Positions 1 through 64,000 of a DNA stretch of 64,000 bases are shown piece by piece. Within the stretch, counting starts at the first letter, position 1; the number at the start of each line of letters is the position of its first letter. The notes below the pieces were generated by a model. It was not told where the DNA came from. It was given only the letters and a program-made list of their open reading frames with translations, and made no database searches. The stretch comes from Heterotrichella gracilis (Eukaryota; Sar; Xanthophyceae; Tribonematales; Xanthonemataceae): the NCBI GenBank assembly GCA_032358255.1, contig JAULBX010008107.1, positions 54,483-118,482 on the forward strand. Direction: 5' to 3'. The translations under genes were made by a program, and so were the position numbers.

Positions 1-84
1 TACGATGGACTCCCAATTACGGCAAATCACATTACCACTGAAATCAAAGCTAATTTATCCTTATCACCAAAAATACATTCTTAA
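1..84 (+). CDS. korA: 2-oxoacid:ferredoxin oxidoreductase alpha subunit, C-terminal end (partial)
   Basis: Only the last 27 codons are in the window, read in frame 1 to a TAA at 82-84. The visible tail includes YDGLPITANHI, which resembles the C-terminus of KorA-type alpha subunits (2-oxoacid:acceptor oxidoreductases). The stop directly abuts the ATG of the beta-subunit gene, the usual korA-korB order, so the two are almost certainly cotranscribed and translated as a complex. The assignment rests on this tail plus context; the body of the gene lies outside the window. Confidence 0.75.
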   Translation, partial: YDGLPITANHITTEIKANLSLSPKIHS

Positions 85-1137
85 ATGAGTTACGTTCGTC
101 CTAAATTTCGTCATCCCGCACTGCCAAAAAATAAACTGGGATATAGTGTTGATTATTATGAAGGTTCCCTTTCAACCTTATGCGCAGGCTGTGGACATGA
201 TTCCATCAGTGCTTCAGTGGTACAGGCTTGTTATGAATTAAATATAGAGCCACATAAAGTGGCCAAATTATCGGGCATTGGTTGTTCCTCAAAAACGCCG
301 GCTTATTTTTTAAGTAACTCCCATGGATTTAATTCTGTACACGGACGTATGCCTTCGGTAGCAACAGGTGCTAATTTAGCCAACCGTGATCTGATCTATT
401 TTGGTGTATCAGGTGATGGTGATACAGCAAGCATTGGTATGGGACAATTTGTTCATGTGATCCGCCGTAATTTAAATATGGTGTATGTGGTGATGAACAA
501 TGGTTGTTATGGATTAACCAAAGGTCAGGATTCAGCCACAGCAGATAATGGTTCTAAAAATAAGAGCGGGAACATCAATCCCTTTGAATCCATTGATCTG
601 GCAAGTTTAGCCATTGAGTTAGGTGCTACATTCGTTGCTCAAAGTTTTTCTGGAGATAAAGCACAACTGGTCCCTTTGATGAAGGCCGCCATGAAACATC
701 CGGGCTTTGCCTTCATTAATGTGATTTCCCCTTGTGTGACGTTCAATAATAATTCCGGTTCCACTAAATCTTACGATTATGTAAGAGAGCATGTTGAAGC
801 CACTTCCACACTGGATTTCGTGCCTGAAATGAAAGAGATCACTACCAGTTATGCAGAAGGAAGTAAACAAAAAGTAAAAATGCATGATGGGTCGTTTATT
901 CAATTGAATAAACTAGATAAAGACTGGGATCCTTTGAATAAACGTTCGGCGGTTACAGCCATCATGAACGCAAAAGATAAAGGAGAGATCTTAACCGGAT
1001 TGTTATACATGAATCCGGAGACACAAGACTTACATCACACCATTCATTCAAGCGATACGCCTTTGAACAGAATGGGAGAGAAAGAACTCTGTCCGGGTGC
1101 TGACATGTTGAAGGAGATCAATAACGAGTTTCGTTAG
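85..1137 (+). CDS. korB: 2-oxoacid:ferredoxin oxidoreductase beta subunit
   Basis: Thiamine-diphosphate-binding beta subunit of a 2-oxoacid (2-oxoglutarate or 2-oxoisovalerate type) oxidoreductase, which decarboxylates a 2-oxoacid to an acyl-CoA and reduces ferredoxin in the cytoplasm. The 350-residue length suits the family. Visible hallmarks are the Cys motif LCAGCGH (C33, C36) and GIGCSSK (C67) for the 4Fe-4S cluster, and the TPP/Mg motif GDGD at 110-113 followed by MNNGCYGLT at 137-145. The ATG at 85 follows the korA stop with no gap. Substrate cannot be settled from the sequence. A TAAG-type intergenic repeat starts about 8 bp after the stop. Confidence 0.93.
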   Translation: MSYVRPKFRHPALPKNKLGYSVDYYEGSLSTLCAGCGHDSISASVVQACYELNIEPHKVAKLSGIGCSSKTPAYFLSNSHGFNSVHGRMPSVATGANLANRDLIYFGVSGDGDTASIGMGQFVHVIRRNLNMVYVVMNNGCYGLTKGQDSATADNGSKNKSGNINPFESIDLASLAIELGATFVAQSFSGDKAQLVPLMKAAMKHPGFAFINVISPCVTFNNNSGSTKSYDYVREHVEATSTLDFVPEMKEITTSYAEGSKQKVKMHDGSFIQLNKLDKDWDPLNKRSAVTAIMNAKDKGEILTGLLYMNPETQDLHHTIHSSDTPLNRMGEKELCPGADMLKEINNEFR

Positions 1138-1144
1138 CAAGTTA

Positions 1145-1365
1145 ACCACTAAGTCCGATAGCTATCGGACACTAAGAGCACTAAGAAACACTAAGTGTTT
1201 TAAACCCTAAAGATACTATTGAGGAATTCAAAGTCTGCGATTTAATTGTTTGTATGCATTTCAATTATTTCAACAGAAGAGAAATCCTTGTAAATACTAT
1301 AACGGGGTTAAACCACTAAGTCCGATAGCTATCGGACACTAAGAGCACTGAGGAGCACTAAGTTT
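1145..1365. repeat. Two direct copies of a TAAG repeat with a CCGATAGCTATCGG palindrome
   Basis: Two copies (about 1145-1196 and 1313-1365) share ACCACTAAG, the palindrome CCGATAGCTATCGG and ACACTAAGAGCACT. They fill most of the gap between korB and the toxin gene. The palindrome could form a hairpin in RNA but lacks a following T-run, so it is not a clear intrinsic terminator. Relatives of the same family follow the stop codons at 3311 and 4895 and overlap the end of queG near 49494. Confidence 0.8.
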
Positions 1366-1421
1366 GTATAAACAAGTCTTAGTGGGGAGTTCAAGATGCC
1401 AGGTGATTTGAGGATCCTTCC

Positions 1422-1757
1422 TCAAAGATCTAAAACAACGCTTAGATTCATTTTTAATGTATGGATTTGGACTTTCGTTAGTTTACCTAATTTTTTTAAT
1501 AATCTTTTGTTGTCTATAGCGCGAATTTGATCAACAAGTACATCACTCGGTTTATCAATCTGACCCTTTTTTAAATGAACTCTAAGCAATACAATTTCCG
1601 GATTAATTTTTGAAGTTATGGGACATATAATTGTAGATGGATGATAGTCGTTCAGAAGATCTGTCTGAATAATAACTACAGGTCGTGTTTTACCGGGTTC
1701 TGTTCCCCGACTCGGGTTTAGGTCGGCAAGCCAAATCTCAAATTGTTTTATGTCCAT
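1422..1757 (-). CDS. mazF: MazF/PemK-family endoribonuclease toxin
   Basis: A 111-residue protein with the MazF/PemK plan: an N-terminal strand with IWLADLNP, then RGTEPGKTRPVVII at residues 17-30, a central CPITSK segment and a C-terminal helix region. Family members are sequence-specific mRNA interferases. The gene overlaps the 3' end of the upstream antitoxin gene by 20 bp, a typical arrangement for translational coupling of antitoxin first, toxin second. No truncation or frameshift is seen. It should be transcribed from the promoter at 1992-2023. The target RNA sequence is not predictable here. Confidence 0.9.
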   Translation of the reverse strand: MDIKQFEIWLADLNPSRGTEPGKTRPVVIIQTDLLNDYHPSTIICPITSKINPEIVLLRVHLKKGQIDKPSDVLVDQIRAIDNKRLLKKLGKLTKVQIHTLKMNLSVVLDL

Positions 1758-1977
1758 CTATCAGCTTTTCAAATTCATGTAATACATCCATAGAGTCTTT
1801 GCTAGTCAATTTGGATTCTTTAGAAAGTTGTTTTTTAAGTAGACGTCTTTTATTATAAAGGTTATAAATACTAACCGCTTCGTTAATGTATCGATTTCTT
1901 GCAAGTTTTAATTTTGATGTTATTTCTTCTGCTTCATCAAAAATCGAGTCGTCTAATTTTAAGGATAAGATTTTCAT
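1738..1977 (-). CDS. Antitoxin of the mazEF-like pair, probable ribbon-helix-helix protein
   Basis: A 79-residue protein starting MKILSLKLDDSIFDEAEEI. The short beta strand plus amphipathic helices is the layout of ribbon-helix-helix DNA-binding antitoxins, with a charged C-terminal tail that would neutralise the toxin. The ATG at 1977 is preferred over one 45 bp upstream (2022), because the upstream extension would overlap the promoter boxes and gives a non-conserved-looking hydrophobic leader. It lies upstream of and overlaps mazF by 20 bp. A 7-bp inverted repeat between the promoter boxes is a candidate autoregulatory operator. Confidence 0.82.
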   Translation of the reverse strand: MKILSLKLDDSIFDEAEEITSKLKLARNRYINEAVSIYNLYNKRRLLKKQLSKESKLTSKDSMDVLHEFEKLIDGHKTI

Positions 1978-1991
1978 GTGTATAATTTTTA

Positions 1992-2023
1992 CAAAGGTAT
2001 ATATAAAAAGTATATACTGCAAA
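1992..2023 (-). promoter_or_regulatory. Promoter and candidate operator of the toxin-antitoxin operon
   Basis: On the minus strand TTTG (2023-2020) is followed after 20 nt by TACCTTTG (1999-1992), an excellent match to the Bacteroidota -33/-7 consensus. The spacer contains the inverted repeat GTATATA (1997-2003) / TATATAC (2011-2017) with a 7-nt centre, a plausible binding site for the antitoxin. Distance from the -7 box to the ATG at 1977 is short, about 14 nt. Confidence 0.7.
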
Positions 2024-2474
2024 TGGCTTAGGATTGTGTTTTTTTTGAAGCATTTTTTAATTAAAGAATAGTTTATCGTTTAATAATCTACTTTTATCTA
2101 ATCAACAGCATTTTCTGAAACTTGATTCCTTCCATCAGGTATACACAAGAAATTAAAATTTATTGTATGTATAATCGACTTCAAAAAATCACCATTATCC
2201 TGGGTTTATTAACGCCGGTTTTATGGTTCCTAGGATAGACTAGTCTGTTTAACACAAAGGCACAGAGACACGGGGACACAGAGGCTGGGAGTGATCAGAA
2301 GCCAAACGAATCCCTTTCAAGACCCTAAAAAATATTTTGCGAAAAACATAGCAATCAGAAGTTCTTTAAATTGTACTTATTTGCGAAATCATATGTCAAA
2401 GCAAAATTTAAACGTCTAGTATAATAATTTCTTTTTTTGGCTGGAAATGAATTAAAAATTACGAAATTTAGTTC
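2024..2474. other. Intergenic stretch with one possible 23-codon ORF
   Basis: No convincing gene. At 2167-2238 (+) there is an ATG-to-TAG frame of 23 codons encoding a hydrophobic peptide (core IILGLLTPVLWFLG), which could be a remnant of a membrane protein or chance. Around 2252-2290 is a CACAGAG-type repeat like those at 11955 and 12050. No clear promoter consensus was found before 2475. Confidence 0.4.
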
Positions 2475-3311
2475 ATGAAAAAATTCTCTCATCTTTTTTT
2501 AGTAGTTGGATTTCTTGTAGTGTCTTTTTCGCTTAAGGCGCAAAATAAACAACTGATCAAACTCTGGCAAACATCAGCCACTTTAAAAACTCCGGAGTCG
2601 GTTGTTTTGGATAAAAACACCAATACCTTGTACTTCTCTAACATTGACGGTGCGCCGGATGCCAAGGACCAACAAGGCTCTATTGGAAAAATTGACGCGG
2701 ATGGAAAAAACTTAAACGTTGAATGGGTAAAGGGATTAAATGCCCCAAAAGGATTAGCCATATTTGGTTCAATGTTGTATGTTTCTGATCTGACGGAGTT
2801 GGTGGCCATAGATCTAAAAACACAAAAGATTGTTCAGCATTATCCGGTGGCCGGTGCAAAATTTTTGAATGATGTTACGGTTGATGATAAAGGTGTGATT
2901 TATGTTTCTGACATGCATACGGCCAAGGTGCATCGCATTGAAAACGGTAAAGTGAGTACCTATTTAGAAAATCAACCGGGTGTAAATGGTTTATTAGCGG
3001 TGGATTCGGATCTATTCTTACTTTGTAATGGGACTTTGTGGAAGGCGGATAAAGCAAAGCATCTGATGAAGATCATGGAGGGTATTGAGCCAAGCACCGA
3101 TGGTCTGGCCCAAACAGCAGACAAGGATTTTATTGTATCATGTTGGACCGGCATTATTTATTATGTTAACAGTGATGGCAGCAAATATCAATTACTCAAT
3201 ACACAAGATCTGAAAATAAACTCTGCGGATATTTATTTTGACAAAACAGGGAAGGTGTTGTATGTACCAACTTTTTTTGCGAATAAAATTGTGGCGTATC
3301 GCTTGGAGTGA
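2475..3311 (+). CDS. Secreted SMP-30/gluconolactonase-like beta-propeller protein
   Basis: 278 residues with a clear signal peptide (hydrophobic core LFLVVGFLVVSFS, likely cleavage after SLKAQ at residue 23), so periplasmic or exported. The rest consists of repeated propeller-type strands (VVLDKNTNTLYFSN, VTVDDKGVIYVSD, IYFDKTGKVLYVP) as in SMP-30/gluconolactonase/NHL propellers. Family members bind Ca2+ and hydrolyse lactones, but no specific substrate can be inferred. It stands alone; a TAAG repeat begins 3-4 bp after the stop. ATG start is supported by the signal peptide. Confidence 0.78.
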   Translation: MKKFSHLFLVVGFLVVSFSLKAQNKQLIKLWQTSATLKTPESVVLDKNTNTLYFSNIDGAPDAKDQQGSIGKIDADGKNLNVEWVKGLNAPKGLAIFGSMLYVSDLTELVAIDLKTQKIVQHYPVAGAKFLNDVTVDDKGVIYVSDMHTAKVHRIENGKVSTYLENQPGVNGLLAVDSDLFLLCNGTLWKADKAKHLMKIMEGIEPSTDGLAQTADKDFIVSCWTGIIYYVNSDGSKYQLLNTQDLKINSADIYFDKTGKVLYVPTFFANKIVAYRLE

Positions 3312-3314
3312 GAA

Positions 3315-3620
3315 ACCACTAAGACACGAAGAGCACTTAGAAGCACTTAGTTAGTTGTTACGGTATTTTTTAACTCAAAGTCCACAAAGGTAGAGGCAAC
3401 ACAAAGTTCACAAAGGAGGAATAATCATCGTGAGGAAAGGAGCGATCTAACACACATTATTTCTTTGTGTACTCTGAGAAACCTTTGTGTTCCTTGTGTT
3501 TAAAATAGTTAGTTGTTACGGTATTTTTTAACACAAAGTCCACAAAGGTAGAGGCAACACAAAGTTCACAAAGGAGGAATAATCATCGCGAGGCACGAAG
3601 CGATCTCAAACACAGTATTT
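3315..3620. repeat. TAAG repeat followed by a ~100-bp direct duplication
   Basis: A TAAG-family unit at 3315-3350 is followed by two near-identical ~100-bp copies starting at 3351 and 3509 (offset 158 bp). Each begins TTAGTTGTTACGGTATTTTT and contains ACACAAAG...TTCACAAAGGAGG. The copies differ at only a few positions in their first 90 bp, so the duplication looks recent. A diverged relative appears near 44418-44470. Confidence 0.85.
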
Positions 3621-3890
3621 AAAAAAAGTGAGCCACAGATGACGCAGATTACACTGATCTGTGTGTATTGGAAGGCCTAAACCCAATAGTTGTTGGATTT
3701 CGCGGATTGATTTTTCGCAAGCAAAAAATTTGAAATCGAACTATTTTTCAAAACTCTGAAGGATTCGTTTGGAAAGATAGCTCGGAGGCACTGAGACACA
3801 GAGAAGAACCCTCGCGATGAATAAAGACCGTAATAGCGAGCGACAGATAATGATTGCACAAGGAGCGAAGCAATCTCACAGACAGTTAGA
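3598..3890. repeat. ~290-bp dispersed repeat, copy A
   Basis: This stretch aligns by eye along its length with 12239-12527: AAGCGATCTC at the start, the GATCTGTGTGTATTGGA block, TTGTTGGATTTCGCGGATTG, a TTTTTCGCAAGC near-hairpin, GAAGGATTCGTTTGGAAA and a closing GCGAAGCAATCTCACA. Neither copy has a convincing ORF, so it is a non-coding dispersed element. The rest of the gap up to 4043 shows nothing else. Confidence 0.8.
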
Positions 3891-4043
3891 GCATTGCATG
3901 AGATCGCCTCGGAAACTAAGTGATCGAATACAAATTTTCTCTTTGCCATTCGAAGCTCGGCGCCTTCCGAGGCAAGTCTTTGTTTAAAATCCCATCCTTG
4001 TAACCAAAGCAGATATTATTAGTTATGAGTCAAAACAGCTATC

Positions 4044-4895
4044 ATGAAACGTATTATTTTAATGTTGAGTATTGGTATCATACTACAACTCAAAGCGAAT
4101 CAAAGGACACTAACTTTACAGGAGGCTTTGGATAAAAAATATGTCAAAGCGGAAGCTAAAAGTCTGGGAGGCTATCAAGGATATTGCATCCAACTTCAAC
4201 TTAAAAATTTAAGTAAAGAGTCTTTATACATTACAGTAGAGGCGGGGAGAAGATTAAATTCTCTGGACGATCAGTATCAGGATATTTTGATCGTGAAGGA
4301 AGAAGTGATCGTATTAAATAGTAAGGAGCAGAAAACATTTTCTGTAAAAGGTTATTGTTGTCAAGCCAATAACCGTTGTCCGCTTAAACAAAGTAAATAT
4401 GACATAAATAAATTAGGAGATAGTAATTTAGTGAAGGTGGCGAAATATTTATCAGCAAATGAATTTGATCAGGGTGCTGAACAAGAGGCTGTTTGGGCCT
4501 TGAGTGATAATCGCCCGGCGGCAAACATTGCAACAATGAATGATTCTTTATTACAACCATTAAGAGAAACTATTGCCGGACTGAAAGGAGAAGTTTTGCC
4601 TTGGTACAGGATCATTTCAAAAAGGTATGTTACACGATTGGGAACTATTGTGAGCATTCCTTTTCATTTACAAGGGGAATTGTATTATTCGAATCCAACG
4701 GATGATTATGTTACTCTGAGTGTAAAGAACGAAGATGGATTGCCGGTTTGTTTGATCAAAACACAGTGGTTGAAGTCGGAGGTGAGTGCCGTGTATAAAT
4801 TAGATCTGCCGGTTGGAGGTTTAGATAAAGGAAAATATGTGGTAGAGTTAAGGACGGGAACGAGGGAATTGAGTAGGAGGGAGTTTGTGTTGTAG
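4044..4895 (+). CDS. Secreted protein of unknown function
   Basis: 283 residues, not recognised. A short N-terminal signal sequence (IILMLSIGIILQLKA, residues 4-18) suggests export. A cysteine-rich patch YCCQANNRCP lies at about residues 103-112, preceded by an Ig/DUF-like strand region (LQLKNLSKESLYITVEAG). The C-terminal ~60 residues look like a beta-sandwich ending VELRTGTRELSRREFVL, similar in feel to C-terminal sorting or carbohydrate-binding sandwiches, but not a clear type IX signal. It is monocistronic, with repeats on both sides. Confidence 0.7.
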   Translation: MKRIILMLSIGIILQLKANQRTLTLQEALDKKYVKAEAKSLGGYQGYCIQLQLKNLSKESLYITVEAGRRLNSLDDQYQDILIVKEEVIVLNSKEQKTFSVKGYCCQANNRCPLKQSKYDINKLGDSNLVKVAKYLSANEFDQGAEQEAVWALSDNRPAANIATMNDSLLQPLRETIAGLKGEVLPWYRIISKRYVTRLGTIVSIPFHLQGELYYSNPTDDYVTLSVKNEDGLPVCLIKTQWLKSEVSAVYKLDLPVGGLDKGKYVVELRTGTRELSRREFVL

Positions 4896-4897
4896 AA

Positions 4898-5289
4898 CCA
4901 CTGAGACACTCAGGGCACTAAGATTCACGCAGGAGTATTATTTAGTTAGGTGCAGTAGGCAGTATGCAGAGGGCAGGTGTCAAAACATTGAAAAAGTTTT
5001 ATTCAAATTGACTCAGTTTAACTTTTCCAAAGTTCTACCAGTGGGTTTGAGTTGGCAGGAGGCAGGGGCAGCAAGCAGGGTGCTTTGGCGGTTAAGGTGC
5101 GATGGAAAAACCCTTCAAGAGTTTCAAACTCTTGAAGGGTTTTGCGGGGTTTATAATTTATTTAGAAAAAACAATTGTGGCTTCGAGAGCCTCAGCCACC
5201 GGGCTTCGAGAGCCTCAGCCACCGTGTTCTCTGAGTCTAAGTGCCTCCCGAGGCGAGCTCGGGACAAGTCCTGCGTTGAAAATAGACGT
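4898..5289. repeat. Intergenic repeat region between convergent genes
   Basis: It starts 3 bp after the 4895 stop with an ACCACTGAGACAC TAAG-family unit, then a GGCAGG-rich stretch, the strong hairpin at 5107-5143, and two direct copies of GGCTTCGAGAGCCTCAGCCACC at about 5180 and 5204. No gene was found; reading frames here are repeat-derived. Confidence 0.7.
5107..5143. terminator. Bidirectional hairpin terminator between the 4044 gene and glyA
   Basis: An 18-bp perfect stem: AAAACCCTTCAAGAGTTT (5107-5124), a single central C, then its exact complement (5126-5143). The arms end in A-runs and T-runs, giving a U-tract on either strand, as expected for a shared terminator between convergent genes. 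It could equally be a copy of a dispersed hairpin repeat. Confidence 0.6.
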
Positions 5290-6564
5290 TTACGCAAACA
5301 AGGGAAACTTCTCCATCATGGTATTCACCTTCTTCTTCACCTTGGCTAATTCTTTTGGATGGTCTTTGTGTTTTAAAACGTTGTCGATTAATTCTACAAT
5401 TTTAAGACAGTCTTTTTCTTTTAAACCTCTGGTGGTGATGGCCGGAGAACCAATGCGGATGCCTGAAGTTACGAAGGCTGATTTGTCATCAAAAGGCACC
5501 ATGTTTTTATTTACGGTGATGTTTACTTGTTCGAGTGCCGCTAAGGCTTCTTTGCCATTAATGTTTTTATTGCGCAGATCAATTAAGAACATATGATTGT
5601 CGGTTCCTTTTGAAACCAGATTATATCCCAGATCATTAAATCCTTTGGCCATAGCCTGCGCATTTTTTACCACCTGAATACAATAGTGCATGTAATCATC
5701 TGTTAAGGCTTCTCCGTAAGCTACTGCTTTTGCAGCAATCACGTGTTCCAGCGGACCACCTTGTGTGCCGGGAAAAACCGCCATATCCAGAAGATGACTC
5801 ATCATTTTGATTTCTCCTTTGGGTGTTCTTTCTCCAAAGGGATTTTCAAAATCTTTGCCCATCATGATCATTCCACCTCTTGGTCCGCGTAATGTTTTAT
5901 GCGTGGTAGTCGTTACAATGTGACAATATGGTAAAGGATCATTTAGAATTCCTTTGGCAATTAAGCCACTCGGGTGAGAAATATCGGCTAATAAAAGGGC
6001 TCCGATACTGTCTGCTATTTTGCGCAAACGCACATAGTCCCAATCGCGGGAATAGGCACTGGCACCACAAATGATCATTTTTGGTTTTTCTGATTTTGCT
6101 GTTGCTTCTAAAGTGTCGTAATTAATGACTCCTGTTTCTTTTTCTACACCATAAAAAACCGGACGGTACAATTTTCCCGAAAAGTTAACAGCAGAACCGT
6201 GTGTTAAATGACCACCATGGGAGAGGTCTAATCCTAAGATGGTATCACCCGGTTTTAAACAAGCCAGCATCACTGCGGCATTGGCTTGTGCGCCGGAGTG
6301 TGGTTGTACATTTACCCAAGCGGCACCAAATAATTCTTTGGCACGGTCAATGGCTAATTGTTCAATAATATCCACCACTTCGCAGCCGCCGTAATACCGT
6401 TTAAATGGTAGGCCTTCAGCATATTTATTAGTTAACACAGAACCCATAGCCTGCATCACTTGTTTGCTCACGTAGTTCTCAGAGGCAATGAGTTCAATGC
6501 CTGAAGTTTGACGGTGCAATTCTTCTTTGATTAATTTAAAAACGGCGGTATCTTTTTTTATCAT
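5290..6564 (-). CDS. glyA: Serine hydroxymethyltransferase
   Basis: A PLP enzyme that interconverts serine and glycine and loads tetrahydrofolate with a one-carbon unit. The 424-residue product has the family landmarks: [11 protein letters not shown] near the start, [13 protein letters not shown], the HGGHLTHG segment, and [14 protein letters not shown], which holds the PLP-binding lysine. The ATG at 6564 is chosen over one 84 bp upstream, because MIKKDTAVF fits the family start and the ATG overlaps the stop of the upstream membrane-protein gene (ATGA), suggesting translational coupling. C-terminus is complete. Confidence 0.95.
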
Positions 6565-7037
6565 GATGGAAGTGTTTTTGTGTATAGTTTTTCTGATGCG
6601 ATCAAAATTAAACAAATAATGGGAGATTGTGCAATGCCCATTAACCAACGACTGAGGGTATAGGTGTCATCATAGGAAGGATCTTTAAAAAAATAACCAT
6701 ACACTGTGCTTAAAGCGGCGAGCAGAAATAGAAGAGCAAAGGTATAGACCACTAGTTTGGTGAAATAGCTTTTTGCGATTATTTTTTTTACTGCCAAATA
6801 ATTAGCGCCAAAAAACAAAGCGACGAAGAGCACTGTATACAGGTATTTAGAGTAATAGAGAGTATCATAGCTTACACTTCTGAAGGGTGTCATGATAGAT
6901 GGAAAAGGTGCTTCGGTGGTGGTATGATAATATTTTTCGTATAGAACCACGTTTAAATGCACGAAAAAAAATTCCCGGATGTATCCCAGAAAAGCGAATA
7001 TGAATATGAGGAGGAGGGACCAGGCGAGTTTGTTCAT
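6561..7037 (-). CDS. Small four-helix membrane protein, possibly exosortase-associated
   Basis: 158 residues with about four hydrophobic segments: [13 protein letters not shown] near residues 8-20, [16 protein letters not shown] near 67-82, [22 protein letters not shown] near 96-117, and [11 protein letters not shown] near 138-148. The loop has [10 protein letters not shown]. Not recognised with confidence. The same-strand position three genes from an exosortase suggests one of the small membrane proteins reported to accompany Bacteroidota exosortases, but that is inference. Its stop overlaps glyA's ATG, so it may simply be the first gene of a glyA operon. Confidence 0.7.
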
Positions 7038-7405
7038 GGGCTTGAATATTTTATTGTATTTTTAAACCACATAAGGGACATAAGACCACATAAGCAAAAA
7101 TAACCATTTTAGAAGTTTAAAGACATAAAAGAAAAAATAAACCACCCTTCGACAGCCTCAGGGCAAAGCATAAGAAACATAAGAGCACATAAGAAATTAA
7201 AACATATAAGGCATGTAAGGACATTTAAGAATAAAAGAACCACCCTTCAAGAAATAAACCACATAAGAAACATAAGAGCACATAAGTATAAAAAGGTTTT
7301 GAATCACCCTACGGCTGGGCTTAGAGGAACTATAAGGCATATAAGGTTATTTAAGAAAAAACGAATCACATAATTCAAAAAATCTACAATTCAAAAATTC
7401 AATAA
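7038..7405. repeat. ACATAAG-type tandem and dispersed repeats
   Basis: The gap consists largely of variants of ACCACATAAGNNACATAAGANCACATAAG (for example near 7063-7095, 7168-7195 and 7257-7287), with one CTTCGACAGCCTCAGGG unit near 7147. No gene. The same ACATAAG words recur at 46021-46410, and the ACTAAG words at 1145 and 3315 seem to be a sister family. Confidence 0.75.
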
Positions 7406-7933
7406 TTATTTTGCTATCTCCGAAAATCTATTTACCCAGATCATCCACAAGCAAAAAATAAAAGCATACACTAAAAAGGTAAAGGTGTAGGTGTGATTAA
7501 AGTTGAGGTACTCCGGAAAATAATTGGCAGTAAGGGCTAAGGCCACTACACGCAAAATGTTTAATACATGAATGGCCATAATGCCTGCAGGAATGAACCA
7601 TACTTTGTGTTTTTGGTTGCCGGGATACGCAATGATAAACACGGCGAATAAAGCAAAAAGTGTTATGGCGTTACAATTCGATCCTACCCAAACGCCATTC
7701 GAACCATCGATGCCAATCACCTGCATGTCCCGGTCTTGAAGCACTTTAAAGGTTTTGTAACCGATGAGATGTAGTACATAATCTGAACTTTCAATAATAG
7801 AACCAATAAAACGTTGATCATAATACGTGTAACGTTTTACAATAAACTGGTAAATGAGGTAAAGTGTTAGATAAAGAAAACCTGCTGTGAGAAGGAATTT
7901 GACAAAGGCATTAGAAGTAATACGCGCCTTCAT
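7406..7933 (-). CDS. Exosortase-family membrane peptidase
   Basis: A 175-residue multi-pass membrane protein with the three invariant exosortase residues in order: Cys in GSNCNAITLF (C87), Arg in NILRVVAL (R128) and His in FNHTYTFTF (H147). Family enzymes cut proteins at a C-terminal sorting signal and probably transfer them to the cell surface. Length and layout fit the short Bacteroidota classes (XrtF-like), but I cannot fix the subclass. It lies 11 bp downstream of a small protein that carries a matching tripartite tail, and close to a polysaccharide locus, a known association of exosortases. Confidence 0.88.
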   Translation of the reverse strand: MKARITSNAFVKFLLTAGFLYLTLYLIYQFIVKRYTYYDQRFIGSIIESSDYVLHLIGYKTFKVLQDRDMQVIGIDGSNGVWVGSNCNAITLFALFAVFIIAYPGNQKHKVWFIPAGIMAIHVLNILRVVALALTANYFPEYLNFNHTYTFTFLVYAFIFCLWMIWVNRFSEIAK

Positions 7934-7944
7934 AGAAGGGGAGT

Positions 7945-8172
7945 TTAAGAGATGCTTTCCGTTTTTTTACGGAGATCGTAGATCTTTTTAGCACCGTACA
8001 AACCGGCTGCTACCATTAAAAAGACAATTCCACCGTCAATGGGCACACAAGGAGGTGGCCAGCAACCGGGACTGCCTGTTGAACCACCACTTGGGGGAGG
8101 GGCAGGAGCTGCATACACGGCCTGAAGACCGAATAAGAAAAGAATGGTAAGGAGACTTTTTAATGTTTTCAT
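7945..8172 (-). CDS. Small secreted protein with PIDGG-type C-terminal sorting signal
   Basis: 75 residues. N-terminal signal peptide (LLTILFLFGLQAVYA, cut near residue 21), a short Pro/Gly/Ser linker with a Cys pair (CWPPPC, 37-42), then PIDGG (44-48), a hydrophobic helix (IVFLMVAAGLYGA, 49-61) and a basic tail (KKIYDLRKK). The motif + helix + basic order is the exosortase substrate layout, and the motif matches what is called PID-CTERM in Bacteroidota annotation. Almost nothing remains after removal of signals, so it may be a minimal or dedicated substrate of the exosortase 11 bp downstream. Confidence 0.85.
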   Translation of the reverse strand: MKTLKSLLTILFLFGLQAVYAAPAPPPSGGSTGSPGCWPPPCVPIDGGIVFLMVAAGLYGAKKIYDLRKKTESIS

Positions 8173-8182
8173 GTTGAAAGGG

Positions 8183-8214
8183 TAAATGTATAAAAAATCT
8201 TGAAATACAGCAAA
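8183..8214 (-). promoter_or_regulatory. Putative promoter of the sorting-signal protein / exosortase operon
   Basis: On the minus strand TTTG (8214-8211) is followed after 20 nt by TACATTTA (8190-8183), one base from the TAnnTTTG consensus. It sits 11 bp upstream of the ATG at 8172, comparable to the layout at the toxin-antitoxin promoter. Confidence 0.5.
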
Positions 8215-8374
8215 CGAGCAGGAATTATTTGGGGAAATTTAGCCAAATGAGTATTAATTGACGATAAGTTCGTGTATGGGTAACACACAGGAAAGGTACA
8301 ACAACAAGAGGACTTAATGGATTGCCTTCCTGAGATCCAACGGAATGTCATTCCGAACCGCCCCACCGGAATGC

Positions 8375-8755
8375 CTTCCTGAGCGTGAGCGAAGGATCTG
8401 TCCTAATCCAAAAGCCTCTGCAAAAGCGTACACTAGAACAGATGCTTCCTTCCCGAGGCGCGCTCGGGACAAGATCGTCAGCATGGCAAACTGCAAAGGT
8501 GACTGCCTTACTGAACGCCCAACGGACTGCCTTCCTGAGCGTGAGCGAAGGATCCTTCGACAGGCTCAGGAGAACTCTGTTCTAGTCCAAAAGCCTTCAC
8601 ATAGGCTTACACTAGAACAGATGCTTCGTTCCTCAGCATGGCATCTTCTTAACATAACGCCTTCCTGCACCCCCACCTTACCGTCATTCCGAGGCACGAG
8701 GAATCTGTTCTAGTCCAAAAGCCTCTGCAAAAGTGTACAATAGAACAGATGCTTC
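8375..8755. repeat. Hairpin repeat family, copies 1-3
   Basis: Three same-orientation copies (about 8375-8450, 8529-8628, 8701-8755) of a unit: CTTCCTGAGCGTGAGCGAAG, then TCTGTTCTAGTCC, a ~20-nt loop with AAAAGCC, then ACTAGAACAGATGCTTC. The outer words pair (TCTGTTCTAGT with ACTAGAACAGA), forming a hairpin. Copy 2 carries an extra CTTCGACAGGCTCAGGAG insertion. No real gene between 8215 and 8781; the frames there only reflect the repeat. Confidence 0.85.
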
Positions 8756-8781
8756 CTAACGTCAGCATGGCAGAGTGCAAG

Positions 8782-9114
8782 TTAGCGAGAATGTGCATTT
8801 TCATCCGGTGGCCAAGGCATTACTTCTTCGTTTAAAAATTTCCACGTTGGATTAACAGATTCAATTAATGCAACTTTTTTCTTTCTGGTCCATCCTTTAA
8901 TTTGATTCTCTCTCTTTAGTGCCATACCAGGTTTTAAAAATCTTTCAAAGTATACTAAATTGTAACAATGGTAACGTCCTGCGAAGGTTTCTTTTTTACC
9001 ACGATTCAGGTAATGTTCTGTTAGTCTTTGCGGCAAATCATTTGACATGCCTGTGTAAATAACCGTTTTGGAAAGATTTGTAGTTAAATAACAGAAGAAA
9101 TTTGTTCGTCTCAT
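8782..9114 (-). CDS. GIY-YIG superfamily endonuclease-like protein
   Basis: A 110-residue single-domain GIY-YIG protein of the short YhbQ/UPF0213 type. Visible are the degenerate first motif FCYL, VIYTGMSNDLPQRLTEHY (YIG-like motif plus the conserved Arg), and a C-terminal basic helix region (LKRENQIKGWTRKKKVALIE). The ATG at 9114 is chosen because the 15 upstream codons are non-conserved low-complexity. Such proteins are numerous in Bacteroidota and of unclear role; DNA cleavage or repair is assumed from the fold. It sits between two clusters of one hairpin-repeat family. Confidence 0.85.
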   Translation of the reverse strand: MRRTNFFCYLTTNLSKTVIYTGMSNDLPQRLTEHYLNRGKKETFAGRYHCYNLVYFERFLKPGMALKRENQIKGWTRKKKVALIESVNPTWKFLNEEVMPWPPDENAHSR

Positions 9115-9216
9115 TTTTTGGGTGTTATTGTAAAAATAAAAAGAAATGGTGAAAATCATTACTAGTTTGGATGATTTGATTTATTTTTTTGGTGCTATCC
9201 AGATTCCCAACGAACT

Positions 9217-9450
9217 GCCTTCCTGAGCGTGAGCGAAGAATCTGTTCTAGTCCAAAAGCCTCTGCGTAAGCCTTCCATAGAACAGATGCTTCGTTCCCGA
9301 GGCAAGCTCGGGACAGGTCCTCAGCATGGCAGTCTGCATGGGTGGCTGCCTTCCTGAACCCCTAGCGGAATGCCTTCCTGAGCGTTAGCGAAGGATCTGT
9401 TCTAATCCAAAAGCCTTAACAAATGCTTACACTAGAACAGATGCTTCGTT
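9217..9450. repeat. Hairpin repeat family, copies 4-5
   Basis: Two more copies (about 9217-9293 and 9371-9450) of the unit seen at 8375-8755, in the same orientation, separated by a CCCGAGGCAAGCTCGGGACA palindrome-like word. Copy 4 still pairs TCTGTTCTA with ATAGAACAGA although the inner arm has changed, which suggests the stem is being maintained. Confidence 0.85.
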
Positions 9451-9492
9451 CCTCAGCATGCCAACCTGCATCACCGCAAAAGAATACCCCAC

Positions 9493-9523
9493 TTTGAGAA
9501 TCCCCACTAAACACTTATATTTG
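9493..9523 (+). promoter_or_regulatory. Promoter of the Wzc-like kinase gene
   Basis: TTTG (9493-9496), 19 nt, then TATATTTG (9516-9523): a full match to the Bacteroidota consensus. A start of transcription near 9530 would leave a leader of only about 10 nt before the GTG at 9540. Confidence 0.75.
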
Positions 9524-9539
9524 TTAACTAAACTCGTTT

Positions 9540-11915
9540 GTGGCAAATTCCCTCAAAAATAAAAAGCAGGCCATTGTTTCTCAAAAGGACTTAAACCTCA
9601 TCCTTCGTATACTTAAATCCAATTGGTGGGTGCCGCTTTTAATCTTACCGGTGTTTTATGCCATTGGCACTTTTTATGTGTACCGCTTAACCACGGTGTA
9701 CAAGGCCTCTACAGAATTTTTATTAAAATCAGACGACTCCTATTACAAAAACAATGTACTGAGCGACGCTAGTTTTTTTGCGGCCAGCTCCTACATGGAT
9801 AATTCCAACGAAACCCGCATCATTCAATCATACGACATTGCCGAAAAGGTAGTGGATAAATTATTGCCTAATCTGCAGGTTTCTTATTTTTTAGTGGGAA
9901 AGGTAAGAACCACCGAACAATTTGTGGGCATGCCGTTTAAAGTGATCGTGAATAATCTCAACCCCTCGCTTTATGAAAACCTTTTTGATTTCCGCGTCCT
10001 GGATTATGAAACTTACGAAATAGAATACTCCCTGAATGGCACCAAACAATCAAAAACAGGGAAGTTTGACCTTGATCTAATTGATGTGGATCTGAATATT
10101 CGGTTGAAAAGGTTGGGCAATTTTACCAAAGGAACCGTAGAACCTTTAAAAAACCTCTTGTATCAGTTTTCTATTCACAGTGAGGAAAAGCTTATTTCCG
10201 GTATCCGTTCCAATCTTAAAGTGGAAAACCCTGAATACACGCAGATCTTGAAAGTGGAATTAAAAGACGTGATTCCCGAGCGGGCGGTGATGATCTTAGA
10301 CACACTCAACAAGGTGTATGCCGAAAGCAAATTAAAATCCAAATTTGAACTCAACGAGCGCACCATTGCTTATATCGATCGTCAACTCAATGAAATCACC
10401 GGTTCCTTAAAGAGCATTGAGGACACCATGCAGGATTACAAGGAAAGTAAATCCATCATCAATTTAGAATGGCAACAAAGTGATTTTTTAGGCAAGATCG
10501 GCAAACTGGATGAAGAAAAAACCAAAATGCAGTTGCAGGTAAGTGCCTTGGATGATCTGGAGAAATACATCATTGAGGACAAAGATCCGCAATTTTTGCC
10601 ACCTTCCGTTTTTGTGACGGAGAAAGCCGGTTTTATGACGGAGGCTGTGCAAGACTTGTATGCCAAACAAATTCAATTAAACAAAATGTACATGCAGGTA
10701 AAAGAAACCAATCCTGCTATTCTCGAATTAAAAGAGAACATTCAACGAACCAAACAGTACTTATTGGTTTACATAACCAATGCCCGTAAAGCCGCTAATC
10801 TTCAAATTGTGAATCTGAACAAAGAAATTCTCGATTATATCAATGAGGCCAAAATGATTCCGGGAAAACAGCGTGATATTTTGAACATCCAGAGACAAGC
10901 TACTGTAAGTGAGGAGCTCTATAACTTTTTATTGGAGAAAAAAGCCAGCACTAAAATTGCCCGCGCCAGTATTGTGCCGGATGTCAAAATCGTAGAAGTA
11001 CCAAGAGCGGCCGGTATTGATTCACCTGACAAAGCAAAAATTGAAAAACAATTCATCAGTATTGGTTTGATTATTTCAGTGATCATCATTGCCTTAAGAG
11101 CCATGCTGTTTACCAAGATCAAATCGGTAGAGCAACTCAAAGACATGACCGAATTGCCTCTGATTGGCGTACTTCCTTTTGTGAAGGGCGAAGACAGCGA
11201 AGGCATCGTGGTAGAACAAAGTCCAAACTCTTTGATCTCAGAATCCTTCCGGAATTTTAGAACCAATTTACAATACGCTAATATTGATGTGTCGGCCAAA
11301 ACCTATTTGATCTCTTCTTTTTCACCGGGCGAAGGAAAAACCTTTACCTCTGTGAATCTGGCGGCTATTCTGGCAAAGAGTGGTAAAAAAACAGTGATCA
11401 TTGAATTGGATCTTCATAAACCCCGGGTTTATAAACGTTTTGGTTTAAAAGAACAAACAATTGGTATCACCACCTGCATCACCGGTCAAAATACCTATGA
11501 AGAGATCGTTTCTTCCACCCATGTGCCCAATCTGTATTGTATTTTTTCAGGACCCATTCCTCCCAATCCTTCTGATTTTGTGCTCTCTGACAAATTAAAA
11601 GAGATCATTGAACGTGCGAAACAGGATTTTGATTACGTGATCATTGATTCTCCTCCCGCAGGTTTATTGTCTGATTCAGTTTATTTGATACAATATGCGG
11701 ATGCTTCTATTTTTGTGCTCAATACCAAAACATCCACCAAACGCGTGATCACTTTTATAGAGGAGATCATTGAAGCCAATAAATTGCAGCATGTGTTACT
11801 TCTCCTCAATGGTGTTGGCCGTCCGGGTAAACGCTATTATTACCAGGGTTATGGATATAGTTATGGGTATGGGTATGGGTATGGGTATGGGAAAGGCAAG
11901 GGTTACGGGAAATAG
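9540..11915 (+). CDS. wzc: Wzc-like polysaccharide co-polymerase / tyrosine autokinase
   Basis: 791 residues. N-terminal Wzz-type chain-length domain with TM1 at about 30-50, a long periplasmic coiled-coil region (about 270-500), TM2 at 505-525, then a cytoplasmic BY-kinase: P-loop SPGEGKT at 595-601, Walker A' ELDLHKPR near 620, Walker B DYVIIDSPP near 700. The last ~28 residues hold 11 tyrosines, the usual autophosphorylation cluster. It would control polymer length and export. The start is GTG at 9540, with no in-frame ATG before TM1. Alone in its own transcription unit; no Wza-type channel gene nearby. Confidence 0.93.
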   Translation: MANSLKNKKQAIVSQKDLNLILRILKSNWWVPLLILPVFYAIGTFYVYRLTTVYKASTEFLLKSDDSYYKNNVLSDASFFAASSYMDNSNETRIIQSYDIAEKVVDKLLPNLQVSYFLVGKVRTTEQFVGMPFKVIVNNLNPSLYENLFDFRVLDYETYEIEYSLNGTKQSKTGKFDLDLIDVDLNIRLKRLGNFTKGTVEPLKNLLYQFSIHSEEKLISGIRSNLKVENPEYTQILKVELKDVIPERAVMILDTLNKVYAESKLKSKFELNERTIAYIDRQLNEITGSLKSIEDTMQDYKESKSIINLEWQQSDFLGKIGKLDEEKTKMQLQVSALDDLEKYIIEDKDPQFLPPSVFVTEKAGFMTEAVQDLYAKQIQLNKMYMQVKETNPAILELKENIQRTKQYLLVYITNARKAANLQIVNLNKEILDYINEAKMIPGKQRDILNIQRQATVSEELYNFLLEKKASTKIARASIVPDVKIVEVPRAAGIDSPDKAKIEKQFISIGLIISVIIIALRAMLFTKIKSVEQLKDMTELPLIGVLPFVKGEDSEGIVVEQSPNSLISESFRNFRTNLQYANIDVSAKTYLISSFSPGEGKTFTSVNLAAILAKSGKKTVIIELDLHKPRVYKRFGLKEQTIGITTCITGQNTYEEIVSSTHVPNLYCIFSGPIPPNPSDFVLSDKLKEIIERAKQDFDYVIIDSPPAGLLSDSVYLIQYADASIFVLNTKTSTKRVITFIEEIIEANKLQHVLLLLNGVGRPGKRYYYQGYGYSYGYGYGYGYGKGKGYGK
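11862..11891 (+). repeat. Five tandem TATGGG hexamers in the kinase tyrosine tail
   Basis: Five exact copies of TATGGG encode alternating Tyr-Gly within the tyrosine cluster. Gain or loss of hexamers keeps the frame and would change the number of phosphorylatable tyrosines. Confidence 0.9.
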
Positions 11916-13076
11916 TATTCGAGGGTTCGCTTCGCTCACCTAGTGTTTTTTCAACACAGAGACGACGGAGACACTGGGGGCACAGAGATTACTGGGACCT
12001 TCGCTCCGCTCAGGCTCTGCTATTTTTTCAACACGGAGGGCGCGGAGGCACTGAGGCACGGAGGATTGTTGCCCGCCAATCCCGATACCAATCGGGAGCA
12101 AAGTTCGCAAAGATTTTTTCACAATTTTTTTCTTCTAGAAATTAAGAAAACCAAGGAATCTGTTCTATGCATTCCAAACGACCTAGCAGATCGTCATTGC
12201 TTGGAGGAACAGCCTGTTCCGAACTCGCTTCGGAAACGAAGCAATCTCACACAAAGTATATAAAAAAAGGGAGACACAGATGGCGCGGATTACACCGATC
12301 TGTGTGTATTGGAGCGCCTAAACACACTAGTTGTTGGATTTCGCGGATTGATTTTTCGCAAGCGAAAAATTTGAAGCCAAAAATTTTTTCGACACTCCGA
12401 AGGATTCGTTTGGAAATTTATCTCGGATGTCACAGAGGAATAATTCGCGCGAAGACGCGGAGAAGCAGAGGGATTCGTCCTTGCGAGCGACAGATGATGA
12501 TTGCACTTGGAGCGAAGCAATCTCACACACAGCTTTTCCTTTATTCGCGCAGACCTGTAAGGTTTTCACGAGTTAACTAATAAAACCTTACAGGTCTGCG
12601 CCAATCAGACCGTCATTCCGAGCACCCGTCCCGAGCGCGCCTCGTGACCAAGAGGAATCCTTCGACAGCCTTTTAGTCATGTGGCTTCGAGAGCCCTTCG
12701 ACAAGCTCAGGGACCTCCTCAGCCACCATGCTTCGAGAGCCCTTCGACTACACTTCGACAAGCTCAGTGCATCGCGCTTAGGGCATCGGGCTTCGACCCT
12801 TCGAGAACCTCAGGGTCCTCCCTTCGAGAACCCTTCGACAAGCTCAGGTGCCTCCTCAGGGCCCAACCTTCGACAAGTTCAGCATGACTATATACTCTAA
12901 ATCTCAAAATCTACCAACCACAGTCAGCCTGTCCCGATATGTATCGGGATTGTTTCAGGGTCTCAGCCGACCTTTAAATGGCAGTAATAAGGATAAATTT
13001 TCCTCCAAAATTTTGAAATTCAAACTAAAATCCCCATATTTGTTAGAGACAAAACGAGTACTTTTATTACTCAATA
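11916..13076. repeat. 1.16-kb gene-free repeat region
   Basis: No gene supported. Contents in order: CACAGAG/GGAGGCACTGAGG words (11955-12065), CCCGATACCAATCGGGA inverted repeat near 12081, copy B of the ~290-bp dispersed element (12239-12527; copy A at 3598-3890), the hairpin at 12547-12601, and an array of about ten CTTCGACAAGCTCAGG or CTTCGAGAGCC words (12655-12890). Then CCCGATATGTATCGGGA near 12933. Open frames here are repeat-derived and have no family features. Confidence 0.8.
12547..12601. repeat. 20-bp perfect stem hairpin
   Basis: GCGCAGACCTGTAAGGTTTT (12547-12566), a 15-nt loop, then its exact complement (12582-12601). The stem is perfect, suggesting a recently placed or maintained element. 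It is far from any gene end, so a terminator role is doubtful. Confidence 0.85.
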
Positions 13077-13610
13077 ATGATAGAAACCCTTATATCCTCT
13101 AAAACGCGAATCAAGCTCTTGCTGAAGTTCTTTCTGAATAGCAAGAACACCGCCTATTTGCGCAATCTGGAGGAGGAATTCGGCGAATCCACCAATGGTA
13201 TTCGCCTCGAATTGAATAAATTTGAGAAGGCCGGTTTCCTTGAATCCAGCAGCGAGGGCAATAAAAAGATCTTTAAAGCCAATACACATCACCCTTTATT
13301 CTCGAATATCAATAGTATCATTTTAAAAATGACCGGTATTGAATATGTGGTCGATTATGTGTTGCAACGCATTGGTGATCTGGAAAAAGTTTATCTTGTT
13401 GGTAAAATGAGTCGCGGACAAGATACGGAGATCATTGACCTGGTTTTAGTGGGTGATAATTTGAACAAACCCTTTTTATTAGAACAGATAGAAAAAGCAG
13501 AAAAAAAGATCAATAAAAAAATACGCTTTGTGCATTATGGGCTTGAGGAGTTTGAGATAGAAAAAATCATGGAACCGGGGATGCATCCTTTGTTGATTTG
13601 GTCAAGGTAA
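13077..13610 (+). CDS. Winged-helix regulator of the polysaccharide locus (ArsR-like, with a nucleotidyltransferase-like tail)
   Basis: 177 residues. The N-terminal ~75 residues form a winged helix (KTRIKLLLKFFLNSKNTAYLRNLEEEFGESTNGIRLELNKFEKAGFL, positions 9-55, shows the recognition helix). The remaining part, with VYLVGKMSRGQDTEIIDLVLVGDN, resembles a degenerate minimal nucleotidyltransferase domain of the kind fused to such regulators. The same type of gene commonly sits at the head of Bacteroidota polysaccharide loci. It precedes the UpxY gene by 346 bp of repeats; ATG start. Confidence 0.75.
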   Translation: MIETLISSKTRIKLLLKFFLNSKNTAYLRNLEEEFGESTNGIRLELNKFEKAGFLESSSEGNKKIFKANTHHPLFSNINSIILKMTGIEYVVDYVLQRIGDLEKVYLVGKMSRGQDTEIIDLVLVGDNLNKPFLLEQIEKAEKKINKKIRFVHYGLEEFEIEKIMEPGMHPLLIWSR

Positions 13611-13956
13611 GGGTGCGCGCAGAGCCAATATGTCGCGCAAAGACGCAAGGAACGCAAAGAAAAGAAGAACGCAAAGGGCAGAGGGGTTCGCGCAGAATCA
13701 ATATGTCGCGCAGAGATGCAGGAATCACAAAGAAGAAGAGAACGCAAAGAAATAAATAAAGGACTGGTCGCGAAGGACAATATGTTTTACAAATACATAG
13801 AGTTCTAAGAGAAACAATAAACATCACGCTTAGCGCCTTTGCGTCTCTGCGAGATACACACACAGCATAGCGCTCTTTGCGTCTTTGCGCGAAAAAAACT
13901 CGGGACTGGGACTGAGGTGGCGAAGCTGTGGGGAATTAAGAATGAAAAATTAAGAA
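13611..13956. repeat. CGCAAAGACGCAAG-type repeats between regulator and UpxY
   Basis: Two direct copies of a unit containing CAATATGTCGCGCA (near 13625 and 13700), followed by words in inverted orientation (CTTTGCGTCTCTGCGAG near 13842, CTTTGCGTCTTTGCGCG near 13874). The inverted words could fold back on the direct ones in the leader RNA of the UpxY operon. No promoter consensus was found, so the operon's promoter position is unknown. Confidence 0.7.
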
Positions 13957-14457
13957 TTGAATTGGAAGGTAGTATACGTTAATTCCCGCGCTGAAAAAAA
14001 AGTGGGAGAACGCCTCACACAAGAGGGGATTGAAAATTATGTGCCGCTTAAAAAAGAACTCAAACAATGGAGTGACCGTCAGAAAATGGTAGAAAGTCCT
14101 TTGATAAATGGTTATGTATTTGTGAAGCCGGATACCTTGCAAAGGGATAAGGTTTTACAGTTTCAAGGCGTTTTGCAGTATGTAAGATATAATTCAGATG
14201 ATGCCACTATTCGTGATATTGAAATTGAAGCCTTGAGGTCTATTGAAGAGAAGGGTTATTTTGTTGAAGGAAAGTTTTCGGAGGATTGGAAAAGTGGAGA
14301 TAAAGTGATGATCCAGCATGGTCCATTTAAAGGTTTATACGGTTCAGTTAAAACACAGGCTAAAGAAAATATCTATAACATCTCAATTGAGGGTATTGGT
14401 TATTCTCTGACGGTGAAGTTGCCTTCGGAAGTCATTGAGAAATCATCTAAAAACTAA
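13957..14457 (+). CDS. UpxY-family transcription antiterminator (NusG-like)
   Basis: 166 residues with the NusG N-terminal domain WKVVYVNSRAEKKVGERL at residues 3-20, LINGYVFVK near 48-56, and a C-terminal KOW-like segment GDKVMIQHGPFKGLYGSV near 110-127. Bacteroidota paralogs (UpxY) ride RNA polymerase through long surface-polysaccharide operons and stop early termination. It is the first gene of the ~28-kb plus-strand operon, 24 bp ahead of the exporter gene. The start must be TTG at 13957: the next in-frame ATG would delete the conserved N-terminus. Confidence 0.9.
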   Translation: MNWKVVYVNSRAEKKVGERLTQEGIENYVPLKKELKQWSDRQKMVESPLINGYVFVKPDTLQRDKVLQFQGVLQYVRYNSDDATIRDIEIEALRSIEEKGYFVEGKFSEDWKSGDKVMIQHGPFKGLYGSVKTQAKENIYNISIEGIGYSLTVKLPSEVIEKSSKN

Positions 14458-14481
14458 GTATTGGTAGGATATTTAAGCTAA

Positions 14482-15333
14482 ATGCAAGAAAAAGAAGAAC
14501 ACTGGGATTTAATAATTGGACCAAAACGCCATTTATTAGATATTAATTTAAAGCAAGTTTATGCTTATCGTGACTTGCTTATGATGTTTGTAAAACGTGA
14601 CTTTGTGACGTTTTATAAACAAACAATTCTTGGTCCTATTTGGTTTTTTATTCAACCCATTTTAACAACCATTATTTATTTGGTCATATTTGGTCGTATT
14701 GCCGGTCTCTCCACCGATGGTGTTCCGCAAGTGGCTTTTTATTTGGCCGGTATTACAATTTGGAATTACTTTTCTGAAACCTTGACTACTATATCCAATG
14801 TTTTCATTACCAATTCGGCCATATTTGGTAAGGTTTATTTTCCTAGACTTATAATGCCTTTATCCATTGTTGTTTCGGGATTGATGAAATTCTCAATTCA
14901 ATTTTTGTTGTTTTTGATTGCAGTGCTTTATTATACTTTCATTCATCAAAGCATTCACCCCAATATATGGATGCTGACAACACCTCTTTTAATTCTCATG
15001 ATGGCTTCTTTATCACTTGGCATTGGTATGATTTTTTCTTCACTCACCTCCAAATACAAAGACCTTACCTTTTTACTCACTTTTGGTATTCAATTGTTTA
15101 TGTACGCTACGCCAGTTATTTATCCTACTTCTATACTTTCGCCAAAATTAAAAATGATCATGAGTTGGAACCCTTTAACAGGTATTTTTGAATGTTTTCG
15201 TTATGCATTTTTAGGAGCAGGTGATTTTACCCCAAGCATGCTCCTTTATAGTGCAACTGTTATTATTGGCATACTAATTATTGGAACCTTGATATTTAAT
15301 AAAATTGAAAAGAGCTTTACCGATTCAATTTAA
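14482..15333 (+). CDS. wzm: ABC-2 type polysaccharide exporter, permease subunit
   Basis: 283 residues with about six membrane segments (e.g. WFFIQPILTTIIYLVIFG, LIMPLSIVVSGLMKFSIQFLLF, FLLTFGIQLFMYATPVIYP). The N-terminal YRDLLMMFVKRDFVTFYKQTILGPIW is the typical interface motif of Wzm/TagG permeases. With the ATPase gene 18 bp downstream it would flip or export a lipid-linked glycan across the inner membrane. It stands in for a Wzx flippase, of which none is seen. Confidence 0.93.
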   Translation: MQEKEEHWDLIIGPKRHLLDINLKQVYAYRDLLMMFVKRDFVTFYKQTILGPIWFFIQPILTTIIYLVIFGRIAGLSTDGVPQVAFYLAGITIWNYFSETLTTISNVFITNSAIFGKVYFPRLIMPLSIVVSGLMKFSIQFLLFLIAVLYYTFIHQSIHPNIWMLTTPLLILMMASLSLGIGMIFSSLTSKYKDLTFLLTFGIQLFMYATPVIYPTSILSPKLKMIMSWNPLTGIFECFRYAFLGAGDFTPSMLLYSATVIIGILIIGTLIFNKIEKSFTDSI

Positions 15334-15351
15334 AGATTTTTTATCATTCAT

Positions 15352-16593
15352 ATGATTGCCATAAAAGCAGAAAATATTTCAAAACAATACCGCCTGGGAA
15401 GAGTTGGTTCCGGTACACTAAGCCATGACTTAAACCGTTGGTGGCATACGGTGCGTGGCAAAGAAGACCCGTATTTAAAAATTGGAGAAACAAACGACCG
15501 TGGAACCAAAGGCGAAAGCGACTATGTGTGGTCGCTAAAGAATATTAATTTTGAAGTGCAACAGGGCGAAGTGTTGGGTATTATTGGTAGAAATGGCGCC
15601 GGTAAATCGACCTTACTCAAATTACTCAGCCAAATCACACAACCTACTACGGGGCAGTTTAAAATTAAAGGACGCATTGCTTCATTATTGGAAGTAGGAA
15701 CAGGATTTCACCCGGAGATGACAGGCCGGGAAAATATTTTTTTGAATGGTTCTATACTTGGTATGACAAAGGCTGAGATTAAAAGTAAGTTTGATGAAAT
15801 TGTTGATTTTTCAGGCATTGAACGTTATGTGGATACGCCGGTAAAACGTTATAGCTCGGGCATGTATGTGCGATTGGCTTTTGCTGTGGCAGCACATTTA
15901 GAATCTGAAATTTTAATTTTGGATGAAGTCCTCGCGGTAGGCGATGCTGAGTTTCAAAAAAAATGCCTCGGAAAAATGAAAGATGTGAGTACACAGGGAA
16001 GAACGGTTTTATTTGTGAGCCATAACATGTTAGCCGTTAAATCTTTATGTTCTTCCGGATTGTGGTTAGACAAAGGAGAAATAATAAATACAGGCGATAT
16101 TCAATCTGTGACGGATGCCTATGAGTCAAGAAACAGTCAAACTGTTTCGTCGGAAGTGATAATTGAAAAGGCGGTAAAAGGATTTACAGTACATTCAATA
16201 AATGTATCAAACAATGGTGTTAATGGAAATTTCGATATTGACCAAGATTTAACATTTAATATTAATGTTTCAAGCGAAACGGACTTTAATAAAATAAACA
16301 TTAATTTATTTTTTAATACCAATGAAAGTGGGGCTTTAATTTTTGTTACATGCAGCGAAGCAACAAAATTTGCAAAAGGAAAGAGTACCTATACCTGTAC
16401 CATTCCTGCCAGAACTTTAAATGACAACATTTACAGCATTGATTTAATGATAGTAGAAGGGGCAAGCGAGCCAATTTTAAATCTTCAAGGTGTAATCTCA
16501 ATAGAAGGTGTTGAGGAAAAAAGAGAAGGAGGTTGGCTCTCCAAATTCCCAGGATTAATCCGTCCACAAAATTTCAAATGGACTAAACTATAA
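15352..16593 (+). CDS. wzt: ABC polysaccharide exporter ATPase with C-terminal glycan-binding domain
   Basis: 413 residues. Walker A GRNGAGKST (79-87), signature YSSGM (167-171) and Walker B ILILDE (187-192) are all intact. From about residue 275 to the end is an extra beta-sandwich domain as in Wzt proteins that read a modification on the non-reducing end of the O-polysaccharide. This points to export of a finished, terminally capped polymer, and methyltransferase and acyltransferase genes for such a cap are present downstream. Four bp separate it from the next gene. Confidence 0.93.
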   Translation: MIAIKAENISKQYRLGRVGSGTLSHDLNRWWHTVRGKEDPYLKIGETNDRGTKGESDYVWSLKNINFEVQQGEVLGIIGRNGAGKSTLLKLLSQITQPTTGQFKIKGRIASLLEVGTGFHPEMTGRENIFLNGSILGMTKAEIKSKFDEIVDFSGIERYVDTPVKRYSSGMYVRLAFAVAAHLESEILILDEVLAVGDAEFQKKCLGKMKDVSTQGRTVLFVSHNMLAVKSLCSSGLWLDKGEIINTGDIQSVTDAYESRNSQTVSSEVIIEKAVKGFTVHSINVSNNGVNGNFDIDQDLTFNINVSSETDFNKININLFFNTNESGALIFVTCSEATKFAKGKSTYTCTIPARTLNDNIYSIDLMIVEGASEPILNLQGVISIEGVEEKREGGWLSKFPGLIRPQNFKWTKL

Positions 16594-16596
16594 AAA

Positions 16597-17736
16597 ATGA
16601 ATACTTTTAGAATTGCTCTCGATAAAAAAATCTCTGAATCTCAAACAAATAATTTTGGTATTGAAAATTACGATGAGTTCAGATTTGGAAAATACGATGA
16701 TTATAGATTTGGAAAATATGATGTTAACTCGACATTTATAAAGAAAATTATTTTTTTTATTAAAAAGGTAGTAAAGAAAATTATAGCTTATAAACCTAAA
16801 CTAACTAATTATCATCATTTTGATATTGAGAAATATGAAACTCGTTTGCAGAAAATATACGAAAACCTAAATGAACAAGGTAAGACCCTAATTGTAGAGT
16901 TAATAGCATATCGTTTACTAGGAGAAAAAAAAGTAAAACTGAGTAAGAATACGAAAGAATTTAAAGAGGCAGTTTTACTAGGAGAAACATTAGAAGACAA
17001 AAATGACACCTACGATCCTAATTTTATGGGTCTTGTATTGAAAAAAGTGGATCTAAATCCAATAGGTTGTGATATTAAATTCTATTTTAGTGGACCAGGT
17101 ATAGCTACTGATTTTATTCTAGAGCAATATACTTACAAGCAAAATGGTAAGACAATTATTCAGGTTGAAAAAGGCGATATAGTAATTGATGCTGGTGCGT
17201 GCTGGGGAGACACTGCATTGTATTTCGCAAATAAAACGGGCGAAAACGGGAAAGTCTTTTCTTTCGATTTTATTCCAGACAACATGAAATTATTTAAGCT
17301 CAACACTTCTTTTAATCCTCACTTAGAAAAAATAATTCAATTGGTTCCCCATCCCTTATCCAACAAAACAGGTGATGTAATTTATTTTAAAGACAACGGG
17401 CCCGCTAGCAGAGTGGAGTTTAGTCCATTTGAAGGGCAAACAGGCACAACCACAACTTTAACTATTGATGATTTTGTAAAACAAAACAATGTAAGTAAAG
17501 TGGATTTTATTAAAATGGATATTGAAAGTGCGGAGCCAGCAGCATTGAGAGGCGCTATTGAAACCATAAAAAAACACAGACCTAAACTTGCGATCGCTTC
17601 ATACCATGGTATTGACGATTTTGTAAATATCCCGAACTGGATTTTAGATCTTGGCTTAGACTATGAGATATTTATTGATCATTTTACAATTCATGCTGAA
17701 GAAACAGTTTGTTTTGCTAAGCCCAAAAAGAAATGA
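16597..17736 (+). CDS. FkbM-family methyltransferase
   Basis: 379 residues. The C-terminal ~220 residues are an FkbM-type SAM methyltransferase (GDIVIDAGACWGDTALYFA as motif I near 190, IDDFVKQNNVSKVDFIKMDIES near 289-310, KLAIASYHG). The N-terminal 130 residues are charged and contain two FGKYD repeats near 27-40, with no known domain. Likely O-methylates a sugar; the acceptor is unknown. The stop overlaps the next ATG (ATGA). The N-terminal extension is unlike the shorter second FkbM gene at 26136. Confidence 0.85.
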   Translation: MNTFRIALDKKISESQTNNFGIENYDEFRFGKYDDYRFGKYDVNSTFIKKIIFFIKKVVKKIIAYKPKLTNYHHFDIEKYETRLQKIYENLNEQGKTLIVELIAYRLLGEKKVKLSKNTKEFKEAVLLGETLEDKNDTYDPNFMGLVLKKVDLNPIGCDIKFYFSGPGIATDFILEQYTYKQNGKTIIQVEKGDIVIDAGACWGDTALYFANKTGENGKVFSFDFIPDNMKLFKLNTSFNPHLEKIIQLVPHPLSNKTGDVIYFKDNGPASRVEFSPFEGQTGTTTTLTIDDFVKQNNVSKVDFIKMDIESAEPAALRGAIETIKKHRPKLAIASYHGIDDFVNIPNWILDLGLDYEIFIDHFTIHAEETVCFAKPKKK

Positions 17737-18806
17737 TAACAGTAACGAAAACATTTTTACCTCCTTTAAAAGAATATGAGATTTACTTAGAAAGGATCTG
17801 GGATAAACAGCATCTCACCAACCGGGGACCGCTAGTAACGGAGTTGGAAGGCAAGCTAAAGGGTTATTTAAATGTTTCGGATGTCATTGTAACAAACAAC
17901 GGCACCATTCCACTTCAAATAGCACTCAAATTATTGGCTGAAAAAGGAGAAGTGATTACAACTCCGTTTTCTTATGTGGCTACAACTTCTGCAATTTTTT
18001 GGGAAAATTGCAGACCGGTTTTTGTGGATATTCATCCTGAATATTTTAGTATTGATGAAACTAAAATTGAAGCCGCTATAACCCCAAATACTACTACTAT
18101 TCTGGCAACGCATGTTTTTGGAAATCCCTGCAACATAGAGGCGATTGAAATAATTGCAAAAAAGCACAACCTAAAAGTAATTTATGACGCTGCACACTGT
18201 TTTGGTGTTAACTATAACTCCCAGTCAATATTTAATTATGGCGATGTAAGTACTTGTAGTTTTCATGCTACAAAATTATTTCATACTGGTGAAGGCGGAG
18301 CTATGTTTTGCAAAGATCCTGAATTATTTAAGAAATTATTTTACAGTCATAATTTCGGGCATAAAAACAATCTGGAATTTTATGGTTTGGGAATTAATGG
18401 AAAGATATCCGAATTACAAGCCGCAATGGGGTTAGCTGTCTTTCCCTACATGGATACCATTATTGAACAGAGAAAAGAAATTGTAAGTGATTACAATTCT
18501 AATTTAGATTTTTCAAAACTGCAGAAAATAAAAATCCGTGGGAACTGTGATTGGAATTACAGTTACTACCCAGTTGTTTTTAAAACTGAGGAAATATTAC
18601 TTCAGGTAGAATCTGCCTTAAACGCAAAAAATATTTTTCCAAGGAGGTACTTTTATCCTTCGCTGAATACTATTGAATATTGTAAAGGAGAATCCATGCC
18701 GGTTGCTGAATCAATTGCTCAACGCATTTTGTGCTTGCCTTTATACGTTGGGCTGCAATCTGACGATTTGAAAAACATATGCGAACTAATTAACAACCAT
18801 TCATAA
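17733..18806 (+). CDS. DegT/DnrJ/EryC1/StrS sugar aminotransferase
   Basis: 357 residues, PLP-dependent enzyme that converts a keto-sugar nucleotide to an amino sugar. Visible are TPFSYVATTSAI (residues 77-88), YDAAHCFG with D152, SFHATKLFHTGEGG with the PLP lysine K181, and the C-terminal PRRYFYP segment typical of the family. It gives the locus an amino sugar, the natural acceptor for the acyl-activation genes that follow. Starts inside the previous gene's stop (4-bp overlap). Confidence 0.93.
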   Translation: MITVTKTFLPPLKEYEIYLERIWDKQHLTNRGPLVTELEGKLKGYLNVSDVIVTNNGTIPLQIALKLLAEKGEVITTPFSYVATTSAIFWENCRPVFVDIHPEYFSIDETKIEAAITPNTTTILATHVFGNPCNIEAIEIIAKKHNLKVIYDAAHCFGVNYNSQSIFNYGDVSTCSFHATKLFHTGEGGAMFCKDPELFKKLFYSHNFGHKNNLEFYGLGINGKISELQAAMGLAVFPYMDTIIEQRKEIVSDYNSNLDFSKLQKIKIRGNCDWNYSYYPVVFKTEEILLQVESALNAKNIFPRRYFYPSLNTIEYCKGESMPVAESIAQRILCLPLYVGLQSDDLKNICELINNHS

Positions 18807-18807
18807 A

Positions 18808-19506
18808 ATGAAGCTGGCTATCATGCAGCCATATCTCTTTCCTTATGTTGGATACTTCCAACTGATAAATGCGATGGATAAGTTTGTGATGTATGACGAC
18901 GTTAATTTTATAAAAAAAGGCTGGATCAACCGAAATAATATTTTAGTAAATAACCAGGCAAGTCTATTCACCATTCCCTTAAAGGAAGCTAGCCAGAATA
19001 AATTAATAAACGAAATTTATTTATCCGAAGATCAAAAATGGCGAGAAAGTCTACTAAAAACAATTTTAATGGCCTACAAGAAAGCTCCGCATTTTAATGA
19101 GGTATTCGTACTACTAGAAAAAATCATAAAGTCTGAAGTAGAAAAAATAGTTGAATTAATTTTAGTCAGTTTTGAAATACTGAACAATTATATTGGAATT
19201 ACCACGCCCTTAGTTGAATCATCATCGATTTACAACGTGTCTGCGTTGAAAGGACAAGAGCGTATATTAGCAATATGTAAAAAAGAAAACGCAAAAGAAT
19301 ACATTAACCCGATTGGTGGACAAGATTTATATTCAAAATCTCTCTTTCAGGAAAACGGAATTAGACTCAATTTTATTAAGACTCATCCCTTAGAGTATCC
19401 ACAATTTGATAAAGAATTTATACCTTGGCTCTCCATTATAGATGTGCTAATGTTTAATAATAAAGAAGAAATAAAATCAATATTATCCCAATACGAATTG
19501 GTTTAA
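18808..19506 (+). CDS. WbqC-family protein
   Basis: 232 residues starting MKLAIMQPYLFPYVGYFQLI, the signature of WbqC-like proteins, with DDVNFIKKGWINRN at about 31-44 and a C-terminal NPIGGQDLY...FLKT-like segment. The biochemical role of the family is not firmly known; members occur in O-antigen loci next to amino-sugar and acyl-transfer genes and are suspected N-acylation or modification factors. One bp after the aminotransferase stop and 14 bp before an acyl carrier protein, consistent with a role in the same module. Confidence 0.88.
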   Translation: MKLAIMQPYLFPYVGYFQLINAMDKFVMYDDVNFIKKGWINRNNILVNNQASLFTIPLKEASQNKLINEIYLSEDQKWRESLLKTILMAYKKAPHFNEVFVLLEKIIKSEVEKIVELILVSFEILNNYIGITTPLVESSSIYNVSALKGQERILAICKKENAKEYINPIGGQDLYSKSLFQENGIRLNFIKTHPLEYPQFDKEFIPWLSIIDVLMFNNKEEIKSILSQYELV

Positions 19507-19520
19507 TCAAAATAAAAAAA

Positions 19521-19748
19521 ATGAAGTTAAAAAAAATTTTAAAGGAGTCTTTCAACGCCAACGAAACTGAATTATCAGATGAAAAAAAACTAATGAGTTT
19601 TCCTGAATGGGATTCAATGGCACATATGTTTTTTATTACAAAACTTGAAGAAGAATACGAAATTGAACTCACAGGAGATGAAATTGCAGGAATGCAAACT
19701 GTAGGTGATATAAAAAATGTTATTATTTCCAAAAGTAAAGAATTGTAA
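19521..19748 (+). CDS. Acyl/peptidyl carrier protein
   Basis: 75 residues with the carrier-protein motif EWDSMAHMFF; S32 would carry the phosphopantetheine arm. Acidic helix III residues (EYEIELTGDEI) fit the fold. It differs from a housekeeping AcpP (DSL replaced by DSM, odd N-terminus), and its position just before an SDR and an adenylation enzyme marks it as a dedicated carrier for a sugar side chain. Confidence 0.9.
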   Translation: MKLKKILKESFNANETELSDEKKLMSFPEWDSMAHMFFITKLEEEYEIELTGDEIAGMQTVGDIKNVIISKSKEL

Positions 19749-19750
19749 GA

Positions 19751-20497
19751 ATGAATATTTCAGATTCAAAAATAATTATTACTGGTGGAGCGAGGGGCAT
19801 TGGAAATTTTCTAGCTACACAATTGGCTCTTGAAGCAAAGAAAATCTTTGTGATAGATAATAATCAGGAATTGCTGGATCAGATTTTTCTCAAAGAAAAT
19901 ATGAGTGTCAACTTTTGTGATATTACAAATCCGGAGGCCGTACATAAAACAATTAAAAAAATATTTGACGAAGAGGGCGGCGCAAATGTTTGTATTAACA
20001 ACGCTGGAATTATTCACAGCGAACCGTTAATCAATCTCTTGTCTCGTCCTGATAAGAAGCACAACTTAAGTAACTGGCGAAAAGTTATCGATGTAAACCT
20101 TAATTCTGTTTTTTATGTCAGCTCAAATTTTGCCGATCAGCTTGTTTCTAAAAAAGAGAAGGGATTAATTATTAATGTAAGTTCCATTGCGGCGCAGGGG
20201 AATATCGGGCAGTCTGCCTATTCTGCGTCCAAGGCGGCCGTTGAGGCATTGACAAAAACCTGGAGTAAAGAATTAGGTATGTTCAAGATAAGATGCGCTT
20301 GTATTGCTCCTGGGTTCTTTAATACTCCTTCAACAAAAGAAAGTTTAAACGACCACACACTTGAAAAATGGAAAAAAAGTGTGCCGATTGGGAGACTTGG
20401 TGAATTGCAGGAATTACTTTCTGCTGCAAAATTTATTATAGAAAATGACTACTATAATGGAAAGGTTTTAGCAATAGACGGTGGTCTTAGCATATAA
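19751..20497 (+). CDS. Short-chain dehydrogenase/reductase (carrier-linked?)
   Basis: 248 residues, classical SDR: TGGARGIG (11-18) for NAD(P), NNAG (83-86), catalytic S144/S145, Y157, K161, and a PGF segment afterwards. FabG-like size. Two bp after the carrier-protein gene and one bp before the adenylation gene, it could reduce a keto group on a carrier-bound acyl chain, or act on a sugar nucleotide. The sequence alone does not decide. Confidence 0.92.
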   Translation: MNISDSKIIITGGARGIGNFLATQLALEAKKIFVIDNNQELLDQIFLKENMSVNFCDITNPEAVHKTIKKIFDEEGGANVCINNAGIIHSEPLINLLSRPDKKHNLSNWRKVIDVNLNSVFYVSSNFADQLVSKKEKGLIINVSSIAAQGNIGQSAYSASKAAVEALTKTWSKELGMFKIRCACIAPGFFNTPSTKESLNDHTLEKWKKSVPIGRLGELQELLSAAKFIIENDYYNGKVLAIDGGLSI

Positions 20498-20498
20498 C

Positions 20499-22058
20499 AT
20501 GACAACCAAACCAGCATATAATTATAACTTAGGTCTGGCTTTTTACTCTGTCGCTTTAGCGAATGCAAACAAAGTAGCTTTGCGTTTTCCAGACGGATCA
20601 GAAGTAAATTATAAGTACTTAAATAATTTATCTAATCAAATTGCTCGGTTCATTTTGTCAAAGGGAATAGTGAGTGGACAAGTTATTGCAATTTTTAATA
20701 ACAAATCAGTCTATGGTTATTCATTAATGCTTGCGTGCCTCAAGACAGGGATAATTTATACTAACCTTGATAATAATAGTCCTTGGGCAAGAATAGAAAA
20801 AATTCTCAATAACTGTGAGCCATCCTTAGTTTGTTTTGATGATACAGCTTTGCATTTTAAAGAAATTCTTGGAAATACAAACAGTGATGTGGCTGTTTTA
20901 AATATTCCTTCAGAAGAAACAAGAGCGGAGGTTGATAAATTTTCTAAAGAGAATTTAACAGAAACAACCTCCATACATGGAGGCACACCTGCATATATTA
21001 TGTTTACATCTGGTTCAACTGGTTTTCCTAAGGGAGCAGTAATGAGTCATTCTAATCTTCTTAATTTTGTTCAATGGTCGCAACAAACATTTGGCATTAC
21101 AAACAATGATGTATTCACGAATGTTAATCCGATCTATTTCGATAATTCTGTTTTTGATTTTTATTCTTCGGTGTTTAACGGTGCCATTTTGGTACCCATT
21201 AATCAGAATATTGCCAAAGACGCAAAAGCCCTGGTAAAAGCCATAAATGATTCACGCTGTACGATTTGGTTTTCAGTCCCTTCTCTTTTAGTATACTTGC
21301 TAACGAACAGAGCGTTAACTGCATCTGATTTTGCAAGCATTAAAAGTATTTCTTTTGGCGGGGAAGGATTTCCTAAAAATAAACTCAAACAATTGTACAC
21401 TCTTTTTGGAAATAGGATTAACCTTTTCAATGTTTACGGTCCAACAGAATGTACTTGCATTTGCTCTTCTTATCTTATAAGCGAAAAGGATTTTGAAAAC
21501 ATGAACGAATTGGCTCCTCTCGGATTTGTTGCTCCAAATTTTAGTTACGAGATTCTATCGGAAAATAATGATAACCCAAATGTAGGCGAACTGGCTCTTG
21601 TAGGACCATGTGTTGGATTGGGCTATTTTAATGATGAAGAAAGAACAAGTAAGTCCTTTGTGCAAAACACCTACAAAAAGTTTGTAGAGCGAATGTATAA
21701 AACCGGTGATTTAGTTGAAAGATCTGAAAATGGTCATCTACATTTTAAAGGCAGAGTCGATAATCAGATTAAGCACATGGGTTACCGCATCGAATTAGAG
21801 GAGGTAGAATCCGCATTTAGCTCTTTGGATTATATTAATGAAGTAGCTGTTATTTATGAAAGAATATCTCCTGAACTAGGATTTATAAGAGCTTATGTAA
21901 GTGTAAATAAAGCTATGGAGTCGGAGTCAATCATGCAAGACATTAAGATGCTTTTACCATCCTACATGATTCCTAAAAGTATTACACAAGTATCTTTATT
22001 GCCAAAAAACAGTAATGGTAAAATAGACAGAAATATGCTTAAAGAATTAATAAAATGA
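20499..22058 (+). CDS. Stand-alone adenylation enzyme, amino-acid-activating (DltA-like)
   Basis: 519 residues of an ANL-superfamily adenylation domain. A3 loop FTSGSTGFPKG (169-179), A4 YFDNSVFD with D215 (the aspartate that holds the amino group in amino-acid-activating members), YGPTE, TGDLV, and A10 NGKIDR with K508. It lacks condensation and carrier domains, so its partner is presumably the carrier protein two genes upstream, as DltA pairs with DltC. It would load an amino acid (or hydroxy acid) for transfer to the glycan. Start ATG 20499, one bp after the SDR stop, preferred over GTG at 20481. Confidence 0.88.
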   Translation: MTTKPAYNYNLGLAFYSVALANANKVALRFPDGSEVNYKYLNNLSNQIARFILSKGIVSGQVIAIFNNKSVYGYSLMLACLKTGIIYTNLDNNSPWARIEKILNNCEPSLVCFDDTALHFKEILGNTNSDVAVLNIPSEETRAEVDKFSKENLTETTSIHGGTPAYIMFTSGSTGFPKGAVMSHSNLLNFVQWSQQTFGITNNDVFTNVNPIYFDNSVFDFYSSVFNGAILVPINQNIAKDAKALVKAINDSRCTIWFSVPSLLVYLLTNRALTASDFASIKSISFGGEGFPKNKLKQLYTLFGNRINLFNVYGPTECTCICSSYLISEKDFENMNELAPLGFVAPNFSYEILSENNDNPNVGELALVGPCVGLGYFNDEERTSKSFVQNTYKKFVERMYKTGDLVERSENGHLHFKGRVDNQIKHMGYRIELEEVESAFSSLDYINEVAVIYERISPELGFIRAYVSVNKAMESESIMQDIKMLLPSYMIPKSITQVSLLPKNSNGKIDRNMLKELIK

Positions 22059-22738
22059 AAAAGGAGATTGTCATTTTCGGAACCGGGAAAATTGCTGAGG
22101 TAATTTATTATTATGCCTTGCAGGAATGTGGTTATAAGGTTGTGGCTTTTACAACAGATGCAACCTATATAAAGGAGAAATCCTTCAAAGGATTACCAGT
22201 AATTCCATTTGAGGAAATCGAAAAGAAACACGCTCCCAACAATTTCGATATGTTTGTTGCGGTGGGCTATCATGACATGAATAAATTACGGGAAAAGAAA
22301 TGTAATGAAGCTATACAAAAAGGTTACACACTTATTTCCATTATTAGTCCTTTAGCTAACGTACCTTCTGATCTGATAAATGGTTATAATTGTTTCATTA
22401 TGTCCCCTGCAATTATTCATCCATGCGTGCAATTGGGAAATAATGTCTTTGTTTGGTCAGGGGCTATGGTAGGGCATCACTCAAAAATTGGCGATCATGT
22501 GTGGTTGACCTCTTGCGCAAATATTGGCGGCAATGTGCAAACCGGTAGTAATTCTTTTTTCGCTGTAAACGCCACCGTGGGTCATAGTGTGAAAATTGGA
22601 AAGGATTGTTTTTTAGGTGCTAATACATTGGTTACAAAAGAACTTTTAGATGGGCAGGTTGTGATCTCAGAATCTTCTAAACCTATTAAACTAAATAGTA
22701 AACAATTTTTGCGTTTATCAAGCTTTTCTTCTCTTTAA
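22055..22738 (+). CDS. NeuD/PglD-like left-handed beta-helix sugar acyltransferase
   Basis: 227 residues: N-terminal Rossmann-like domain (IVIFGTGKIAEVIYYYA, FVAVGYHDMNKLR) and a C-terminal hexapeptide-repeat helix (from about residue 110: CVQLGNNVFVWSGAMVGHH, GANTLVTKEL). Such enzymes transfer acetyl from acetyl-CoA, or other acyl groups from CoA or carrier protein, to the amino of UDP-amino sugars. Overlaps the adenylation gene by 4 bp. A prime candidate for delivering the group loaded by the carrier protein. Confidence 0.88.
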   Translation: MKKEIVIFGTGKIAEVIYYYALQECGYKVVAFTTDATYIKEKSFKGLPVIPFEEIEKKHAPNNFDMFVAVGYHDMNKLREKKCNEAIQKGYTLISIISPLANVPSDLINGYNCFIMSPAIIHPCVQLGNNVFVWSGAMVGHHSKIGDHVWLTSCANIGGNVQTGSNSFFAVNATVGHSVKIGKDCFLGANTLVTKELLDGQVVISESSKPIKLNSKQFLRLSSFSSL

Positions 22739-22758
22739 TTAAATATAACCTTAGTAAA

Positions 22759-23301
22759 TTGAATTTCCAAATATCTTCTGAACGTATTTTTTTAAGACCT
22801 CCTACTTTAACGGATGTGCCAAGATTATTTGAACTAATGTCTGATAAAAATCTAACGAAATTTTTGTCATGGGAACCACACATAAATCCGGAAATCACAA
22901 GTACGGTTGTGCAAAGTTTAATGGAAGCTCAAAAAAATGACAAAGGTTATCATTGGTGTGTTTGCATTGATGAAGAAATAATTGGACTTGTATCCTTAAT
23001 TGATTTGAAACGCAAAATAAGAACATGGACAATTAATAGAGCCGAGCTATCCTATTGGATTGGCTGTTCCTATCAAGGAAAGGGATATGCAACCGAGGCA
23101 AGTAAATTAATACTTGATTTTGGTTTTAAGTATCTCGGACTACATAAAATAATTATTGCCCATGCTAACGAAAATTTAGAATCTCAGAAAATTTGTTCAA
23201 AGCTTAATTTTAAATTATATGCTACCGAACACGATGCCTTTCAAAAAAACAATATTTGGCACAATTTACTTTGGTATGAATTAATACAAAATGCAAAATG
23301 A
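22759..23301 (+). CDS. GNAT-family N-acetyltransferase
   Basis: 180 residues, RimJ/RimL-like GNAT: ISSERIFLRPPTLTDVPRLF (5-24), ELSYWIGCSYQGKGYATEA (the pyrophosphate-binding loop G-x-G-x-G/A, near 93-111), KIIIAHANENLESQKICSKLNF. It would N-acetylate an amino sugar or amino acid side chain. The start is TTG at 22759, since the first in-frame ATG (residue 28) would remove the first conserved strand. Its stop overlaps the next ATG by 4 bp. A second acyltransferase in this module. Confidence 0.88.
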   Translation: MNFQISSERIFLRPPTLTDVPRLFELMSDKNLTKFLSWEPHINPEITSTVVQSLMEAQKNDKGYHWCVCIDEEIIGLVSLIDLKRKIRTWTINRAELSYWIGCSYQGKGYATEASKLILDFGFKYLGLHKIIIAHANENLESQKICSKLNFKLYATEHDAFQKNNIWHNLLWYELIQNAK

Positions 23302-24323
23302 AAATAGAAAACTTAGAAAAATACAGATGTCCGGCTTCTGGAGAAAAACTGGAATTTGACAAATCCTTAAAAATCAATGGTGACGAAGCAATTGAAGGAT
23401 TTTTAGTTTCATTAAATTCTAAGAACAGATACCCTTTGGTAGATGGAATCCCTGATTTTACAATATACAGCGAAGTTGAAAAAAACGAGTATGCAGTAAA
23501 CCTATTTAAAAATAAAGCAAAGGAGTACGATAAATATCAGCACTTATCTTTCGAAACATTTTACCAGGATGAAACTGATGTGCGAAATTCAATGATTGAT
23601 AAATTAAATCTTAGTCCCAGAGCTAAAGTCTTAGAAGTTAACGCAGGCACAGGAAGGGATTCCGTTTTAATTTCAAAAAGATTGTCGAAAGAAGGTCTTT
23701 TAAATGTTCAAGATATTTCCCGTGATATGCTTATGTTTTGTAACGAAAAATTAATCACGGCGGAGGTACCTGTGGAAATTCATCAGGGGAATGCGAGTAA
23801 ACTTCCATACGCCGACAATACATTTGATGCTGTATACAGTTTTGGCGGAGTTGGAATGAACACTTATTCTAATAACAAAGAAGCCATAGCTGAAATGGTT
23901 CGGGTAACTAGGTTTGACGGAAGAATTGTTTTTGGTGGATTAAGTCTCGCTCCATGGCTTAGAAATACAAATTTTGCCAAGGTTTTGGTCAATCATAATT
24001 CTCATTATGCTAATGAAATTCTTTTAAATGACCTGCCAATTGAAGCGCGTAATTTAAACCTGAATTGGATTTTATCTGGAGCAGGTTTTGTAGTAGATTT
24101 TACAGTAGGCAAAGGTGAACCCAAAGCGAATTTCGATTATGAAATACCAGGTCCAAGAGGTGGGACACTTTTAACTAGGTATCTTGGTAATTTAGAAGGT
24201 GTAACACTAGAGACAAAAGAATTAGCCATAAAAGCACGGGAGAAGTTAGGAGTTTCAATGCATCAGTGGCTAAATGAACTTATTAAAAAGGAAGCTGAAA
24301 AAGTATTAACGGAAAAAAAATAA
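23298..24323 (+). CDS. SAM-dependent methyltransferase with Trm112-like N-terminus
   Basis: 341 residues. Residues 1-58 resemble the Trm112/UbiE-associated small domain (YRCPASGEKLEF then YPLVDGIPDF) but with only one of the expected cysteines, so probably no zinc. Then a class I methyltransferase: VLEVNAGTGRDSVL (near 111-124), YSFGGVGMNTYS, DGRIVFGG. In glycan loci such proteins methylate sugars or cofactors. Followed 2 bp later by the next gene. Confidence 0.85.
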   Translation: MKIENLEKYRCPASGEKLEFDKSLKINGDEAIEGFLVSLNSKNRYPLVDGIPDFTIYSEVEKNEYAVNLFKNKAKEYDKYQHLSFETFYQDETDVRNSMIDKLNLSPRAKVLEVNAGTGRDSVLISKRLSKEGLLNVQDISRDMLMFCNEKLITAEVPVEIHQGNASKLPYADNTFDAVYSFGGVGMNTYSNNKEAIAEMVRVTRFDGRIVFGGLSLAPWLRNTNFAKVLVNHNSHYANEILLNDLPIEARNLNLNWILSGAGFVVDFTVGKGEPKANFDYEIPGPRGGTLLTRYLGNLEGVTLETKELAIKAREKLGVSMHQWLNELIKKEAEKVLTEKK

Positions 24324-24325
24324 AG

Positions 24326-25276
24326 ATGTTTAAGTGGGAAAAATTAGGACAGGTCTTTAATCCTACAAAGGTAGGTAAGTATGATTGGATGCAGGAGCAA
24401 GCTCAAAATCCATATCCTGTGGATATGGGAAATTATGTAAGAGTTTATTTCAATTGCAGAGGAAAGAGAGATAGTGAAGGGAAAAGTACGAGCTATGCGG
24501 GTTATGTAGATCTGAATAAAAATAATTTTTTTGAAATATTAGACTTAGCTGAGCAGCCTCTTTTACAGCATGGTTCAAAAGGTTCGTTTGATGAGTTTGG
24601 TATAATGGCAGGTGCAGTTACTCTTATTAATAATGAGTTCTATCTATATTATGTTGGCTGGACGAGAATGCTTTCTGTTCCGTATAACTGGACTATAGGC
24701 TTAGCAAAAAGTAGTGACGGTAAAAAATTTACCAGATTCGGAAATGGACCTATTTTGGGAGCAACTTATAGAGAACCTTTTTTACAGGCTGGCTGCTCTT
24801 CTATAATTCAACAGAATGGAGTTTTCCATTTATGGTACACTTCAGGCATCAAATGGATTGATGCTAAGCCAAAACCTGAATCTGTGTATCAGATTATGCA
24901 TGCTTCTTCGCTTGACGGTATTAATTGGGTTCGGAATGGATTTCCGATTATTAAAGAAGTTGTTGAAAATGAAGCGCAAGCTTCTCCTAGTGTAATTGAA
25001 ATGAATGGACGGTGGCACATGTTTTTCAGTTACAGACATTCAGTTGATTTTAGAAATAAGGAAAGAGGTTATAGATTAGGTTATGCATGGTCTGATAATC
25101 TTGAGGAATGGAATAGAGATGACTCTCTAGTTGGATTGCAAGTCTCAGAATCCGGATGGGATTCGGAAATGGTTTGTTACCCAAGTATTATTAAAATCGA
25201 AAACGAAATTTATATTTTTTATTGTGGTAATGATTTTGGAAAAGAAGGTTTTGGTATTGCTAAACTTTTATATTAG
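24326..25276 (+). CDS. Five-bladed beta-propeller glycosidase-like protein
   Basis: 316 residues with blade-type repeats VRVYFNCRGKRDSEG, FYLYYVGWTRM, FHLWYTSG, WHMFFSYRHS and IYIFYCGND, as in GH43/GH68/GH130-like proteins. Conserved acid candidates are in GIMAGAV context (E/D before it) and ENEAQASPSV. No signal peptide, so cytoplasmic; in O-antigen loci related proteins may act as phosphorylases or transferases rather than hydrolases. The substrate is not predictable. TAG stop overlaps the GTG of the next gene. Confidence 0.75.
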   Translation: MFKWEKLGQVFNPTKVGKYDWMQEQAQNPYPVDMGNYVRVYFNCRGKRDSEGKSTSYAGYVDLNKNNFFEILDLAEQPLLQHGSKGSFDEFGIMAGAVTLINNEFYLYYVGWTRMLSVPYNWTIGLAKSSDGKKFTRFGNGPILGATYREPFLQAGCSSIIQQNGVFHLWYTSGIKWIDAKPKPESVYQIMHASSLDGINWVRNGFPIIKEVVENEAQASPSVIEMNGRWHMFFSYRHSVDFRNKERGYRLGYAWSDNLEEWNRDDSLVGLQVSESGWDSEMVCYPSIIKIENEIYIFYCGNDFGKEGFGIAKLLY

Positions 25277-26133
25277 TGGGAAAAATAAAAGTTGCCATAG
25301 CTGTTGCTACTTATAAACATGAAAAATTTATTTCAATTGCTCTTGATAGTGTTTTGGCTCAGAAAACTAATTTCGACTTCTGTGCTTACGTGGGAGATGA
25401 TGCGTCGCCTGACAAAACGCCAGAATTATGCATGGCGTATGCAAACAAGTTTCCAGGCAAAATAAAATTTCTCCCTCGCACTGAAAATAACAGCAGGGAA
25501 AATTCCAAAAACATATACGGGGCTTGCTTGGAGTCTGGAGCAGACTATTTAGCGCTTTTGGACGGTGACGATTACTGGACTGATCCAGAAAAACTGCAAA
25601 AGCAAGTGGACTTTTTAGATAAAAATTTAGCATATTCAGGCGTTTTCCATTATACTCAGCAATTAAATATTGATAACAAGCTTGGATACATTTTTGGTAA
25701 GCATGGTAGCACAATTAACTTTAATGCGAAAGACACCTTTTCTACTCAAGCCTTGTTACATACTTCTTCGTTTTTATTCCGGAAAAATGCAATTGAGTTT
25801 CCTGATTGGTTTTACGAAGTCCACGGGGGGGATTTGGTAGTTTTTTCGATCGTTTCTTCAAAAGGAAAACTCAAATGCATTCCTGAAATAATGAGCGTTT
25901 ATAGAAAGCATTTAGGTGGTTTTACTAAAAGTTCTGTTGCAACGGAGGAAAACCATCACAACAACCGGATAAAACTTATGAAGCTTCTAGACGAGTATCA
26001 TAACTTTAAGTACCATAAAGATGCCTTAAAAATAATTCGCTTCCATCAGAATGCTTTAAGTGGAAAATTCAATGAAGGTTTTGTATTCAAGCTAAAAAGA
26101 ATAGTCAAAAGAATAATTAATACTCTTAAATAA
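25276..26133 (+). CDS. Family 2 glycosyltransferase
   Basis: 285 residues, GT-A fold: VAIAVATYKHEKFISIALDSVL at 5-26, YVGDDASPDKT near 38-48, and the metal/nucleotide motif LLDGDDYW near 93-100. Transfers a sugar from a nucleotide sugar to the growing glycan on the inner membrane face. Start is GTG at 25276 overlapping the previous stop by one base. C-terminus ends in a basic helix (KLKRIVKRIINTLK) that could sit on the membrane. Confidence 0.92.
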   Translation: MGKIKVAIAVATYKHEKFISIALDSVLAQKTNFDFCAYVGDDASPDKTPELCMAYANKFPGKIKFLPRTENNSRENSKNIYGACLESGADYLALLDGDDYWTDPEKLQKQVDFLDKNLAYSGVFHYTQQLNIDNKLGYIFGKHGSTINFNAKDTFSTQALLHTSSFLFRKNAIEFPDWFYEVHGGDLVVFSIVSSKGKLKCIPEIMSVYRKHLGGFTKSSVATEENHHNNRIKLMKLLDEYHNFKYHKDALKIIRFHQNALSGKFNEGFVFKLKRIVKRIINTLK

Positions 26134-26135
26134 AT

Positions 26136-26849
26136 ATGGGACTATATTTATCATTAAAAAAAAGCTACATGCAAGCTGCTAAATTGCTATCTAACCAAAA
26201 AAAATATAAAAAATCCTATTCACAATGCGGAGAAGATATGATACTTGATTTTCTTCTTGATAATTTAAAGATAACAAGCCCAAACTATTTGGATATTGGA
26301 ACAAATGATCCGAAAAATTTAAACAATACGTATTTTTTTTATAAGTATAAAAAAGGTACCGGTGTTCTAGTTGAACCTAATCCTGCCTTAGCAGATAAAT
26401 TAAAATCCGCGCGACCACGCGATGTGTTATATAATTGCGGTATTGGGTTTAATAATAAAGAGGAAACCGCTGATTATTATATGATGGATTGGCACGAGTT
26501 CAATACTTTTTCAAAAGAAATTGCGCACGAAACGCAAGAATTTTACAAAGGCAGAAATAATATTAGTTCCGTTATAAAATTAAACCTTATTGGAATAAAT
26601 CAACTTTTGGAAAAGCACTTTTCAAATGGCCTAGATCTTTTATCAATAGATGTGGAAGGTTTAGATCTTGAAATATTAAAATCACTTGATTTTACAAGGT
26701 TTAAGCCAAAAGTGATTTGTGTTGAAACAAAAGTAGTAGAAAACAAAAACAATACCGATATAGGATTATTTCTTACTGGTAAGGGTTACAAGCTTCATTC
26801 CCAAACTCCAATAAATGGAATTTTTGTTTTCGAAGGTCTTTCTTCTTAA
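26136..26849 (+). CDS. FkbM-family methyltransferase
   Basis: 237 residues. SQCGEDMILDFLL (about 29-41), LDIGTNDP near 52-59, LVEPNPALADKLK, and DLLSIDVEGLDLEILKSLDF near 168-187 are the FkbM landmarks. A second, shorter member than 16597, with a different N-terminus, so not a recent duplicate. Likely sugar O-methylation. Two bp after the glycosyltransferase. Confidence 0.88.
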   Translation: MGLYLSLKKSYMQAAKLLSNQKKYKKSYSQCGEDMILDFLLDNLKITSPNYLDIGTNDPKNLNNTYFFYKYKKGTGVLVEPNPALADKLKSARPRDVLYNCGIGFNNKEETADYYMMDWHEFNTFSKEIAHETQEFYKGRNNISSVIKLNLIGINQLLEKHFSNGLDLLSIDVEGLDLEILKSLDFTRFKPKVICVETKVVENKNNTDIGLFLTGKGYKLHSQTPINGIFVFEGLSS

Positions 26850-26889
26850 TTCGTAATTATTTAAATTTCTAGAATAATGCTTTAAGCTA

Positions 26890-27807
26890 ATGATAGCAAT
26901 AAGACTCCAGGGCGGTTTGGGTAATCAAATGTTTCAATACGCTTTAGGCAAACATTTGGCATTAAAAAACAACACGATTCTTAAGATTGATTTATCCTTA
27001 CTTCTCGACAGGACGCCAATAGAAAATGCAGTATACCGACATTTTGATTTAGATATTTTTGATTTGCCATTTACTTTTACTAGTCCTGAAGAAGTTATTT
27101 ATTATAATGGCTCAAAAGGTACCAATTTGTTTAAAAAAGGGATGAATTTTATAAAGAATAAATTTTTACCTAAACGCTTAGTGATTGAAAATGGTAGACA
27201 ATTTCATCCTGATGTTTTAAACACTAAGGACGATAAGTGCTTAGCAGGTTCTTGGCAAAGCTATAAGTATTTTGAATCTATTCGTGAGCATTTACTGAAA
27301 GAGTATGTTGTAAATCCAAAGTGCTTACCTGAAACTTATATCTATTACAAAAATTTAATATCTAACTCAGCACATTCTGTGAGCATACATGTGAGAAGAG
27401 GTGATTATGTTACCAACAGATTTTACAATGATATTTTAGGAGTGTTGGATGTAGCATATTATCAAAAAGCACTTTTGCAATTGCCAATTAATGTTGAAAA
27501 TACAAAACTGTTTGTTTTTTCAGATGATATTGTTTGGTGTAGGAAAAATTTAAAATTCGATTACGAAACAATTTTTGTTGAGCAAGAACATTCAAAAAAA
27601 GGAGTGGCATCTGATTTAGCATTGATGACACTTTGTAGGCACAACATTATTTCAAATTCTTCCTTTGCTTTTTGGGGCGCTTGGCTCGGTAAAGCAAAAG
27701 ACAAAAAAGTAATAGCTCCTGTAAATTGGGTCAACAAAAAATATAAAGGCAATATTAAAATCGATTCTCCGGATATTGTGCCGCCAAATTGGTTAAGGAT
27801 AGAATAA
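26890..27807 (+). CDS. GT11 alpha-1,2-fucosyltransferase-like glycosyltransferase
   Basis: 305 residues. Opens with IRLQGGLGNQMFQYALG (4-20), then SIHVRRGDYV (165-174) and the closing motif SNSSFAFWGAWL near 257-268: the three signature regions of GT11 fucosyltransferases that use GDP-fucose. So the glycan probably carries fucose or a similar 6-deoxyhexose in 1,2 linkage. A fucose-nucleotide synthesis gene is not in the window. Three bp before the next gene. Confidence 0.92.
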   Translation: MIAIRLQGGLGNQMFQYALGKHLALKNNTILKIDLSLLLDRTPIENAVYRHFDLDIFDLPFTFTSPEEVIYYNGSKGTNLFKKGMNFIKNKFLPKRLVIENGRQFHPDVLNTKDDKCLAGSWQSYKYFESIREHLLKEYVVNPKCLPETYIYYKNLISNSAHSVSIHVRRGDYVTNRFYNDILGVLDVAYYQKALLQLPINVENTKLFVFSDDIVWCRKNLKFDYETIFVEQEHSKKGVASDLALMTLCRHNIISNSSFAFWGAWLGKAKDKKVIAPVNWVNKKYKGNIKIDSPDIVPPNWLRIE

Positions 27808-27810
27808 TCT

Positions 27811-29700
27811 ATGTGTGGCATTGCCGGTATAATAAATTTTTCTGAAAAGGAAGTTGAATATAAGGACTTACATTTATTGTCGGCTTCATTAAAGGAGCGA
27901 GGTCCCGATCATGAAGGTTTATGGAAAAATGATAATGTGGGTTTTGTTCATGCCAGATTAAGTATTTTGGATGTTTCTGATGCTGGCAATCAACCCATGC
28001 ATTTTAACGAGTATACAATTACTTTTAATGGAGAAATTTATAATTTTAAAATAATTCGGGACGAGTTAATAAAACTTGGTTTTACTTTTTTTTCAAGCTC
28101 AGATACCGAGGTTATTTTAAAAGGCTATGCTGCCTGGGGAATAGATGCACTCCTGAATAAACTGGACGGCATGTTTGCTTTCTGTTTATTTGACAAAAAA
28201 AAATCGGAAGCTTTTTTTTGCCGTGATCGTTTAGGCAAAAAGCCATTTTATTTTTTTAAAAATAGGGAACGTTTAATTTTTAGTTCAGAAATAAGAGGTA
28301 TTTGTAAACTGGAAAAAAACTTAACAATCGATTTTGAATCCTTAGATTATTACTTAACCGAATTATCAGTTCCTCAACCTAAAACCATATTTAAGGAGTT
28401 AAAACAAATTGAGCCTGGCAGTTATTTAAGTCTAAATATTAAAAATGCAACTATTAACAACACGAAATATTATCAGTTTTCAATTCATCGTGATGATAAT
28501 AACCGAGACGAATCAATCGTGTTAAAAGAATTAGAAAGTAAGCTCAATAATGCAGTTATCAAAAGAACTATTTCAGATGTTCCTATTGGTTGTTTTTTAA
28601 GTGGAGGAGTAGATTCAGGTTTGATAGTATCAACCTTGGCCATGCATAACAATGAAAGAGTAGATACTTTTTCGATTGGTTTTGGCGATAAAGAGTATAG
28701 CGAATTAGAACTGGCAAATCTGGTTGCAAAGAAGTATAACACCAAACACCACGAATTACTTGTTGAGCCAAAAAATGTTTCTGACTTATTGGTAGAATTG
28801 CTTAACTATATAGCTGAACCTTTTGCAGACCCAAGTATTATTCCAACTTATCTTGTCTGTAATCAAATTTCCAAACACGTAAAAGTGGCATTATCTGGCG
28901 ATGGTGGTGATGAGGTGTTTGGTGGATACGGCGAATTTTTAACGGCGTATAATGCTGATCAGTTTGTAAAGACGAACCCTTCATCAAACACTCGTAGATT
29001 AAAGGCTCTTGGGAATCAAATAGGATCAAAACTGGGCTTGCCTAATAACAAAAACGCCTTGTATCATTCCTTTCATGGGATGAATGGTGCCCGAAAAATG
29101 AGCAGATACATGGGTTTTGATACAAAAGAAAAATCACAATTGTACCATTCAAATTTGCAAGACAAAAAAAATTTTGGCGAAGGTATTTTAAATAATATTT
29201 GGTCTAAACATGAAATGTCGGCTTCGGTTGATACACTTTTTTTAAGTTCGCTCGATACCCGTTTATTAAGTGGTTATTTGGTAAAAGTAGACAGAATGTC
29301 GATGAAGAATGGTTTAGAAGTACGATCTCCTTTTTTAGATCAAGAATTAATGGAGTTTGCTTTTGGCATTAATGTAGATATTTTGTTTGGAAATGGAAAA
29401 TCAGCCAAGTACTTACTCAAGAAAATTGTTGAAAAAAGATACGACGCCAATATATTCACAAGAGAAAAAAAGGGTTTCGAGTTACCAATTAAAAAGTGGA
29501 TGAAAACGGAGTTAAAAACATTAATTCAAGAAGTATTGTTTTCAGATGCATTTAAAAACCGCGCTTTATTTAATCAAACTTATGTAGAAAAGCTAGTGAA
29601 GGACCATTTAAATAATAAAATAGACAACACCTATAAGATTTGGATACTGTTGTGTTTAGAATTGTGGTTTAGAGGCATAGAACAAACGAGAGCTGCATAG
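27811..29700 (+). CDS. asnB: Asparagine-synthetase-like glutamine amidotransferase (first copy)
   Basis: 629 residues. N-terminal Ntn glutaminase starting MCGIAGI (C2 nucleophile after Met removal), with RLSILD and FNGEIYN; then an ATP-pyrophosphatase domain with SGGVDS near 268-273 and SGDGGDEVFGGY near 365-376. In surface-glycan loci such enzymes are often not for free asparagine but convert uronic acids to uronamides. The downstream UDP-uronate-type epimerase supports that reading. Adjacent to fucosyltransferase with a 3-bp gap. Confidence 0.92.
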   Translation: MCGIAGIINFSEKEVEYKDLHLLSASLKERGPDHEGLWKNDNVGFVHARLSILDVSDAGNQPMHFNEYTITFNGEIYNFKIIRDELIKLGFTFFSSSDTEVILKGYAAWGIDALLNKLDGMFAFCLFDKKKSEAFFCRDRLGKKPFYFFKNRERLIFSSEIRGICKLEKNLTIDFESLDYYLTELSVPQPKTIFKELKQIEPGSYLSLNIKNATINNTKYYQFSIHRDDNNRDESIVLKELESKLNNAVIKRTISDVPIGCFLSGGVDSGLIVSTLAMHNNERVDTFSIGFGDKEYSELELANLVAKKYNTKHHELLVEPKNVSDLLVELLNYIAEPFADPSIIPTYLVCNQISKHVKVALSGDGGDEVFGGYGEFLTAYNADQFVKTNPSSNTRRLKALGNQIGSKLGLPNNKNALYHSFHGMNGARKMSRYMGFDTKEKSQLYHSNLQDKKNFGEGILNNIWSKHEMSASVDTLFLSSLDTRLLSGYLVKVDRMSMKNGLEVRSPFLDQELMEFAFGINVDILFGNGKSAKYLLKKIVEKRYDANIFTREKKGFELPIKKWMKTELKTLIQEVLFSDAFKNRALFNQTYVEKLVKDHLNNKIDNTYKIWILLCLELWFRGIEQTRAA

Positions 29701-29740
29701 AAAAAGAACAAAAATTTTAAGTATTTACAAAACCGAATAA

Positions 29741-30697
29741 ATGAAAAATATACTTATCACCGGTGGAGCCGGATTTATTGGCAGTAGTTTGGTGGATAGA
29801 TTATTAGCAAATGGCTACAAAGTAATAAATATTGATAATTTCCATAACTTTTATGACCGCAAAATAAAAGAGGCAAATATTACTGAAGCATTAAAAAATC
29901 CAAATTACACGTTAATTGAAAAAGACATCAATGAAATTTCTAGTATTGATAATAAAATCGAAAAAGTTGACGTTATAATTCATCTGGCGGCTAGGGCAGG
30001 AGTTAGGCCAAGTATTCTTGATCCCTTGGCCTATTATCATGCGAATGTTAATGGAACCATCCAATTGCTTGAATTTGCAAAAAGAAACAAAGTAAAAAAA
30101 TTCATCAATGCCTCATCTAGTAGTGTTTATGGGATTAATTCCAATGTTCCATGGCAGGAGGACGATTTAAACTTGTTGCCGATTAGTCCATATGCTTCAA
30201 GTAAAATAGCCGCTGAAAAAGCGTGTTTTGTTTACAGTAATTTGTACGATATAAAAGTTGTTTCACTCCGTTTTTTTACTGTCTTTGGGCCGCGTCAAAG
30301 ACCTGATTTGGCCATTCATAAATTTGTAAAAGCAATCAATGATGGTAAAGAAATAGAAATCTTTGGTGATGGAGGTACCAGCAGGGATTATACCTACATT
30401 GACGACATTTTGCAAGGAATTATTTCTGCTATCGATTACAGTGCCTCCAATTATGAAGTCTTTAATCTTGGGAATAACCGCACCATAAAATTGATCGATT
30501 TAATTGGGGTCATTGAAAAAGCATTAAATAAAAAGGCTAAAAAAGTTTTTAAATCGGAGCAAGCGGGTGATGTGTCCATAACAAATGCAGACATAAAAAA
30601 ATCTTCCGAAATGCTTCATTACTCCCCCCACACTCCCATAGAAAAAGGTATTGAACGTTTTATTAGCTGGTACTTTAATCAAAACAACATAATCTAA
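29741..30697 (+). CDS. NAD-dependent sugar epimerase/dehydratase (UDP-glucuronate-4-epimerase-like)
   Basis: 318 residues, extended SDR. GGAGFIGS (8-15) binds NAD; S128 region ASSSSVYG, Y151 and K155 (SPYASSKIAAEK) are catalytic. The early DNFHNFYDRKIKEANI and ARAGVRPSILDP segments resemble UDP-glucuronate 4-epimerases. It would supply UDP-galacturonate or a relative, which the amidotransferases could amidate. ATG start; 40-bp gap from the previous gene. Confidence 0.88.
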   Translation: MKNILITGGAGFIGSSLVDRLLANGYKVINIDNFHNFYDRKIKEANITEALKNPNYTLIEKDINEISSIDNKIEKVDVIIHLAARAGVRPSILDPLAYYHANVNGTIQLLEFAKRNKVKKFINASSSSVYGINSNVPWQEDDLNLLPISPYASSKIAAEKACFVYSNLYDIKVVSLRFFTVFGPRQRPDLAIHKFVKAINDGKEIEIFGDGGTSRDYTYIDDILQGIISAIDYSASNYEVFNLGNNRTIKLIDLIGVIEKALNKKAKKVFKSEQAGDVSITNADIKKSSEMLHYSPHTPIEKGIERFISWYFNQNNII

Positions 30698-30724
30698 TTT
30701 AAAGCTAATTAAACTAGCTAAAGG

Positions 30725-31873
30725 ATGAAAATTCTTATTTACTCTGATAATTTTGGTGGTAAAACAACAACATTTATTTACAATGAAGTTGTAGCCTTAA
30801 GTAAAATATTTGATGTAAAATATATTTGCTCTGAGAGGCAAAACATAGAATCTTTTCCTTTTGATCCTTTGGTCATAGTGCCATTTAAGACCAATAAATT
30901 TATAAAAAAAATATATTGGTGGCTTGAGATTTTTGACATTAAATTAATTTTTAAAAACAAAAAATTTAGTTGCGGAATTAATAAGGTTGTTTCTGAATTT
31001 CAGCCCGATATTATTCATTGTCATTTTGGATATGAAGCGCTTCGATTTATTGACAATTTAGATGAAAAATATGTAGGTAAACCAACCATCATATCTTTCA
31101 GAGGGTATGATGCCTCGCAATTCTTAAACAGACATTCTTATGTTTCAAAACTCAAGTCACTCATAGAAAGACCTAATGTACATTCCACATTTGTTTGCGA
31201 TTTTTTAAGACAAAATTTAATAAACAGTGGCATTCATGTTGATCGTTTTATGATATTACATTCTGGCACCAAACTCGATTTTTTTATTCCTAAAGAAAAA
31301 AAAGAAAACAATTCAGCTTTTACATTCCTTCAAATTTCGAGTTTTGAACCATACAAAGGACATGTTTATACAATAAAAGCTTTCAAAAAATTAGTAGAAA
31401 GTAGTGTTGGAAAGAAACCTAAATTGATTTTGGCTGGGGGCGGCGTCTTACTGCAATCAATTAAAGAGCTTGTGGAAAAAGAAGGACTTAACGATTTTGT
31501 AAATTTTGCAGGTTGGGTAAACCATCAAGAGGCTATTGACTTACTTAGTAAAGCGAATGTATTTGTACAGCATAGTGTGAATGAAAACGGAGCTACTGAA
31601 GGAATCCCTAACTCACTCATGGAAGCGATGGCTATGGAACTGCCAGTTATCTCTACGTATCATGCGGGAATTCCCGAATTGGTTGAAAATGGTGTAAATG
31701 GATTTTTAGTGCCCGAGCGAGATGTTGACCTTTATGCAGAAAAAATGCTAGAGGTTATGAAATGGCCACAAAGATTAAAAATAAACAGAGAGAAAATTCA
31801 AAATGAATTTGAATTTTCAGTTCATATGAAAAAATTAATAGAATACTACAACTCTATTCAAATTACAATTTAA
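30725..31873 (+). CDS. Family 4 glycosyltransferase
   Basis: 382 residues, GT-B fold. N-terminal Rossmann half with CHFGYEALRF and SFRGYDASQF; C-terminal half with FLQISSFEPYKGHVYTIKAF, AGGGVL, and the nucleotide-binding E-x7-E region ENGATEGIPNSLMEAMA near 285-301. WcaL/colanic-acid-like. Retaining transfer of a sugar to the glycan. Confidence 0.92.
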   Translation: MKILIYSDNFGGKTTTFIYNEVVALSKIFDVKYICSERQNIESFPFDPLVIVPFKTNKFIKKIYWWLEIFDIKLIFKNKKFSCGINKVVSEFQPDIIHCHFGYEALRFIDNLDEKYVGKPTIISFRGYDASQFLNRHSYVSKLKSLIERPNVHSTFVCDFLRQNLINSGIHVDRFMILHSGTKLDFFIPKEKKENNSAFTFLQISSFEPYKGHVYTIKAFKKLVESSVGKKPKLILAGGGVLLQSIKELVEKEGLNDFVNFAGWVNHQEAIDLLSKANVFVQHSVNENGATEGIPNSLMEAMAMELPVISTYHAGIPELVENGVNGFLVPERDVDLYAEKMLEVMKWPQRLKINREKIQNEFEFSVHMKKLIEYYNSIQITI

Positions 31874-31905
31874 TAAACTATTTTGTTGCTTAAATACAAT
31901 CGAAC

Positions 31906-33855
31906 ATGTGTGGTATCGCGGGAATAATAAGTTTAGATAATTCACTGGTAAAGCCGGAAAAAATTACCCGTATGACCGACGAAATAAAACATCGTGGTCC
32001 AGATGGCGAGGGATTCCTATTAACAAATGCATCGCAATACGGCTTGAGTTTAAGTAAACAAAGGCCTGGAGCACTCATAGTAAATCAGGATACTATTCAA
32101 AATTTAGCATTTGGTCATAGGAGACTTTCGATTTTAGACCTTCACACTTCTGCCTCGCAACCAATGATAGAAGCTACAGATCGATATTGGATTGTTTTTA
32201 ATGGCGAAATATACAACCATGTTGATCTTAGAAAAGAACTGGAAGTATTGGGTTGCAAATTCTTAACGAATCATTCTGATACGGAAGTTATATTAAATGC
32301 GTTTGCAACCTGGGGTGTTGAATGCTTAAAGAAATTTAATGGCATGTGGGCTTTTTGCATTTGGGACAAAAAGGAAAACACTTTTTTTATGGCAAGAGAC
32401 CGTGCCGGAAAAAAACCATTTTATTACACAGAGCACATGCAGCAGTTTTATTTTGCCAGCGAATTAAAAGCCATTCTCGTTAATAAGGAGATTTCAAGAG
32501 ATTTGGATGAACGTGCCGTTTACGATTACCTCACTTACATGATGGTGCCATCACCACAAACAATATTTAAAGGAATTCACAAATTGCCTGCCGGACACTA
32601 TTTGCTATTTAAACCAGGACAGACTTATCAACCCATACGTTATTGGAGCGCTTTGACTCATTCGCCCTATTTAAATATTTCTGAAGAAGAAGCAGTAGAA
32701 GGAATTCGTGAACGCATCTATGAAGCCGCACGCTTAAGAATGCTGGCTGATGTCGAAGTAGGAGTTTTATTAAGTGGAGGTCTTGATAGTAGTATTAATT
32801 TAGCTTGTCTAACGAAATATGCCACGCGACCCATTAAGGCGTTTACAGTGGGTTTTGAAAATGGCAAAGGTTATAAAAATGAATTTGAGTATGCCCGAAA
32901 AGTAGCCAAACATTTTTCAGCCGAGTACAATGAACTCACTTTAACTGAAAAGGATTTTTTTGATTTTTATCCAGAAATGGTTTATTATCAAGATGAGCCA
33001 ATTGCAGATACAGCTAATATACCGATTTATTATATTGCAAAAAAAGCGAGAGAGCAAGGGGTGAAGGTTTTATTGGGTGGAGAAGGAAGTGATGAGTTGT
33101 TCGTTGGGTATGAACTTTGGAAGATCGCCAGACAATTCAGCAATGTGATGGAGGGCAAACCAACTCTTGCAGCCATATGCTCATTTCTACATGAGAATTC
33201 ACCGGCCAAAAGCAAACGTATGTATTATCACAATTGGTACGATAAGATCAAACATAAAGAACCTGCCTTTTGGAGCGGTACAGAATTACGTTCAGAAAAA
33301 GAAAAATCAAATATCTTATCGAAAGAATTTAAATCTAAGATTGGCACTTACCGGTCATTTGAACCCATGAAAGAACTATATGATATTTATTCATGGGACG
33401 GTAATTTTGATAAATACGATTGGATGACCGCGGCAGACTTGCAATACAGATTGCCAGATCTTTTATTAGCAAGACTTGATAGAATGTTAATGGCAGCCTC
33501 AGTGGAAGGTAGAAACCCGTTTCTTGATGTGAATGTTATAGAATACGCCATGAAAATCCCAGCTCATCTAAAAACAAAAGGTAAACACGAAAAATACATT
33601 CTCAAAAAGGCTTTTGAAGGGATTCTGCCAAACGATATTATTTATCGAACTAAGGACAGTTTCACAGTGCCGCTTAGTAGCCTTTTCAATACAAAAGATT
33701 ACAAAGAAGTGAGTTTGAATGCCATTCGAAAATTTAATTCTGACACAAACGTATTTTCAGAAAACTATATTCGCTATTTAGAAAGTAACGCAGGCAGTGG
33801 AGAGCTTTGGAACGTTTCAAATCTTGCTTTATGGTATAATCAATTTAGCAATTAG
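31906..33855 (+). CDS. Asparagine-synthetase-like glutamine amidotransferase (second copy)
   Basis: 649 residues. Also MCGIAGII with C2, HRRLSILDL, FNGEIYNH, ATP loop SGGLDSS near 293-299 and GGEGSDELF. It is a clear relative of 27811 but diverged (different interdomain and C-terminal parts), so two distinct uronate or amino-acid amidation steps are likely rather than a fresh duplication. Located between two glycosyltransferase genes in the same operon. Confidence 0.9.
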   Translation: MCGIAGIISLDNSLVKPEKITRMTDEIKHRGPDGEGFLLTNASQYGLSLSKQRPGALIVNQDTIQNLAFGHRRLSILDLHTSASQPMIEATDRYWIVFNGEIYNHVDLRKELEVLGCKFLTNHSDTEVILNAFATWGVECLKKFNGMWAFCIWDKKENTFFMARDRAGKKPFYYTEHMQQFYFASELKAILVNKEISRDLDERAVYDYLTYMMVPSPQTIFKGIHKLPAGHYLLFKPGQTYQPIRYWSALTHSPYLNISEEEAVEGIRERIYEAARLRMLADVEVGVLLSGGLDSSINLACLTKYATRPIKAFTVGFENGKGYKNEFEYARKVAKHFSAEYNELTLTEKDFFDFYPEMVYYQDEPIADTANIPIYYIAKKAREQGVKVLLGGEGSDELFVGYELWKIARQFSNVMEGKPTLAAICSFLHENSPAKSKRMYYHNWYDKIKHKEPAFWSGTELRSEKEKSNILSKEFKSKIGTYRSFEPMKELYDIYSWDGNFDKYDWMTAADLQYRLPDLLLARLDRMLMAASVEGRNPFLDVNVIEYAMKIPAHLKTKGKHEKYILKKAFEGILPNDIIYRTKDSFTVPLSSLFNTKDYKEVSLNAIRKFNSDTNVFSENYIRYLESNAGSGELWNVSNLALWYNQFSN

Positions 33856-33861
33856 TTTTCT

Positions 33862-34845
33862 TTGTTATTACAAAAAAGAAATAAAATCAGTTTTTCAATT
33901 ATAACAGCCAGTTATAACAAAGAAAACTATATCAAAGAAACAGTAAACTCTGTATTGAATCAAACGTTTGAAAACTTTGAGTTAATAATTGTAGATGATA
34001 ATTCCACTGATCAAACAATTTCTATACTCAAAGAATTGGAAATATCCGATGAGCGCATTTGTTTAATTAAAAATACTCAAAACAATGGAGCAAATTATTG
34101 CCGCAATATGGGTTTAAAAAAAGCCCAAGGTGATTATGTTATTTTTCTTGATGCGGATGATGTTTTAACTCCTGAATGCCTTGAAAGAAGATTGCAAGTG
34201 ATCCTAAAACATCCACACAAAAATCTTTTTGTATTTACAATGGGGATTTTCACAACAGTAATTGGAGATGATTCTAGAAAATGGACTCCATCATCAAAAA
34301 ACCCATTGCGAGATTTTCTTTCACATAAACTTCCTTGGCAAACAATGCAGGCAACATGGAAAAGAGATGTGATACTCTCTTTAAATGGATTTGATGAGGC
34401 TTTTCAAAGATTACAAGATGTTGAATTACACACTAGAGCATTGTTAAATGAGAATATAAATTATGAACTTATTATTGATCAGCCAGATTGTTATTATAGA
34501 ATCGACACATCAAGAAAGAATTTTGCATTAGAAGTGTTTTTGAATCGTTGGGTCGATTCAGCTATAAAGTATTGTGAAAAATTTGAATCATTGACCGAGA
34601 AACAATACAAATCATATTTAGTTGGTACATTGTTTCAAGTTTATCTTCAATTACTTTATCACTTTAAAAACAACGAAATATCGAAAAGGGAATTTGAAGT
34701 ACTTGAAAAAAAAATTGAATTAAGTGCGCCAGTAAAAAATTTAAGTGTGATTAAGAAAAATTTATTTAGGGTGTCAAAGTTGAATAATTTATACTTAAAA
34801 CTTCCGGGTTTTAATACCTTAACAAAATTTTTGATCATGAGTTAG
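33862..34845 (+). CDS. Family 2 glycosyltransferase
   Basis: 327 residues, GT-A: FSIITASYNKENYIKETV at 11-28, LIIVDDNSTDQT near 45-56, IFLDADDVLTPE near 99-110, with a C-terminal basic region. The start is TTG at 33862; no ATG precedes the first conserved strand. Six bp follow the amidotransferase stop. Confidence 0.9.
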   Translation: MLLQKRNKISFSIITASYNKENYIKETVNSVLNQTFENFELIIVDDNSTDQTISILKELEISDERICLIKNTQNNGANYCRNMGLKKAQGDYVIFLDADDVLTPECLERRLQVILKHPHKNLFVFTMGIFTTVIGDDSRKWTPSSKNPLRDFLSHKLPWQTMQATWKRDVILSLNGFDEAFQRLQDVELHTRALLNENINYELIIDQPDCYYRIDTSRKNFALEVFLNRWVDSAIKYCEKFESLTEKQYKSYLVGTLFQVYLQLLYHFKNNEISKREFEVLEKKIELSAPVKNLSVIKKNLFRVSKLNNLYLKLPGFNTLTKFLIMS

Positions 34846-34885
34846 TTCTCTAAAAATGAAAAATTAGTACAATATAAGAGACTAA

Positions 34886-35938
34886 ATGGTAGGTAAAAAA
34901 AGAAATTTTGGACTAGATGTGGTAAGAGCAATTTCTATTTTATTTGTATTGATTGCACATAAATTCTCTTTGCCAATTGAACTCGGTCTGCTTGGAGTAC
35001 AAATATTTTTCATTTTAAGTGGATTCTTAATTGGCCAAATTCTTATAAGAGATTTCATGAAAGAAGGAAATATTTGCATGGTTTTAAGATTTTGGAAAAG
35101 GAGATGGTACCGAACCTTGCCTTTGTATTATTTGATTTTAGTATTAAAAATTTTTCTCTTCGGAAATCCATACGGTTGGAAAATTATTGTGTATTTCATA
35201 TTTCTTCAAGCCAATTTGGTTGGCATTGGTTTTTTTGGCATTTCATGGAGCTTGGTGGTAGAGGAATGGTTTTACATTTTCTTACCTCTAGCGACTTTTC
35301 TGTTTTTTAAAAACGGGATTGATCCAAAAAAATTCTTAATTTTTTTAGTTTCGTTCATTGTTTTATTTTTCTTGTGTAGATTTTTGTGGAATTATTTTGA
35401 AAAAGGAGTTATACTCTATCAGTTTGATTGTTTATTGCTAGGTGTTTTACTAGCTCTATTAAAACTATTCTACTCAAATATCTATAAAAAACTCAGTATA
35501 CCTCTATTTTTTTGGATGGGAATCATTGGTATTGCCTTGTTGATAAAACAGATGGGAAAAATTGAGAATAGTGATATATATAATGTGTATTATAAGGTAA
35601 TTTGGTATTTACTAATAAGTATAAGTATTTCGATCATTATTCCATTCATTGAACAATCTGATTTTTTTAATAAGAGAATTAAGAATATTAAATTTTTTCA
35701 TATCTTTTTTACTTGGACAAGTATTTTAACTTATGCTATTTATTTAATTCATATGGAAATTTACCAACTTCAAATTAGTTTCTATTCAGCCATCAACTTG
35801 AGCTTGCAGATAATCATTTTATATGTATTAAGTTTTGCAATCTATGTATTATATGAACATCCTATGATGAGCTTAAGGGATGAGTTTTCTTTAAAACACT
35901 ATTACAATTCAATTAAATCATTTTCTTTCAAAGGGTAG
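34886..35938 (+). CDS. Acyltransferase_3 family membrane O-acyltransferase
   Basis: 350 residues, about ten membrane segments. GLDVVRAISILFVLIAHKF at 8-26 holds the conserved R-A and catalytic-type H, then GVQIFFILSGFLIG near 39-52 and FGISWSLVVEEWFYIFLPL near 117-135. Family members (OafA/NodX-like) acetylate surface sugars using acyl-CoA from the cytoplasm. First of two tandem members. Confidence 0.92.
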   Translation: MVGKKRNFGLDVVRAISILFVLIAHKFSLPIELGLLGVQIFFILSGFLIGQILIRDFMKEGNICMVLRFWKRRWYRTLPLYYLILVLKIFLFGNPYGWKIIVYFIFLQANLVGIGFFGISWSLVVEEWFYIFLPLATFLFFKNGIDPKKFLIFLVSFIVLFFLCRFLWNYFEKGVILYQFDCLLLGVLLALLKLFYSNIYKKLSIPLFFWMGIIGIALLIKQMGKIENSDIYNVYYKVIWYLLISISISIIIPFIEQSDFFNKRIKNIKFFHIFFTWTSILTYAIYLIHMEIYQLQISFYSAINLSLQIIILYVLSFAIYVLYEHPMMSLRDEFSLKHYYNSIKSFSFKG

Positions 35939-35942
35939 CGTT

Positions 35943-36941
35943 TTGCAAAATAATAAAATTGAAATCTTAGATAGTTTAAGAGCTTTTGCAGCACTCTCGG
36001 TTTGCTTTTTTCATTTTACGTGCACTATCACCGGTTTCATAACAACAAAATGGATTTTAGATTTTTTTTCCATTGGTCAGTATGGTGTTCAGTTGTTTTT
36101 TGTGATTTCCGGATTTGTTATCCCATGGTCAATGTACAAATCCGGCTATAAACTAAGTCATTTTCTTACGTTTTTTCTTAAACGCGTTACACGCCTTGAA
36201 CCTCCATATATATTTTCAATTGTCCTTGCCCTTCTAATTTTATTTGCTAGAACTAAATTATTGGATCGCAGAAATGAACATATTGAGGTAAGTATTAATC
36301 AAATAATGTTGCACTTTGGTTATCTAATTCCTTTTTTCGAAAACTACAATTGGTTAAATACCGTTTATTGGACACTTGCTGTTGAATTTCAATATTATTT
36401 ATTTATTGCATTAGTTTTTGTACCGTTGGTTAATTCAAAAATTTATGCGCGCATTGGGACCTACCTCATCATCATTTTACTTAGTTTTGTAAGTGAAAAA
36501 CCCTTCTTATTTTATTGGCTACCAGTTTTCCTTCTCGGCATTCTTTTGTTTTTGGCAATGGCAAAGATTATTTCAAGGCGTGAATATTTTATAATCACTT
36601 TTATAATTGTATGCATTTGTCTGATAAAGTATCCAGTTGCTTCCTTGATCTACTCGTTAGTCCCCCTAATAGCTGTATTTAAATGGTCTGAATTCAAAAT
36701 CCCCATATTGCATTTTTTTGGTAAATTTTCTTATTCAATCTACTTAATTCATCCCCTCCTTGGCGCTTCGCTTATCAATGTCTTATCTCATTATACGGTG
36801 AGTCCATTGTCTAAAATTTGCGTGATTTTTGCTGGCATATTCATAACACTTATCGGCTCATGGATTACATACTTGATCATAGAAAAACCTTCGAAACTTC
36901 TTTCGTCGTCAATAAAATACAAAAAAGAAGATAATATTTAG
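35943..36941 (+). CDS. Acyltransferase_3 family membrane O-acyltransferase
   Basis: 332 residues with the same plan as its neighbour: EILDSLRAFAALSVCFFHFTC at 6-26, QYGVQLFFVISGFVIPW near 51-67, VYWTLAVEFQYYLFIAL near 141-157. The two proteins are only loosely similar, so they likely acylate different positions. Start is TTG at 35943, 4 bp after the previous stop, with the conserved segment beginning only five codons later. Confidence 0.92.
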   Translation: MQNNKIEILDSLRAFAALSVCFFHFTCTITGFITTKWILDFFSIGQYGVQLFFVISGFVIPWSMYKSGYKLSHFLTFFLKRVTRLEPPYIFSIVLALLILFARTKLLDRRNEHIEVSINQIMLHFGYLIPFFENYNWLNTVYWTLAVEFQYYLFIALVFVPLVNSKIYARIGTYLIIILLSFVSEKPFLFYWLPVFLLGILLFLAMAKIISRREYFIITFIIVCICLIKYPVASLIYSLVPLIAVFKWSEFKIPILHFFGKFSYSIYLIHPLLGASLINVLSHYTVSPLSKICVIFAGIFITLIGSWITYLIIEKPSKLLSSSIKYKKEDNI

Positions 36942-36971
36942 TTACTTTAAAGAAATGAAAACTTATATTCA

Positions 36972-37940
36972 ATGCACGATCAAAAAACTACATTAGGCAT
37001 AATTATTCCATGTTACAACGAGGAAGAAATTCTTCTATATACAGCCGAAAAACTGGGTGGTTATATAGATATTCTCATGCAAAAGGAATTAATTGATAAA
37101 AATAGTTTTATTTGTTTTGTTGATGATGGAAGTAGAGATAAAACCTGGCCTCTAATTGAAAAATTAGTCTTTGAAAATAAACTTTTTAAAGGAATTAAAT
37201 TATCAACCAATTTTGGTCACCAAAACGCATTAATTGCCGGCATGTTTGCTGAAAAAGCAAATGCTGACTGTTTAATAACAATTGACGCAGATTTACAAGA
37301 TGATATTCACGTAATCGAAGAAATGCTTATGCACTATAAAAATGGCAGCAAAATTGTTTATGGCGTTAGAGACAATAGAGATAATGACACCTTTTTTAAA
37401 AAATTTACGGCGCAATCATTTTACCGTTTAATGAGTGCTATGAAAGTGAAAACTGTTTACAATCATGCTGACTATCGATTAATTGATTCGTTGGCAATTG
37501 ATTATTTAGAGCAATTTGAGGAAGTGTCACTTTTTTTAAGAGGAATAGTTCCATTGATTGGGTTTAAGTCTAGTTCTGTATATTACAAGCGAAATGTCCG
37601 AATAGTTGGAGAAACAAAATACCCTTTCAGAAAAATGTTAAGTTTTGCTTGGAATGGAATTACTTCATTTAGTACTACCCCTTTAAGGGTTATTTTTTTT
37701 GTCGGTATTTTTATGTTTTTAACTTCAGTTGTTTTAGGTTTTTGGGTGATTCTTTCCATCATATATGGTCGCACCATACAAGGTTGGGCATCTTCATTGC
37801 TTTTAAACTTGACTTTTTCAGGTATTAATATGATTTGTCTTGGAATAATAGGAGAATACATTGGCAAAATTTATCAGGAAGTTAAACGCAGACCAAGATT
37901 TATTATAGAAACTAAAATTAAAAATGGGGACAGAATTTAA
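36972..37940 (+). CDS. DPM1/GtrB-like polyprenyl-phosphate glycosyltransferase
   Basis: 322 residues. GT2 domain with GIIIPCYNEEEILLYT at 9-24, CFVDDGSRDKTW near 48-59, LITIDADLQDD near 104-114; C-terminal pair of membrane helices (about 233-255 and 270-295). Such enzymes make undecaprenyl-phosphate-sugar donors used by GT-C transferases on the outer face of the inner membrane. The two paralogous multi-pass proteins downstream are candidates for the acceptor-side partner. Overlaps the next gene by 17 bp. Confidence 0.92.
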   Translation: MHDQKTTLGIIIPCYNEEEILLYTAEKLGGYIDILMQKELIDKNSFICFVDDGSRDKTWPLIEKLVFENKLFKGIKLSTNFGHQNALIAGMFAEKANADCLITIDADLQDDIHVIEEMLMHYKNGSKIVYGVRDNRDNDTFFKKFTAQSFYRLMSAMKVKTVYNHADYRLIDSLAIDYLEQFEEVSLFLRGIVPLIGFKSSSVYYKRNVRIVGETKYPFRKMLSFAWNGITSFSTTPLRVIFFVGIFMFLTSVVLGFWVILSIIYGRTIQGWASSLLLNLTFSGINMICLGIIGEYIGKIYQEVKRRPRFIIETKIKNGDRI

Positions 37941-38652
37941 TATAGATCAGTTTGACTCTATCTATCCAACAGGTATAGAAAATCATTATTGGAATTCTGC
38001 TAAGAACAGAATTGTTAGTCATGCTCTTTCAAACTACTTATCCACTGCCGATATACTTGAAGTTGGTTGTGGAAGAGGGGTAGTGGTGAAATACTTATTA
38101 TCAAAAGGCTATAAGATACGTGGGGTTGAATTAGCGGACATTCCGATTGAAAGCGATCTACAACACTCTATTAAAAGCGGAACGGATGTTTTTTCTTTAG
38201 ACTTGCAGGAATATAAACAGGTGGATACGATCTTACTATGTGATGTTATAGAACATCTGGAGTTTCCTGGCCAGTTTTTGAAGAAGTTAAAGGAAAAGTT
38301 TCCTTTAATCAAAAGATTTATAATAACCGTTCCTGCAAGACAAGAGATCTTTTCTAATTACGATACCTTTAATGGGCATTATCGGAGATATGATATTCAA
38401 AGCCTTTTAGATGATTTTAAGAATATACCGGGTAGGGCTAAAAAAATAAGTTATTCATATCATTCACTCTATTTACCTGCTAAAATACTTTTAAATACAA
38501 AGGGGGAAAGAGAGGTAGTGATTAAAGCTCCAAATGGGTTTATTGTGAAATTAATACATAATATAATTTCCTGGACTTTATTTATTGAGTATCTTATACT
38601 TCCTTCAAGATGGAAAGGAACCTCACTTCTTTTGGAATTCGAATTATCTTAG
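37924..38652 (+). CDS. Class I SAM-dependent methyltransferase
   Basis: 242 residues. ADILEVGCGRGVVVKYLL near 43-60 is motif I; TILLCDVIEHLEFPGQFLKKL is the DVIEH block; YDTFNGHYRRY is close to the FRRY segment in the gene at 56944. A C-terminal hydrophobic stretch (IIHNIISWTLFIEYLIL-like) suggests membrane contact and a lipid-linked acceptor. Starts within the last codons of the previous gene. Confidence 0.88.
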   Translation: MGTEFNIDQFDSIYPTGIENHYWNSAKNRIVSHALSNYLSTADILEVGCGRGVVVKYLLSKGYKIRGVELADIPIESDLQHSIKSGTDVFSLDLQEYKQVDTILLCDVIEHLEFPGQFLKKLKEKFPLIKRFIITVPARQEIFSNYDTFNGHYRRYDIQSLLDDFKNIPGRAKKISYSYHSLYLPAKILLNTKGEREVVIKAPNGFIVKLIHNIISWTLFIEYLILPSRWKGTSLLLEFELS

Positions 38653-38656
38653 AACT

Positions 38657-39688
38657 ATGACTAAATTTTTTTTCAAATATAATCTTCACATCTTAATTGT
38701 CTACTTTTTGTTGACTTTTCCGATGTTTTATTTTGTGTATAAATTCGGGATCTTATTGCAGGGTTATGACGATGCGAAATCGTATTTGAAATTATTTGAA
38801 AACCTTTCTTCACCCGAAGTTCCATCTCCCTTCAATATGCGTTTGCTTTCTAGCTCCATTGTTCATCTGATGGAAAGTACTGGATTAATGTATAATACAG
38901 AATGTTCGATTGATGCTTTTGGAAATGTAAGCAAGCCTTATTTTTTTAATAATCTGCTATTTAATTTTATTTGCATTTTCTTCACAAGTTATTCCATCTT
39001 TATTGTTTTTATTAGATTGGGGATCTCAAAGCTTCTCTCTTTTATGGCAGGTACATTATTTTTGTTGGGCTTTGGAACAATATTTTATTTAATGATGCCG
39101 GGAGTTGATGCTCTTTCTGTGCTGATCTTCACCTGGATCATTTATTTTTATTTTAAACGAAGTTATTGGATAACATTTTTATTTATGTTACTGATCTTTC
39201 AACGGGAATATTATTTTTTAGTCTTTATGGTAATCGCATTCATGGATTATTTTAAGAACAAAAGAGAAAAATATTTTTTGAATGTTTTTCTTATCTCAAT
39301 CCTTTCATTTGGAATTTACTATTTTTTAAGAAAAACATTTTTTTATACCGATCATTGGAATCATCAAACATCTCCGGCTTTTTTGATGAGTGCTTTATTT
39401 GAAATTAAAGTACCAATTGCCCCCATGCTTAGGCAAACCTTTATGACCATGAACATTTATTTTATTTATTTATTAATCCTTGGTTATAAATATTCTAAAG
39501 GGGCAAAGATAGAGAAACATTATTTATACATAAGCTTGGCAGTTTTTATTGAAATAACCTTGCTCAGTTTTGCAGCAACTTTTGGAAATAACAATGGTAG
39601 ATATTATTACCTGAATACTCCCTTGATACTATATTTCATAGTATTCGAGTTGTCACCATTGTTTGATTCAAAAAAATCTGGAAATTAA
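38657..39688 (+). CDS. Multi-pass membrane protein, GT-C-like, paralog 1
   Basis: 343 residues, about nine membrane segments; not a recognised family. Paralog of 41072: both are exactly 343 residues and share YFVYKFG, NMRL, LLGFGT-FY, LMPG-DA-S, LIFQRE, RKT-FYT and GRY-Y. An acidic pair (GYDDAKSYL) lies in the first outer loop, where GT-C glycosyltransferases keep catalytic Asp/Glu. Next to a GtrB-like donor-making enzyme and a polymerase, it could transfer sugars outside the membrane; this is inference. ATG at 38657 replaces an upstream ATG at 38585 that would overlap the methyltransferase. Confidence 0.85.
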   Translation: MTKFFFKYNLHILIVYFLLTFPMFYFVYKFGILLQGYDDAKSYLKLFENLSSPEVPSPFNMRLLSSSIVHLMESTGLMYNTECSIDAFGNVSKPYFFNNLLFNFICIFFTSYSIFIVFIRLGISKLLSFMAGTLFLLGFGTIFYLMMPGVDALSVLIFTWIIYFYFKRSYWITFLFMLLIFQREYYFLVFMVIAFMDYFKNKREKYFLNVFLISILSFGIYYFLRKTFFYTDHWNHQTSPAFLMSALFEIKVPIAPMLRQTFMTMNIYFIYLLILGYKYSKGAKIEKHYLYISLAVFIEITLLSFAATFGNNNGRYYYLNTPLILYFIVFELSPLFDSKKSGN

Positions 39689-39744
39689 GCTCATGTTTTA
39701 TATAAAACATTTTCTCAAACTTTGAACGACACCTTCCTTTAAAA

Positions 39745-41088
39745 ATGGCAGAACGAGCACTATTTATTAAACAAGGTAGATCCGGTTTTTGGATTGTTTT
39801 GTTTATTTATTTGTCCATTTTCGTAAATTCTTATGTTTTTTTTACTGATCCTTTTGAATTTTATTTTGGATACCTGATATACATTATTCTATTACCTGTG
39901 TTTTTGAACAGATATGGAGTAAATAGAAATCTATTTTTTATTTTCTTGACTCTATTAGTAACCGGATTGTTTAATGTTTTGATGGGAAATAATACCAATG
40001 CTCTATTTTTTAAGGTCTTTACAGGCTTAACCTTATCCTACTTTTTTTATTATTATGTCATTCTTGAATTTGATTATAATATTGAGCAATTATTCAAATG
40101 GTATCTATTGGGAGCCTATTTTGCAAGTCTGATAGGATTGATACAATTTATTTCTTTTCAGATTGGATTTACTCCTGGTTATAATTTTTCATGGGTTTTA
40201 AATAAGTGGGGAGTGATTGAAGGAGGCAATTTTGGAATTCGAGTCAATTCGATCTTTGCAGAACCTACGTATTTTGCGGCTACTTTGTCACCGGCTTTTT
40301 TTGTTTCCCTTCATAATTTTTTCAGAAAAGATAATTTTTATTTAAGCAAATCTAAGAGTGCATTAATAGTAGTAGTTTATTTATTGTCATTTTCTGGTTT
40401 AGGACAAGTTGGTGTATTTTTGAGTTTGATCTTTTTAGCCATTAATTTTGGTTTAATTCGTTATGTATTAATTGTAATTCCTGCGGTATTGATTTTATTT
40501 AATGCTTTATATACTAATGTGAGTGAGTTCAGAGAAAGATATGATGGGATTGTGGGCTTGTTTTCCGGCGAAGAATTTAAACTCGGCAAAACTCACGGCT
40601 CTTCTTTTATATTATACAATAATTACACAGTTGCCATGAAAAGTTTTAGTTCTAATTTTTTATTTGGAACTGGTGTGGGTTCCCATCCTGTATCTTTCGA
40701 AAAATACTCCTTAGCTAAAAATTTTAAGGTGTCCGGCTTTAATCAAAATAGTGCTGATGCTAATTCCATGTTCCTAAGATTAATTTCGGAAACAGGCATA
40801 TTTGGCGTTTTGATTTTTGTATTCATTATTTTTAAATGTTATGTAAGCCGGAACGAACATTATGAAAGCTACCACTGGCTCGTTAGCAACGGTATCCTCG
40901 TCATGATCCTACTCAACCTCTTCCGTCAGGGTCATTATTTTTTAAACGGCTTTCCCTTTTTTGTGATCATGTATTATTATAACTCCGTTTCTTATAAGCT
41001 TTACCTTGAGACGGGTAAAGATCTTTATCAAACAACCATCGCTGAAGAAGAAACACCTGCCTTAGCTCTCGATGAAAACAGTAAATAA
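39745..41088 (+). CDS. O-antigen polymerase/ligase-like (Wzy/WaaL) membrane protein
   Basis: 447 residues, 10-12 membrane helices and one large outer loop (about 265-345) carrying HGSSF and GTGVGSHPVSF, followed by DANSMFLRLISETGIFGVLIF, the typical C-terminal signature of the Wzy_C/O-antigen ligase family. It would polymerise repeat units or ligate the chain to a lipid or protein. Its coexistence with an ABC exporter makes ligase function more likely. The last ~75 codons seem less AT-rich than the rest. It overlaps the next gene by 17 bp. Confidence 0.85.
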   Translation: MAERALFIKQGRSGFWIVLFIYLSIFVNSYVFFTDPFEFYFGYLIYIILLPVFLNRYGVNRNLFFIFLTLLVTGLFNVLMGNNTNALFFKVFTGLTLSYFFYYYVILEFDYNIEQLFKWYLLGAYFASLIGLIQFISFQIGFTPGYNFSWVLNKWGVIEGGNFGIRVNSIFAEPTYFAATLSPAFFVSLHNFFRKDNFYLSKSKSALIVVVYLLSFSGLGQVGVFLSLIFLAINFGLIRYVLIVIPAVLILFNALYTNVSEFRERYDGIVGLFSGEEFKLGKTHGSSFILYNNYTVAMKSFSSNFLFGTGVGSHPVSFEKYSLAKNFKVSGFNQNSADANSMFLRLISETGIFGVLIFVFIIFKCYVSRNEHYESYHWLVSNGILVMILLNLFRQGHYFLNGFPFFVIMYYYNSVSYKLYLETGKDLYQTTIAEEETPALALDENSK

Positions 41089-42103
41089 GTCCTTACTCTT
41101 TTCCCTCTTCCTCCTCCTCTCCTTCCCCCTCTTTTATTTCGTTTACAAATTCGGTGATCCGGAGCCGCTGGCGCATGACTATTTTCAATACTATTGGCTG
41201 TATAAAGAGTTTGATAGCGATAAAGTGATCGCCCCACAAAACATGCGATTAGTAGGGGCTTTTTTTGTGCATTTGCTCTATAAATTAAATGTGTATTACG
41301 ATACTGTATCTGCCGCCGATAAATACCAAAGTTGGGGATTTTTAAAACAGGTCTATTTTAATGCTTTGCTGTTTAATTATTTGTCGGTGGCGGCAACGTG
41401 TTGGATGCTTTTTAAGATCCTTCAAAAACAGTTTCAATCGGCACTTCTTTCATTTAATGGGGCTTTGCTTTATTTGTTGGGCTTCGGGACACTCTTCTAT
41501 GAGCTGATGCCGGGAACAGATGCTTTTTCTATTTTTTTATTTACATGGTCTTTTTATTTTTATCTGAATAAAAAGTACTTTATAATTTTGCCTTTAGTGC
41601 TCCTTATTTTTCAAAGGGAATATATTTTAATTGTTTTTTCTACTTTAGCTATATTGGATCTTTATAAAGAAAAGAACAACTATTATCTGAGTGTTTTTTT
41701 GGTCTCCGTTTTGTGTTTTGTGATCTATTATGCCTTACGTAAAACTATTTTTTATACGCCGCATTTGGATCATCAGGCTTCGCCGGGGCATTATTGGAAC
41801 TCAGTCATTCAAGCAAATTTTCCCTGGGGACTTTATTTAAAACAACTGGCGCTGACTTTAAATGTGTTTTTTATTTATCTGGGATTATTAATTTATAAGA
41901 AATGGAATAATCTTGCTATTGATAGATTTTTATTTTTCAAATTGATGGTTCTATTTGTGCAAATAAATATCATCTCGTATTTGGCGGGACATGGCACGAA
42001 TTGCGGGAGGTATTTTTATATGGTTGTACCGTTGGTGATATATGTGATGGTGAAGGAGGTGTATCCGTTGGTTAATAGTGAGAGGCAAGAATCTAGATCC
42101 TAG
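41072..42103 (+). CDS. Multi-pass membrane protein, GT-C-like, paralog 2
   Basis: 343 residues, paralog of 38657 (see shared blocks there); acidic loop HDYFQYY takes the place of GYDDAKSYL. Start overlaps the polymerase gene. The final codons (VNSERQESRS) are encoded by a sequence matching the start of an intergenic repeat (compare the stretch just after the 45914 stop), so the natural C-terminus may have been replaced by repeat-derived codons. Last gene of the operon. Confidence 0.85.
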   Translation: MKTVNKSLLFSLFLLLSFPLFYFVYKFGDPEPLAHDYFQYYWLYKEFDSDKVIAPQNMRLVGAFFVHLLYKLNVYYDTVSAADKYQSWGFLKQVYFNALLFNYLSVAATCWMLFKILQKQFQSALLSFNGALLYLLGFGTLFYELMPGTDAFSIFLFTWSFYFYLNKKYFIILPLVLLIFQREYILIVFSTLAILDLYKEKNNYYLSVFLVSVLCFVIYYALRKTIFYTPHLDHQASPGHYWNSVIQANFPWGLYLKQLALTLNVFFIYLGLLIYKKWNNLAIDRFLFFKLMVLFVQINIISYLAGHGTNCGRYFYMVVPLVIYVMVKEVYPLVNSERQESRS

Positions 42104-42370
42104 AGCCAAGAACCAAGATGCAAACGTTTAAAATCTAACTAAGAACGTATAAGAATCAAGAGCCAGGAATCAAGAGCCAAGAACCAAGATGCGCACGTAT
42201 AACGTCTAACTAATAACGTAAAAGAATCAAGAGTCAAGAATCGAGATCCTAGAGCTAAGAAACAAGAACCAAGAATCAAGATGAAGAAATCCTCTGCGTT
42301 CCCTGCTTCCAATACCTATTGACAGTTACGGGCCAATCACACAGAACTCGAAATAAAAAACACGAAATAA
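42104..42370. repeat. AAGAATCAAGAGCCAAG-type repeats
   Basis: A run of variants of AAGAATCAAGAGCCAAGAACC interspersed with two copies of a CGTATAAxxTCTAACTAA(T/G)AACGTA word (near 42128 and 42196). It starts inside the 42103 gene. No terminator or gene; it separates the polysaccharide operon from the convergent terC gene. Confidence 0.8.
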
Positions 42371-43168
42371 TTAATCCTTCAACTCAAGATCCCTCTTCCT
42401 CTTCACCTTCTTTTCCATCATGTTAAAACCTTCAATCACCATGGCGAAGGCCAATGCGATGTAGGCGTAATTTTTATTGAGGTGGACATGTTCGTTTTCA
42501 GGAACGCTAAAGTTATAAGAGTCTATCACTCCTTCTGCTAATAAGATCCCTCCAATCACTAATAAGAAGACCAGGGCAATCATTTTAATACCTTGATTTT
42601 TATTGATAAAATCAGATACCCCGCCACTGAACAGGATCATCAATATCATAGAGATCACTACTGCTAAGATCATGATCAACACGATTCCGCTGACACCAAC
42701 GGCAGCGAGAATGCTGTCGAAGCTAAAAATGAAGTCAATGATGATGATCTGTAAAATAATGGCGTTAAAGGTCGTTTTTCCCTTGCCTTCTATGTGGTCG
42801 GTTTCATCTTCATCGCTGTAGATCTTTTCCATGATCTCTTGCCAGGTCTTCACTAATAAAAAAACACCTCCACCCATCAGGATGAGACCTTTTCCACTGA
42901 TGCCATAAACGCCTACATGAAACAAGGCTTCTTTTAAACCGGCTATCCAGCCAATAAATAATAATAAGATACAGCGCACCACGAGTGCTAATGCTAGTCC
43001 GATTGTACGGGCTTTTTTTTGTTGTGTTACCGGTAGTTTGTTAACGGCAATGGAAATAAATATGATATTGTCAATTCCTAAGATGATTTCAAGGATGGAG
43101 AGGGTTATCAAACCAATAAGACCTTGTACTGTAAGCAGGGCGGTAATGTCCGCGGACCAATCGTGCAT
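42371..43168 (-). CDS. TerC-family membrane protein
   Basis: 265 residues, about seven membrane helices with EIILGIDNIIFISI near 27-40 and IIDFIFSFDSILAAVG near 143-158, the two conserved acidic motifs of TerC/Alx proteins. Family members are implicated in metal-ion (Mn2+) efflux and metalation of exported proteins, and in tellurite resistance. Monocistronic. C-terminus ends in a charged KKVKRKRD tail. Confidence 0.93.
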   Translation of the reverse strand: MHDWSADITALLTVQGLIGLITLSILEIILGIDNIIFISIAVNKLPVTQQKKARTIGLALALVVRCILLLFIGWIAGLKEALFHVGVYGISGKGLILMGGGVFLLVKTWQEIMEKIYSDEDETDHIEGKGKTTFNAIILQIIIIDFIFSFDSILAAVGVSGIVLIMILAVVISMILMILFSGGVSDFINKNQGIKMIALVFLLVIGGILLAEGVIDSYNFSVPENEHVHLNKNYAYIALAFAMVIEGFNMMEKKVKRKRDLELKD

Positions 43169-43227
43169 TTTTAAAAAATAAAGGCTAAAGATATCAAAAA
43201 TATGCTGATTTTTTTATGCAAAACAGA

Positions 43228-44290
43228 AACTAATTGCACGAATGACACGAATGCTTTTGGGAATAAATTTCACGAATTTGTTTTCGCTTTGCTCAAACCT
43301 GGCCGCTGAGCGCGATGTACTGAACGAAGTCGAAGTAGAGTCGAAGTGGCATGCCTATTAAGACACGAATTTCACTAATTACACGAATGCCTTGGGGGTT
43401 AAATTACACGAATTATTTTTCGCTTCGCTCAAAAACAAGGAGCAAGATAGACACAGAGGCAAGGGAGGCGCAGTGACACAGAGGCTCTAATCAAACACCG
43501 GCATTTATAACAGTGGGGTTTTAGGAGTTCTCTCTGTGCCTCGGTGTCTTTGTGACACTGTGTCGAAAAAGGAGTCGAAGCACCGGCCGCTGAGCGCGAT
43601 TTACTGAGCGAAGTCGAAGTAGAGTCGAAGTGGCATGCCTATTAAGACTCGAATTTCACCAATTACACGAATGCCTTGGGGGTTAAATTACACGAATTAT
43701 TTTTCGCTTCGCTCAAAAACAAGGAGCAAGATATACACGAAGGCAAGGGAGTCGCAGTGGCACGGAGGCTCTATACAAACACCGGCATTCATAACAGTGC
43801 GGTTTTAGGAGTTCTCTCTGTGCCTCGGTGTCTCAGTGACACTGTGTCGAAAAAGGAGTCGAAGCACCGGCCGCTGAGCGCGATGTGCTGAGCCGCCGCA
43901 CTGAGCTTGTCGAAGTGTTGTCGAAGGATTCTCCACGGTGGTTGAGGAGGTTCCTGAGCTTGTCGAAGGGCTCTCGAAACCACCATTTGAAGCACTACTC
44001 TTAAATTTAATATGGACACGAATTACACGAATGCTTTTGGGAATAAATTTCACGAATTGTTTTTCGCTTCGCTCAAAAACAAGGAGCAAGAAAGACACGG
44101 AGGCAAGGGAGGCGCAGTGACACGGAGGCTCTATACAAACACCGGTATTCATAACAGTGTGGTTTTAGGAGTTCTCTCTGTGCCTCGGTGTCTCAGCGTC
44201 ACTGTGTCGTAATAGGAGTGGCGGCAAGGGCCGCTGAGCGCGATGTGCTGAGCTTGTCGAAGTAGAGTCGAAGCGGCTAACTTAAAAAGA
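43228..44290. repeat. Tandem array of ~275-bp compound repeat
   Basis: Units start near 43228 (short), 43372, 43648 and 44014. Each has ACACGAAT...TTACACGAATGC, TTTTTCGCTTCGCTCAAAAA, CAAGGAGCAAGA, ACACCGG-ATT-ATAACAGTG, GGTTTTAGGAGTTCTCTCTG, TGCCTCGGTGTCT, and GGCCGCTGAGCGCGAT. Some units also carry GAGCTTGTCGAAG words. The second and third units are highly similar over about 275 bp. No gene: frames differ between units and show no constraint. Confidence 0.85.
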
Positions 44291-44862
44291 CACGAATTAA
44301 CACGAATTACATTAATTGTTTAGATCTGTGTAATCTTAGTGATCGAGGATGAGTCAGGTATTCCTTGTGTCCTTTGTGAAAAGCTTTGTGTCCCTTGTGT
44401 TTAAAAGAAGCAGAGTGGTTACGGATTTTTTTAACACGGAGAACACAATGAGAGAGGCAACACGAAGGACACTATTGCACGCCAAATCTGTCTAATCAGC
44501 GTCTAGCCTCTTGAAATTATGTTTTTCAGCACGAGTCACACACGGTTCTGTGTAATCTTAGTTTTTTGCCTGAAAAAATAGATCCGTGTGATTCATTTAT
44601 TAAGAATCTGTGTTATCGGTGAGAATCTGTGGCAGTTTTTCAGAATAATTCTATTCATTTTTTATTTCTTCGATGAAGGCTCAGCAGTTTTCCTCCATAA
44701 ATAAAGCTCTATTTTAGGATTTCTACCGTTTGTTTTATTTTGAAGCAAGCATTTTATGCGACCAAAAATCCAATTCTCTGCTAAAATCTAAATTTTTTTA
44801 AATCCCATCAAAAATTAATTGCAATGATAATCAATTAGTTAAAATAAATTATCAAAATATTT
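44291..44862. other. Gene-free stretch with degenerate repeats
   Basis: Contains diverged ATCTGTGTAATCTTAG words, TTGTGTCCTTTGTG-type repeats (compare 3460-3500) and AACACGG...GAGGCAACACGAAGG near 44430. No ORF of note, no tRNA seen. The last part is AT-rich and leads into the promoter at 44873. Confidence 0.6.
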
Positions 44863-44885
44863 AGTACTATGTCTTGCATAGTACT
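44863..44885. promoter_or_regulatory. Candidate operator dyad AGTACTATG-N5-CATAGTACT
   Basis: A perfect 9-bp inverted repeat (44863-44871 and 44877-44885) that covers the -33 box of the promoter at 44873-44905. The inner ATG-N5-CAT resembles the dyads bound by PadR-family repressors, and a PadR gene lies 1.6 kb downstream, so PadR is the natural candidate. Confidence 0.6.
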
Positions 44886-44905
44886 CTTAAAACATTGTAT
44901 ATTTG
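44873..44905 (+). promoter_or_regulatory. Promoter of the small secreted protein / PadR region
   Basis: CTTG (44873-44876), 21 nt, TATATTTG (44898-44905): good match to the Bacteroidota consensus. Transcription would begin near 44912 and give a leader of about 115 nt that contains several AGAATTAAGAATTAA-like repeats. Confidence 0.7.
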
Positions 44906-45028
44906 TATCGCCTAATAGCTATAGAAACAAAGTACTAAAGAATTAAGAATTAAAAATTGAGAATTAAGAAACAAAGCACTAGAACACGGAACTAAAACGA
45001 ATTAAAAATTAATAATTAAAAATTGAAA

Positions 45029-45397
45029 ATGAAAAATCTAAACAAATTAACACTGGCTCTTATTCTTGGATTAAGTCTAAGTGCCTTCATCGCAACTTCA
45101 GCGAACAACAGTCCAACTGTTTCAGCAAACACCCCGGCCGAAAAAACAATCGCCACCTTTTTTAAGTTCCCGAAAATTCTCATTCCTTATTCGGGTGAAA
45201 AAGTGAGTCAATCAGTAAAAGTGGAAGTGATCTTTGTGACTGATAAGTCTGGTAAAGTAACCTACTCTTACGCGAAGACAAAAGATCTTAAATTAAAAGA
45301 AGAGATCGAAAAACAATTCTCCGCTTTAAAATTGCCAGATGTGAAGGAAAATGTGGCGCATACAGTCACTTTAAATTTTAAATACATTGAGAGCTAG
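45029..45397 (+). CDS. Small secreted TonB-C-like protein (paralog 1)
   Basis: 122 residues: signal peptide (LTLALILGLSLSAFIATSA, cut near residue 25), a short linker, then a single domain with VKVEVIFVTDKSGKVTYSYA, LKEEIEKQF and a closing VTLNFKY. Strand-helix-strand order and the FKY ending resemble the periplasmic C-terminal domain of TonB/energy transducers but with no TM anchor. Function unknown. ATG at 45029 preferred to TTG at 45023. Paralog at 45546, 149 bp downstream. Confidence 0.78.
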   Translation: MKNLNKLTLALILGLSLSAFIATSANNSPTVSANTPAEKTIATFFKFPKILIPYSGEKVSQSVKVEVIFVTDKSGKVTYSYAKTKDLKLKEEIEKQFSALKLPDVKENVAHTVTLNFKYIES

Positions 45398-45406
45398 TTT
45401 GAGGAT

Positions 45407-45481
45407 TCAAGAGCCAAGAAACTGGAGTCAAGAAACTGGAGTCAAGAAACAAGAGTCAAGAAACAAGAGTCAAGAAACAAA
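45407..45481. repeat. 15-bp tandem repeats (AGTCAAGAAACAAG type)
   Basis: About five tandem copies of a 15-bp word (variants GAGTCAAGAAACTG and GAGTCAAGAAACAA) between the two paralogs. Same word family as at 42104-42300. Confidence 0.85.
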
Positions 45482-45545
45482 TTAAAAACAACAACTCTGA
45501 AGCAGATCTAAAAACATCGCTTCAGAGTACAAAAAAACTAAAATC

Positions 45546-45914
45546 ATGAAAACAAACATCATCAAAACAGCAATGATCCTCGGATTCACCTTTACAAGCA
45601 TTTTGGCACAAGCCAACAATACAACCAATGCCAATGAGACAAAACCAGGACCTGAAAAAACTATTTCAAATAACTTTAAATTTCCGACCTTGCTTATTCC
45701 TTTTAGTTCAGATAAAGTAAATACGCCGGTAAAAGTGGAAGTAATATTTACCACTGATAAAGAGGGAAAGGTAACTTATGCACATGCGAAAACAAAAGAT
45801 TTGAAACTTAAACAAGAGATCGAAAAACAATTCTCTTTATTCAAAGTAAGTTCTTTAAAAGAAAATGTGGCTCATAGTGTGGTGTTGAATTTTAAATATG
45901 TTGATGGTCAATAA
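45546..45914 (+). CDS. Small secreted TonB-C-like protein (paralog 2)
   Basis: 122 residues, same length and layout as its upstream paralog: signal peptide (IIKTAMILGFTFTSILAQA), EKTISNNFKFP, VKVEVIFTTDKEGKVTYAHAKTKDLKL (positions about 61-87), EIEKQF, then VVLNFKY. The mature domains share most residues, so this is a tandem duplication. Between the signal and domain the linkers differ. Unknown function; probably under the same control as paralog 1 and the PadR/PspC pair. Confidence 0.78.
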   Translation: MKTNIIKTAMILGFTFTSILAQANNTTNANETKPGPEKTISNNFKFPTLLIPFSSDKVNTPVKVEVIFTTDKEGKVTYAHAKTKDLKLKQEIEKQFSLFKVSSLKENVAHSVVLNFKYVDGQ

Positions 45915-45959
45915 CTGATAGTCAATAGTTGATTGTTAATAGTGAGAGACAAGAGCAGA

Positions 45960-46445
45960 GATTCAAGAAACAAGATTTATTGCACTCTTTTGAACAATTT
46001 GAACAATTTTGAACAATGGAACAATTTGAACCACATAAGTCACATAAGAACACATAAGAATTTGAACTATTGAACAATTTGAACAATTTGAACAATTTGA
46101 ACAATTTTGAACCAATTTGAACCACATAAGGGACATAAGGTCACATAAGAATTTGAACAATGGAACAATTTGAACAATTTTGAACAATGGAACAATTTGA
46201 ACCACCCTTCGACGAGCTCAGGGGAACCATAAGTGACATAAGAACACATAAGAATTTGAACAATTTGAACTATTGAACAATTTGAACAATTTTGAACCAC
46301 ATAAGAGACATAAGAACACATAAGAATTTGAACTATTGAACAATTGGAACAATTTTGAATAATGGAACAATTTGAACCACATAAGTCACATAAGAACACA
46401 TAAGAATTTGAATTATTGAACAATTGGAACAATTTTGATCAATTT
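45960..46445. repeat. GAACAATTT / ACATAAG tandem repeat field
   Basis: About 480 bp composed of GAACAATTT words and ACCACATAAG-NN-ACATAAGAACACATAAG units in alternation (four to five cycles), with one CCCTTCGACGAGCTCAGGGG insertion at 46204. Minus-strand frames here read Cys/Asn/Ser repeats and are artefacts. Confidence 0.85.
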
Positions 46446-46489
46446 TAAGCCTACACCAACTAATACGTACTATTTAAATACATAAACGA

Positions 46490-46882
46490 ATGTCAAACAC
46501 AGAGAACGAATCAAAAACACAAGGAGCAGACGAGCGGTCGGATAATTCAAAGGCGAGCGCGCAGGCGCAAATGCGAAAAGGTGTTCTTGAACTCTGCATA
46601 CTTTCTATCTTGTCGCAAGGCGATGCTTATCCAACAGAGATCATTGATAAGCTCAGAGATACCAAGTTAGTGGTAGTTGAAGGAACACTTTACCCTTTGT
46701 TAACCCGACTAAAAAATACCGGCCTCCTCGGTTATCGCTGGGAAGAAAGTACCAGTGGTCCACCACGTAAATATTATAAACTAACTGAAATTGGCGAGCA
46801 GTATTTAAAGGAACTGCAATCTTCCTGGCTGGAGCTGGTAGATGCCGTAAACAAAACAATCGCACTAGGTTCAATAAAATAA
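46490..46882 (+). CDS. PadR-family transcriptional regulator
   Basis: 130 residues: a ~30-residue polar lead, then the PadR winged helix with LELCILSILSQGDAYPTEIIDKL near 36-58 and VVEGTLYPLLTRLKNTGLLGYRW near 66-88, followed by the wing (SGPPRKYYKLTEIG). Short C-terminus (s-type PadR). It is 54 bp upstream of a PspC-domain gene, a standard Bacteroidota pair in which PadR represses the membrane-stress protein. A dyad at 44863 is a candidate binding site. Confidence 0.92.
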   Translation: MSNTENESKTQGADERSDNSKASAQAQMRKGVLELCILSILSQGDAYPTEIIDKLRDTKLVVVEGTLYPLLTRLKNTGLLGYRWEESTSGPPRKYYKLTEIGEQYLKELQSSWLELVDAVNKTIALGSIK

Positions 46883-46936
46883 ATCGAAGAGGCTTAACAT
46901 CCTCCAACCATTAATAAAAAATTTAAAAACAAGGCA

Positions 46937-48895
46937 ATGAATAAAACAGTCACAATAAACATCAGCGGGATCATTTTTCATATTGAAGAAGATGCCTTCG
47001 ATAGTTTAAGTAAATACCTCTCTACCATAAAAGGTTATTTCAGTAAAACCGATGGTGGCAATGAGATCATGAGCGATATTGAAGCGCGCATCGCCGAACT
47101 CCTTCAAACAAAGATCAATGTGTCGAAACAGGTCATTCTTATGACCGATGTAGACTATGTGATGAATGTGATGGGTAAGCCGGAAGAGTTTGGGGAAGAA
47201 CAAGCCGGTGAAAAGAATGAAAATACCTCAAGAGGAGAAGACAACGATGCTTCCTATGAAAAAGTAAAACGCAAATTGTTTCGCAATCCCGATGAAAAAA
47301 CTATTGGCGGTGTGTGCAGCGGTTTAGCAGCTTATTTTGACATCGACACCGTGTGGGTGCGTTTAGCGATGTTCTTATTGGTGTTTTTTGGCGGTGTGAG
47401 TTTATGGGTCTATATTATTTTGTGGATCGTGATTCCGGAAGCAAAGACAACGGCTGATAAATTGGCCATGCGTGGCGAATCGGCTAACATCAATACCATT
47501 TTTCAATCCTTTAAAGAAGAAGCGGGTGATGTGAAGAACAGAATGAATAAAACATTTAATCAGGAAGCTTCACATGTAAAAAGTAAAATGAATCAGTATG
47601 GCAATGAATTCCGCGATTCTAACTACGGAGAAAAGGTTCGCTCGAATGTGGCCACTGTTTTAGGTACCATTTTCAATATCATGGGAAGATTACTTGGATT
47701 TTTCCTCATCATTCTTGGCGGTATTCTTTTATTTGCCTACTTAATGTCTATTCTTGGGATCTCAGTTCTAAACAGTAATAACGATATCACCCATTGGAGA
47801 GATGTTATTTTTGAATCTTCCGGTGATTATGCTTTAGGAGTGTTTGCCTTTATTATTGTGATTGGAATTCCGGTGATCATGATGGTGTATGGTGGTGTGA
47901 AACTTTTATTCAAGATCCGGTATAGTAATCGCTGGTTAAATATTAGTCTGGCTGCTTTATGGGTGATTGGTATCATTATTGGATTTTATGTGACCATTGT
48001 CACAGTGAAACAATTTAATCAAAGCAGTCGCTTAAAAGAAACCTATATGATCCATAATGTTGGGGATACCTTGGTGGTGAAGATGAATCCGGCCATATTA
48101 AAACTAAAAGAATTTAATTTCGACAATACCGATGATCTGGATACTTATTTCACGAAGAATCATTCGGGATATGTGTTTGGCGAGCAATCTAAAAAATTAA
48201 GTATTCTTGGTTTTGCGGGACTAAATGTGGTGGAGAATACCGGAGACAGTGTGGAAGTTATCATTAGCCAATCTGCCAGAGGATATGATAAAAAAGACGC
48301 CAATGAAAATGCAAAGGCCATCACTTACAGCTACAAACAAGATAAGAACACACTTATTTTTGATGAGATCTTTACCGTGTTGGAAGATTCTAAATTCAGA
48401 ACTCAGGAAGTGGACATCAAAATTAAGTTACCGAAAGGAATGGTCATTTATTTTGATAAAAGTGTAAAGTACTTGTTGGATGATGTGGATAATGTGACGA
48501 ATACCTGGGATGGCGATATGATCTCTCGCAGATGGATCATGACTTCCAGAGGATTGAAGTGTATCGACTGTGATAACCTGGATAATATTCGTCACGGAGA
48601 CGATAACATGGATGAGGAAATAAAAAACAAAAAGATCATCATTAACGGGGAAGGCATCAACATCGATGGCGATGACACTCAGATCAAAATTGATGATGAA
48701 GGGATAAAGATCAGAACGCCGGAAAAGGATATTGAACTTAATAATAATGACTATAGCAAAAGTGAGAAGGAAATGAGAAGAAAAGAAAGGGAGAGAGAAG
48801 ACGATCTTCAACAACGGGAAAGAGATCTGCAAAAGAAACAAGAGAAAATGGAAAGAGAACTAAAAAGGAAAGAAGAGGAATTGAATAAAAATTAA
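46937..48895 (+). CDS. PspC-domain membrane protein
   Basis: 652 residues. Residues 1-85 are the HAAS-like N-terminal domain seen in these pairs (VTINISGIIFHIEEDAFD, then IEARIAELL). PspC domain at about 112-175 (FRNPDEKTIGGVCSGLAAYF plus a membrane helix). Three to four more helices lie between about 235 and 355. Then a beta-rich region resembling the adhesin/head domain DUF2807-type, and a strongly charged coiled-coil tail (about 605-652). Probable envelope-stress sensor controlled by PadR. Confidence 0.9.
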   Translation: MNKTVTINISGIIFHIEEDAFDSLSKYLSTIKGYFSKTDGGNEIMSDIEARIAELLQTKINVSKQVILMTDVDYVMNVMGKPEEFGEEQAGEKNENTSRGEDNDASYEKVKRKLFRNPDEKTIGGVCSGLAAYFDIDTVWVRLAMFLLVFFGGVSLWVYIILWIVIPEAKTTADKLAMRGESANINTIFQSFKEEAGDVKNRMNKTFNQEASHVKSKMNQYGNEFRDSNYGEKVRSNVATVLGTIFNIMGRLLGFFLIILGGILLFAYLMSILGISVLNSNNDITHWRDVIFESSGDYALGVFAFIIVIGIPVIMMVYGGVKLLFKIRYSNRWLNISLAALWVIGIIIGFYVTIVTVKQFNQSSRLKETYMIHNVGDTLVVKMNPAILKLKEFNFDNTDDLDTYFTKNHSGYVFGEQSKKLSILGFAGLNVVENTGDSVEVIISQSARGYDKKDANENAKAITYSYKQDKNTLIFDEIFTVLEDSKFRTQEVDIKIKLPKGMVIYFDKSVKYLLDDVDNVTNTWDGDMISRRWIMTSRGLKCIDCDNLDNIRHGDDNMDEEIKNKKIIINGEGINIDGDDTQIKIDDEGIKIRTPEKDIELNNNDYSKSEKEMRRKEREREDDLQQRERDLQKKQEKMERELKRKEEELNKN

Positions 48896-49493
48896 AAGTG
48901 TAAGAAAAAAATTTAACGATTGTTTTTTCATGTCCCCGAACCGCTACCTTGGCTGCAAATGAGGTGGCGGTTTCTGGTTTTAAATTGAACCACCCTTCGG
49001 CAGGCTCAGGGCAAGCGATAGAACACATAGATACATAGGGTTGATTTTTTGCTGAAAAGAACCACATAGGTTTTTCGCTTCGCTCAAAACAAAAATCGAC
49101 ACAGAGACGACGGAGACGCTGAGGCGCAGAGAGGAGAAGATGATAGTTTAGTTAGATGCCTTGAGCTGCCCCCCTGCGCGGAGTCGAAGGAAAGTCGAAA
49201 TGGAGTCGAAGCGGCTTATCTAAAAAGACACGAATTTCACCAATGCTGTATGTGTAAATTTCACGAATTATTTTTCGCTTCGCTCAAAATTCCGGTGTCT
49301 TAGTAGCCTCCTGAGCTTGTCGAAGGATTCTTGATTGGTGCCTGAGGCTCTCGAAGGCACCTTTGATAAATGAATTTTCCTATTAAAGCTGGCAATATTG
49401 GCTTCGAGAGCCTCAGCCACCGTGCCTCGCTGTCTCAGTGACACTGTGTTGAAATAGGAGTGGCTGTCTTATACTTAGTGTCCCTGAGTGCTC
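48896..49493. repeat. Mixed dispersed repeats between PspC gene and queG
   Basis: Contents: CCCTTCGGCAGGCTCAGGG near 48993, TTTTTCGCTTCGCTCAAAA near 49072 and 49267, ACACAGAGACGACGGAGACGCTGAGG near 49099, ACACGAATTTCACCAAT near 49227, GAGCTTGTCGAAGG near 49313, and a reversed TAAG repeat at 49475-49510 that enters the queG coding sequence. No gene. Confidence 0.8.
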
Positions 49494-50429
49494 TTAGTGT
49501 CTAAGTGGTCTTATAAATTCTAGGTTACGTTTTAACCCCTTAAACTTCGTTCGTTTAACCGCAGAGTTTTTAAAGACTTTCAAAAATGTTTCTTCCGTCA
49601 TTTCATTCCATTCAATTTCAGAAAAATTTAAAAAGCCGGAAGTGTTTTTAAATAAAGGTTCCTGATGGGCTTCGCTAAAACTGTTCCAGGGACAAACATC
49701 CTGACACACATCGCAACCAAAAGCCCAGTTATCCATCTTAGATTTAAATTCAGAAGGAATACTTTCTTTTAATTCGATGGTGAGGTAGGAAATACATTTA
49801 CTACCATCAACCACATAAGGTTCCACAATGGCTTGTGTTGGGCAGGCATCGATGCATTTGGTGCAGGTACCACAATAATCTTTGATGGGACCATCGGCAC
49901 TTAATTCAAGATCAATAATTAATTCGGCAATAAAAAAGAAGGAGCCTTTTTCTTTGGTGATAAGGTTGCTGTTTTTACCGATCCAACCTAGTCCGCTTTT
50001 TTTTGCCCAGGCTTTTTCAAGCACAGGGGCGCTATCTACAAATACGCGACCGTTGACATCACCAATTTTTTCTTTGATAGAATAAAGTAATTCATTTAAT
50101 TTCTCTTTGATCACTTCATGATAATCTTTGCCGAAAGCGTACTTGCTTATTTTAGGAGATCCTTCTTGTTGTGATTGTTCAGGATAATAATTGTAGAGCA
50201 GGGAAACAACTGATTTTGCATTGTCAACCAACAGAGTAGGGTTAAGGCGTTTATCAAAATAGTTTTCCATGTATTTCATTTCACCCTGTTTATTTTGTTG
50301 GAGCCATTGTTCGAGCCGAGGCGCTTCTTCTTCGAGGAACCCTGCTTTGGAGATACCGCAAAAATCGAAACCGAGGCGTTTGGCTTCTGATTTAATTAGT
50401 TGAGTGTTGGTATGAATGGAATTTTTCAG
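49494..50429 (-). CDS. queG: Epoxyqueuosine reductase, N-terminus extended beyond the first ATG
   Basis: Last step of queuosine tRNA modification; cobalamin-dependent with two 4Fe-4S clusters. [12 protein letters not shown] and [11 protein letters not shown] supply the eight cysteines. The first ATG (50279) gives only 261 residues, but the frame stays open upstream to a TAA at 50439-50441 and reads [19 protein letters not shown] and [12 protein letters not shown], which match the family N-terminus. The real start must therefore be non-ATG: CTG at 50429 (311 residues, the usual length) or ATT at 50417. The last codons (RPLRH) and stop lie inside a TAAG intergenic repeat. Confidence 0.88.
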
Positions 50430-50437
50430 GAGATAAA

Positions 50438-50530
50438 GTTAATGGTTATACGTTATAGGTTAAAGGTTATATGTTATAGGTTAAAGGTTATATGTTAAAG
50501 GTTAAATGTTATATGTTAAAGGTTATATTT
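50438..50530. repeat. ~21-bp tandem repeat at the 5' edge of queG
   Basis: About four to five degenerate copies of GGTTATATGTTATAGGTTAAA run up to the in-frame stop that precedes queG. Its expansion may have replaced the original start codon and leader. From here to 50744 nothing else is recognised. Confidence 0.85.
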
Positions 50531-50744
50531 TTTAATTAAAGGAAAAAAGATGCTTGATTTTGGTTTACCGCTTTACTTTGCGAAACAGCCACCGATAGAA
50601 TTCTATGGAACGTTCCAAAAGCACAATGAATCCAAATAAAAATCATAGTTAATCATATAAAATCTGCGTGATCCGCGTTCAATTCGCCATGATTCCCCTA
50701 AATTGTTAATTTACATGGATTTAACAATTATTTAATGGAAAAGG

Positions 50745-50777
50745 CTTGGAAGATATGCCTTTATATCTGTATATTTG
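50745..50777 (+). promoter_or_regulatory. Promoter of the PhaE-like gene
   Basis: CTTG (50745-50748), 21 nt, TATATTTG (50770-50777). Transcription start near 50784 leaves a leader of roughly 120 nt before the ATG at 50908. Confidence 0.72.
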
Positions 50778-50907
50778 CAGCAGATTAATGAAACCATGTG
50801 TAAAAGCTTGAATTACAAGTGTTTACATCTAAGTAGCTGATTAATAAGGATTTAAAAATAATTAAAACAGATGGAGCAGAGGATGTTTCATCACAAAAAA
50901 GAAAAAA

Positions 50908-52269
50908 ATGAAAACATCAAACCCTGTCATCGACACTTTAGTAGAAAGCCAGTCACAATTTGTTAACAATTGGATGGAATCTGCCAAAAAAATGCAATCT
51001 GCTTTCACTAGTGGGAACATTGCTAACGAAGGTCAATCTCTTTACAAAGAGTATTTCGATAAGCAAATGGGAATTTTAACTAACATGCAAAATTCATCTG
51101 CAAACATGTTTAACAATCAAGGAAACGATCCTCAGGAGTTTTTCAAAAACTGGTTCAACCAACAAGCCGGTTATGCTAAACAAATGGCAGATTTTAACCA
51201 AAGCATCAACAATAGTTTTGCTAGTTTCGGTAAACCGGCACATGATTATATGGCTAATTTCGGTCAAACTAACACTACTTTCACCAACATGTACAATTCA
51301 TGGTTAAATACTTTAAACTCTTCATTTGATTCGATGAGCAAAAACATGAACAACAGCTTTAATAAAGATGTGTTCAGCAACTTTATGCAAGGGAACAAAG
51401 TATATGCTAACATGCAGGAGTTTTTTGCACCAATGGCTAATATGATGAAGAATGGTCAGTTTAACCTGGATGCGTTCAAAAATCAATTTACGGCCGATAC
51501 TTATGCTAACCTAACTAAACAAATGTTTGGTAACATGTTCAACCAATCTTCTATGACTGAGGTGTATAACAACAGCATGAAAGAATTACAACACTTTTTT
51601 ACAAACCAAAATAACTTAGGAAAAGAATATTATGCTCAAATGCAGAATATTGCTAAAGATTTTCCGAAATTATTTGATAACAATTCAGCTGTTACCAGCT
51701 TAAAAGATTTTTACGGACAAATCAACAATGTGTTTGGTAAGACCTTTGAACCTTTAATGAAATTAGTGAACGCCGGTAAAGAAAAAGAAAATGCAGAAGC
51801 TATTATTTCTTTAATGGATCGTATGGCTGAGTACAGCGTTAAACAAGCTGAATTACAGTCTTACTTACAAACTACCGCAAAAAACGGTGTTGAGAAAATT
51901 GCACAGCAATATGCTGAGAAATTCTCTAATCCTGCTGCTATGACCACTATTCCAACTTCACAAGAAATGATGACTGAGTGGGTAAAAGTAAATGAGCAAT
52001 TGTTTACCGAATTATTCGCTAGCGAAGAATTCAGCAAAGTAAAAGGCGAAGCTCTTAACTTAAGCATGGATGTGAAAAAACATTTCGAAAAACAATTCGA
52101 AAGTACTTTCGCTAATTTCCCTATCGTTTTCAAAAGTGATGTAGAAGATCTTCAAAAAACCATTTACGATCTTAAAAAACAAGTGAAAGAACTTCAGGCT
52201 AAATTATCAGTTACTCCGGTAACTCTTGAATTAGAAGAAGACAAAACTTTAAAAGCTCGTAAGAAATAA
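50908..52269 (+). CDS. phaE: PhaE-like polyhydroxyalkanoate synthase subunit / phasin-like protein
   Basis: 453 residues, almost entirely helical, rich in Asn, Gln, Met and Phe (MKNGQFNLDAFKNQF, NNSMKELQHFF), no membrane segments or signal. It ends with FKSDVEDLQKTIYDLKKQV and KELQAKL, a coiled coil like the C-terminus of PhaE subunits of class III PHA synthases, then a Lys-rich tail. Proximity to a class III phaC (54931) supports the call. It is longer than typical PhaE (about 350), so a phasin-like granule protein is the main alternative. A strong terminator follows. Confidence 0.65.
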   Translation: MKTSNPVIDTLVESQSQFVNNWMESAKKMQSAFTSGNIANEGQSLYKEYFDKQMGILTNMQNSSANMFNNQGNDPQEFFKNWFNQQAGYAKQMADFNQSINNSFASFGKPAHDYMANFGQTNTTFTNMYNSWLNTLNSSFDSMSKNMNNSFNKDVFSNFMQGNKVYANMQEFFAPMANMMKNGQFNLDAFKNQFTADTYANLTKQMFGNMFNQSSMTEVYNNSMKELQHFFTNQNNLGKEYYAQMQNIAKDFPKLFDNNSAVTSLKDFYGQINNVFGKTFEPLMKLVNAGKEKENAEAIISLMDRMAEYSVKQAELQSYLQTTAKNGVEKIAQQYAEKFSNPAAMTTIPTSQEMMTEWVKVNEQLFTELFASEEFSKVKGEALNLSMDVKKHFEKQFESTFANFPIVFKSDVEDLQKTIYDLKKQVKELQAKLSVTPVTLELEEDKTLKARKK

Positions 52270-52293
52270 TTTACACGAATACAATTTTAAAAA

Positions 52294-52327
52294 GGCCGTC
52301 TGCTTAATAAGCTGACGGCTTTTTTTA
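52294..52327 (+). terminator. Intrinsic terminator after the PhaE-like gene
   Basis: GCCGTC (52295-52300) pairs with GACGGC (52314-52319), extended inward by GCTT/AAGC after one mismatch, with a 3-nt loop and a T-run at 52320-52326. Clear rho-independent terminator 25 bp after the stop. Confidence 0.9.
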
Positions 52328-52338
52328 TGGGATAACGC

Positions 52339-52790
52339 GTCTTGATACGGCTGTGCTTTCACAGTCTTATGCCTAATAACGTAACAGATAGAATGTCAGT
52401 TCGAGTAGATTTTGCCTGTCTCCTGCAAAATCATATCGAGAACTAGTGGACGCGTCTCGATACGGCTTCGCATCAGCTTCTAATGCCTACTCGACGTGAC
52501 AGAGAATGTTTGGAAAGCGTCTCGATAAGGCTTCGCATCAGCTTCTAATGCCTATTCGACGTGACAGAGAATGTTTGGCATACGTGTCGATACGGCTTTG
52601 CATCAGCTTCTAATGTCTAACGACGTGACAGAGAGAATGTCAGTTCGAGTAGATTTTGCCTGTCTCCTTCAAAATCATATCGAGAACTAGTGGACGCGTC
52701 TCGATACGGCTTCGCATCAGCTTCTAATGCCTAGAGACGTGAAAGAGCAGGGCAGGTTTGGCAAACGTTTCTATACAGACCTGTGATGCG
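52339..52790. repeat. CGTCTCGATACGGC-type compound repeats
   Basis: Four to five copies of GCGTCTCGATACGGCTTCGC followed by ATCAGCTTCTAATGCCTA and CGACGTGACAGAGAATG, with a longer duplicate unit (from GAATGTCAGTTCGAGTAG at 52391 and 52635, offset 244 bp) containing GCAAAATCATATCGAGAACT. No gene. 52791-52928 is AT-rich leader of the next gene. Confidence 0.85.
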
Positions 52791-52928
52791 TATTAATAGT
52801 TTCTGTTTGAATTTATTTTTATTTTGTTCTGAAAAATGCAATGATGCTTTTTTTAAATCTGGTGAAATATTTTTTGATTTGGATTTGTAAAATAGTTATA
52901 GTGCCCCCTTTTTTGTATTTTTAGTTTC

Positions 52929-54746
52929 GTGAGAAAGTCAACTTATTTACAAAAAAATTATAATTGGTTCTATGCGCTTCTGATCAGTATTTTTCTGATC
53001 TTCTTTCTTTTTCGTCCGCTCAACTCCCCTCAATACCGCATTATTGTAGCCGATGGATTAGGTTACTACTCCTATCTTCCGGCTCAGTTTATTTATCACG
53101 ATGCAGAATTAAAATTTGAGTGGTTCGACAAAGTCTTTAATGCCAATTATGATAATCACTTGTTTGAAAAACCGAGTCAGAACTTTATGGTAAAGTATGG
53201 TGATCGTATGATCAACTTATATTACCCCGGACAATCACTTTTGCAAGCTCCATTCTTTTTTATGGCCCATGCCATGGCAAAACTTTTGGATTATCCGACA
53301 GATGGCTTTTCCTTGCCCTATCAATTAGCAATAGGCATTTCGGGACTATTCTATACCTTATTGGGATTGTTTTTTTGTCACAAACTTATTTTTAATCTCT
53401 CTCAAAACACAAACTTATCTATACTGATTCCTTTGCTTGTTTTTTTCGGGACCAACTTGTTTACTTATTCCATCTTTGCCGGATGTTACACCCATTGTTA
53501 CTCCTTCTGTTTTTTAAGCATGAGTTTGTATTTTTCAGAACGCTTTTTTAATGGTTCCGACAATAAATTTCAATCTCTGTTGCTGCTTAAATTATGCGCC
53601 ATTGTGGTCATCACCCTGCGACCAATGAATGGCCTATTGCTGTTGAGTGTACTCTACTTTTTTAAACCGTTTTCCTTAAGAGAATTACTTTCTATCAAAA
53701 AACTGAATATCCGCTCACTTTTAATTGTCATCGTCATATTGCTGGTTATCGCTTATTCGGCTCGCATTCTATACACCCAAACACATGCTTTGATAGCCAA
53801 TACCTATACCATTGGCAAATTTTATTTTAATGACTGGTCACATGTCTACGATAATTTTTTAGGGTTTCAAAACGGAATTTTATGGTATACGCCACTCATT
53901 TTTTTGTGTTTTATTCCTTTGCTATTTCTTAGCAGAAAACCTAGACTTATTTTTTTACTCCTGCCTGTTTTAACTGTGATACTTCTATACAGTTTCTGGT
54001 TTTACTGGAACATTGTGAATCGCACCCTGGTTGATTTTACGGCAATTCTCGCCATCTTGCTCCTTGTCTTGTATACTGAATGGGAGAGAAACAAAGTGCT
54101 TCAAAAAGGACTGATGATCCTGGCATTCATATCTGTTCTCGTTTATCAATTAAAGGCTTATCAATTACGAAATGGAATTTTGAATAATAATTATACCACC
54201 TGGCATTATTACGTGAAGTATTTTTTTACCCTGCATCATGTGGACGTTTATCCGGTTAATCCTAACACCATTTTAAAGAATGAAATCCATTATTTTGATT
54301 TTGAAAAGGATCCCTCGCCGGAGATCAGTAGAATCAATAAGTTCGAAGGGCAACAATCCATTGGAATAAACAAAGAGATAGAATACGCTTGCACAAAGAC
54401 GTTTACTTTACCCCAGTTTTATGGACAGGAAGGATTTAAAAAAGTAAAAGTGTCCTTTTGGTTTTATCGAGCTGAAGAAATGAAGAATACCCAGTTGATA
54501 CTTTCATTCGCTAAAAAAGATCGTGTTGTTTCATACAATCCTTTTTATATCAATGAATCAACACGAGCAAATACCTGGGAATTGAAGGAATTTGGGGTTG
54601 ATCTGCCGGAAGGTCTGGATTCAACAAATACGCTGACACTATATTTTTGGAATCCGGATAAAAAAGGAGAGGCTTACCTCGATAATTTAAAACTAGAGTT
54701 TATTTTAAAAGATGGAAGCGATGAGATAAATATGGACGGACTCTGA
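52929..54746 (+). CDS. Large membrane protein, GT-C glycosyltransferase-like
   Basis: 605 residues, about 11 membrane helices up to residue 420, followed by a ~170-residue soluble beta-rich domain (YFDFEKDPSPEISR to the end) that looks like a carbohydrate-binding-type sandwich. First outer loop has ADGLGYYSYLPAQF near 39-52 with an Asp where GT-C enzymes keep a catalytic acid. It may glycosylate lipids or proteins at the outer face. Start is GTG at 52929. No link to PHA metabolism is evident despite its position between the two pha-like genes. Confidence 0.75.
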   Translation: MRKSTYLQKNYNWFYALLISIFLIFFLFRPLNSPQYRIIVADGLGYYSYLPAQFIYHDAELKFEWFDKVFNANYDNHLFEKPSQNFMVKYGDRMINLYYPGQSLLQAPFFFMAHAMAKLLDYPTDGFSLPYQLAIGISGLFYTLLGLFFCHKLIFNLSQNTNLSILIPLLVFFGTNLFTYSIFAGCYTHCYSFCFLSMSLYFSERFFNGSDNKFQSLLLLKLCAIVVITLRPMNGLLLLSVLYFFKPFSLRELLSIKKLNIRSLLIVIVILLVIAYSARILYTQTHALIANTYTIGKFYFNDWSHVYDNFLGFQNGILWYTPLIFLCFIPLLFLSRKPRLIFLLLPVLTVILLYSFWFYWNIVNRTLVDFTAILAILLLVLYTEWERNKVLQKGLMILAFISVLVYQLKAYQLRNGILNNNYTTWHYYVKYFFTLHHVDVYPVNPNTILKNEIHYFDFEKDPSPEISRINKFEGQQSIGINKEIEYACTKTFTLPQFYGQEGFKKVKVSFWFYRAEEMKNTQLILSFAKKDRVVSYNPFYINESTRANTWELKEFGVDLPEGLDSTNTLTLYFWNPDKKGEAYLDNLKLEFILKDGSDEINMDGL

Positions 54747-54930
54747 ATGCTTTCATTTATTGCTACACACAGTAAAAAGCGCCATGTTTAAGGTTTTCAA
54801 AAGATAAGTCAGACAAGAAACGTATGATGAATTAGCGTAAAAAAAGGGAAAGCAAAATGGCTATTTTCTGTATAAATTCATCGCCAGAATTGAATTTATA
54901 ATCGTATTTTTAAAGCCTAAATCTCAGTCT

Positions 54931-55980
54931 ATGGATAACAAGATCATCGAAGAATTTAACAACATGAGTTCTAAATTATTTAAGAGTTATGATACCTTAA
55001 ATAAAATAGAGGCAGTTGACATTGCCATGTCACCTAAAACAGCGGTTTACTCAGAAGATAAATTGACTTTATACCGTTATGACCGAGAGACAGAGCCTAC
55101 TTTTAAAACACCGGTTTTAATTATTTATGCTCTAGTGAACACCTATAAAATGCTGGATATTCAACCGGACAGAAGTTATATCCGTAATTTATTAGCAGCA
55201 GGTTTGGATGTGTATTTGATTGATTGGGGTTTTCCAACCAAAAGCGATCGTTACTTGAGCATGGACGATTATGTGAATGGTTACATCAATAATTGTGTGG
55301 ATTTTATGCGTAAAAAACACCGTCTCGAAAAAATCAATATTTTAAGCATTTGTCAAGGTGGTACACTGAGTGTCATTTATTCTTCCTTGTATCCAAATAA
55401 GGTAAAGAATCTGGTGACACATGTCACACCAATTGATTTTAGTACCAATGATGGATTGCTCTTTCGCTGGAGTAAGGACATGGACATGGACCTTTTAGTA
55501 GATGGCAATCATGGATTGGTACCCGGTAGTTTTTTGAATGAAGGATTTGATATGTTGAAGCCAATGATGAAGATCCAGAAACAACAAACCTTGACCAATT
55601 CATTGGATGACAAAGATAAATTGCTGAACTTTTTGCGAATGGAAAAATGGATCAGTGAAAGTCCAGATCAGGCCGGCGAATGTTTCCGTCAATTTATGAA
55701 AGATCTGTATCAGCAAAATAAATTAGTGAAAGGTGAGTTAGAAGTAGGAGGAAAAAAAGTGAATCTGAAAAATTTGACGGCACCTTTGTTGAATATTTTT
55801 GCGACTGAAGATCATTTGGTTCCGCCTTCAGCCACTAAGCCTTTGAATGATTTAGTAGGAAGCAAGGACAAAGAATTGTATAGTTTTAAAGGCGGACATA
55901 TTGGTGTTTTTGTAGGAGGTAAATCTCAAAAGGAATTAGCTCCTGCGGTAACCGCATGGTTAAAGCAACGAGATAATTAA
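54931..55980 (+). CDS. phaC: Class III-type poly(R)-hydroxyalkanoate synthase catalytic subunit
   Basis: 349 residues, alpha/beta hydrolase that polymerises 3-hydroxyacyl-CoA into PHA. Length fits class III/IV rather than the ~590-residue class I. The catalytic triad is C141 (in SICQGG, 139-144), D294 (ATEDHLVPP) and H323 (GGHIGVF). YLIDWG near 95-100 is a family landmark. The first Gly of the lipase-like box G-x-C-x-G-G is Ser here. A partner PhaE-like gene lies 2.7 kb upstream. Followed by a UUCG-type terminator. Confidence 0.88.
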   Translation: MDNKIIEEFNNMSSKLFKSYDTLNKIEAVDIAMSPKTAVYSEDKLTLYRYDRETEPTFKTPVLIIYALVNTYKMLDIQPDRSYIRNLLAAGLDVYLIDWGFPTKSDRYLSMDDYVNGYINNCVDFMRKKHRLEKINILSICQGGTLSVIYSSLYPNKVKNLVTHVTPIDFSTNDGLLFRWSKDMDMDLLVDGNHGLVPGSFLNEGFDMLKPMMKIQKQQTLTNSLDDKDKLLNFLRMEKWISESPDQAGECFRQFMKDLYQQNKLVKGELEVGGKKVNLKNLTAPLLNIFATEDHLVPPSATKPLNDLVGSKDKELYSFKGGHIGVFVGGKSQKELAPAVTAWLKQRDN

Positions 55981-56000
55981 TAAAAAAAGATCATCTAAAA

Positions 56001-56028
56001 TGCGATGCTTCGGTATCGCATTTTTTTT
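56001..56028 (+). terminator. Intrinsic terminator after phaC with UUCG tetraloop
   Basis: TGCGAT-GC (56001-56008) pairs with GT-ATCGCA (56013-56020) across a TTCG loop closed by C-G, followed by eight T (56021-56028). The next gene starts only 13 bp later. Confidence 0.9.
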
Positions 56029-56040
56029 GAAACCTATTAA

Positions 56041-56517
56041 ATGAAGGCAGCCGCTTTAAATGAACTAAAAAAAGAATTGCACCATCTTCCGGTCAAGGAA
56101 TTAGTGGAACTATGTCTCTCGTTAGCTAAGTATAAAAAAGATAACAAAGAATTTCTGGGCTATTTGTTGTTTGAATCTCATGATAAGGATTCTTTTATTA
56201 AGGAGATCAAATCAGAGATCGATGCTCATTTTTTAAGTTTAGAAGCACAGTCAAATTTATATTACATTAAAAAAAGTTTGCGCAAACTGTTGCGAATTCT
56301 CACCAAGTACTGTAAATACATGGGTGATAAGGCCGTGACAGCAGAATTGCACATTTATTTTTGTTTGAAGCTAAAAGAAAGCGGTATACCGTTTCATAAA
56401 AGTCAGCTGTTGGTGAATATGTATGAACAACAATTAAAAAAAATTCGGACAGCCATTTCCACTTTGCATGAAGATCTACAAAGTGATTTTAACTCAGATC
56501 TGGAAAAGATAAGTTAA
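56041..56517 (+). CDS. Conserved-looking helical protein of unknown function
   Basis: 158 residues, not recognised. All-helical and lysine/leucine rich (ALNELKKELHHLPVKELVELC at 5-25, YIKKSLRKLLRILTKYCKYMG at 75-95), no membrane segment or signal. The regular helical hairpins suggest a HEAT/TPR-like or adaptor fold. It abuts the next gene with no gap (stop at 56515-56517, ATG at 56518), so the two are coexpressed. Confidence 0.75.
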   Translation: MKAAALNELKKELHHLPVKELVELCLSLAKYKKDNKEFLGYLLFESHDKDSFIKEIKSEIDAHFLSLEAQSNLYYIKKSLRKLLRILTKYCKYMGDKAVTAELHIYFCLKLKESGIPFHKSQLLVNMYEQQLKKIRTAISTLHEDLQSDFNSDLEKIS

Positions 56518-56754
56518 ATGGAATCAGGTTTTAATCCGCAACTCTTACTCGATCTGGTGAACACCAAAATGCCTTTTGGTAAATATGAGGGTTGGCTGTA
56601 TTATCGTTTACCCGTTGAGTATTTGGAATGGTTTCATCGTAAAGGATTTCCGCCGGGAAAAACAGGAATGCTTTTGTCAACGCTTTATGAAATTAAATTG
56701 AATGGTTTGGAGTTTTTGTTGGAAGAGATCAAAAAACGTCACAGTGGTAATTAA
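56518..56754 (+). CDS. DUF3820-family small protein
   Basis: 78 residues with the DUF3820 core MPFGKYEG (19-26), LPVEYLEWFHRKGFPPGKTG (33-52) and EIKLNGLEFLL. The family is small and its function is not established; it has been annotated near quinolinate/nucleic-acid enzymes. Directly follows and is coupled to the 56041 gene. Confidence 0.85.
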   Translation: MESGFNPQLLLDLVNTKMPFGKYEGWLYYRLPVEYLEWFHRKGFPPGKTGMLLSTLYEIKLNGLEFLLEEIKKRHSGN

Positions 56755-56943
56755 TTGCAGCTCTAATCTGCTTATTTTAAAGACGCAGATTTCACGGATT
56801 TCACAGATGGATAGATTTGAAAATTACACGGATTTATTTTTCGCAAGCGAAAAATGAGATTACACAGATTTTGTTAGAGGAATTAATTCATGCAATTGTT
56901 AATTGTCAATCAGTCAATTGTCAATCAAAGAGTATGTTAAATC
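56755..56943. repeat. GATTTCACGGATTTCACAGAT repeat and TTTTTCGCAAGCGAAAAA hairpin
   Basis: Words CGCAGATTTCACGGATTTCA near 56782, AAATTACACGGATTTATT near 56820, then the perfect hairpin TTTTTCGC-AA-GCGAAAAA at about 56837-56854, which recurs at 3714 and 12351 (inside the ~290-bp element). It may serve the convergent 56754 and 56944 gene ends. Confidence 0.7.
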
Positions 56944-57690
56944 TTAAAGAGCTTTCTTTATCACACAAATGACCGATAAACCCAAGCGTTTAAAAGTGAT
57001 CTGGTCTACTAATTTAAATAGTGGTACAAAGGCATTGTACAATTTCATTTCTCCGGCGGGAATAGTTTTTTGTCTTAAAATTTTTCCACTGAACCACCAG
57101 GCAAAAATACCGGTGGCATTAAAATAAAAGACTTTTTTTATGGGTGCATATTTTCCCATTAGTTTGCTCAGTGATCTTTTGTTGTATCGTCTGAAATGTT
57201 CTAAGGAAAGATCAATGTCGTTGTAAAGCGCCTGGTAAGCCGGCACGAGGATACACATTTCACCGCCGGGTTTTAAGAGCGTCAACATGTTTTGAATGGC
57301 GAGATCATCGTTCTCAATGTGTTCTACCACATTTAAGGCAAACACACTGTCAAACTGATTTAAAAGAGTGGGGTAGCTTGCAGTAAAATCAGGATGTGCA
57401 ATGTCAATGTTCAACACAGAATCTTGTTTTAAGTCGAAGTTGGTTTCAAGCGCTTTTCGGTAATTTTCGCGGATATCTGAAAGACTAATGTCTTTTTTAT
57501 CTTGAATAAAAAAGGTGGAGATGTTTCCCAGGCCGCTGCCAATCTCTAATGTCTTACCTTTGCAATGTGGTGAAACGGTATCATAGATCCATCTATTAAA
57601 TTTGGTGGCAGCTGAAATGACATCCAATATTTCGAGACCTTCCTGGTCGACATCTTTAAATTGAAATTTTATTTCTTGTTTGTTCTCCAT
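56944..57690 (-). CDS. Class I SAM-dependent methyltransferase
   Basis: 248 residues: GKTLEIGSGLGNISTFFI (near 44-61) is motif I, SVFALNVVEHIENDDLAI near 115-132 is the conserved NVVEH block, and LSLEHFRRYNKRSL near 172-185 and a hydrophobic end follow. Similar in plan to 37924 (HYRRY). Such proteins methylate small molecules or lipid-linked sugars. It is a single gene. The UTR upstream has no clear consensus promoter. Confidence 0.85.
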   Translation of the reverse strand: MENKQEIKFQFKDVDQEGLEILDVISAATKFNRWIYDTVSPHCKGKTLEIGSGLGNISTFFIQDKKDISLSDIRENYRKALETNFDLKQDSVLNIDIAHPDFTASYPTLLNQFDSVFALNVVEHIENDDLAIQNMLTLLKPGGEMCILVPAYQALYNDIDLSLEHFRRYNKRSLSKLMGKYAPIKKVFYFNATGIFAWWFSGKILRQKTIPAGEMKLYNAFVPLFKLVDQITFKRLGLSVICVIKKAL

Positions 57691-58013
57691 TTTTTATTCT
57701 GGTTTTCTTTACACCGCTTCATAAAGAATGAAATCAAGTGCAAGCTTTAAAGATAGGGCTTAATTTTTATTTTTTTGAAGAAGAACTAAATTTATGCCGA
57801 CGAATTTGGTGAACTTAGAAAATGTTATTGAAAATACTAGCGCAAGGGATGCGAAGGGTTCAGCTCTTTTAAGTGCCTGCCTCTTGCACTTAAAAAGCCG
57901 GAGCAAAGCGGAGCCCGGAGCAGCCCGGTGGCGAAAGGCTTAAGTCTTATCAGCGAGGCCTTTCGACAGGCGCCCAAAAAGAAAAAAATCTTTGAATATC
58001 TTAAATTAATTTT
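57691..58013. other. Gap with two potential hairpins
   Basis: TTTTAAGTGC (57867-57876) pairs with GCACTTAAAA (57886-57895) over a 9-nt loop, and CGAAAGGC (near 57933) pairs with GCCTTTCG (near 57958). Either could end the helicase transcript, but no T-run follows on the minus strand. No gene was found. Confidence 0.5.
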
Positions 58014-59327
58014 TTAAGTACTGATCTCCATTTTCACCTTTTTGTTTTTAATACGCTCTTCACGTATTAAGTGTAAGGTCTTCACAATTTTGTCACTCTT
58101 AATCGCTGCATAAGCCGAATGATCCAGCACTTCAATTCTTCCGAGTTCTTCTTTTTTAAGTCCGCCTTTTTGTAAGAGCATTCCCACAATATCCATTTTA
58201 TTGACCTTATCTTTTTTACCGGCAGAGATGTATAGGGTTTTCCAGGGACTCGGTTTTGGATGAAAGATTTTTTTTGGTAAACTTTCTTCTTCTGGGCTTA
58301 CTGTAAGAAAGGGCGGTAAATAATCTTCCGGTTCGAGAATAAAATAAATTGTTCCCGAGGCATTCATTCTAGCAGTTCTACCGTTTCGATGGATCATAGT
58401 ATCTTCGGTAGTGGGTAACTGAAAATGCACCACGGCTTCAATTTCAGGGATATCCAAACCTCTGGCGGCCAAATCGGTTGAGATGAGGAGGTTGATACTT
58501 CCATTGCGTAATTTGATCAAGGTTTTTTCACGATCAATTTGTTCTAAGCCTCCATGGTAAAATCCGTGAGCAATGTTAAGTTGACTCAATTCAAAAGAAA
58601 TGCGGTTCACAGCATCGCGGTGATTACAAAAGACAATTGTAGATTGTGCATTTATTTTTCCTAATAATAATAAAAGTGCATTCACTTTATCATCATCGTT
58701 GGCGCGCACAACTTTAAAAGCAAGATTTGCTTTGCTTTGTTTTTCATTGCCGGTAAAATTCAATTCCGTTTTTTCTTTCATGCCTACAAAGGCCGGAATC
58801 TCTTCAATTTGAGTGGCTGAGGTTAAGATGCGTTTTTTTGGATGTTGAATGTGTTTGATGATAAAAGACATTTCGTCTTGAAAACCGGCTTCCAGCGATT
58901 TATCAAATTCGTCTAAAATTAAATACTCTGTTCGTTGAATGGATAAACTTTTTTTACGGATGTGATGCGCAATTCGTCCCGGTGTGCCCACCAATAAAGC
59001 CGGTGGCTCCAACAAATTATTGCGTTCTATCTGCACCGAATGTCCGCCATAACAACAATTAATTTTAAAACCGGTGCCCATTTGTTTAAATACCGATTCA
59101 ATTTGTTGGGCGAGTTCTCGCGTTGGAACAATAATGAGCGCTTGCACGCCTTGTTTTTCTTTGTCCAATAGATTTAATACCGGCAATAAATACGCTAAGG
59201 TTTTACCGGAACCAGTTGGTGAGATTAGTACCACATCTTTAGGCAGACTCACTGCTTCGAGCGTGGCATTTTGCATGGGTGTTAATTCGGTGATGTTAAA
59301 ATTGGAAAGAATTTTGCTATGCGTCAT
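58014..59327 (-). CDS. DEAD-box RNA helicase (DEFD variant) with DbpA-type RNA-binding domain
   Basis: 437 residues. Q-motif region FNITELTPMQ (10-19), Walker A SPTGSGKT (36-43), PTRELA, TPGRI, then DEFD (139-142) in place of DEAD, SAT near 170, DLAARGLDIPE, and HRNGRTAR. The C-terminal ~75 residues (KTLYISAGKKDKVNKMDIVG onward) match the DbpA RNA-binding domain that targets 23S rRNA in that family, so ribosome assembly is likely. The DEFD change affects the third residue of the motif II only. Confidence 0.93.
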   Translation of the reverse strand: MTHSKILSNFNITELTPMQNATLEAVSLPKDVVLISPTGSGKTLAYLLPVLNLLDKEKQGVQALIIVPTRELAQQIESVFKQMGTGFKINCCYGGHSVQIERNNLLEPPALLVGTPGRIAHHIRKKSLSIQRTEYLILDEFDKSLEAGFQDEMSFIIKHIQHPKKRILTSATQIEEIPAFVGMKEKTELNFTGNEKQSKANLAFKVVRANDDDKVNALLLLLGKINAQSTIVFCNHRDAVNRISFELSQLNIAHGFYHGGLEQIDREKTLIKLRNGSINLLISTDLAARGLDIPEIEAVVHFQLPTTEDTMIHRNGRTARMNASGTIYFILEPEDYLPPFLTVSPEEESLPKKIFHPKPSPWKTLYISAGKKDKVNKMDIVGMLLQKGGLKKEELGRIEVLDHSAYAAIKSDKIVKTLHLIREERIKNKKVKMEIST

Positions 59328-59804
59328 GATGTGTAGTTAATAAGCCGCATGATTTTAAATTGAAAACGGAGCCAGCGATTAATGAACTGCAAATATACGG
59401 CATAGTCCTGAGTCGTTCGATGGAATTAGTTCAATTTAAATTTGGAAGAACGTTTAGATTGGAAATGATAAGACACATATTTTGCACAATGTTTTTCAGT
59501 TCATGAGCTGCCTGCTGAAGTTTTTTTGATTGTTTTCAAAAAATGGATTAGCAAAAAGGCTGTGTTTTGAGCCCTCAGAGCAGGATTTTAGCCTATTCAG
59601 GATGAAAAAAAGCTACGATTCGATCATTTTCAATTTTAGCTAATATACTGAAATACAGATAGATGCTGTATTATTAGGTAAATTCGTCGTTATAAACGCA
59701 TCGTTTATAATAAAAATTCATGCTTTTATCGAAAGAAAATTTGGAACTTATGAACATTTGATTACTTTTAACTTTAGTTTAATACTAGTAAAATCAAGCA
59801 TTTC
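59328..59804. other. Intergenic stretch between divergent helicase and adhesin
   Basis: On the minus strand TATATTTG (59397-59390) is a perfect -7 box for the helicase gene, though the -33 position lacks TTTG. A 9-bp perfect dyad TTATAAACG-CAT-CGTTTATAA sits at 59690-59710, about 95 bp before the adhesin start, a possible operator or leader hairpin. TAACTTTA near 59769 weakly resembles a -7 box for the adhesin. No gene. Confidence 0.45.
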
Positions 59805-62800
59805 ATGAAACATAGGTTGTTGTATTTGTTCTTTGGTCTAATGTTTTTTGGAAACATTGTTACTTCATTTTCACAAAGTCCGTGTAAAGGTAAAACATAC
59901 AAACAAGAAGCCTGGGGTGCCCCGCTTTCAAATCCTGCAAACACTTATTTAACTGCAAATTTTAATTCTGCATTTCCAAATGGTCTTGTCATTGGTTGTA
60001 ATAACAAATTGGTGTTGAATTCAAGCAATGCTGTTATCAACTTTTTGCCTTCCGGTCCAATGGGCTCTAGCTTACCAAGCGGTACAATTACAAATCCCGG
60101 TATCTCTTATTCAAATATGTTGGCAGGACAATTAACAGCACTCATGCTAAATACAGGATTTGATGCGGCCGACCCAAATTTTTCTCCTTCCATCATTAGT
60201 CTTGGCAATTATACGATCACAGCCGGTGTTTTTGCCGGGATGACCGTTAACACATTTATCGCTATTGCAAATTCAGAAATTGGGTCTTGTACAAACCTTT
60301 ATAACATCATGGACTTGATACAAACTGCAGAAAGTATCAATACCAATTATGATGCAGGTTTATCAGACAATGGCTATTTGGCTTGTACAACGAATACCTG
60401 TAATCTTATTCCTTCTGTAGTTACAGGTAGTATTTCGTGTTATGGTGCTAGTACAAATGCGACTGTTTCGGTGAGTGGTGGAACCGCACCTTATTCCGGC
60501 GTAGGAATTTATTCAGTAAGTGCCGGTACGCATACCTATCTGATTTCTGATGCAAATAATTGTACGGTAACAGTTTCTTTTAGTACCATTCAACCAAATT
60601 TTTTATCTGCTAGTTCAACGCTTGGTTCAATACTTTGTCATGGTGGAACCACCACCATTAATATCACTGCGAGTGGTGGCACAGCTCCATATGCTGGAAC
60701 GGGTGTGTATACCTTAAACTCCGGCGCCTATTCTTATACTGTGACTGACGCTAATGGATGTACAGGTATTGTGAGTGGTTTTTTAAGTGAACCACCTCCA
60801 ATTGTTGTAAACACCTTAGTTGAGAACGGTACCTGTAGCAATTCAAATTTAGGATCAGCTACAGTAAGTGCCACAGGAGGAACAGGAGCTTATTCTTATT
60901 TATGGTCAAACGCTTCAACATCAACAGTCGTAAGCGGTTTAACTGCGGGAGTATATTCAGTTACAGTGCTTGATTCGAATTTATGTTCCGCTTCACAAGC
61001 AGTCATAATTGCGAGTATTACGTGTTGTAATTTAGATGATGGCGGAGCTATCAGTGGCGGTACAATAAATTGTGGACCTTTTGATCCGGCTGTTATTAAT
61101 AATTCTGTGACTCCAACAGGAGGATTTGGTCCTGTGACCTATACCTGGTATTATAATTTGAACAATGTTTCGTCGCTTTCAGGAGGCGGCTGGGTAGCCA
61201 TTCCAAACAGTAACAGTGTTACATACGATCCCGGCTTGCTTACGCAAAGCACTTATTTTTTAAGAACAGCCAGGAACGATGGATGTAGTGTTGAAATGGA
61301 AAGTAATGTTGTGGCGTTTATCGTCAATTCTATTCCTACAGTAACTGCCACGCAACAAAGTGTGCAATGTTATGGAACTTCAACCGGTACGGTAGATCTC
61401 ATTGTGAATGGGGGTACACCGCCATTTACCTATTTGTGGAATAACAATGCTACCAGCCCTTCATTGGAGAATGTTTTAATTGGTAATTATTCAGTGACCA
61501 TAACAGACGCAAATGCTTGTGTTGCTTCAGCTTCGGTAACAGTCACAGAACCCTCTTTGTTTTCAGCCAGCGCATCACAAGGTACTATTTTGTGTTTTGG
61601 CGGAACGACCACATTAAATATTAGTGCTCAGGGAGGGGTAACACCTTATTCGGGCGATGGTATTTTTAATGTCAGTGGAGGACCATATTCCTTCACAGTA
61701 ACAGATGCGAATGGATGTCCGAGTATTATTACAGGAACGATAACAGAACCTGCTTTATTTTCGGCTATTGCTGTAGAGGGTAATATTTTATGTCATGGTG
61801 GAACAACTACTGTTAATATAGTAGCCACAGGAGGAACTGCTCCTTATAGCAGTGCAGGAATATATACCTTGAGTGCAGGAGCTTATTTTTATACGGTGAG
61901 TGATGTGAATGGATGTAGTGAAATGGTAAGTGGAACCTTGCAAGAACCAACAAGTATAGTGGCAACTGAAACTCATGGAGATATTTTATGTCAGGGTGGA
62001 ACAACAACCATAAATATTACAGCAAGCGGTGGAAGCGGTGTTTATAGCGGAACAGGAATTTATACAGTAAGTGCAGGACCTTTTTCTTTTACGGTAACAG
62101 ATGGAAATGCTTGTCAGGCATTCATTTCAGGAAACATTTCTGAGCCTTCAAGTTTGCTTGCCAGCGCAATGGAGGGGACTGCTTATTGTGGAGGAACTAC
62201 CACCGTAGAAGTCATTGCAACGGGTGGCACTGCTCCTTATACCGGAACTGGAATTTATACAGTGAGTGCAGGATCTTATTCTTACAATGTTACGGATGCA
62301 AACGGCTGTAATAGTTCTGTTACAGGAACAATCACTCAAGCGTCAGGACTATCAGCAAACGCAAGTCAAGGAACAATTTTATGTAACGGCGGTACAACTA
62401 CTGTGAATGTTACTGCTACAGGTGGAACTGCTCCATATTCTGGCACAGGAATTTACACAGTAAGTGCAGGAGCTTATTCTTATACAGTAACAGATGCCAA
62501 TGGATGTACTAGTTCTGTCACCGGAACTATCACTCAGCCATCAGGACTATCAGCTAATGCAAGTCAAGGAACAATTTTATGTAACGGTGGAACAACCACA
62601 GTGAATGTAACAGCAACAGGCGGCACTGCTCCATATTCTGGAATAGGAATTTACACGGTGAGTGCAGGATCTTATTCTTATAATGTTACCGATGCCAATG
62701 GCTGTAATAGTTCTGTTACTGGAACTATCACTCAAGCTTCAGGACTATCAGCCAATGCAAGTCAAGGAAATATTTTATGTAACGGCGGAACTACCACTAT

Positions 62801-64000
62801 TAATTTAACAGCAATAGGCGGCACCGCTCCTTACACTGGAACAGGAATTTACACCGTGAGTGCTGGAGCTTATTCTTATAATGTTACGGATGCCAATGGC
62901 TGTACAAGTTCTGTTACCGGAACAATCACTCAACCTTCCGGTCTCACAGCAAACTCAACTCAAGGAAGCATTTTATGTAACGGCGGAACAACTACTGTGA
63001 ATATCACTGCAACAGGCGGCACCGCTCCATATACAGGAACAGGAATTTATACAGTAAGTGCAGGATCTTATTCTTATTTAGTTACGGATGCAAACGGCTG
63101 TACTAGTTCTGTTACTGGAACTATCACTCAGTCTTCAGGACTATCAGCTAATGCAAGTCAAGGAAGTATTTTATGTAACGGTGGAACTACTACAGTAAAT
63201 GTTACTGCAATAGGCGGCACTGCTCCGTATACCGGAACCGGAATTTACTCCGTTAGTGCTGGTGCTTATTCTTATACAGTGACAGACGCAAATGGCTGTA
63301 CAAGTTCTGTTACGGGAACAATTACTCAACCATCAGGTCTATCAGCAAACGCAAGTCAGGGAACAATTTTATGTAACGGTGGAACAACCACAGTGAATGT
63401 AACAACAACAGGCGGCACTGCTCCATATTCTGGAATAGGAATTTACACGGTAAGTGCTGGTGCTTATTCTTATATTGTAACAGATGCAAACGGATGTACA
63501 AGTTCTGTTACCGGAACTATTACTCAACCATCAGGACTATCAGCCAATGCAACGCAAGGAAGTATTTTATGTAACGGAGGCACTACAACAATTAATATCA
63601 CTGCAACAGGTGGAACATCTCCTTATACAGGTACAGGAATTTACACCGTAAGCGCAGGTGCTTATTCTTATACCGTGATAGATGCAAATGGATGCACAAC
63701 AAGTGTAACAGGAACAATCACTCAACCATCCGGACTCTCAGCAAACGCAAGTCAAGGAACAATTTTATGTAACGGAGGCACAACTACTATAAATATCACT
63801 GCAACAGGCGGAACATCTCCTTATACTGGTACAGGAATTTATACGGTAAGTGCTGGTGCTTATTCTTATATTGTAACAGATGCAAACGGATGTACAAGTT
63901 CTGTAGCCGGAACAATCACTCAGCCATCAGGACTATCAGCCAATGCAACGCAAGGAAGTATTTTATGTAACGGAGGCACTACAACAATTAATATCACTGC
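59805..64000 (+). CDS. Giant SprB-repeat surface adhesin (3' end beyond the window)
   Basis: An open frame from ATG 59805 to the window end without a stop: 1,398 codons seen. Signal peptide MKHRLLYLFFGLMFFGNIVT with likely cleavage after FSQ (residue 24). Residues 25-205 form an N-terminal adhesin domain (LAGQLTALMLNTGFD, GMTVNTFIAIANSEIG, INTNYDAG). From about 210, SprB-type repeats (CYGASTNATVSVSGGTAPYSG, etc.) begin; an insert with two more Ig-like units lies near 405-510. From codon 849 (62349) on they are regular 66-residue units. Such proteins are type IX-secreted gliding or attachment adhesins; a C-terminal sorting domain would be beyond the window. Confidence 0.92.
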   Translation, partial: MKHRLLYLFFGLMFFGNIVTSFSQSPCKGKTYKQEAWGAPLSNPANTYLTANFNSAFPNGLVIGCNNKLVLNSSNAVINFLPSGPMGSSLPSGTITNPGISYSNMLAGQLTALMLNTGFDAADPNFSPSIISLGNYTITAGVFAGMTVNTFIAIANSEIGSCTNLYNIMDLIQTAESINTNYDAGLSDNGYLACTTNTCNLIPSVVTGSISCYGASTNATVSVSGGTAPYSGVGIYSVSAGTHTYLISDANNCTVTVSFSTIQPNFLSASSTLGSILCHGGTTTINITASGGTAPYAGTGVYTLNSGAYSYTVTDANGCTGIVSGFLSEPPPIVVNTLVENGTCSNSNLGSATVSATGGTGAYSYLWSNASTSTVVSGLTAGVYSVTVLDSNLCSASQAVIIASITCCNLDDGGAISGGTINCGPFDPAVINNSVTPTGGFGPVTYTWYYNLNNVSSLSGGGWVAIPNSNSVTYDPGLLTQSTYFLRTARNDGCSVEMESNVVAFIVNSIPTVTATQQSVQCYGTSTGTVDLIVNGGTPPFTYLWNNNATSPSLENVLIGNYSVTITDANACVASASVTVTEPSLFSASASQGTILCFGGTTTLNISAQGGVTPYSGDGIFNVSGGPYSFTVTDANGCPSIITGTITEPALFSAIAVEGNILCHGGTTTVNIVATGGTAPYSSAGIYTLSAGAYFYTVSDVNGCSEMVSGTLQEPTSIVATETHGDILCQGGTTTINITASGGSGVYSGTGIYTVSAGPFSFTVTDGNACQAFISGNISEPSSLLASAMEGTAYCGGTTTVEVIATGGTAPYTGTGIYTVSAGSYSYNVTDANGCNSSVTGTITQASGLSANASQGTILCNGGTTTVNVTATGGTAPYSGTGIYTVSAGAYSYTVTDANGCTSSVTGTITQPSGLSANASQGTILCNGGTTTVNVTATGGTAPYSGIGIYTVSAGSYSYNVTDANGCNSSVTGTITQASGLSANASQGNILCNGGTTTINLTAIGGTAPYTGTGIYTVSAGAYSYNVTDANGCTSSVTGTITQPSGLTANSTQGSILCNGGTTTVNITATGGTAPYTGTGIYTVSAGSYSYLVTDANGCTSSVTGTITQSSGLSANASQGSILCNGGTTTVNVTAIGGTAPYTGTGIYSVSAGAYSYTVTDANGCTSSVTGTITQPSGLSANASQGTILCNGGTTTVNVTTTGGTAPYSGIGIYTVSAGAYSYIVTDANGCTSSVTGTITQPSGLSANATQGSILCNGGTTTINITATGGTSPYTGTGIYTVSAGAYSYTVIDANGCTTSVTGTITQPSGLSANASQGTILCNGGTTTINITATGGTSPYTGTGIYTVSAGAYSYIVTDANGCTSSVAGTITQPSGLSANATQGSILCNGGTTTINIT
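62349..64000 (+). repeat. 198-bp (66-codon) in-frame tandem repeats in the adhesin gene
   Basis: Unit starts at 62349, 62547, 62745, 62943, 63141, 63339, 63537, 63735 and 63933 (last partial), exactly 198 bp apart. Unit features: LSANASQG, LCNGGTTT, TATGGTAPY, GIYTVSAGAYSY, TDANGC, SSVTGTITQ. A less regular unit of 195 bp precedes (from about 62157). Units differ mainly at synonymous sites. Confidence 0.95.

Follow-up and report, generated by a model that had tools for sequence, protein, structure and literature searches.

The surface-sugar gene cluster in our window (the whole 64,000-nucleotide stretch of DNA analyzed) is bacterial and carries a cassette that recurs, reshuffled, across distant bacteria and is inherited as a set. 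Its genes probably serve to charge a small carrier with an amino acid, to edit that amino acid, and to link it to an amino sugar. In the fuller reading that we favor, and hold to be reasonably likely, a carrier-protein pathway forms an amide between an acyl group derived from an amino acid and an amino sugar in a surface polysaccharide with ABC-type export. Amide-linked amino acids occur on many surface polysaccharides, and the available excerpts of the cited texts give no enzymes for them (PMC10609480, PMC3210612). The cassette offers a concrete, testable gene set for such groups, and its ACP–SDR pair, together with this adenylation enzyme and NeuD, could serve as a marker for predicting them from sequence.

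Gene organization of the locus

Gene families were called from ORFs and Pfam/NCBIfam profiles, with 30 genes scanned from 9540 to 42103. The genes of interest are as follows:

14482–15333, + strand: ABC transporter permease (PF01061, 7e-18)
15352–16593, + strand: ABC transporter ATPase (PF00005, 1e-23)
16597–17736, + strand: FkbM-family methyltransferase, same operon (PF05050, 1e-17)
17733–18806, + strand: DegT/DnrJ/EryC1 sugar aminotransferase (PF01041, 5e-83)
18808–19506, + strand: WbqC-family protein (PF08889, 4.6e-78)
19521–19748, + strand: stand-alone carrier protein, 75 aa (NCBIfam ACP hits, Ser32, PDB hits)
19751–20497, + strand: FabG-like SDR (NF006072 [PRK08217], 244.6 bits, below the cut-off of 298)
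20499–22058, + strand: stand-alone adenylation enzyme, putatively of amino-acid type, 519 aa (PF00501, 1e-67; TIGR01733, 314.3 bits; ATG at 20499)
22055–22738, + strand: NeuD/PglD/VioB-like hexapeptide N-acyltransferase (TIGR03570, 157.0 bits, cut-off 160.8)
22759–23301, + strand: GNAT acetyltransferase (PF13302, 7e-31; TTG start as listed)
23298–24323, + strand: Trm112-headed methyltransferase (PF01209/PF13649; Trm112_arch, 26 bits, below its cut-off)
24326–25276, + strand: GH130-like propeller (predicted fold match)
25276–26133, + strand: GT2 glycosyltransferase, next gene (PF00535, 1e-17)

The permease and ATPase presumably form the polysaccharide export route; such a pair is likewise found upstream of the cassette in the Bacteroidota loci L002–L005, L017, L031, and L064. 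The FkbM-family gene overlaps the DegT gene by 4 bp, and DegT (top PDB match 2po3, 8e-49) would supply the sugar amino group. A preliminary description of this stretch had reported seven consecutive families with 1–20 bp gaps or a 4-bp overlap, which the ORFs and profiles bore out (intergenic distances from DegT to GNAT of 1, 14, 2, 1, −4, and 20 bp). Its boundaries were too narrow at both ends: A start at 18808 omits the DegT gene that it listed (17733–18806), and the operon continues past GNAT at 23298, with a 4-bp overlap, into two further cassette genes. Positions 18808–22738 had no DNA match in 5,426 E. coli genomes. The adenylation enzyme had matches in 408 plasmid records, all at <60% identity (29%–32% among the 25 matches listed).

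Co-inheritance of the gene set

We compared the surroundings (up to 10 kb per side) of 41 related adenylation genes with those of 39 more distant ones. With neighbor profiles seeded from the 41 related loci, a bias in their favor, each family was enriched in the related over the distant loci: DegT (32 vs. 0), WbqC (29 vs. 0), ACP (33 vs. 3), SDR (34 vs. 0), NeuD (33 vs. 0), GH130-like protein (31 vs. 0), and Trm112-methyltransferase (24 vs. 0; Fisher p ≤1.1e-9 each). The co-occurrence elsewhere that the preliminary description had proposed as a check was thus found. All 33 loci with a carrier had ACP, SDR, and NeuD jointly, the SDR lying directly 3′ of the carrier on the same strand every time, with gene order and strand varying across loci, and 30 of the 33 also had DegT. 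The other eight related loci lacked a carrier in the stretch examined, and some stretches are cut short by contig ends.

The cassette spans nine phyla (by title) despite altered order and strand. In genomes drawn by class or family, loci L108 and L109 (91% alike), L110, and L111 all had DegT, WbqC, ACP, SDR, NeuD, and the GH130-like gene; only three of 198 genomes (G001, G003, and G213) matched the adenylation profile at 1e-80. Distances correlated for all 28 gene pairs, as shared descent alone would likewise produce. Correlations among the adenylation enzyme, ACP, SDR, and NeuD were 0.41–0.60, and those of NeuD were 0.67 with the GH130-like protein, 0.74 with the methyltransferase, and 0.60 with the adenylation enzyme. 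These distances suggest two subsets, one of adenylation enzyme, ACP, and SDR and the other of DegT, WbqC, GH130-like protein, and methyltransferase.

Adenylation enzyme, carrier, and SDR

Profile and motif data support an amino-acid type for the adenylation enzyme. Its best family model was TIGR01733 (amino-acid adenylation), just under the cut-off of 317.4 bits, and its PF00501 score was far over the cut-off. Our motif claims are limited to the A4 aspartate (D215) and the A10 lysine (K508), whose positions in the preliminary description proved correct when counted from the ATG at 20499. The aspartate was kept in all 40 related loci that retained that segment, and the lysine in 41 out of 41. 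The aspartate is no hallmark of this adenylation family, since 36 of 39 control domains had it as well; what it marks is the amino-acid type, and judging by this residue, a fatty-acid substrate is less likely. The proposed likeness to DltA holds as similarity to that family but not as a match, the DltA equivalog model giving 289.6 bits where its cut-off is 559.85.

The carrier scored 19.0 bits against PF00550 (gathering cut-off 20.8) and hit an NCBIfam ACP subfamily at 1.5e-8, below its cut-off. Its nearest PDB entry was 2lml (7.8e-6), which we take to be GmACP3 of Geobacter metallireducens; if so, GmACP3 is its nearest solved relative. Of the 31 carriers aligned (window included), 30 retained the phosphopantetheine serine, placed at position 32 in the preliminary description, and the remaining row was masked sequence. 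Two grounds on which that description would have given up its pathway, a carrier without phosphopantetheinylation and an absence of co-inheritance, thus found no support. The SDR was nearest to 3-ketoacyl-ACP reductase models and retains the GNxGQ..Y pattern; in an alignment of 35 rows, Ser144 and Tyr157 were invariant and Lys161 was present in at least 90%.

Proposed pathway

From the genes, the catalytic and attachment residues, and the joint inheritance, all observed directly, we infer the following enzymatic steps. The adenylation enzyme would use ATP to activate an alpha-amino acid and load it on Ser32 of the carrier, where the FabG-like SDR would oxidize or reduce the beta position of the bound group. 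Transfer of that group to the DegT-made amino group of a nucleotide-linked deoxysugar would fall to the NeuD-type enzyme. The remaining alpha-amine would be capped by the GNAT (elsewhere by a formyltransferase), and the Trm112-headed methyltransferase would add methylation. WbqC, with its predicted BshC-like fold, may make a second or alternative aminoacyl-sugar amide.

A functional precedent comes from P. syringae, in which vioR (reductase) or vioB (NeuD type) mutants are described, in the excerpt available, as lacking N-acylated viosamine (PMC3927599). A chemical precedent is provided by O-antigen amino sugars N-linked to Gly, Ala, Ser, Thr, N-acetyl-allothreonyl, or methylated pyroglutamoyl groups, as excerpted from PMC10609480 and PMC3210612. 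The aminoacyl pathway of the preliminary description gains from the amino-acid type of the enzyme, the carrier serine, and co-inheritance, but the combination, which it could not match to a described pathway, is not unprecedented: Going by the available text, the viosamine island (PMC3927599) and the Aeromonas group II islands (PMC7874193) are precedents.

The side chain might instead be a hydroxyacyl group of the kind known from the viosamine island and from V. cholerae O1 tetronate: A hydroxy acid, or another acid free of an alpha-amine, would be activated, the SDR would reduce a beta-keto group, and NeuD would transfer the 3-hydroxyacyl product. The 3-ketoacyl-ACP reductase character of the SDR and its retained motif fit this reading. 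So do, in the excerpts at hand, the D-Quip4N(3-hydroxy-1-oxobutyl)2Me of P. syringae flagellin, built with vioR and vioB (PMC3927599), and comparable flagellar-island gene sets that their authors interpreted as fatty-acid synthesis (PMC4875605, PMC7874193). We nevertheless consider a hydroxyacyl group unlikely, given an amino-acid adenylation domain as best family model, the A4 aspartate in 40/40 loci, and the absence of a ketosynthase among the 30 genes scanned (9540 to 42103).

Proposed transfer and capping

NeuD matched perosamine N-acetyltransferase (4ea7, 5e-16), a pilin glycosylation protein, and VioB in the PDB. Its presence in 33/33 carrier loci, set beside 29/29 strong WbqC loci that lacked an adenylation gene (stretches of ∼7 kb per side, shorter at contig ends, with L144 at 3 kb), makes NeuD the better candidate for unloading the carrier. 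In a tree, 39 NeuD of adenylation loci (including the window and the L006/L107 duplicate) stood apart from five ordinary NeuD. Five WbqC-only loci had NeuD nested among those of the cassette with no carrier gene nearby, so the cassette clade can occur without a carrier.

The preliminary description had suggested WbqC as a transfer factor, an idea that gains support from its predicted fold, which resembles BshC, including its core fold, and class I aminoacyl-tRNA synthetases. WbqC scored 262.4 bits against a PF08889 cut-off of 21.3, and this was the sole Pfam family found; the BshC family (PF10079) was not hit. Foldseek gave an E of 1.8e-3 and a TM-score of 0.46 against BshC, and zero matches to the WbqC model at E ≤ 0.001. 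Sequence comparison gave no support for kinship: hhalign of a 54-row WbqC alignment against 13 BshC was not significant (probability 0.3%, E 0.24), and a WbqC profile run on PDB sequences did not find BshC. The link is thus one of predicted fold alone, between a protein of 232 residues and one of 540 (4wbd); according to the excerpt consulted, BshC has a coiled-coil dimerization domain (PMC4360819).

WbqC instead of NeuD might move the aminoacyl group from the carrier to the amino sugar, with NeuD acetylating another position, but we find this rather improbable given these fold and sequence comparisons, the 29 strong WbqC loci, all without an adenylation gene and only one with a carrier, and four carrier loci without WbqC (L013, L015, L026, and L038). 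That WbqC should generally need the adenylation enzyme was rejected on the same 29/29 loci, whose genomes belong to the sample of 198 in which three matched the adenylation profile. More speculative, and more doubtful still, is a single superfamily of aminoacyl-tRNA-synthetase fold in which WbqC and BshC both make aminoacyl amides on amino sugars, WbqC here taking a thioester amino acid from a dedicated carrier. If true, this would be a non-ribosomal, condensation-domain-free path to glycan amino-acid side chains and would hint that BshC looks inactive in vitro for want of an activated, partner-bound amino acid. Through the predicted fold link itself, WbqC, a common family, would acquire a testable function; the link also bears on BshC mechanism.

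Returning to the favored carrier-to-NeuD route, the GNAT possibly N-caps the amino acid, and elsewhere another GNAT (u2) or a formyltransferase (u9) occupies a comparable position. Candidate N-cap enzymes occurred in 20/33 carrier loci versus 0/29 WbqC loci at strict scores and in 23/33 versus 6/29 at loose scores, with unequal stretch lengths (up to 21.6 kb and up to 14.7 kb, respectively). GNATs sit in the carrier-free WbqC loci L155, L157, and L161; a Pfam recheck of 20 chosen genes from six WbqC-only loci (L145, L151, L153, L155, L157, and L161) found those of L155 and L161, which the profiles had missed, bringing cap enzymes to at least 8/29 WbqC loci. With this count and the differing stretch lengths, exclusivity of cap enzymes to adenylation loci was rejected. 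The Trm112-headed methyltransferase was found in 24/33 carrier loci versus 0/29 WbqC-only loci at strict score (27 vs. 4 at loose score). The GH130-like protein resembles GH130 by predicted fold only.

Surface-polysaccharide loci are mosaics. That background and the two distance subsets would suit separate modification genes that have collected in a variable surface region, or a small-molecule pathway with no tie to the glycan, but the absence of any single pathway seems to us very improbable for a set that is kept over nine phyla with changed order and strand, holds ACP, SDR, and NeuD together in 33/33 loci, and reappears in newly sampled genomes.

Comparison with known systems

Among the titles and abstract openings listed in searches of the open-licence literature, none concerned this gene set or the function of WbqC. 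DltA/DltC D-alanylation likewise pairs a stand-alone adenylation enzyme with a stand-alone carrier, but the window enzyme reaches about half of the DltA equivalog cut-off, its neighbors make sugars, and no DltB- or DltD-type genes were found among the 30 locus genes (9540 to 42103). The V. cholerae O1 tetronate genes VC0248–VC0252 presumably include an ACP and a ligase. They too form a several-gene system for perosamine N-acylation on an ABC-exported O-antigen, with a hydroxy acid in place of an amino acid, as excerpted from PMC3441752.

In bacillithiol and mycothiol synthesis, BshC or MshC links an amino sugar with an amino acid, whose amine is then capped by NmbA (N-methylation) or MshD (N-acetylation) (PMC4360819, PMC12719100). 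BshC, the bacillithiol enzyme, is the one that WbqC resembles in predicted fold. These products are thiol metabolites and not surface glycan, and the available parts of the cited texts mention no carrier protein. GmACP3, going by a title in the reference list of PMC4847154, is a specialized ACP that putatively acts in LPS biosynthesis.

Aeromonas group II and enterobacterial flagellin islands share acp, a 3-oxoacyl-ACP reductase, and an AMP-dependent synthetase (CaiC in enterobacteria) with our locus, the synthetase being likened by description; the enterobacterial islands also contain NeuD, DegT, and formyltransferases. They differ in having luxE/luxC, and the excerpted texts read them as fatty-acid synthesis or "liposugar" (PMC7874193, PMC4875605). 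The P. syringae viosamine island (vioA, vioB, vioS, vioR, acp, vioM), which N-acylates a 4-amino-6-deoxyhexose, has in common with the window DegT, a NeuD-type protein, a small ACP, a 3-oxoacyl-ACP reductase, and a methyltransferase, and the window indeed holds DegT, NeuD, ACP, and a FabG-like reductase in one locus. In the available text, that island starts its acyl group from the ketosynthase III VioS (PMC3927599), a type not found among our 30 locus genes (9540 to 42103); here an amino-acid adenylation enzyme would take its place, and WbqC and the GH130-like protein are extra.

Organization and origin of the locus

The surface-sugar region of the window looks like an ABC-exported O-antigen locus, with glycosyltransferases and modification genes following the transporter. 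All 14 genes checked from 14482 to 26849 lie on a single strand and are separated by −4 to 20 bp. The seven consecutive genes for which the preliminary description had proposed a side-chain pathway (DegT, WbqC, carrier, SDR, adenylation enzyme, NeuD, and GNAT; 17733-23301) were borne out along with their residues, namely, Ser32 of the carrier and D215 and K508 of the adenylation enzyme (from the ATG at 20499). Two further genes join this cassette.

9540-11915, Wzz/AAA_31 protein
13957-14457, NusG-like protein
14482-16593, ABC transporter
23298-24323, methyltransferase with a Trm112-like head (added cassette member)
24326-25276, GH130-like protein (added cassette member)

The O-antigen locus also holds two asparagine-synthase-like amidotransferases (27811-29700 and 31906-33855), possibly for amidation of acidic sugars. 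Near its end (38585-42103), three ORFs of 367, 447, and 343 aa had no Pfam match at 1e-6.

Most of the named sequences among the 120 top-ranked homologues listed came from Bacteroidota (one was named "soil metagenome"), and the surrounding assembly (68.5 Mb, 903 contigs) exceeds the size of one bacterium; the window is therefore probably a Bacteroidota contig within a mixed or eukaryote assembly. In this assembly (G000), the window lies on contig C83, and contig C1 carries a BshC gene.

Recurrence of the cassette

A profile from 31 adenylation enzymes, searched against species genomes, returned at least 591 stretches, of which at least 545 were confirmed; the best 80 loci were kept. We classified 41 as related (enzyme ≥37% identical over the best segment) and the other 39 (≤32%) as controls.

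Cassette families in the best 80 of at least 545 confirmed loci, as related loci; control loci; carrier loci (related loci with an ACP gene). Family profiles were seeded from the 41 related loci, which biases the counts in their favor.
DegT: 32/41; 0/39; 30/33
WbqC: 29/41; 0/39; 29/33
ACP: 33/41; 3/39; –
SDR: 34/41; 0/39; 33/33
NeuD: 33/41; 0/39; 33/33
GH130-like: 31/41; 0/39; 31/33
Methyltransferase: 24/41; 0/39; 24/33
Window-type GNAT: 7/41; 0/39; –

The preliminary description had called for a search for co-occurrence, and the set does recur: ACP, SDR, and NeuD are found together in every carrier locus, with ACP and SDR as same-strand neighbors in 33/33 (among the best 80 of at least 545). 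Gene order and strand differ between loci (mixed strands in L010, L014, L016, L023, and L030), which fits a set retained by function and not a single ancient operon. Four loci (L007, L008, L012, and L014) have two GH130-like genes on opposite strands, one adjoining NeuD. By record titles, carrier loci span Bacteroidota, Ignavibacteriae, Proteobacteria (alpha, beta, and gamma), Desulfovibrionaceae, Sulfurimonas, Acidobacteria, Melainabacteria, Lachnospiraceae, and Chthoniobacterales (L015 is titled only "bacterium"), although many records are MAGs and individual assignments may be wrong.

Searches of newly sampled genomes for the adenylation enzyme gave three matches in 198 genomes from the class of Niastella caeni, five in 244 from its family, and five in 274 from the class of Undibacterium pigrum. 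Excluded were genomes already known (G001, G003, G004, and G006), G213 (carrying the L006 contig, enzyme 100% identical), G570 and G686 (matches inside very long, megasynthase-like frames of 6896 and 2226 aa), and G316 (locus L112; enzyme nearest control domains, flanked only by carrier-like genes). The four remaining loci (L108 and L109, 91% alike; L110; and L111) all have DegT, WbqC, ACP, SDR, NeuD, and GH130-like genes, with the methyltransferase in L110 only. The cassette is thus infrequent per genome, yet well conserved where present.

WbqC itself was found in 94 of 99 genomes from the class of Niastella caeni, many matches being a lower-scoring form that is possibly a housekeeping WbqC. 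Across ten loci examined (L172–L181), cassette partners were absent at strict score except for one SDR-like gene. A DegT–WbqC pair on an 8.6-kb contig (L153:2688-4480), adjoining outer-membrane barrel and TonB-plug genes, is perhaps the smallest such unit.

Proposed activation, oxidation or reduction, and transfer

The best family model, scoring slightly below its cut-off, suggests that the adenylation enzyme is an amino-acid type domain. Within the best 80 of at least 545 loci, all 41 related loci have the A10 lysine. The segment with the A4 position is retained in 40 of them (L041 is truncated), and each of these 40 has the aspartate, which also occurs in 36/39 control domains. In adenylation domains, this aspartate contacts the alpha-amine. 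The carrier scored slightly below the Pfam cut-off and matched ACPs in NCBIfam and the PDB; its alignment had 31 rows (30 loci and the window), a length filter having dropped L010, L022, and L040 from the 33. The SDR has a FabG-like GNxGQ..Y..K pattern, and in most alignment rows strand 2 ends in an acidic residue, a feature that often accompanies NAD(H).

The transfer step would fall to NeuD, given its presence in all carrier loci and the precedent of Pseudomonas syringae, in which, according to the part of the source seen, N-acylated viosamine requires VioB (NeuD type) and VioR, and the island also has an acp gene (PMC3927599). NeuD distances show a correlation of 0.60 with adenylation-enzyme distances and higher ones with distances of the GH130-like protein (0.67) and methyltransferase (0.74); distances correlate in 28/28 family pairs, which shared descent alone could explain. 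In a midpoint-rooted FastTree phylogeny, with topology read without support values, 39 NeuD of adenylation loci (including the window and the L006/L107 duplicate) separate from five ordinary NeuD, and five from WbqC loci without an adenylation gene are nested within the 39.

Comparison with known systems

Among the papers listed in searches of an open-licence library, we found no function for WbqC and no account of a recurrent cassette that joins amino-acid adenylation to WbqC, NeuD, a methyltransferase, and a GH130-like protein. Each single idea of the cassette already has precedent: carrier-linked N-acylation of amino sugars in the viosamine island and, in the portions of the sources consulted, ACP, ligase, and reductase together in flagellar islands (PMC7874193, PMC4875605) and amino-acid amides in O-antigens (PMC10609480, PMC3210612).
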